IMG/VR virus record: IMGVR_UViG_3300030118_004236
Location: 1-24,743 of that record
Strand: one strand, 5' to 3'
DNA length: 24,743 nt
Source: a virus
The notes beneath the pieces are model-generated. The model saw only the letters and a list, made by a program, of their open reading frames with translations, was not told the origin of the DNA and did not search any database. The position numbers and the translations under genes are program-made. Positions 1 to 24,743 of this stretch are shown one piece after another; the first letter of the stretch is position 1; every line of letters starts with the position of its first letter.

Positions 1-198
1 AGAATATACTTTATCAACACAGAATACTTGTATATGTTCTTTAACTCTGGTGCAAAGTTTACTGCATCTGATATGGTTGAAGATCCAAGAAGTAATACAT
101 TCGTGCAGAAGGTACATACCTATGGAAACATGGTGGTAACCAACAGAAAAGCACATTGTGTTGTAAAAGATCTGTATTCACCACAGAGTTACGCTTAA
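1..198 (+). CDS. Probable major capsid protein, C-terminal end (5' part outside window)
   Basis: An open frame runs from the first base to a TAA at 196-198 and gives 65 residues. The end contains TEYLYMFFNSG, followed by YGNMVVTNRKAHCVVKDL. The pattern of an L-Y-x-(L/F) strand, then 'G-N-(M/L)-x-x-(T/S)-N-R-(K/R)-x-x-x-V' close to the C-terminus is typical of HK97-fold coat proteins of podoviruses. The position directly before a head-tail adaptor and a tail nozzle is also where the coat gene sits in such phages. Only the tail of the protein is visible, so this is a family-level inference. Another virion shell protein remains possible. Confidence 0.6.
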   Translation, partial: RIYFINTEYLYMFFNSGAKFTASDMVEDPRSNTFVQKVHTYGNMVVTNRKAHCVVKDLYSPQSYA

Positions 199-212
199 GT
201 AATCACATAACT

Positions 213-244
213 AAAACAGCCCCTGGGTAGCTGGGGGCTGTTTT
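213..244 (+). terminator. Strong rho-independent terminator after the capsid gene
   Basis: An 11-bp perfect stem pairs AAAACAGCCCC (213-223) with GGGGCTGTTTT (234-244) around a 10-base loop. The 3' arm ends in four T. It lies 15 bases after the capsid stop and just before the RBS AGGAG (249-253) of the next gene. Such a hairpin would let the capsid message accumulate above the downstream tail genes, with partial read-through. Confidence 0.85.
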
Positions 245-258
245 ACCCAGGAGAAATT

Positions 259-972
259 ATGACCACAAACGAAATGCTAACCATATTAGGAGACAGGATG
301 GAAGATTCCGCAGGGGATCTTTTTTCAGATACAGTCAAGTTGCGATACTTAAATCGTGCCCAGGATAGGCTTATACAGTCTTTAAATAGGCATTTACTGA
401 CCGATCTTCATGTTTTGGTTACTGGTATATCTATGCGAACCGATAATGATGTAGATACCTTTTTTAAAAGCTATTTTATTCCAACCCAAGCACAAGACCT
501 GGCTTCAGATCCATTTGGTGGACCATTGGGAATCCTGGGAGTACGCATTGCAAACAGCGAATTTATACGCAAAGTATCTTTTGAGATTGTTAAAGACTTT
601 TCTACAGGCTATGTATCGTTTAGTTCTACCGAGCCTGTATACTTTATTTTTAAAAATAGAATTTATATCTACAACAATTCTGCCAATGTAGACTGTTATT
701 ACATCAAAACACCAACAGTATTAGCAGTAGATAACACCAGCGACCTTAATGCGTTGTTTCACGATGCAATCCTGGAATTTGCAGAAGCTGAATTATGGAG
801 ATTATCCGACAAACCTGACCGAATGAACACTGCAATGAACCGAGGATTTGAGTTTGTAGCCAGATATAACCAGAATCCAGCTACAAATGTAGTCGGAGAA
901 GGGCTACCATTTGATTATTCCAGTAGTAACTCCCTTATTGACCCTGTATACCCTAATTATCCTGTTACTTAA
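259..972 (+). CDS. Head-tail adaptor (connector) protein, podovirus type
   Basis: This 237-residue protein probably forms the ring that joins portal and tail. The N-terminus MTTNEMLTILGDRMED, followed by LRYLNRAQDRLIQSLN, is the helical start common to phage gp4/gp11-like adaptor proteins ('x-x-R-x-x-x-x-x-L-N-x-A-Q-x-x-L'). A helical C-terminal part around DAILEFAEAELWRLSDKPDR is also usual in this family. A good RBS (AGGAG, 249-253) precedes the ATG by five bases. The stop overlaps the ATG of the nozzle gene by one base (TAATG), which suggests coupled translation. The assignment rests on these N-terminal patterns and on gene order between coat and nozzle. No catalytic motif is expected or seen. 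Confidence 0.6.
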   Translation: MTTNEMLTILGDRMEDSAGDLFSDTVKLRYLNRAQDRLIQSLNRHLLTDLHVLVTGISMRTDNDVDTFFKSYFIPTQAQDLASDPFGGPLGILGVRIANSEFIRKVSFEIVKDFSTGYVSFSSTEPVYFIFKNRIYIYNNSANVDCYYIKTPTVLAVDNTSDLNALFHDAILEFAEAELWRLSDKPDRMNTAMNRGFEFVARYNQNPATNVVGEGLPFDYSSSNSLIDPVYPNYPVT

Positions 973-3900
973 TGGCAAAATATATTGACATAAAAGATTT
1001 TGATGGGGTACTTACCAATGCAGACTTGGAAGACCTTCCAGATAATGTAGCACAGGAAATTAAGAATCTTAAGATTCAGGCTGGTAAATTAGAGAAAACT
1101 TTCGGTGCAGGAACACCATCAGGGATCCCCTCAATAGGGCTATCCTTCGTGAATACCAAGTTAGGCACCACTTATACTGTCTACAATATTTTTGCCTTTG
1201 TATCGGACAAATTTACAGGAAACGCTAACGAATCAGGTGATGGGTTTCGATACCTGTTGGTAACTATAGATACCAGCAATCTGGTCAAATTATGGTGGTA
1301 TGACCCATCGTTACCAGATGTAACCGATCATTTACAAATTGAAGATAATATTGTATGGTTCCAAACTGCTTCTGCACATGGTATTGTAGAGGATGATTTT
1401 GTATTGGTCCAGGATTGTAAAGACAATGCTTCGCCACAGGCAAGTATATCAGGTGCTGGTGTATATGAACAGGCTGATGTAATACCATCCACAACCACAG
1501 TAGGGGTAAACACCGATAACGCAACAGGATACGGAGGTAGTTTTTTTGACCTATCACTTGCAACAGGCGTAACCAGTAAGTCTTTTGGCGGTAAAATACA
1601 AAGCCATTTACAGGTGGTAGACAGCATTAGTTATGGCAGTCCAGCAACCAGTTCAGACACCGTATCTCAAATTGCTATAGCATCTATGAATGGTAAGGTA
1701 TTGACCCTGGCAGTTGTAGATCCAAATAGTGTAGAAATTGTTGTGTATGATGGATCATCGGTGAGTGATTTATCAGCTACTCAATACAACGCTGACAAGG
1801 GAAATGCTGGGTTTAAAATATGCAGTATGATTGGATTTAATAATGCTATATATGTTCACTACACTTATGGATCGATGACTGCGTTAAACCCAGTAGTAAA
1901 ATACCAATTAACAAGCGGTGGAGCCATTGCAGAAACAGTAGTATTTTCCAGTTTAGATGCTAACGCATCACCTGGATCGTATATGCACATTGCAAATGGT
2001 GATTTATACATATTAAACAAGGGGGATAAACTATATAAGATCACTTCATCGGATGTTGTTACACAGGTACCATTTGCGAATATAAGTGTAACTGCCGATA
2101 ACCTACGAGGATTAACCTCGATTGTCCAAACCAATAATATAACTTCAAGCGGTGTAGCAAGTGGACCAGATGTCAATCATCACTATTTGTTTATTGCAGA
2201 AGAAATATCAGGTGGTAGATGTCAGTTATATGCGAATGATTTATTGGATACTTCAAATACGAACTGGTATGCCCAGGGATCACCGTTTGATGCTTCCGAT
2301 GTATACAGCATATCCTCAATGGATTTTAAACAAAACAGCAGTAGAACTGAAAGTGTAGTCATTCACTACCAAGATGCACCAGATCAATATGTAAAATACA
2401 CAACGCACAATAATACCAGCGTAGTCAATGGTTATGCAAACGTATCTTCATCCACTTTTAGTACCAGTACAGTAGTTAATTTTATTGCATCGACTTACAA
2501 TTCACCTTCTACAAAGTATTTAGTTGTTGGAACTAACGATGTGCCAAGTCCTGCAAGTAATGGAAAGTTATATCTGGTAGATAGAACATTAGTAGTATCT
2601 ACAGTAAATGCACAAACAACAGGAGTAAAGGCAACCTGGAATCCCAAGTGCTTTGCAGATTGTGTCACCGAAACTCATGGTGGTCAAAACTTTTTTGAAC
2701 ACGCCAAAGGATACATTGCCATATACGGAACAGAATCGACTGCTGGATCTCCTGCGGTAGATAGTGCAGATATATACAGAATGACCGATATGGGATGGTT
2801 GAATAACACCTGGACAGGAAGCGGAGACTGTGACTATAGGTGGATTGATTTAATGAGTTACTATTCTATAAAAGAAGTAAGCACATCTAATGTTACGACT
2901 ACGCCTTCCATATACCATAAAAAAGATCGCAATCCGATTGCTGTAGACGGAGATAATATAAGGTTTTTACCAGGATCTGTTGGAAAAATAAGCAATAACG
3001 AAGCAAAGGGTGTTTGGTTGGGATATATAAACCGATCTTTATTTAACGATACAGTATCTGCTGATCCGAACTGGTTTATTTATGCAAATAAATTGAACAA
3101 TCCATTTAGTATTAGTAGCACGAAAATCTACGATACAGGAGAATCATTGCGACCAGGAAACAGCGTTAAGTACAATGTGACTGCAATCTATGATGGTACA
3201 CAGGAAACCTTGTTTGATAAATCCAAAGAAATCATTTTATCAGACACAGACATTAATAAAAAAATAATAGAGTTAAATATAGAATTTGATGCCAATGCCT
3301 TAAACAGGCGTATCACAGGATTAAATGTATACAGATCTACAGAGTTTGCAAATACCACGAACTTTGATGGATACAGTAATTATCAATTAATAGGTCACAT
3401 GACCTTTGTAGACACTCAAAACGATATACCTACTGTTACAGATACTGTAATGACCAGAATACATTCCTGGAAAGACAACATAGTATTTCTAAAAGATCCA
3501 GATGACTTAACCAGTTATGATGGTGAAACAGCAGGTAGGAATACACACGCTTTAGAAACGGATGGTGGATTTGATGGTATAGATGATGTAAAAAATTGGA
3601 GGGGTGCTACTGCCAGTTCCACATCTAATCGACCATTTCAATTTTTAGTGTATCATTCAGAACTACAAAGAACAATGACAGCAACTCAAGGGTACATGGT
3701 TGTATCTGCATTGGCGAAAGATAACACATTAGAAGATAGTGATAAACTGCAATTAGAAGATGAAGCAATAACGATTAGCGACACAACAGTCACATCTGGA
3801 ACAAATACGATTTATACATCAACTATATCTGGTTCTGGTCCATTTACATTTACTCTAAACACATCATTAACCAATACTGATGAGTTTGCAATTAACGATA

Positions 3901-5774
3901 CATTTACAGTGGCAAACTTATCATCATCTATTGTTTTTACTATTACGCAGGTTAATTCTTCAAGCATTGTAGCAAGTGCAAGTTCTGGGTCAGGATATTC
4001 TGGATCAAGTGGTACAATCAAACTTCAATCTGTTGCAAGTGGCGTACTTGTAGATGTTAATAGGGGACAACTTCCAATAACTCATAACGTAGACCCTATT
4101 CCATCGGTAATGACAACTGCTGTATCCCATGCTACAGGAACCAATATTGCAGTTAGAGCATCGAGTTTACCCAGGTCTTATTCTCAAATAATTTTAGATG
4201 ACAATGCACACTTCGATAATAACTATTTAGATGATGGAACCATGATTGGGAGTGATTGGAAAATAAAATTTAAAAAGTTATCAGGTGGGTATACTACCAC
4301 ATCGCAATCTTCTACTTCTGGTGGTGCCTATGGAGGTCAAAAGGTTGGATTCCTGTATTTTGAAAACCCTGATGATATAACAGGAACATTAGGAACAGAC
4401 ACAACAGGAAATACGCTTACAGTCGGCAGTCTTGCAGGAAATGTTTTAATTACAAACTATACAATAGAGTTTGATAGCAGTAACTCTGAAACTGCCACAG
4501 AAAACAGTAAAGCATTCTTGATTGAAGATAATAGTGCTTACGAACCAACATTAGGTGGTTGCTGGATTAAAGTAAATAAAGGGTTTGGATCTACCAGTCA
4601 AAGTAACTCTGGTCTTGTTTTTGATAATGTACGAATGTTAAATGGATTTAAAAGACTTAATGCTCAAGGAGCAACGACACCAGGTATGGCATTTAATGTA
4701 ACCTCTGGCACGAATGTTCGTGTAGTATGCCAGGATTTTAATTTAGAAGATTTAGGAGAATCTACAATACAGTCTGTGTTTTCGAATCGTGTAAATGCAC
4801 AACACGCTGTAAAGTTAAAAGGTAGGTTATTCATGGGTGATATTGTATTAAACCCAGAAGATAAAGCAGAAGATCATCCAGACTGGATTGCCTATAGCGA
4901 ATTACATCAATACGATGTACGACCTGTTAGTAATGTGATTAACCTGGATGACAGGGAAGGTGGTGCAGTTACTGGTCTTGCAGTCTTGTTTAGTCGCTTA
5001 ATTATATTTAAACCACAAGCTATTTTTGTAATGAATGTTACAGATCCTTCAAATCCAAATAGCTGGAGTGTAACAGAAAGCAAATTTAATATAGGTAATA
5101 TTGCACCAGAAGGTGTAGTGGAGGTGCATGATAGCGTATTCTTTGTATTCCATGATGGTATTTATGAAGTGACATCTAATATGGTTGCAAGTTCGTCTGC
5201 AACACCATCAGTAATGAATAAAATATCATTAACCATAGAGGACCAGTTTTTATTAGCTAACAGTAAAAAAGATATTAAAGGTATCTATAACCAGAAAGAT
5301 TCAGAGGTGTTATACACTTGGAATACTGGTAGCCCAGCTACCCAGGTAGTATGGGCATATCATATTGTACTCAAGTCCTGGAGAAAAGTAGATACAACAA
5401 CCAACCTGGATATATTGGCGTATGGAGAGAATAGTTTCCCTATAGCCTGGGATAATACCGATACTGACATAAAAAAGTTTGATGTAGATGAAGCAGTAGG
5501 CATTGCCTGGAAAAGTAAACGATTTCGCATGGATTTAGATAAAAAAAGATTGATTCGTTATGGAATGATACAGTTTACAGGTACAGATACCTTAACTGTA
5601 AACGTATACCTGGATGGATCAGGCTCTGCATCATTTACTAAAGATATTACAGCCGATGGTGGCGTAAACAGGTTTCCTATCAAGCGATATGGAAAAAACT
5701 TTGAAATAGAACTAACCACTCCATCGAGTACCAATCCATTCTCGGTGGAACGAATGAGAATAGAAACGGAGTAA
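972..5774 (+). CDS. Very long tail nozzle / tail tube B-like structural protein
   Basis: This 1600-residue, Ser/Thr/Asn/Asp-rich protein has almost no Cys and no membrane segments, as expected of a beta-rich virion protein. The N-terminus carries the nozzle signature: D-F-D-G-V-L-T-N-A-D, then D-N-V-A-Q-E-I-K-N-L-K and G-K-L-E-K. This matches the 'DFxGGLxT...DNxAxxxxNxxxxxGxLxKRxG' opening of T7 gp12-like and P22 gp10-like proteins. Near the C-terminus, VFFVFHDGIYEV and TWNTGSPATQVVWAYHIVLKSWRKVD look like propeller blades of the same family. Length is about twice T7 gp12 (794 aa), so the middle part (about residues 250-1250) probably holds inserted adhesion or carbohydrate-binding domains. 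It is translationally coupled to the adaptor gene before it and three bases from the gene after it. Nozzle identity is fairly likely; roles of the insertions are unknown. Confidence 0.62.
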   Translation: MAKYIDIKDFDGVLTNADLEDLPDNVAQEIKNLKIQAGKLEKTFGAGTPSGIPSIGLSFVNTKLGTTYTVYNIFAFVSDKFTGNANESGDGFRYLLVTIDTSNLVKLWWYDPSLPDVTDHLQIEDNIVWFQTASAHGIVEDDFVLVQDCKDNASPQASISGAGVYEQADVIPSTTTVGVNTDNATGYGGSFFDLSLATGVTSKSFGGKIQSHLQVVDSISYGSPATSSDTVSQIAIASMNGKVLTLAVVDPNSVEIVVYDGSSVSDLSATQYNADKGNAGFKICSMIGFNNAIYVHYTYGSMTALNPVVKYQLTSGGAIAETVVFSSLDANASPGSYMHIANGDLYILNKGDKLYKITSSDVVTQVPFANISVTADNLRGLTSIVQTNNITSSGVASGPDVNHHYLFIAEEISGGRCQLYANDLLDTSNTNWYAQGSPFDASDVYSISSMDFKQNSSRTESVVIHYQDAPDQYVKYTTHNNTSVVNGYANVSSSTFSTSTVVNFIASTYNSPSTKYLVVGTNDVPSPASNGKLYLVDRTLVVSTVNAQTTGVKATWNPKCFADCVTETHGGQNFFEHAKGYIAIYGTESTAGSPAVDSADIYRMTDMGWLNNTWTGSGDCDYRWIDLMSYYSIKEVSTSNVTTTPSIYHKKDRNPIAVDGDNIRFLPGSVGKISNNEAKGVWLGYINRSLFNDTVSADPNWFIYANKLNNPFSISSTKIYDTGESLRPGNSVKYNVTAIYDGTQETLFDKSKEIILSDTDINKKIIELNIEFDANALNRRITGLNVYRSTEFANTTNFDGYSNYQLIGHMTFVDTQNDIPTVTDTVMTRIHSWKDNIVFLKDPDDLTSYDGETAGRNTHALETDGGFDGIDDVKNWRGATASSTSNRPFQFLVYHSELQRTMTATQGYMVVSALAKDNTLEDSDKLQLEDEAITISDTTVTSGTNTIYTSTISGSGPFTFTLNTSLTNTDEFAINDTFTVANLSSSIVFTITQVNSSSIVASASSGSGYSGSSGTIKLQSVASGVLVDVNRGQLPITHNVDPIPSVMTTAVSHATGTNIAVRASSLPRSYSQIILDDNAHFDNNYLDDGTMIGSDWKIKFKKLSGGYTTTSQSSTSGGAYGGQKVGFLYFENPDDITGTLGTDTTGNTLTVGSLAGNVLITNYTIEFDSSNSETATENSKAFLIEDNSAYEPTLGGCWIKVNKGFGSTSQSNSGLVFDNVRMLNGFKRLNAQGATTPGMAFNVTSGTNVRVVCQDFNLEDLGESTIQSVFSNRVNAQHAVKLKGRLFMGDIVLNPEDKAEDHPDWIAYSELHQYDVRPVSNVINLDDREGGAVTGLAVLFSRLIIFKPQAIFVMNVTDPSNPNSWSVTESKFNIGNIAPEGVVEVHDSVFFVFHDGIYEVTSNMVASSSATPSVMNKISLTIEDQFLLANSKKDIKGIYNQKDSEVLYTWNTGSPATQVVWAYHIVLKSWRKVDTTTNLDILAYGENSFPIAWDNTDTDIKKFDVDEAVGIAWKSKRFRMDLDKKRLIRYGMIQFTGTDTLTVNVYLDGSGSASFTKDITADGGVNRFPIKRYGKNFEIELTTPSSTNPFSVERMRIETE

Positions 5775-5777
5775 ATT

Positions 5778-6554
5778 ATGGATCCAGCAACAATGATGTT
5801 AATCGCCCAGGGTGCTGTAAAGGCAGGACAGGCAGGGTCACGATTATTGCAACCAAATTTTCAAAATACCAGATTTGGTAGGCTGTTACGAAGAAGAAGG
5901 GAACAGGGGAACTTAACCCCTGGACAAGAGTCTTTAGCATTAGGAAGAACTGCAACAACAGCTACAAAACAAGCAAATCTTGCAAACAGGCGATATATGG
6001 GTAGTCTTATAAATAGAGGGTTGCAAGGAAGTGTGTCGGCACAACGAGGATTGCGAGAAGCAGAAGCAGATGTGCGAAGAACGGTAGCAGATACAGGAAG
6101 GCGTATTTTTGAAAGCGAAGAACAAGCAAAATCGAAAGCAAGAGAAAACTATGCCAGAGCAATGGACCGAGATAAGGCAGAACGTAGACAGGCTGGTCTT
6201 GGAGTGTTGTCAGCAGGGATAGAAACAGCAGGAAATATATACGGACAAAGAGCATCTACAGCACAAGCAGACCAAGCAAAAAAGGACCAATCATATATGG
6301 ATGCTGTAGAAAAATTTGGTGCATCAAATATAGAACAGGTATTCAGTCCAGATACAGGTAAAAGTTTAGGATTCATAGGAAAAGGATTAACTAACGCAGA
6401 TAAACGAGCAATAGAATCTTTTAAACAGAAAAACGATGTACCAAATCGTGGCAAGGTTATGGAGTTTTTAACCAACTCCAAAGATAATACAGAATTAGAT
6501 GCAAGACTATCTTATGCAAGATTATTGTACCCAGAATTGTTTAGTGGAGAATAA
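5778..6554 (+). CDS. Probable internal virion (ejection) protein, T7 gp14-like position
   Basis: This 258-residue protein is rich in Ala, Gln, Arg and Glu. The N-terminus is weakly hydrophobic (MMLIAQGAVKAGQAGSRLL), followed by a long predicted helix from about residue 70 to 160 containing ANRRYMGSLINRGLQG and SAQRGLREAEADVRRT. Small Ala/Arg-rich helical proteins between the nozzle gene and a giant protein are typically core proteins ejected with the DNA (T7 gp14 class). An RBS-like GGAG lies 5 bases before the ATG within the end of the nozzle gene. The call comes from context and composition; there is no diagnostic motif. CCWGG sites, frequent elsewhere, occur only in the first 150 bases of the gene. 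Confidence 0.45.
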   Translation: MDPATMMLIAQGAVKAGQAGSRLLQPNFQNTRFGRLLRRRREQGNLTPGQESLALGRTATTATKQANLANRRYMGSLINRGLQGSVSAQRGLREAEADVRRTVADTGRRIFESEEQAKSKARENYARAMDRDKAERRQAGLGVLSAGIETAGNIYGQRASTAQADQAKKDQSYMDAVEKFGASNIEQVFSPDTGKSLGFIGKGLTNADKRAIESFKQKNDVPNRGKVMEFLTNSKDNTELDARLSYARLLYPELFSGE

Positions 6555-6556
6555 AG

Positions 6557-7228
6557 ATGTCGAAAATAGATGTAAATGAATTACGAAAACTTTTTAGCGA
6601 AAATGTTGAAAAAAGAAAAAAGGCTGATTTTGCTTCAGCAGTTGCAAAGCAGAAACAAAAACAGGCAGTAAAAAAAGCGATTCCTCCAACTAAACAAGAA
6701 AGAATGGAAGCGGAGGTCAAAAGATTAGAGACACAGGATAAATTAAATAAACTTACTGGCAGGGGTAAACCAGAAACAGGTGCAGAAGCAGTTGATCGAT
6801 TATTAGAAGCCCTTAAAAAACAAAATCAATTAATGTACAATACTGATGGAAGTCCTGTTTTCTCTGGAAGAACAGAAATATCTCCAAGAGGAACAACTGG
6901 ATCAAATTTTAGAATTGCACTTGAGCGTATGGAAGAATTAGAAAAGGATCTAAAAGTTGCACAAAAAGCAAAAAAACAAGGAAACACATTCCAAGAACAA
7001 AAAAGAATACAAGCTGTAGAAGATAAATATCGTCAGTTTTATGATCAATTCAATATCAATACAAGACCAGATCCAAATAATCCTGTTAAGATACCAGAAA
7101 GAATAGTAGATGGAAATCCTGTAGGGTCAAAAACAATAGGAGAATTACCAGAAGAAACAAAAAGAAAATTAGAAAAAAGAAGAAGAGAATTGGCAAGATA
7201 TTCAACCGAAAAATTTTTTAGCAAATAA
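6557..7228 (+). CDS. Charged helical virion-associated protein of unknown function
   Basis: This 223-residue protein is Lys/Glu/Gln-rich with predicted coiled coils at about 1-75 (VEKRKKADFASAVAKQKQK) and 110-150 (RMEELEKDLKVAQKAKKQ), and a basic end (KRKLEKRRRELARY). It has no signal peptide and no membrane helix. RBS GGAGA lies six bases before the ATG. It begins two bases after the previous gene, and its stop abuts the ATG of the 2554-aa gene. The place between two likely ejection proteins suggests a second internal virion or assembly-chaperone protein. No family was recognised. Unlike its neighbours, the gene has no CCWGG site. Confidence 0.4.
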   Translation: MSKIDVNELRKLFSENVEKRKKADFASAVAKQKQKQAVKKAIPPTKQERMEAEVKRLETQDKLNKLTGRGKPETGAEAVDRLLEALKKQNQLMYNTDGSPVFSGRTEISPRGTTGSNFRIALERMEELEKDLKVAQKAKKQGNTFQEQKRIQAVEDKYRQFYDQFNINTRPDPNNPVKIPERIVDGNPVGSKTIGELPEETKRKLEKRRRELARYSTEKFFSK

Positions 7229-10200
7229 ATGGCAACGCCAAAAGATTTACTCGATTACGCAGGGGAAAGGTTATATCGTAACAGCCTGGATGATATATTA
7301 GATCAAATCCAGCAGGATATTGACAATGAAAGAATAGTTACCCAGGCTCGGCAAAATGCAATCGTAAACGATCCAGATCCTGTAAAAAAGTTACGAGAGG
7401 TACAGTCGATTGAAAAAAGTGTAGTAAATGAGCCACCAGAGGTCCAAGCAACTGTACTTAATCAAACTTACAACATACCGAAGCCACCAGCACCATCTGG
7501 ATTTATACAGCCAGATCCTAATCCACAGTTTACTATGGGGCAACCCAGGGGAGAGTTACAAAACCTTACAGAAGATGATATAAGGTTTCGTGCAGAGTTA
7601 GAAAGAATACAAGAGCCATTTGATCGCATATTTAATGAAAAGTTAAAAACTGCCAAAGCAATCCCTGGTAGAAATGTAACTGATCCAATGACTGGATCAT
7701 TGTTTACTACACCAGAAAAAACAAAAGAAGAAGTAGCAAGAGATCAAACTATTGACGAATTGGTAAAACAAAGAATTATAAGCGAAGATCCTTTATTGGG
7801 TGGTGCAGGGCAAAGTATTAGAACATTTCTTACAACTTTTATACCATTAGGTGGTTTAACTCCCGAAGAAAAGGCTCAACAACAAAAATTATTTCCTATA
7901 AAAAACACTTTAGCACAATTAGGTGGCACACTTACTGGTCTTTCTGGTGTCTCCAAAGTTATTAAAGCACCTAAAATCGCTCAAAAATCTTATGATGCTG
8001 TAAGGCGTGGTACAAAAATAGGAAACTTCCTTACCAAGCAGGGCATTAACACAGTAAAAGCAGGAAAATTTACAGCAAGTGCAACTACAGGTGCTGGTAC
8101 TTTTGGTGCCTATAGAGCGATAGACCAGATTGACGAAGATGCTCCAGTAGAAGATAAAGCAAAAACTATTGTAGAAGATGCCATATTCGGGGCAGGATTT
8201 GGTCTTACAGGCAGTTTTAATAATCCAGCGACAAGATCATTGGCTGAAGGTACTTTTGGCTTTGTAACGTCAAAATTATTAGAAGGTGCTACTACGCAAG
8301 AAGCATTACTAAATGGATTATTATTTGCTGGATTTGGTGTATTAAACAAAAGAAATATGAGCGATGTAGAAAAAGGCATTGCGATAAACGAGTTTAAAAA
8401 AGTTGGAGATGATTCTTTTAGAATAATACAGGATTTACGGAAACAGGTAGGTCAAAAACCATTTACAAAGTTACAAGAAAAACAATGGAAAAAATCATTA
8501 GATCAATTTGCAGAAAGGTTTCGTTATGAAAAGTACAATGCAAATGACATAAAAAAAGATACAGAAGAGTTTATAACCAGGTTTTTGCGGACCAACGATC
8601 CTAAAGGTAGTATTGCAAGAATAAGACAATTGGGAAACCAATCTAAAACACAAGCATTACAAGCAAAGGCAAAAGCAAAGAAAGAAGCAGTAACTGTACC
8701 TACTACTGGCACAGCAGATAAAGTAACCCAGGACAATGTATTAAGGCTGTCTACAGGCGAACAGTTACGAAGGATGAAAGGTCTTGGATATACAGAGGAT
8801 CAGTTCGTAAGACTATCAGGAAAAGAAAGACAAGACATCCTGGATAACAATATAAGAGAAGAAAATTTTGTAACAAAGCAACCTACCCGACCATCGATGC
8901 CTGTCCCAGGACCAGCCCCCGATGTTACGCCCTCAACGAAAAAGTCGGATAAATTGGTACCCGAAAAATTAGAACCAAAACCAAAAGAAGTAAAGCCAGA
9001 AGTAAAGCCGACAAAGGGCGAAGCAACTGGTCTAAAAACAACATCATTAAAACCAAGTGATATAAAAATAGATGAATCCAAGTTTCAGCCCAGGGAAGAA
9101 TACAACCAGGCTGTTATAGATGATATTGCTAAAAACTTTGATCCTAAAAAATGGGATGAGCCAGTATTATGGCAGGATCCTAAAACAAATGAATACATCG
9201 TTGTTTCTGGTCATCATAGGCACAGAGGTGTAGTAAAAGGTGGGTACGAATCTGCTACCTATAAAGTATTACCAAAGGGCACTACCATAGATGAAGCAAT
9301 CAATATGTCAGAGGAAGGTAATCTTGCCAGGACCGAACAATCTGCATTTGAGAACAGTAAAGTGGTTCGCAGAAGATTTAACAAAGGTGATAGCCTTGTA
9401 AAGATTGCTGATGATTTACCTGGTCTAACAAAAGCAAAAAGTAGTGCAGGAAAAAGCAATGCTGTTAGGAGAGTGTTGAACTTATCGTACCTGGACCAAA
9501 ATGGTAAATTAAAAAGTAACTATGATAGCGTTAACGAATTTCCAAGAATACAAAGCACATCATCTTATGTAGGAGCATTGAGGAGACAATATGACTGGAT
9601 GCCAGACAGATATGAAGATGATATTTTTACTTATTTGTATACGGAAAATGGCATTAGCCAGGATGATTCAGATTGGAAACTTAATTTAGAAAGTACCCTG
9701 GAAAAATTAGTAGATGTAAAGGATAGACCAGGAAGTATACTTAAACAGTTAAGGAAAGATCCATTACAGCCTAAAGAAGGCACATCTGATGAAATATTAG
9801 AGCAAATAAAAGATTTAAAAAAGTCTATAGACAATATTGGTAGCCAGTTATCTGATGATAAGTTTTTACAGCGTGAAATTGACCGAATACAGAAAGAAAA
9901 AGGATTAACCGATGTTGATGCCCTCCAGGAGGTAAAACGAGATTTACGGAAGCGTAGGGCAGAATTAAAAACAGAACTAAAAGACCTGGTAGAAGAGTCA
10001 AGTAAACCCGATCCAAACCAGGGTAGTATGTTTGAACCAGTAGATCAGTATAATATGTTTGGTGGCATAGACAGGTTATCTGATCTATCTACAAAAGATA
10101 AAAAAGTATTAGATGAGTTACACAACGAGTTATCCAGTTTAAATAGGGAGCAATATTTATTTAATCAGCAAGTTGCAGAAAAAAAGATAGGAAAATTAAA

Positions 10201-13200
10201 AGCAAGAACTACCCAGAAGAAATTAGATAAAAGATTTAAAGACGTTATCAAGCAAATGCAAAAGATTGATAAGCCTGTAAATGGTGCAACAGCAAAGCCA
10301 GGCATGGCTCTTGATATGAACAAACAAATACAATTAAATTTGTCAGGAAAGAAGCAAACAGAGTTATTTCGTGAAACAGCAACTAAAGAAGATAAAGAAA
10401 ACACCAAAATTCTCCAAAAAGGGTTATCTCGATTACGATCTCGGCTCGGGATTACTGAACGAGCAAGTTCTATCATCGCCCCCCTTGAAAAAGTTGGAGC
10501 ATCTCATTTTATTGGGCAAAAAGTTAGTGGACCAGAAGAGTTAGCCCTTATATCCCAAATCGCTCGTGATAAGCGATATGAAACCTTCCGAATATTTTTT
10601 ACCAAAAGCCAGGGTGTAAAAGATAAAATTGTAAATTATACAGCATACACCAATCGTATGCCTGGTTGGGTAAATGCTTACCCAGGACCATTTGAAACCG
10701 ATGATGTTACAGGGATACAAGCATTAACTCAATATATGTACCAGGCAATGAAAGATGCTGGTGCAGATGGATATTATCTAATGCACAATCACCCAAGTGG
10801 TCGAGTAAAAGCAAGTAAAGCAGATATAAAGATTACTAAAAAGATTGCGAAAGAAATGCCAGGTTTTCGTGGTCATGTTATTATTAATCATAATAAGTAT
10901 GGCTTAATAGACTCAAATCAAAATGTAAAACAGTTAAGATTTGATCCAGAATATCAATCTATATCAGATCCTTTAATAAATGAAAAGTATTATAATACAA
11001 TGCCAATTCATTTTAGTTCAAACGCAATTCCCATATTAAAGAAATTTCAAGAGGATGTAAAAACTGTATCTATTTTTGCGACAGATTACGAATACAGAAT
11101 ACACGCTTTAACTGATATACCATTACAAAATTTTATTGATGTTGGAAAAAAACGTAAGTATGGACTTGGTTTAGCCAAAATTAAAACCCAGTTAAGAAAG
11201 ATTGCATCTACCTATGGTGGTCAAAGAATATTTTTGGTTTCGCAATCAACAGATATAAAAAGTGATGAAGTTGAATCTGTGAATAGGGTGTGGAAAAGAT
11301 TATTTAAGGATAATTTTATTACAGATGGCTACTTTTACAATTCATACGATGATCCATCTAATTATTATTCATTAACATTTGCTATGGGTAGAAAAAAGGT
11401 TAAAGGTAATCTGGTTTTTAACCCAGGTGCAAAAGTACCAAGACAGTTAAAAGAATCAACCACTTCTCAAAAAAATATACATCTTGAGACATTAGAAGCC
11501 AAAGCAGAAGTAGATGGTATTGAACTTGATCTATCATATAATAAAAATTTAAACGCTGTAAAACTTCATCTTATTAAAATTCCAAAAGATCAAAGAAATC
11601 AGGGTATTGGCACGAGGACCATAAAGCAGATCCTTGACTATGTAGATGACCAGGGATTGCTAATGACATTGACTCCTACCAATGAATTTGGATCCAGTAA
11701 ACAAAGATTGGTAGAGTTTTATAAATCATTTGGATTCCGATTAAATAGTGGTCCATATAGGGATCTACGATTCAAAGATACAATGATACGGAAGCCTTTT
11801 AAATCTTTAAAATTAAAAGAACAGGTACAAAGTTTAGATGAAATAAAAATACAGAGAAATTTTGCAGAATGGTTTGGAGAATCAAAAGCAGTAGATATAG
11901 ATGGAAACCCAGAAGTTTTTTATCATGGAACACAAAGACCTGATCGTATTGGTTCGGTGTTTTATAAGTCCAGGGCACATAGTGGTCCTATGTCTTATTT
12001 TACCAATGATCCAGAAATTGCAAGTGGATATGCAAAAGGCAAAAGCGATGATAGCCTTATTGTAGATGACTGGTCCAGTCTTTATAGCATAGGTAAACAA
12101 AAAGGATTAAGGTCAGCCTGGTGGCAATTAACAGATCAACAAAAGAAAAACTTTAACGATAAAGCATATAAAGTTGGGCTAAATGACGATAATAAAGTTG
12201 TTCTTGATAATGATTATAGTTATATAAGTAAAAGCACCTATGACTATTTTTTAAAAGAAGCGAATGGAAATGGATTAATGGCTGTATTTAAAGCCTGGAT
12301 AGAAGGTGGATATTTTATAGGAGAAGAAGGAAGGCTATTAGAAGTATTTAAGGTTGCAGGAGTGTCCAATATGAAATATGATGATCCAAGAGCAGTAATG
12401 CCTGGAATATTTCCTGTATACCTTTCTATGCAAAACCCATTAACTACAGATAACATACCAAATAGAATTGTAGAAGGATTAAGGAAAAGATCAAAAAAGC
12501 AACCTGATCCAAAATATATGCAAGGAACAACTCCCTGGGATAAAGAAGCACGAAAGCCAGAAGATTGGATGTTTGCATTAGACGAAGATATAAAAGACAA
12601 TACTACAAGAGCCTGGACATCGATTCCAAACTGGGTAACCAAATATTTAAAACAACAAGGGTATGATGGTGTTTTAGATTTAGGCAACAAATATAGCGAT
12701 CCCTATCTTGAACCACATAGAGTAGCAATACCATTTGAACCTAACCAGGTCAAATCAAAATTTAATAGAGGTACATTCAGTAAAAGATCAAAGAACATAA
12801 TGAAAGAGCAGGAAAAAATATTCAAGAATCCTGCAAGTACATTGACCTCTATTAAGCAGTTAGAAACAAAAGCAGAAGTACCCAAGAAAGTGTATGACGA
12901 TGCAAAACAACGATCTGTAATGGATTTAGCTAAAGAGCGTACAAAAGAATTAAAAGGACCAGGATTAATTAGTAGGGCATTAACACCGATGTCTACCAGG
13001 TTAAGAGTATTAGCACCAGAATTAAAAAGAGCCATAAGAAGATTCCAGTCTAATGTAGACATTAACACTTCTAAAGATCTAAAGGTCGCTGAAAACTTTA
13101 TGAAACAGACCGACAAATTGCGAAGAAAAAACAAGCAAGACTATGCTGTCTTGGATCTTGCAATGAAGAATAGCGATCTAAAAAGGGCACAAGAAATATT

Positions 13201-14893
13201 AGATAAGTATGATATGGGTTCAGAGTTTGTTAAAGTTCGTAATATGCTTGATAATATATATGTTCGTGCAGAGATGGTTGGATATGAGCCTAATTATTTA
13301 AGTGACTACTTTCCAAGAAAGATTAAAGATAGCGATGGGTTAATGGGCTACCTGGAAGCATCAGACTCCTGGGGAATTATACAAAGCAATATAAAATCAA
13401 AAGAAACAGAGTTAGGTAGACGATTAGAAAAAGATGAACGATTAAAACTAATTAACAATTTAATTCGTGGATTTGGTGGAAGGTTAGGTATACAAAGACC
13501 AGCAAACTTAAAAGAAAGAGAAATAGAGTACCTGGACAGTGAATTAAACGAGTTTTATTTTGACAGCAATACAGCATTGCATAAATACATTGTGCAAATG
13601 AATGAAGCCATTGAGATCAAGAGGTTTTTTGGTAAAGGGATGGGACCACAAGATCCAAACATCCAGGTAGATAATAATGTTATTGGGGAGTATGTAGACA
13701 CTTTATTAGACCAGGGTATCATCAAATCTACCCAACAAGATGAATTAATTAACCTGTTGCGAATAAGGTTTGCCCAGGGACCAATGGATCCGAGAATGGC
13801 AAAAACAAGAAATACTGCATATTTATTTACAATGGGGCAGTTATCAAGTGCTGTTACCCAAATCGGAGATTTAGCCTGGTCCATATATAATGCAGGAGTA
13901 ATGGAAACAGGTAAATCATTAGGTAAATCTGCTGTAGGTAAATCAATCTTAACCAGAAAAGATATAGGTATTGAAAAGATTGCCCAGGAGTTTACAGAAA
14001 CAGACAAAGCACATAAGATATTAGATAATGTGTTTACATTGACTGGACTTAAATACATTGATTCTCTTGGTAAAGAATCATTAATTAACGCAACCATATC
14101 AAAATATCAAAAACAAGCCAGGAAAGGAAAATTTAGTAGCAAGTTACAAGAAAGATTAGATGAAGCATTTGATAAGAAAGAATTACCAAAGGTTATCGCA
14201 GATCTTAAATCAGGTGAGGTAACAGATGATATAAAGTACCTGGCACATTATATCTTATCTGATTTTCAACCTGTTAGTCTTACAGAGATGCCAGAGTTTT
14301 ACTTGAAAGCACCAAATGGCAGAGTAATGTATATGCTTAAGACTTATACAATGAAGCAATATGATATTATTCGTAACGAGTCATTTAAGAAAATGAAAGA
14401 AGGCAAAACTGTTAAAGAAAAGGCAGAAGGATTAAAAAGGCTCATTTATCTTGCAAGTGTACTTATGCTAACAGGTATGTCATCGGATAAAATAAAAAAT
14501 TATCTGTATGGAAGAGAGCAGGAATTTGATGAAATGATTAGTGATAATATGTTAAGACTTGTCGGGTTCCAAAAATATTTACTATGGCATTTTAGACGAT
14601 ATAAAAATGTAGCCTGGACAACAGTAAAAGCATTGGTTCCACCAGTAGGTGTATTTAATCCTGTATTTGAAAGTTTTATTCGTGACCTGGACAAATATCA
14701 AAGAACAAAAAGAAAAGGCGAAGAGTTTAAAATACCAGGGGATACAGAAAGTGTAAAGAACATACCTATCGTTGGTAGGTTGTATTATAACTACTTTGGC
14801 AATGGTGAAAAGTTTCATGCTGAACGTAAAGCAAAAGAAAAGGAAAAGGGTAATAAAAAACGTAAAAAAAGAAATAAAAGACCTCCTATATAA
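7229..14893 (+). CDS. Giant polyvalent ejection protein: ParB-like + RadC/JAMM + GNAT + ADP-ribosyltransferase + helical C-terminal region
   Basis: This 2554-residue protein lies where podoviruses encode their largest ejected internal protein, so it is probably carried in the virion and injected. Visible parts in order: Gly-rich hydrophobic segments (about 190-380); a Pro/Lys linker (about 551-604); a ParB-like domain (about 605-735) with FQPREEYNQAVIDDIA and VVSGHHRHRGV; coiled coils (about 855-925); a RadC/JAMM-like domain (about 1090-1230) with E1118 and the exact HxHx7SxxD motif (H1186, H1188, S1196, D1199); a GNAT-like domain (about 1420-1530) with RNQGIG 1456-1461 and FYKSFGF; an ADP-ribosyltransferase-like domain (about 1545-1860) with YHGT 1565-1568, YFTNDPEIA, GYDGVL and QVKSKFNRGTFS 1840-1851; then an all-helical region to the end resembling large polyvalent-associated domains, with a very basic tail. 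Such domain mixes are known from 'polyvalent proteins' of phages and plasmids thought to act in the newly entered cell. Enzyme activities are inferred. It has no RBS and abuts the previous stop. Confidence 0.75.
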   Translation: MATPKDLLDYAGERLYRNSLDDILDQIQQDIDNERIVTQARQNAIVNDPDPVKKLREVQSIEKSVVNEPPEVQATVLNQTYNIPKPPAPSGFIQPDPNPQFTMGQPRGELQNLTEDDIRFRAELERIQEPFDRIFNEKLKTAKAIPGRNVTDPMTGSLFTTPEKTKEEVARDQTIDELVKQRIISEDPLLGGAGQSIRTFLTTFIPLGGLTPEEKAQQQKLFPIKNTLAQLGGTLTGLSGVSKVIKAPKIAQKSYDAVRRGTKIGNFLTKQGINTVKAGKFTASATTGAGTFGAYRAIDQIDEDAPVEDKAKTIVEDAIFGAGFGLTGSFNNPATRSLAEGTFGFVTSKLLEGATTQEALLNGLLFAGFGVLNKRNMSDVEKGIAINEFKKVGDDSFRIIQDLRKQVGQKPFTKLQEKQWKKSLDQFAERFRYEKYNANDIKKDTEEFITRFLRTNDPKGSIARIRQLGNQSKTQALQAKAKAKKEAVTVPTTGTADKVTQDNVLRLSTGEQLRRMKGLGYTEDQFVRLSGKERQDILDNNIREENFVTKQPTRPSMPVPGPAPDVTPSTKKSDKLVPEKLEPKPKEVKPEVKPTKGEATGLKTTSLKPSDIKIDESKFQPREEYNQAVIDDIAKNFDPKKWDEPVLWQDPKTNEYIVVSGHHRHRGVVKGGYESATYKVLPKGTTIDEAINMSEEGNLARTEQSAFENSKVVRRRFNKGDSLVKIADDLPGLTKAKSSAGKSNAVRRVLNLSYLDQNGKLKSNYDSVNEFPRIQSTSSYVGALRRQYDWMPDRYEDDIFTYLYTENGISQDDSDWKLNLESTLEKLVDVKDRPGSILKQLRKDPLQPKEGTSDEILEQIKDLKKSIDNIGSQLSDDKFLQREIDRIQKEKGLTDVDALQEVKRDLRKRRAELKTELKDLVEESSKPDPNQGSMFEPVDQYNMFGGIDRLSDLSTKDKKVLDELHNELSSLNREQYLFNQQVAEKKIGKLKARTTQKKLDKRFKDVIKQMQKIDKPVNGATAKPGMALDMNKQIQLNLSGKKQTELFRETATKEDKENTKILQKGLSRLRSRLGITERASSIIAPLEKVGASHFIGQKVSGPEELALISQIARDKRYETFRIFFTKSQGVKDKIVNYTAYTNRMPGWVNAYPGPFETDDVTGIQALTQYMYQAMKDAGADGYYLMHNHPSGRVKASKADIKITKKIAKEMPGFRGHVIINHNKYGLIDSNQNVKQLRFDPEYQSISDPLINEKYYNTMPIHFSSNAIPILKKFQEDVKTVSIFATDYEYRIHALTDIPLQNFIDVGKKRKYGLGLAKIKTQLRKIASTYGGQRIFLVSQSTDIKSDEVESVNRVWKRLFKDNFITDGYFYNSYDDPSNYYSLTFAMGRKKVKGNLVFNPGAKVPRQLKESTTSQKNIHLETLEAKAEVDGIELDLSYNKNLNAVKLHLIKIPKDQRNQGIGTRTIKQILDYVDDQGLLMTLTPTNEFGSSKQRLVEFYKSFGFRLNSGPYRDLRFKDTMIRKPFKSLKLKEQVQSLDEIKIQRNFAEWFGESKAVDIDGNPEVFYHGTQRPDRIGSVFYKSRAHSGPMSYFTNDPEIASGYAKGKSDDSLIVDDWSSLYSIGKQKGLRSAWWQLTDQQKKNFNDKAYKVGLNDDNKVVLDNDYSYISKSTYDYFLKEANGNGLMAVFKAWIEGGYFIGEEGRLLEVFKVAGVSNMKYDDPRAVMPGIFPVYLSMQNPLTTDNIPNRIVEGLRKRSKKQPDPKYMQGTTPWDKEARKPEDWMFALDEDIKDNTTRAWTSIPNWVTKYLKQQGYDGVLDLGNKYSDPYLEPHRVAIPFEPNQVKSKFNRGTFSKRSKNIMKEQEKIFKNPASTLTSIKQLETKAEVPKKVYDDAKQRSVMDLAKERTKELKGPGLISRALTPMSTRLRVLAPELKRAIRRFQSNVDINTSKDLKVAENFMKQTDKLRRKNKQDYAVLDLAMKNSDLKRAQEILDKYDMGSEFVKVRNMLDNIYVRAEMVGYEPNYLSDYFPRKIKDSDGLMGYLEASDSWGIIQSNIKSKETELGRRLEKDERLKLINNLIRGFGGRLGIQRPANLKEREIEYLDSELNEFYFDSNTALHKYIVQMNEAIEIKRFFGKGMGPQDPNIQVDNNVIGEYVDTLLDQGIIKSTQQDELINLLRIRFAQGPMDPRMAKTRNTAYLFTMGQLSSAVTQIGDLAWSIYNAGVMETGKSLGKSAVGKSILTRKDIGIEKIAQEFTETDKAHKILDNVFTLTGLKYIDSLGKESLINATISKYQKQARKGKFSSKLQERLDEAFDKKELPKVIADLKSGEVTDDIKYLAHYILSDFQPVSLTEMPEFYLKAPNGRVMYMLKTYTMKQYDIIRNESFKKMKEGKTVKEKAEGLKRLIYLASVLMLTGMSSDKIKNYLYGREQEFDEMISDNMLRLVGFQKYLLWHFRRYKNVAWTTVKALVPPVGVFNPVFESFIRDLDKYQRTKRKGEEFKIPGDTESVKNIPIVGRLYYNYFGNGEKFHAERKAKEKEKGNKKRKKRNKRPPI

Positions 14894-14962
14894 AAAGTTG
14901 TTGATTTTTTATCCGCACCGTTTTGAATTTTTATTATCTGTTTTATACAGATCCTCCTATTT

Positions 14963-14997
14963 AGCCCTGGGACATTTATTAACCTGGGGCTTTTTTT
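14963..14997 (+). terminator. Rho-independent terminator ending the virion operon
   Basis: AGCCC (14963-14967) pairs with GGGCT (14987-14991), extended by a T-G wobble and a bulged GG/CC pairing, and is followed by seven T (14991-14997). It lies in the 128-base gap 14894-15021, the largest in the structural region before attP. The gap has no convincing sigma70-type promoter. The next gene starts only 25 bases after the T run, so read-through or a promoter overlapping the hairpin must feed the spike genes. Confidence 0.75.
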
Positions 14998-15021
14998 GTC
15001 CCAAAACGAAAGGAAAATAAC

Positions 15022-15288
15022 ATGGGATCAGGTTCAGCCATAGCCGTAGTCAGAGGACTTGGATCGGTAAACGAAGCCGTTAGCATTTCTGCAACATCTG
15101 CCCAATCGCAACCAAAGGCAGTATATATAGGCACAACTGGTAATTACTATTTTGAAATGAATGGTAGTTCGGTCTTATTCAAGAACTGTCAAGAGGGTAG
15201 CATACTTCCTATAAGACCAACCAAAGTTGCAACAGATTCTGGATACTCTTCAGCAGTTTCTGCTGGTGACATTCTTTTTCTGTATTAA
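15022..15288 (+). CDS. Small beta-rich tail/spike-base-like protein
   Basis: This 88-residue protein contains AVYIGTTGNYYFEMNGSSV, then VLFKNCQEGSILPIRPTKV and a hydrophobic end (ILFLY). The frame 'YIGxxGxxxxxxxGSxVxFKNxxxGSxLPIRxxxV' matches a widespread family of small phage and gene-transfer-agent proteins placed beside tail fibre genes (Rcc01079-like spike-base proteins). These are thought to form a small beta barrel or collar on the tail. An AAGG RBS precedes the ATG. It lies just after a terminator and 16 bases before the LamG fibre, which fits a fibre-base or decoration role. Family membership is from memory of the pattern and is moderate. Confidence 0.5.
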   Translation: MGSGSAIAVVRGLGSVNEAVSISATSAQSQPKAVYIGTTGNYYFEMNGSSVLFKNCQEGSILPIRPTKVATDSGYSSAVSAGDILFLY

Positions 15289-15304
15289 CCAGGGCTAACC
15301 CACA

Positions 15305-18300
15305 ATGTTTGTAGGTGTAAGTACAGCCCTAACTGCTGTAAGAAGTGTCCTAAAGAAATTTGTTCGTCAAGGATTAAAGCTTTATTACAGGTTTTCAGAT
15401 ACCAAACCAGACTTTCTATTAGATGGTAGTACAACTTTTTCTGGTAGTTCACAATATATTGATTGTGGTACTGGATTAGGCAATGTTTTAGGAGATAACT
15501 ATGCTGGAGACTTAACAGTATCTATGTGGTTTAAAGCAGATGTTACAAGTGGCGATGATGGTATGTTTGAGATAGGCAACTTTACTAATAGCGGAACTGG
15601 TGATTTTGCATTAAGAATGAAATCTAATACCCTATCATGGATGGTTAATGCAGTTAGAAGATTAGACGTTTCTTATACAAATACATCATCTTGGAGTCAT
15701 GTAGTTGGAGTATATGATTCAAGAGGAGCAGACTTTACAAAATTATATTTAAATGCAGAAAGTGTTGGAACTCCAACTGGTACATTTCCATCTGCATCAG
15801 ACCTTGATTTAAATGGACTAAAAACAACTATTGGTGGGTACTATGGTTCTCCGTACACTTTTGATGGCAAGATAGCTAATGTAGGTATATGGAATAGAGC
15901 CTTATCGGCAAGTGAGGTAGAATCTATCTACTGGAGAGGTAGTCATTCAGAACTACAAAATACAGAACTAACCAACCTTGTATCTTGGTATGATTTACAA
16001 GGCGATGTATTAGACAAGCAAGGCTCAAACAATGGAACGAATAATGGTGCTACATTAAACACTGATTCCTACTCTGGAGAATCACCATTCAAACCTCGTA
16101 TTCAAGATAAAGCAACACCAAAGATGGCTGTTCAATTAGCCGATGGTTCTACTTCGTTTGATGGTGCAGATAGTTATATTAATTGTGGTTCGGATTCTTC
16201 TTTGGATAATATATGGAATGGTGGTGGAACATTATCTGCATGGATATTTCCAGAATCAGATGGTGAGGGAGATGATGGAAGAATAGCAGAAAAAAGAGAT
16301 ACTGGTGATGGTTGGACTTTTACTACAAGAGAACAAAGTGGTAGCAGTTGTAAGTTAAGAGTATTTATCAATTTTAGTTCAACTAATGGTGTATACACTT
16401 CTGGAGCAGATGTTACAATTAATGATTGGAATCATGTAGCAGTAGCGTATGATTCAAGTGGTGCTGGTTCATCATATAGACCAGTTATATATATAAATGG
16501 AAGTGTATCAGCATTAAGTGCAACAACAGACTCTGTAGGTACAGCAGATTCCGATGCAAGTGAAGATTTTACAATAGGAGGAAATAAAGCACAAACAAGA
16601 ATTTTTGATGGAAAGATAGCAAACGTATCTGTTCACTCATCCTCCTTAACACAATCTCAAATACAAGAGTTGATGTTTACAGAGAAATACTCTGGCTTAT
16701 CAGCAGACCTAAAGACAAATCTGGTATCTTGGTATGACTTGGGTAGTACAAGTCTTGGAAGTGAGTTGGTAGATGAAGATGCAAGAACATTTGATGGTAC
16801 TGGTACTCATTCATGGGGAATCTACGGAAGTAATACTGTTTCAAATGTTGATAACAATCTTGTTGTTACATATGTAAGTGATGATAGAGGTGCAAAACTT
16901 GTTTTATCTGATGCAAATGATTTGAATACCGACCTTACTGCTGGTATTACATATCAAGTAACCATGAATGTAAAAATAAATACAGGAGATGCTGTTATTC
17001 GTGTTTACAATGGTTCAAATTATGAATCAATAGGAACTATAGACAGCACTTCATTTACTGATGTAACAGGAACATTTACAGCACAAAGTGGAACTCGAAC
17101 ATTGAACTTTGACAATATGGGTTCTGGTGAAGTTATTACTGTAAATGAGTTTTCTATAAAAGAAGTTCAAGCACCAGATTCAGAAGGAACTAACGAAGGT
17201 TCTATATATGGAGCCACAACCAACACAGGATACACACATTCACCACATGGCGTAGTAGACCCATTAAACTTTGGCGAGACGTACTCTGGAAGAGCATTGT
17301 CATTTGATGGTACAAATGATTCAGTTAATCTTGGTGTTGTTCCAAATTATAGTAGTGCAAGTGGTTCTATTTCTATATGGATATATTCACATAACAATTC
17401 AACTCCATCTTTACAAGGAATTGTAACAAATTCAAGTACAGGAACAGACCAGCATTTTCTTGGAATAGGAAGTAGTAAAGTTAGATATAGTGCAACCAAT
17501 TCAAGTTCTATATTTACAATTTTTGCAGATTCAGAATTAGTAGAAAATCAATGGACTCATGTAGTAGCTACCAGAAGTTATGATGGTGCTAACACTACAA
17601 CTAAATTATACATTAATGGAGTATTACAAACAGATTCTGATACATTTTCTGGTTCTCAAGTAGCCAACTCAAATAACATTTTAATTGGTCATTTGAATGT
17701 AGATAGATACTTTGATGGAGAATTAAATAACTTAAAAATATTCAATACTGCATTAACCCAAGACCAAGTACGAGAACTATACACCAAACCAGAAACAGTA
17801 TTGCCTACTGGAGTATCTGCATCGAATCTAAAGTTAGACCTACCAATGCAAGAAAAAGCTGGTTCCATTATATATGATGGTAGCGGTAATCAGAATCATG
17901 GAACAATTACTGGAGCAACTTTTGTAACTGGTGAAGAGTATGGCTATCAAGCAAGTTTAGTACGCTCTAATACTCCAATTATATTCGATGGCAGTAATGA
18001 TTTTGTAAGTTGTGGGAATATAGGAATAAGAAATTATCCTTTTACATACTCTGCATGGTTTAGGACTAATGGAACAACCAAAAATACAATCTGTGCTTTA
18101 TGTGATGCAGACCAAAATGTAAAATTTTATCAGTTTTTAATTGCCGATACAGGGGTAGCAAGAATCAATGCAAGAAATACTGCTGATGATTTTTGTGATT
18201 CATCTGGTACATATAATGATGGAAAATGGCATCATGGAGTAGCGGTATTTGCATCTGCAACAGATAGAAAAATCTATATTGATGGAGTTGCTGATGGTAG

Positions 18301-19846
18301 CGACACGTCTTCCGTAGCATTTGATTCTGGAGTTGATGAGTTTAGCATAGGAGTTTTGAATCGCTCATCTAAAGCAGATTACTATGATGATGATATAAAT
18401 GAAGTAGCAGTATGGGATGTTGCTCTTGATGCTGATGCTGTATCTGCACTTTATAACTCTGGTGTACCTTTACTGCCAACATCTGATTCTGGTAATTATG
18501 ATAATTCTGATAGCCTTATGGGGTACTGGCGTAATGATGGTAAACCTACTTGGACTGATAGAGCCAATACAGGAGTAGCGAGTTTTGATGGTACTGATGA
18601 TTATATATCTATGACAGATACAAATTTTCCAAGTGGCTCATCAGATAGAAGTATAAGTATATGGTTTTCTCCAAACACAACAAGCACAGAACAAAATCTA
18701 TTTCATTATGGTACTGATGCTACTGCTCAAAGGATAAGTATACTTGGTAATAATACAAGTGTTGCATTAGGAATTAATGGATGTAAGGTAGGTATTGAAA
18801 GTTTAAGTCTTGCAAATACTTTTACTAATATAGTATTTATTATAAAAGGGCATACAGATGATACTGAACTATATATCAATGGTGTTTCTCAATCTCTATC
18901 TGTTCTTGCTGGAACAGCACAAAGCATTAATACTACTTTAAATGGTACAGCATACATAGGTAGACACTACTCTGCTACTTATTGGAATGGTAAAGTAGCA
19001 GGTGTTAATGTTTTTAATACTGCATTAACAGCAACTGAAATATCTGAACTATATGCTATAGATAAACGCTCCAGTATATCTGGACATTCCCAATTTAATA
19101 ACTGTGTAGGCTCTTTGCTAATGGGTGCTGGAGATGGAGATTCAACATCTACTATACAAGACCAAACATCTAACAACAATGATGGTACTGTTAATGGTGC
19201 AAGTTTAATAGGATATAACGATGGTACTGCATCTGGCTCACCAGTAGAAATACTTATCCCAGAAGGAAGTACAGAAGGTAGAGATAATCAAGGCTACTAC
19301 CTATCAGACACAACCTTAATTAGTAATGGCATACGTCTATTTGGAAGTGAGTATATAGAGGTAAAAGATTCGGAATCTTTAGATTTTGTTGGTGGATTTT
19401 CTATTGATTGCTGGGTAAAACCAACAGACTCTGGAAATGGTAATCAAATGATTTTAAGTAAAAATAATAATACAGATGGCTATCGTTTTCAACTTACAAA
19501 TTCAACAAAAACTATACAAGCATTAGTTGAAAAGGATAACAATCATGCAAGTGTTACTGTTAATTCTACAACAGCGTTGCAAAATGACACCTATTACTTT
19601 ATCAGCCTAACATACGATGGTGCTAAATCATCTGGGGTTACAAAACTATATGTTAATGGAACATTAGAAGCGACTAATACAAGCGGAACTGGTTTAGATA
19701 ATACATCTTTAGATTTACAAATCGGTAGGCATTTAACATCAAGTTATTTTAGTGGCAATATTGATGAAGTTCGTTTTTACGACAAAGAATTATCAGCATC
19801 AGAAGTATTAAAAAATTACAACAGTGGAAAATCATCCCATCAATAG
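15305..19846 (+). CDS. LamG-repeat tail fibre / receptor-binding adhesin
   Basis: This 1513-residue protein consists largely of six LamG/concanavalin A-like lectin modules, starting near residues 42, 282, 665, 894, 1092 and 1341. Each follows the same plan: FDGxxDYVxxG, a (S/T)xSxWI strand, WxHVVxxYDG, KLYINGV, IGxxxxxxxFDGxIxNVxIWNxAL, then SxxEVxELY. Between modules 2 and 3 (about 488-625) lies a different jelly-roll-like segment ending in EVITVNEFSIKEV, resembling a carbohydrate-binding module. LamG folds bind glycans, so this is the likely receptor-binding protein. The N-terminus (MFVGVSTALTAVRSVLKKF) may be the virion anchor. It has no chaperone or autocleavage motif. Base use differs from the rest: no CCWGG site at all, and Ala-Trp is written GCA TGG rather than GCC TGG. 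This suggests the module was acquired separately. The RBS is weak. Confidence 0.8.
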   Translation: MFVGVSTALTAVRSVLKKFVRQGLKLYYRFSDTKPDFLLDGSTTFSGSSQYIDCGTGLGNVLGDNYAGDLTVSMWFKADVTSGDDGMFEIGNFTNSGTGDFALRMKSNTLSWMVNAVRRLDVSYTNTSSWSHVVGVYDSRGADFTKLYLNAESVGTPTGTFPSASDLDLNGLKTTIGGYYGSPYTFDGKIANVGIWNRALSASEVESIYWRGSHSELQNTELTNLVSWYDLQGDVLDKQGSNNGTNNGATLNTDSYSGESPFKPRIQDKATPKMAVQLADGSTSFDGADSYINCGSDSSLDNIWNGGGTLSAWIFPESDGEGDDGRIAEKRDTGDGWTFTTREQSGSSCKLRVFINFSSTNGVYTSGADVTINDWNHVAVAYDSSGAGSSYRPVIYINGSVSALSATTDSVGTADSDASEDFTIGGNKAQTRIFDGKIANVSVHSSSLTQSQIQELMFTEKYSGLSADLKTNLVSWYDLGSTSLGSELVDEDARTFDGTGTHSWGIYGSNTVSNVDNNLVVTYVSDDRGAKLVLSDANDLNTDLTAGITYQVTMNVKINTGDAVIRVYNGSNYESIGTIDSTSFTDVTGTFTAQSGTRTLNFDNMGSGEVITVNEFSIKEVQAPDSEGTNEGSIYGATTNTGYTHSPHGVVDPLNFGETYSGRALSFDGTNDSVNLGVVPNYSSASGSISIWIYSHNNSTPSLQGIVTNSSTGTDQHFLGIGSSKVRYSATNSSSIFTIFADSELVENQWTHVVATRSYDGANTTTKLYINGVLQTDSDTFSGSQVANSNNILIGHLNVDRYFDGELNNLKIFNTALTQDQVRELYTKPETVLPTGVSASNLKLDLPMQEKAGSIIYDGSGNQNHGTITGATFVTGEEYGYQASLVRSNTPIIFDGSNDFVSCGNIGIRNYPFTYSAWFRTNGTTKNTICALCDADQNVKFYQFLIADTGVARINARNTADDFCDSSGTYNDGKWHHGVAVFASATDRKIYIDGVADGSDTSSVAFDSGVDEFSIGVLNRSSKADYYDDDINEVAVWDVALDADAVSALYNSGVPLLPTSDSGNYDNSDSLMGYWRNDGKPTWTDRANTGVASFDGTDDYISMTDTNFPSGSSDRSISIWFSPNTTSTEQNLFHYGTDATAQRISILGNNTSVALGINGCKVGIESLSLANTFTNIVFIIKGHTDDTELYINGVSQSLSVLAGTAQSINTTLNGTAYIGRHYSATYWNGKVAGVNVFNTALTATEISELYAIDKRSSISGHSQFNNCVGSLLMGAGDGDSTSTIQDQTSNNNDGTVNGASLIGYNDGTASGSPVEILIPEGSTEGRDNQGYYLSDTTLISNGIRLFGSEYIEVKDSESLDFVGGFSIDCWVKPTDSGNGNQMILSKNNNTDGYRFQLTNSTKTIQALVEKDNNHASVTVNSTTALQNDTYYFISLTYDGAKSSGVTKLYVNGTLEATNTSGTGLDNTSLDLQIGRHLTSSYFSGNIDEVRFYDKELSASEVLKNYNSGKSSHQ

Positions 19847-19855
19847 GAACAAATT

Positions 19856-20389
19856 ATGAAAGGACAATACACACATTATTTAATCTTCGGTAATACCGAT
19901 ACTAATAAAGCAAAACAAATAACAAGTAGATACGACTGGCAAACATTTACTTACAAACAAGTAGAAAAAACAGGTAAGAAAAATGTAGAGGTGGTGTTGC
20001 CTGTTGAAGATGATTTAAAGAGCGATATACAGGCATTTATGGACAAACACAGCATTGATTATAACAGTAGTGATACCAAAGCAGAGTTGATTGAAAAGAT
20101 AGATGCTCATGTCGTAGAAAATGGTGTACCAACAGAAGAAGTAGACTACACTTATATAGATGAAGAAGTGGATACAACAACTGACCACGAAGCAAAGATA
20201 CAAGATTTATTAGATAGACATCCTTTGTATTTCGCACCAAGAATATCACCAGATGGTAGCGAGATATGTATTAAGGGAGATTGGACAAAAACTGAACTGG
20301 ATGCAATGCCAAATGATTTTAAAATTTATACAAATGAAGAATGCAAAGAGTACATCGCAAACACAGAAGCATGGCAAGATGAGAAATGA
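19856..20389 (+). CDS. Hypothetical acidic protein with a HeH/LEM-like motif
   Basis: This 177-residue acidic protein contains DIQAFMDKHSIDY followed by SSDTKAELIEKIDAH (about residues 55-87). It resembles the HeH/LEM helix-extension-helix motif ('LkxyLdexgIxYxSxxxKxELIxxI') common in small phage tail-associated proteins. The rest is unrecognised; a C-terminal part has YFAPRISPDGSEICIKGDW. An AGGA-type RBS precedes the ATG. It lies 9 bases after the LamG fibre gene and overlaps the lipoprotein gene by ATGA. Like the fibre gene it lacks CCWGG sites and writes Ala-Trp as GCA TGG, so it probably travelled with the fibre gene. A fibre-assembly or accessory role is a guess. Confidence 0.5.
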   Translation: MKGQYTHYLIFGNTDTNKAKQITSRYDWQTFTYKQVEKTGKKNVEVVLPVEDDLKSDIQAFMDKHSIDYNSSDTKAELIEKIDAHVVENGVPTEEVDYTYIDEEVDTTTDHEAKIQDLLDRHPLYFAPRISPDGSEICIKGDWTKTELDAMPNDFKIYTNEECKEYIANTEAWQDEK

Positions 20390-20619
20390 GAACATTAGTA
20401 CGAGTTATAACTATTCTGTTGCTTACCAGTTTTCTGGGATGCAGTCAAGGGTGGAGCGTAGGAGGTGTTGTTCTCACTCCACAGGATACTGTTCAAAATA
20501 CAGTGTTTATAGAAATAATGGATGCTGATTCTAATATGCACTACTATCATGGAAATATTTATAGCACTCAAAATTGGTGCTGGTTGCATCATCAGTTTGA
20601 GGACATAGCACATGAATGA
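20386..20619 (+). CDS. Small phage lipoprotein (possible outer-membrane spanin-like or lysis accessory)
   Basis: The 77-residue product starts with a basic N-region (MRTLVR), a hydrophobic core (VITILLLTSF) and a lipobox-like FLGC with Cys19. This is a type II signal peptide that would yield a mature lipoprotein of about 59 residues. The mature part (SQGWSVGGVVLTPQ...) has no recognised domain and is not Pro-rich, unlike typical Rz1. It overlaps the gene before by 4 bases and the membrane protein gene after by 8 bases, so it is part of the lysis cassette. It could be a spanin component, or a lipoprotein that blocks superinfection; the sequence does not decide between them. Confidence 0.5.
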   Translation: MRTLVRVITILLLTSFLGCSQGWSVGGVVLTPQDTVQNTVFIEIMDADSNMHYYHGNIYSTQNWCWLHHQFEDIAHE

Positions 20620-20911
20620 AATCGCAGATCTTTATTTACAATTAGGATCAGCAGGATTTATTGCTGTCCTTTTTGGGTTTATGATATACAACCTCATACA
20701 GAGTCAAAAAGAACAAAGTGAGGACCTGGAAGAAATCAAACAGTCAATACATAAAATGGAATCAGTTATAGATCAATTAATGGGAGTATCTGTAAAACTT
20801 ATAGATAGACACAATCGTGGTGATGAAAAAAGAGAAGAGTTTTGGAGAGAGATAAGTGACGATCTTTCTTTCATAAAAGCAAAGTTATCAAATGGGCATG
20901 GAAGGCATTAA
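20612..20911 (+). CDS. BhlA/UviB-like holin candidate (N-terminal membrane helix, C-terminal coiled coil)
   Basis: This 99-residue protein has one membrane segment at about 12-31 (GSAGFIAVLFGFMIYNLI), followed at once by a charged coiled coil (QSQKEQSEDLEEIKQSIHKM) and a charged end. A single N-terminal helix with a charged helical tail is the plan of BhlA/UviB-type holin-like proteins. It would sit in the inner membrane and help release the GH108 enzyme encoded 0.7 kb downstream. It overlaps the lipoprotein gene by 8 bases and the next gene by one base. An i-spanin role is an alternative, since i-spanins have the same topology and are often next to a lipoprotein gene. Confidence 0.5.
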   Translation: MNEIADLYLQLGSAGFIAVLFGFMIYNLIQSQKEQSEDLEEIKQSIHKMESVIDQLMGVSVKLIDRHNRGDEKREEFWREISDDLSFIKAKLSNGHGRH

Positions 20912-21126
20912 TGGATAATAAAGATTTATATGGAATACTTGTCAAACATGATGAGCGACTTAAGAATATTTACAGCACATTAAACAGAATTGATAATCAC
21001 CTGGAAAAATTAAATGGCAAGGTAGACAGTCACGAAAAGTCTATAGCAAAAATGCAAGTATTAGGCTTAATGGGTCTTGTCATGTTTCCAGTTATTGTAA
21101 ACATCTTAATGAGGATAATAACATGA
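20911..21126 (+). CDS. XhlA-like holin-associated protein (coiled coil, C-terminal membrane helix)
   Basis: This 71-residue protein has an N-terminal helix/coiled coil (HDERLKNIYSTLNRIDNHLE, residues 13-32) followed by HEKSIAKMQ and one membrane segment at about 49-70 (VLGLMGLVMFPVIVNILMRI). This is the plan of XhlA-type proteins, which cooperate with holins in host lysis. Its topology mirrors that of the protein just upstream. The start overlaps the previous stop by one base and its stop overlaps the next ATG (ATGA). Confidence 0.5.
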   Translation: MDNKDLYGILVKHDERLKNIYSTLNRIDNHLEKLNGKVDSHEKSIAKMQVLGLMGLVMFPVIVNILMRIIT

Positions 21127-21353
21127 AGAGAATATATCGTAAATACAAAAAGTGGATTGATGCTATGGTATTCAAAAAAATTGTTGAATATCTGCAAAGA
21201 CCAGAAACTGAATTAGCAGTAGCAAAAGCTTTGGCTAAAAAGTTACCAGATAAAAAAGGTTTTGGTGACAAAGAGCAAACAGCATTGGCTGTTGTAGCAA
21301 TCGATAAAGTTACTGATAAGATTGCTGAAAGACTTGGCTTAAAAGCAGACTAA
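21123..21353 (+). CDS. Small basic helical protein of unknown function
   Basis: The 76-residue product has a very basic N-terminus (MKRIYRKYKKW) and two likely helices (FKKIVEYLQRPETELAVAKA and ALAVVAIDKVTDKIAERLG). There is no clear membrane helix or known motif. It overlaps the preceding membrane protein gene by ATGA, so it is translated from the same lysis message. Small proteins at this place are common in podoviruses; no function can be given. Confidence 0.4.
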   Translation: MKRIYRKYKKWIDAMVFKKIVEYLQRPETELAVAKALAKKLPDKKGFGDKEQTALAVVAIDKVTDKIAERLGLKAD

Positions 21354-21386
21354 AGTATTTCATAACAACAAAAAAGGAGACACCCA

Positions 21387-21629
21387 GTGCCAGAACAGTA
21401 TGATAATAGTGGTGTTCTTTTCGTCAATGACAGAAAAGAAAAAGACAGTCAACCTGACTATACAGGCAATATAGTCATGGGAGGAGTAAAGAAACGATTA
21501 GCAGGATGGAAAAAGACCTCCAAGTCGGATCCATCTATGACCTTTCTTTCAATCAGCGTATCTGACTTCCAGGATAAAAAGGAAGAGCCAGTACAGCAAA
21601 CATCAGACCAGGATGACTTACCATTCTAA
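21387..21629 (+). CDS. Small SSB-tail protein (single-strand DNA-binding-like, DUF736-like pattern)
   Basis: This 80-residue protein starts at GTG behind the best RBS in the window (AAGGAGA at 21374-21380, six bases upstream). The pattern SGVLFVNDRKEKDSQPDYTG, then GWKKTSKSDPSMTFLSISV, is that of a common family of small phage and bacterial proteins with an OB-like beta core. The last residues, DQDDLPF, match the acidic tip (DDxPF) by which SSB proteins recruit replication and repair partners. This indicates a nucleic-acid role or mimicry of SSB. Its place between holin-like genes and the endolysin is unusual for such a protein. Its stop overlaps the endolysin start by one base. Confidence 0.55.
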   Translation: MPEQYDNSGVLFVNDRKEKDSQPDYTGNIVMGGVKKRLAGWKKTSKSDPSMTFLSISVSDFQDKKEEPVQQTSDQDDLPF

Positions 21630-22108
21630 TGACGTTTGAAGAAATCATAGAAAGAGTAATCGAATCAGAAGGGGGATCCAGGATCACAAAGGATCCCTCT
21701 GATGCTGGTGGGACCACAAAGTATGGTATATCACAAAGAGCATATCCTGACCTGGATATAGAAGGATTAACAGAACGAGATGCTAAAGAGATATACTACA
21801 ATGATTATTGGATTCCCAGTAAAGCATCCCAGGTCCCAGCCCAAATTAGAGAAATATACTTTGATATGGTTGTAAACTTTGGTCGTAGAGGTGCAGTAAA
21901 GGTATTACAACAGGCTTGTAATGGAAAGAATAGTTACGACATCGCAGTAGATGGTGGTATTGGACCAGCAACAATAGGAGCCTGTAAGAACCTGGAACCA
22001 GAACGATTGAGGGCATACAGAGTATTAAAGTTTGCTAATATTGTTTTAAAAAGATCCAGCCAGGAAAAGTATTGGTTTGGCTGGTTTAGAAGAGCATTAA
22101 GAGTTTAA
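21629..22108 (+). CDS. Endolysin, GH108-type N-acetylmuramidase
   Basis: This 159-residue protein cleaves the glycan strand of peptidoglycan. The N-terminal glycoside hydrolase 108 domain (about 1-85) carries the motif ESEGG with the catalytic Glu14, then DPSDAGGTTKYGIS and a YYNDYW motif. The C-terminal half (about 88-159) matches the 'peptidoglycan-binding 3' domain: QQACN, DGGIGPATI and the YWFGWFRRA ending. Length is typical (150-190 aa) and all key parts are present. There is no signal peptide, so it needs the holin-like proteins encoded just upstream. It starts inside the TAATG overlap with the SSB-tail gene and is the last gene of the late operon before attP. Confidence 0.88.
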   Translation: MTFEEIIERVIESEGGSRITKDPSDAGGTTKYGISQRAYPDLDIEGLTERDAKEIYYNDYWIPSKASQVPAQIREIYFDMVVNFGRRGAVKVLQQACNGKNSYDIAVDGGIGPATIGACKNLEPERLRAYRVLKFANIVLKRSSQEKYWFGWFRRALRV

Positions 22109-22139
22109 TGGGACGGATAATTCGTCCCACATCCCTGTA
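22109..22139. repeat. Left arm of attP: inverted repeat plus half of a larger inverted pair
   Basis: Directly after the endolysin stop, TGGGACG (22109-22115) and CGTCCCA (22123-22129) form a 7-bp hairpin or inverted pair with a 7-base spacer. TCCCTGTA follows at 22132-22139 and is the exact reverse complement of TACAGGGA at 22281-22288, on the other side of the tRNA-like core. CGTCCCA also recurs twice in the right arm. These are candidate arm-type integrase or Xis sites. The hairpin lacks a T run, so it is a weak terminator at best. Confidence 0.5.
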
Positions 22140-22165
22140 AGTTCAACAATATATAGTATAACTTG

Positions 22166-22210
22166 TGGCTACGGACCAGAAGGTTGGGGGTTCGAATCCT
22201 CCCGGGCGTA
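22166..22210 (+). other. attP core: 3' end of a tRNA-Arg(ACG) gene
   Basis: The segment matches the 3' part of a tRNA: anticodon loop CTACGGA (22169-22175, anticodon ACG), 3' anticodon stem CCAGA, variable loop, T stem GGGGG/CCTCC with T loop TTCGAAT (22191-22197), acceptor 3' strand CGGGCGT and discriminator A (22210). CCA is not encoded. Bases left of about 22166 no longer pair with the anticodon stem (G opposite G), which marks the edge of host identity. There is no D arm or 5' acceptor strand, so this is not a complete tRNA gene. Carrying a tRNA 3' end beside a tyrosine integrase is the classic arrangement for restoring the host tRNA upon integration. Confidence 0.82.
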
Positions 22211-22219
22211 CTTGACGAC

Positions 22220-22245
22220 AAACCTCTCTTTACGAGGGGTTTTTT
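22220..22245 (+). terminator. Rho-independent terminator downstream of the tRNA 3' end
   Basis: AAACCTCTC (22220-22228) pairs with GAGGGGTTT (22234-22242), one T-G wobble included, around a 5-base loop, with six T from 22240. It stands 10 bases after the tRNA-like end. It would end both late-operon read-through and, after integration, host tRNA transcription. It may be copied from the host terminator. Confidence 0.75.
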
Positions 22246-22280
22246 GTTTATTTACAAAGTGTTATTTAAAGACATTTAAA

Positions 22281-22321
22281 TACAGGGAAGGGTAATAAAC
22301 CCGTCCCAATTCCGTCCCAAT
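22281..22321. repeat. Right arm of attP: direct repeats CCGTCCCAAT spaced 11 bp
   Basis: TACAGGGA (22281-22288) mirrors the left-arm TCCCTGTA. CCGTCCCAAT then occurs at 22301-22310 and again at 22312-22321, a period of 11 bases (about one helix turn), the second copy running into the integrase stop codon. Same-face tandem sites next to a core are what lambda-type integrases bind with their N-terminal domain. The assignment is inferred from layout. Confidence 0.55.
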
Positions 22322-23280
22322 CATAATTGATTAATAATTGGGGCGAGTCTTTCAACATTGATCTTAACATATTGAGCAGTAACATCATCAGCCTTATGTC
22401 CTAATAGGCATTTGGTATCCCACCTGGTAGCACCGAACTCTTCCAGGTGAGATGCGAATGAATGGCGAAAGGAATGCAGATCGCCTTTACCTAATATCTT
22501 TTTAAGTCTTTCTCTGGAGTTACCAATAGATCCTGGTTTCATTATGTTAAATATATCCATCTTCTTCAAATCATTATGTAAGGGAACCACAACAATTCTT
22601 GGCTGGTCATACTCTTGTGTTTTGTCCTGGGATAATTGTATAAACTTTCCATTGATGTCGTTAATGGTTAGCGTACAGGCATCCCTGGCTCGTAATCCTG
22701 ATTTATACAACAAGGACCAGAATCGTTTATCGTGGTCCAGCCAGGCTTCGTTTATAGCGTAGTTTACTTCTTCCCTGGTAAATGCTTCCCTGGGGCGAAC
22801 TTTGACCAGTTTTGGGCGAATTAGACCGCTTGTAGGGTTCTTTAACATATAACCCATAACAATCATCCACTCACAAAAGTTGCTAATAATTTTATGGTCC
22901 TCATTGATAGTCTTTGGTGACCTTCCCATTGCTTTACGCTTGGCAAAGTATTCCTGTAATAAAAATGAAGTAAGATGCTTGTTGGTTATGCCTGGGTTGT
23001 TACCCATAAATACATTAAGGGCTGACTTAATACATTGTGCTTGTTTCGTACCCTTATTACTCATCACCTGGTCGATGTATTGCCTGTAGGGTATCTGTAG
23101 ATCTATGGTTGCTACCTCTACACCTGATCGTTGTAATGCAATCTCCTGGTCCCATTTAGCCTGGATGCGGATGGCTACTTTTTTGTCTGCGGTACCAGTA
23201 GACCTTTTAACTCTGGTTGGACCATCTCCTGATGTATAATACCAGTAAGGCGAACCTTTTCTTTTATATATACGACTCAA
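22321..23280 (-). CDS. int: Tyrosine-family phage integrase
   Basis: This site-specific recombinase joins attP to the host tRNA-Arg gene. All catalytic residues are visible: Arg in SGLRARDACTL, Lys in LSQDKTQEYD, His and Arg in LHSFRHSFASHL, His in CLLGHK, and the nucleophile Tyr in TAQYVKINVERL. The N-terminus SRIYKRKGSPYWYY is the usual arm-binding start, and a SAM-like core-binding domain follows (about residues 60-150). I chose the TTG at 23280 because it overlaps the repressor stop (TTGA) and puts SRIYKRKG at the start, giving 319 aa. A TTG at 23310 would add ten residues inside the repressor gene. Neither has a good RBS, so translation probably depends on coupling to the repressor. The stop lies on the attP right-arm repeat. 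Confidence 0.92.
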   Translation of the reverse strand: MSRIYKRKGSPYWYYTSGDGPTRVKRSTGTADKKVAIRIQAKWDQEIALQRSGVEVATIDLQIPYRQYIDQVMSNKGTKQAQCIKSALNVFMGNNPGITNKHLTSFLLQEYFAKRKAMGRSPKTINEDHKIISNFCEWMIVMGYMLKNPTSGLIRPKLVKVRPREAFTREEVNYAINEAWLDHDKRFWSLLYKSGLRARDACTLTINDINGKFIQLSQDKTQEYDQPRIVVVPLHNDLKKMDIFNIMKPGSIGNSRERLKKILGKGDLHSFRHSFASHLEEFGATRWDTKCLLGHKADDVTAQYVKINVERLAPIINQL

Positions 23281-23984
23281 GACTTGGCTTCTATATCCCC
23301 ATTGACCCAATAATAATAAGAACGTACAACTCCTTCTTCTTTATCCCAATACGCTTCTATATTATACATAGCATACGCACCATGTTTTCCTTTCCAATAA
23401 ACGTGTTTCCAAATTGTATGCTGAAACTCTGGAGAATCTTTCAATGCCTGGTTCATATTAGCAATAATTAGTTCCAAGCTATCAGGATGAAACATTCCTA
23501 ACCAGGTGTCAGGCTCTAATGATTTAAGTTCATCGATGGAATATCCTGTCATCGATGTATCACCTGTTACTTCATATTTACTAAACGTATTGGTTTCTAA
23601 ATCCCAATTAGCTTTAGTTTTAAAATGAAATGCTGGTTTGTTTTTGACTTCTTTGTTTTTTTGCACAATGGCAGTAAGACGATTAATCTCTTCTTGTTGA
23701 TTGTCAATCTTTTCTTTTTGTAAATCAATTACATATCTTGCATCCACAATGCTATCCTCCTTTTGTATGTTTGTATTAGTTAATTCTATTTCTTTATGAA
23801 AATCTTTTATTTTTATATCATATCTATCGCAATACCACTTTTGATATGATGTAGGTAAACTTTCCCTACTTTTCCAGTTTGCCAATTTCGCAGGATCTAC
23901 CTTAATTAATTCTGCTACTTGATGATCAAACTTATATCCTTCTTTGAGTTTTATTGACATTATAAAATCTTTTACTGTTCCCAT
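23277..23984 (-). CDS. CI-like phage repressor with a C-terminal PAS sensor domain
   Basis: This 235-residue protein begins at the ATG at 23984, preceded by AGGGG five bases upstream. A GTG at 23990 would add two residues but sits on the RBS. Residues 1-60 resemble the phage CI helix-turn-helix domain: a helix containing QVAELI, then VDPAKLANWKSRESLP. About 75-110 is a coiled coil (VIDLQKEKIDNQQEEINRL), likely for dimerisation. About 115-235 follows the PAS_3 pattern: MTGYSIDELKSL, WLGMFHPDSLELI, MNQALKDS, F.HTIWKHVYWKGKHGAYAMY, AYWDKEEGVVRSYYYWVNGDI. No LexA-type Ser/Lys peptidase or cleavage site is visible. It would repress the divergent early genes and control int, which it overlaps. HTH identity is likely. 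PAS identity is based on sequence pattern alone. Confidence 0.75.
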   Translation of the reverse strand: MGTVKDFIMSIKLKEGYKFDHQVAELIKVDPAKLANWKSRESLPTSYQKWYCDRYDIKIKDFHKEIELTNTNIQKEDSIVDARYVIDLQKEKIDNQQEEINRLTAIVQKNKEVKNKPAFHFKTKANWDLETNTFSKYEVTGDTSMTGYSIDELKSLEPDTWLGMFHPDSLELIIANMNQALKDSPEFQHTIWKHVYWKGKHGAYAMYNIEAYWDKEEGVVRSYYYWVNGDIEAKS

Positions 23985-24116
23985 AGACACCCCTATTTAT
24001 AATTAATATAAAATGATATAAAAAAATATATTGTATCAAAATATATTAGATTATATATTCTATCAAATTATATGATAATTTATGAATTTAATATCAACAA
24101 GATACAGTAAGGCACA
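23985..24116. promoter_or_regulatory. Divergent repressor/early control region with TATCA/TGATA half-sites
   Basis: This very AT-rich gap separates repressor and Xis/Cro-like genes. TATCA occurs at 24034, 24061 and 24092, and TGATA at 24014 and 24073. TATCAAAATATAT (24034-24046) and TATCAAATTATAT (24061-24073) are near-identical direct copies 27 bases apart. TGATA/TATCA pairs give imperfect inverted repeats at 24014-24038 and 24061-24077. A rightward promoter fits TTGTAT (24031-24036), 17-base spacer, TATATT (24054-24059), with half-sites overlapping and flanking it as expected of operators. A leftward promoter is likely, but AT content prevents a unique choice. Confidence 0.55.
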
Positions 24117-24320
24117 ATGGAAAACAACAGAAACATACAATTATTAACAACAGAACAGGTGAGAGACATATTGGCACTGAAGCGTACCAGGGATGTATTA
24201 ATGTTGATTAAAACAGGAGAACTACCAGCACAGCAGTTAAGTGCCAGGCAGTATCGAGTAAAACAAGTAGACCTGGAGAAGTACATCGATAGCAAGATGT
24301 ACCAGGTTGCAACCATATAA
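24117..24320 (+). CDS. Excisionase/Cro-like helix-turn-helix protein
   Basis: This 67-residue protein follows the MerR/Xis-type 'helix-turn-helix 17' plan: LLTTEQVRDILALKR, then DVLMLIKTGELPAQQL and YRVKQVDLEKYIDS. It is the first rightward gene after the repressor operator region, the place of Cro or Xis. It could direct excision by binding the attP arms, or repress the lysogeny promoter, or both. RBS is weak (AAGG 4 bases upstream). Function beyond DNA binding is inferred from position. Confidence 0.7.
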   Translation: MENNRNIQLLTTEQVRDILALKRTRDVLMLIKTGELPAQQLSARQYRVKQVDLEKYIDSKMYQVATI

Positions 24321-24338
24321 CAAAATAGGAGCGAGGAA

Positions 24339-24527
24339 ATGAAAAGAGAAGTTTATTACGAAAGCCAATATGATAGAACACAGGGAAGAAAGTGGTGGAG
24401 GAAGAGAGGGTGGTTTGTCGGTAAGAATTGGGAATGCTATCAAGATGAAACCTTATGGGATAAGTGGTTTTGTTTCTATGTATATAAAAGACAGTATGAG
24501 TTATTCTCATCGTGGGAGGACAAGTAA
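24339..24527 (+). CDS. Aromatic-rich 62-aa early protein of unknown function
   Basis: This is a small basic protein with 7 Trp, 7 Tyr and 4 Phe in 62 residues (KWWRKRGWFVGKNWECY, LWDKWFCFYVY). No known family was recognised. A proper RBS (AGGAG, 24327-24331) precedes the ATG. The stop overlaps the next start as TAATG, so it is a real gene in the early operon. Small early phage proteins of this kind often bind a host protein. That is only a possibility here. Confidence 0.6.
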   Translation: MKREVYYESQYDRTQGRKWWRKRGWFVGKNWECYQDETLWDKWFCFYVYKRQYELFSSWEDK

Positions 24528-24743
24528 TGCCATTTCCATTCCAACAAGATTTAAATAGAACACGCTACGCTCCACCTGGAGAGGTTACGTCTGACCTCGC
24601 TCCGCAACTACAACAACCAGGTGGAGCACCTTCTTGTGAACATAAAGATGTGGAGCAGGGCGAGGAGTATTATGGTCCAGAAGAACACCAGTACACAACC
24701 TATTGGTTTTGTATCAAATGTGGGGAGGAAATAGAACATGATG
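24527..24743 (+). CDS. Small protein with zinc-knuckle-like Cys/His pattern (3' end outside window)
   Basis: The frame starts at the ATG overlapping the previous stop, behind a strong RBS (GGAGGA, 24515-24520), and is still open at the window end after 72 codons. The N-terminal part is Pro/Gln-rich (LAPQLQQPGGAPS). CEH, followed 26 residues later by CIKCGEEIEH, gives a C-x-H...C-x2-C...H pattern able to bind zinc. This suggests a small Zn-ribbon-like protein. No function is assigned. Confidence 0.6.
   Translation, partial: MPFPFQQDLNRTRYAPPGEVTSDLAPQLQQPGGAPSCEHKDVEQGEEYYGPEEHQYTTYWFCIKCGEEIEHD
24569..24627 (+). repeat. 11-bp perfect inverted repeat with a nested hairpin inside the early gene
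   Basis: GCTCCACCTGG (24569-24579) is the exact reverse complement of CCAGGTGGAGC (24617-24627). Within the 37-base loop, GAGGT (24581-24585) pairs with ACCTC (24593-24597). The RNA could fold into a two-level hairpin inside the coding sequence. The local GC content is higher than in the surroundings. Confidence 0.45.

Follow-up and report, generated by a model that had tools for sequence, protein, structure and literature searches.

The window, that is, the complete stretch of 24,743 bases from an uncultivated virus analysed here, encodes a putative lysogeny repressor in which a CI-like helix-turn-helix (HTH) domain is joined through a coiled coil to a domain predicted to adopt the PAS fold. 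Related proteins are found in other uncultivated phages, which have swapped the DNA-binding and PAS halves among one another. This exchange is a stronger observation than those of the initial annotation of this DNA, where it was missed. We consider it probable that the protein is a non-SOS lysogeny repressor operating in a switch of the P2-like C-int/cox kind and that it is gated by its PAS sensor.

Domain anatomy of the putative repressor

The open reading frame starts with an ATG at position 23984 and ends with a stop codon at 23279–23277; a GTG sits two codons upstream of the ATG (Table 1). PHROGs, NCBIfam and PADLOC searches of the 235-aa protein returned no match of weight, and Pfam did not match it to Phage_CI_repr (PF07022), for which its own profile score was not significant. 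The CI-like HTH proposed in the initial annotation is supported by the helices of the AlphaFold model and by the related protein L012, which shares 60% identity with the window protein in the DNA-binding domain and passes the Phage_CI_repr cut-off (26.2 bits vs 22), as do L022 and L011. The predicted long helix likewise bears out the coiled coil, in which the a/d residues I86, Q89, I93, Q96 and I100 are invariant in a first eight-member alignment.

Table 1. Features of the repressor region in the window (position 1 is the first base of the window).
Feature	Position	Strand	Basis
Possible attP core, like the 3' half of tRNA-Arg (anticodon region, T-arm GGGGGTTCGAATCCTCC)	22165..22212	+	Read by eye
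Tyrosine integrase	22321..23280	-	Pfam PF00589, E 2.2e-10; PHROG 1 integrase, E 1.6e-33
Putative lysogeny repressor, HTH-coiled coil-PAS protein	23277..23984	-	235 aa; ORF call, Pfam, AlphaFold, Foldseek
PAS domain type A, residues 121-226	23307..23624	-	Pfam PAS_3, AlphaFold, Foldseek; conserved in alignment A6
Coiled-coil linker, residues 82-114	23643..23741	-	AlphaFold long helix and alignment
CI-like HTH domain, residues 4-54	23823..23975	-	AlphaFold helices 4-15, 20-26, 31-40, 45-54; L012 profile match
A+T-rich divergent intergenic region, 132 bp, candidate operators	23985..24116	.	3 TTGATA/TATCAA and 5 TGATA/TATCA sites
Excisionase/Cox-like HTH_17 protein, 67 aa, first gene of the opposite operon	24117..24320	+	Pfam HTH_17, E 1.1e-7; weak NCBIfam 'excise', 6.3e-5

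For the C-terminal half, Pfam PAS_3 (PF08447) matched residues 144–189 with an E-value of 5.4e-5. At 23.8 bits the score lies just below the cut-off of 25.6 bits, so that Pfam's own rule leaves the protein outside PAS_3; four of nine type-A family members (see below) match the profile individually at E<=0.1. An AlphaFold2 model built with nine related phage proteins (alignment A6) gives residues 121–226 the order b-b-a-a-a-b-b-b, that is, a five-stranded antiparallel sheet with the helices between strands 2 and 3 as in the PAS fold, with pLDDT values mostly of 84–92 and of ~75 in two ten-residue blocks. When this model was compared with the PDB by Foldseek, all 50 of the 50 matches listed were PAS structures (ARNT/HIF PAS-B, LOV-PAS) at a probability of 1.00, with a best E-value of 4.7e-4 and a target TM of up to 0.76. 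The best BFVD match, the unnamed protein A0A516M3Q0 (245 aa), aligned over its full length (263 columns, E 5.6e-7). Another BFVD match, R9ZZL0 (gp108 of Cellulophaga phage phi19:1), was set aside because a sequence check placed it next to lysis genes and found no HTH match. The annotated PAS domain is thereby confirmed at the level of profile and predicted structure; neither an S24 domain nor a non-PAS fold, the two outcomes named beforehand as speaking against it, emerged from the profile search or the structure prediction.

Absence of an S24 peptidase and of canonical cofactor residues

Pfam, PHROGs and NCBIfam revealed no S24 or other peptidase in the window protein, which together with the predicted PAS fold agrees with the earlier statement that a self-cleaving LexA/S24 domain is missing. 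Across the 18 phage records that carry the family, Peptidase_S24 was found above the cut-off in none, while it was detected in 12 of 14 control genomes. An S24-like match below the cut-off, to a 241-aa ORF in the L042 record, was taken as a chance match (DUF932-like by eye). Nor was a RecA-responsive site found in the window protein. Inspection for canonical haem or LOV residues showed that the window PAS domain has no Cys and that helix 167–182 (Falpha) lacks a conserved His; other modes of binding are possible. No residue diagnostic of a canonical cofactor was seen, and a sensing role is accordingly assumed on the strength of the fold.

Two PAS types in a family of uncultivated phages

Scanning of IMG/VR with the repressor protein, the integrase and alignments of repressor parts identified HTH-coiled coil-PAS proteins at ~24 distinct uncultivated phage loci. 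At most of these, the gene lies just ahead of the integrase, with an excisionase-like or Cro-like gene of the HTH class read divergently. All relatives stem from uncultivated phages, the contigs of which are partly fragmentary. Two scans of GTDB genomes with the repressor or PAS alignment and a tblastn search of isolated phages (INPHARED) yielded no relatives, and a plasmid search gave nothing beyond a weak match to a Moraxella HTH of the Cro/CI type.

The family comprises two main PAS types with only about 25% identity to each other. Type A, which closes with YYYWVNGDIE, is present in the window protein, L012, L014/L018, L019–L025 and L027, whereas type B is present in L001/L002, L008/L009 and L040–L042 and, as a subtype, in L004, L006, L011 and L030–L036. 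No Pfam PAS match was obtained for type B, and its six-member alignment was split in two because it was too diverse for scanning. The topology of the type-B model equals that of type A, and the Foldseek PDB matches listed for it are PAS, LOV, PYP or phytochrome structures, the best E-value of 5.4e-3 being weaker than for type A. A third C-terminal type was observed in L007 (264–668), which has the DNA-binding domain of L008/L014 (96–98% over 51 residues).

Exchange of the DNA-binding and PAS halves

Clustering of the DNA-binding domains of 25 proteins at 50% identity gave ten groups, three of which contain both PAS types. One such pair is formed by L008 (type B) and L014 (type A), with 99% identity in the DNA-binding domain and 16% across the short alignable C-terminal part. 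Their DNA is ~98% identical up to about position 3530 of L008, drops to about half, and climbs again where the integrase gene begins. The converse case is provided by L012 and L025, whose DNA-binding domains differ by a dN of 0.95 as compared to a dN of 0.04 and a dS of 0.34 for the PAS domains. A similar contrast is seen between L034 and L011, with a dS of 0.69 in the DNA-binding domain and of 0.04 in the C-terminus. The junction of the exchanged halves is the coiled coil. The length from coil to PAS is constant within each type, and the changes observed in four relatives are +7, +4, +3 and -4 residues; these fit heptads or stutters, which is compatible with a role of helical phase, although four cases are too few for proof.

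In most type-A pairs, the dN/dS ratio of the PAS domain is about 0.12–0.2. The domain, which is in addition kept on unlike DNA-binding domains, is thus maintained by selection as a working part of the protein. This purifying selection speaks against the idea that the C-terminal domain is merely PAS-like, i.e. a decayed or unrelated fold, which could be argued from a PAS_3 score just short of the Pfam cut-off and from PDB sequence searches that returned nothing useful. Considering also the Foldseek probability of 1.00 to many PAS domains and the independent modelling of type B as PAS-like, we regard this idea as highly improbable.

The swapping of halves among related viruses suggests that dormancy is tied to a cue of the host cell other than DNA damage. 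We tentatively propose, as a reading that could well prove wrong, that uncultivated temperate phages of one widespread family assemble their repressors from two exchangeable cassettes, in which the DNA-binding domain would set the immunity type and the PAS domain would set the host cue (a small molecule, redox state or other) that holds or releases lysogeny, and that these cassettes recombine in nature across the conserved coiled coil, much as sensors with PAS domains have been engineered.

Gene order and candidate operators

The integrase gene starts with a TTG, a start inferred from relatives, and thereby overlaps the repressor stop codon by 4 nt (TTGA), which substantiates the overlapping integrase of the initial annotation. 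The identical 4-nt overlap is found in L001, L004, L006, L011, L012 and L019–L022. In the window (22321–24320) as well as in L001, L004, L006, L012, L014 and L022, the repressor-integrase operon diverges from the excisionase-like gene, a layout as in the P2-like C-int/cox region. In L023 and L024, a small Cro-like gene (HTH_3) lies opposite the HTH-coiled coil-PAS gene and is followed in L023 by HTH_17; this is a CI/Cro layout.

This repressor position argues against a role other than that of master repressor, in which the protein would control the integrase or some other promoter, be it of the phage or of the host. Such a role has a precedent in VqmA of vibriophage VP882, the established phage PAS transcription factor, a DPO-binding activator of the antirepressor gene qtip that coexists with a distinct CI (PMC8284805, PMC12802170). 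The HTH of the window protein is CI-like, unlike the LuxR type of VqmA, and the nine records searched gave few further HTH_3 or CI-type matches, most of these being the HTH-coiled coil-PAS gene itself or the Cro-like gene facing it. Because the records are fragmentary, a further repressor or antirepressor could lie beyond them. On balance, we consider it rather improbable that the protein is such a regulator, and prefer the lysogeny repressor.

Candidate operators were sought in the 132-bp divergent region. TTGATA/TATCAA, a motif picked out by eye in L001, where it is frequent, and in the window, occurs there three times as compared to 0.38 expected (P 0.007); the five TGATA/TATCA sites have a P-value of 0.003, and the intergenic region of L001 contains four TTGATA/TATCAA sites. 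Regions upstream of genes from other HTH lineages, as far as tested, had no TTGATA, and neither did that of L012, which shares the DNA-binding lineage of the window. A repeat finder detected no direct repeats, and an unbiased k-mer scan of the region was not significant. Since the motif was hand-picked, is missing in L012 and does not stand out in the unbiased scan, we take its enrichment as supportive only. Of the 'operator array' annotated initially, the TTGATA excess thus stands and the unbiased scan does not bear it out. Likewise, of the 'complete candidate switch', the repressor-integrase operon opposite the HTH_17 gene is borne out by gene order, whereas the operators within it depend on a single motif rich in A+T.

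Other features of the record were noted. The tRNA-Arg-like 3' half adjoins the integrase and is not followed by CCA. At 21387–21629 and 20612–20911, a single-strand DNA-binding-like protein (PHROG) immediately ahead of a GH108 endolysin was recorded, together with a weak match to an Rz-like spanin. Positions 7229–14893 encode a polyvalent protein of 2554 aa that matches ADP-ribosyltransferase (ART-PolyVal) and RadC-like domains and, weakly, ParB_N and GNAT. The protein of 1513 aa encoded at 15305–19846 contains six Laminin_G_3/concanavalin-like domains and may function in receptor binding or adhesion. The 1600-aa ORF at 972–5774 has no matches in Pfam, PHROG or isolated phages.

A model for PAS-gated lysogeny

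In the proposed mechanism, the CI-like HTH would bind to operators located between the two divergent operons, within the 132-bp region, and thereby silence the opposite operon with the excisionase-like gene and early genes. The transcript encoding the repressor would also yield the integrase by coupled translation, following the logic of the P2 C-int/cox region. The coiled coil would keep the dimers together, and the C-terminal PAS domain would detect a signal inside the host, which the coiled coil would relay to the HTH to modulate dimer geometry or DNA binding. Lysogeny would then depend on the PAS cue and be independent of RecA; we infer that a small-molecule or redox cue may hold or release it.

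The main rival to this model likewise assumes a lysogeny repressor. In this case, however, the PAS domain would bind no ligand and would take the place of the CI C-terminal domain in bringing about dimerisation or oligomerisation only, and induction would proceed via a separate antirepressor or an SOS-controlled peptidase. PAS domains commonly dimerise, and VqmA depends on its PAS domain to do so (PMC8284805); antirepressors are available to phages whose repressor lacks a peptidase (PMC10432266), and the missing cofactor signature would fit as well. Dimerisation is already supplied by the coiled coil, however, and each of the two PAS types is retained and swapped as an entire module, type A being conserved even on unlike HTHs, which is more than dimerisation seems to require. 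We therefore consider a ligand-free PAS domain unlikely, if a serious contender, and retain the PAS-gated repressor as our working model.

A repressor with a built-in sensor would represent the most direct pathway of its kind, in that a single protein suffices and an antirepressor is unnecessary. The natural pairs, in which one DNA-binding domain is joined to PAS type A or B or one PAS domain to differing DNA-binding domains, are ready-made chimeras for probing the PAS cue. Should a ligand emerge, a DNA-damage-independent inducer would be at hand for a phage group known solely from metagenomes.

Comparison with known systems

Searches of the open-access literature turned up no phage repressor of lysogeny that itself bears a PAS domain, subscription papers and preprints lying mostly outside this scope. 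VqmA resembles the window protein as a phage-encoded PAS transcription factor that influences the lysis-lysogeny decision. In VqmA, the PAS domain is N-terminal and the LuxR-type HTH C-terminal, whereas the order in the window protein is HTH-coiled coil-PAS. Moreover, VqmA is an activator of qtip beside CI, while the window protein is apparently the repressor itself.

Lambda-type CI likewise combines an N-terminal CI-like HTH with a C-terminal effector or dimerisation half, and the Cro-like gene opposite the repressor recurs in L023 and L024; where CI carries the self-cleaving S24 domain, the window protein has a PAS domain. PpsR and the haem-PAS protein FG214, bacterial one-component regulators of the HTH-PAS kind, also pair a PAS sensor with an HTH, and both are among the type-B Foldseek matches. 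They are cellular regulators with another domain order and other HTH families, and their likeness to the phage family is one of predicted structure.

In the immunity region of phage P2, the C repressor and int share one transcript that diverges from cox. Phages P2 and 186 provide a likeness in layout: in the window, too, repressor and integrase are proposed to share a transcript, with a small HTH gene of the excisionase-like kind read in the opposite direction, and the repressor has no S24 peptidase. The likeness concerns the layout; the P2 C repressor is short and lacks both the coiled coil and the PAS domain that the window protein possesses.
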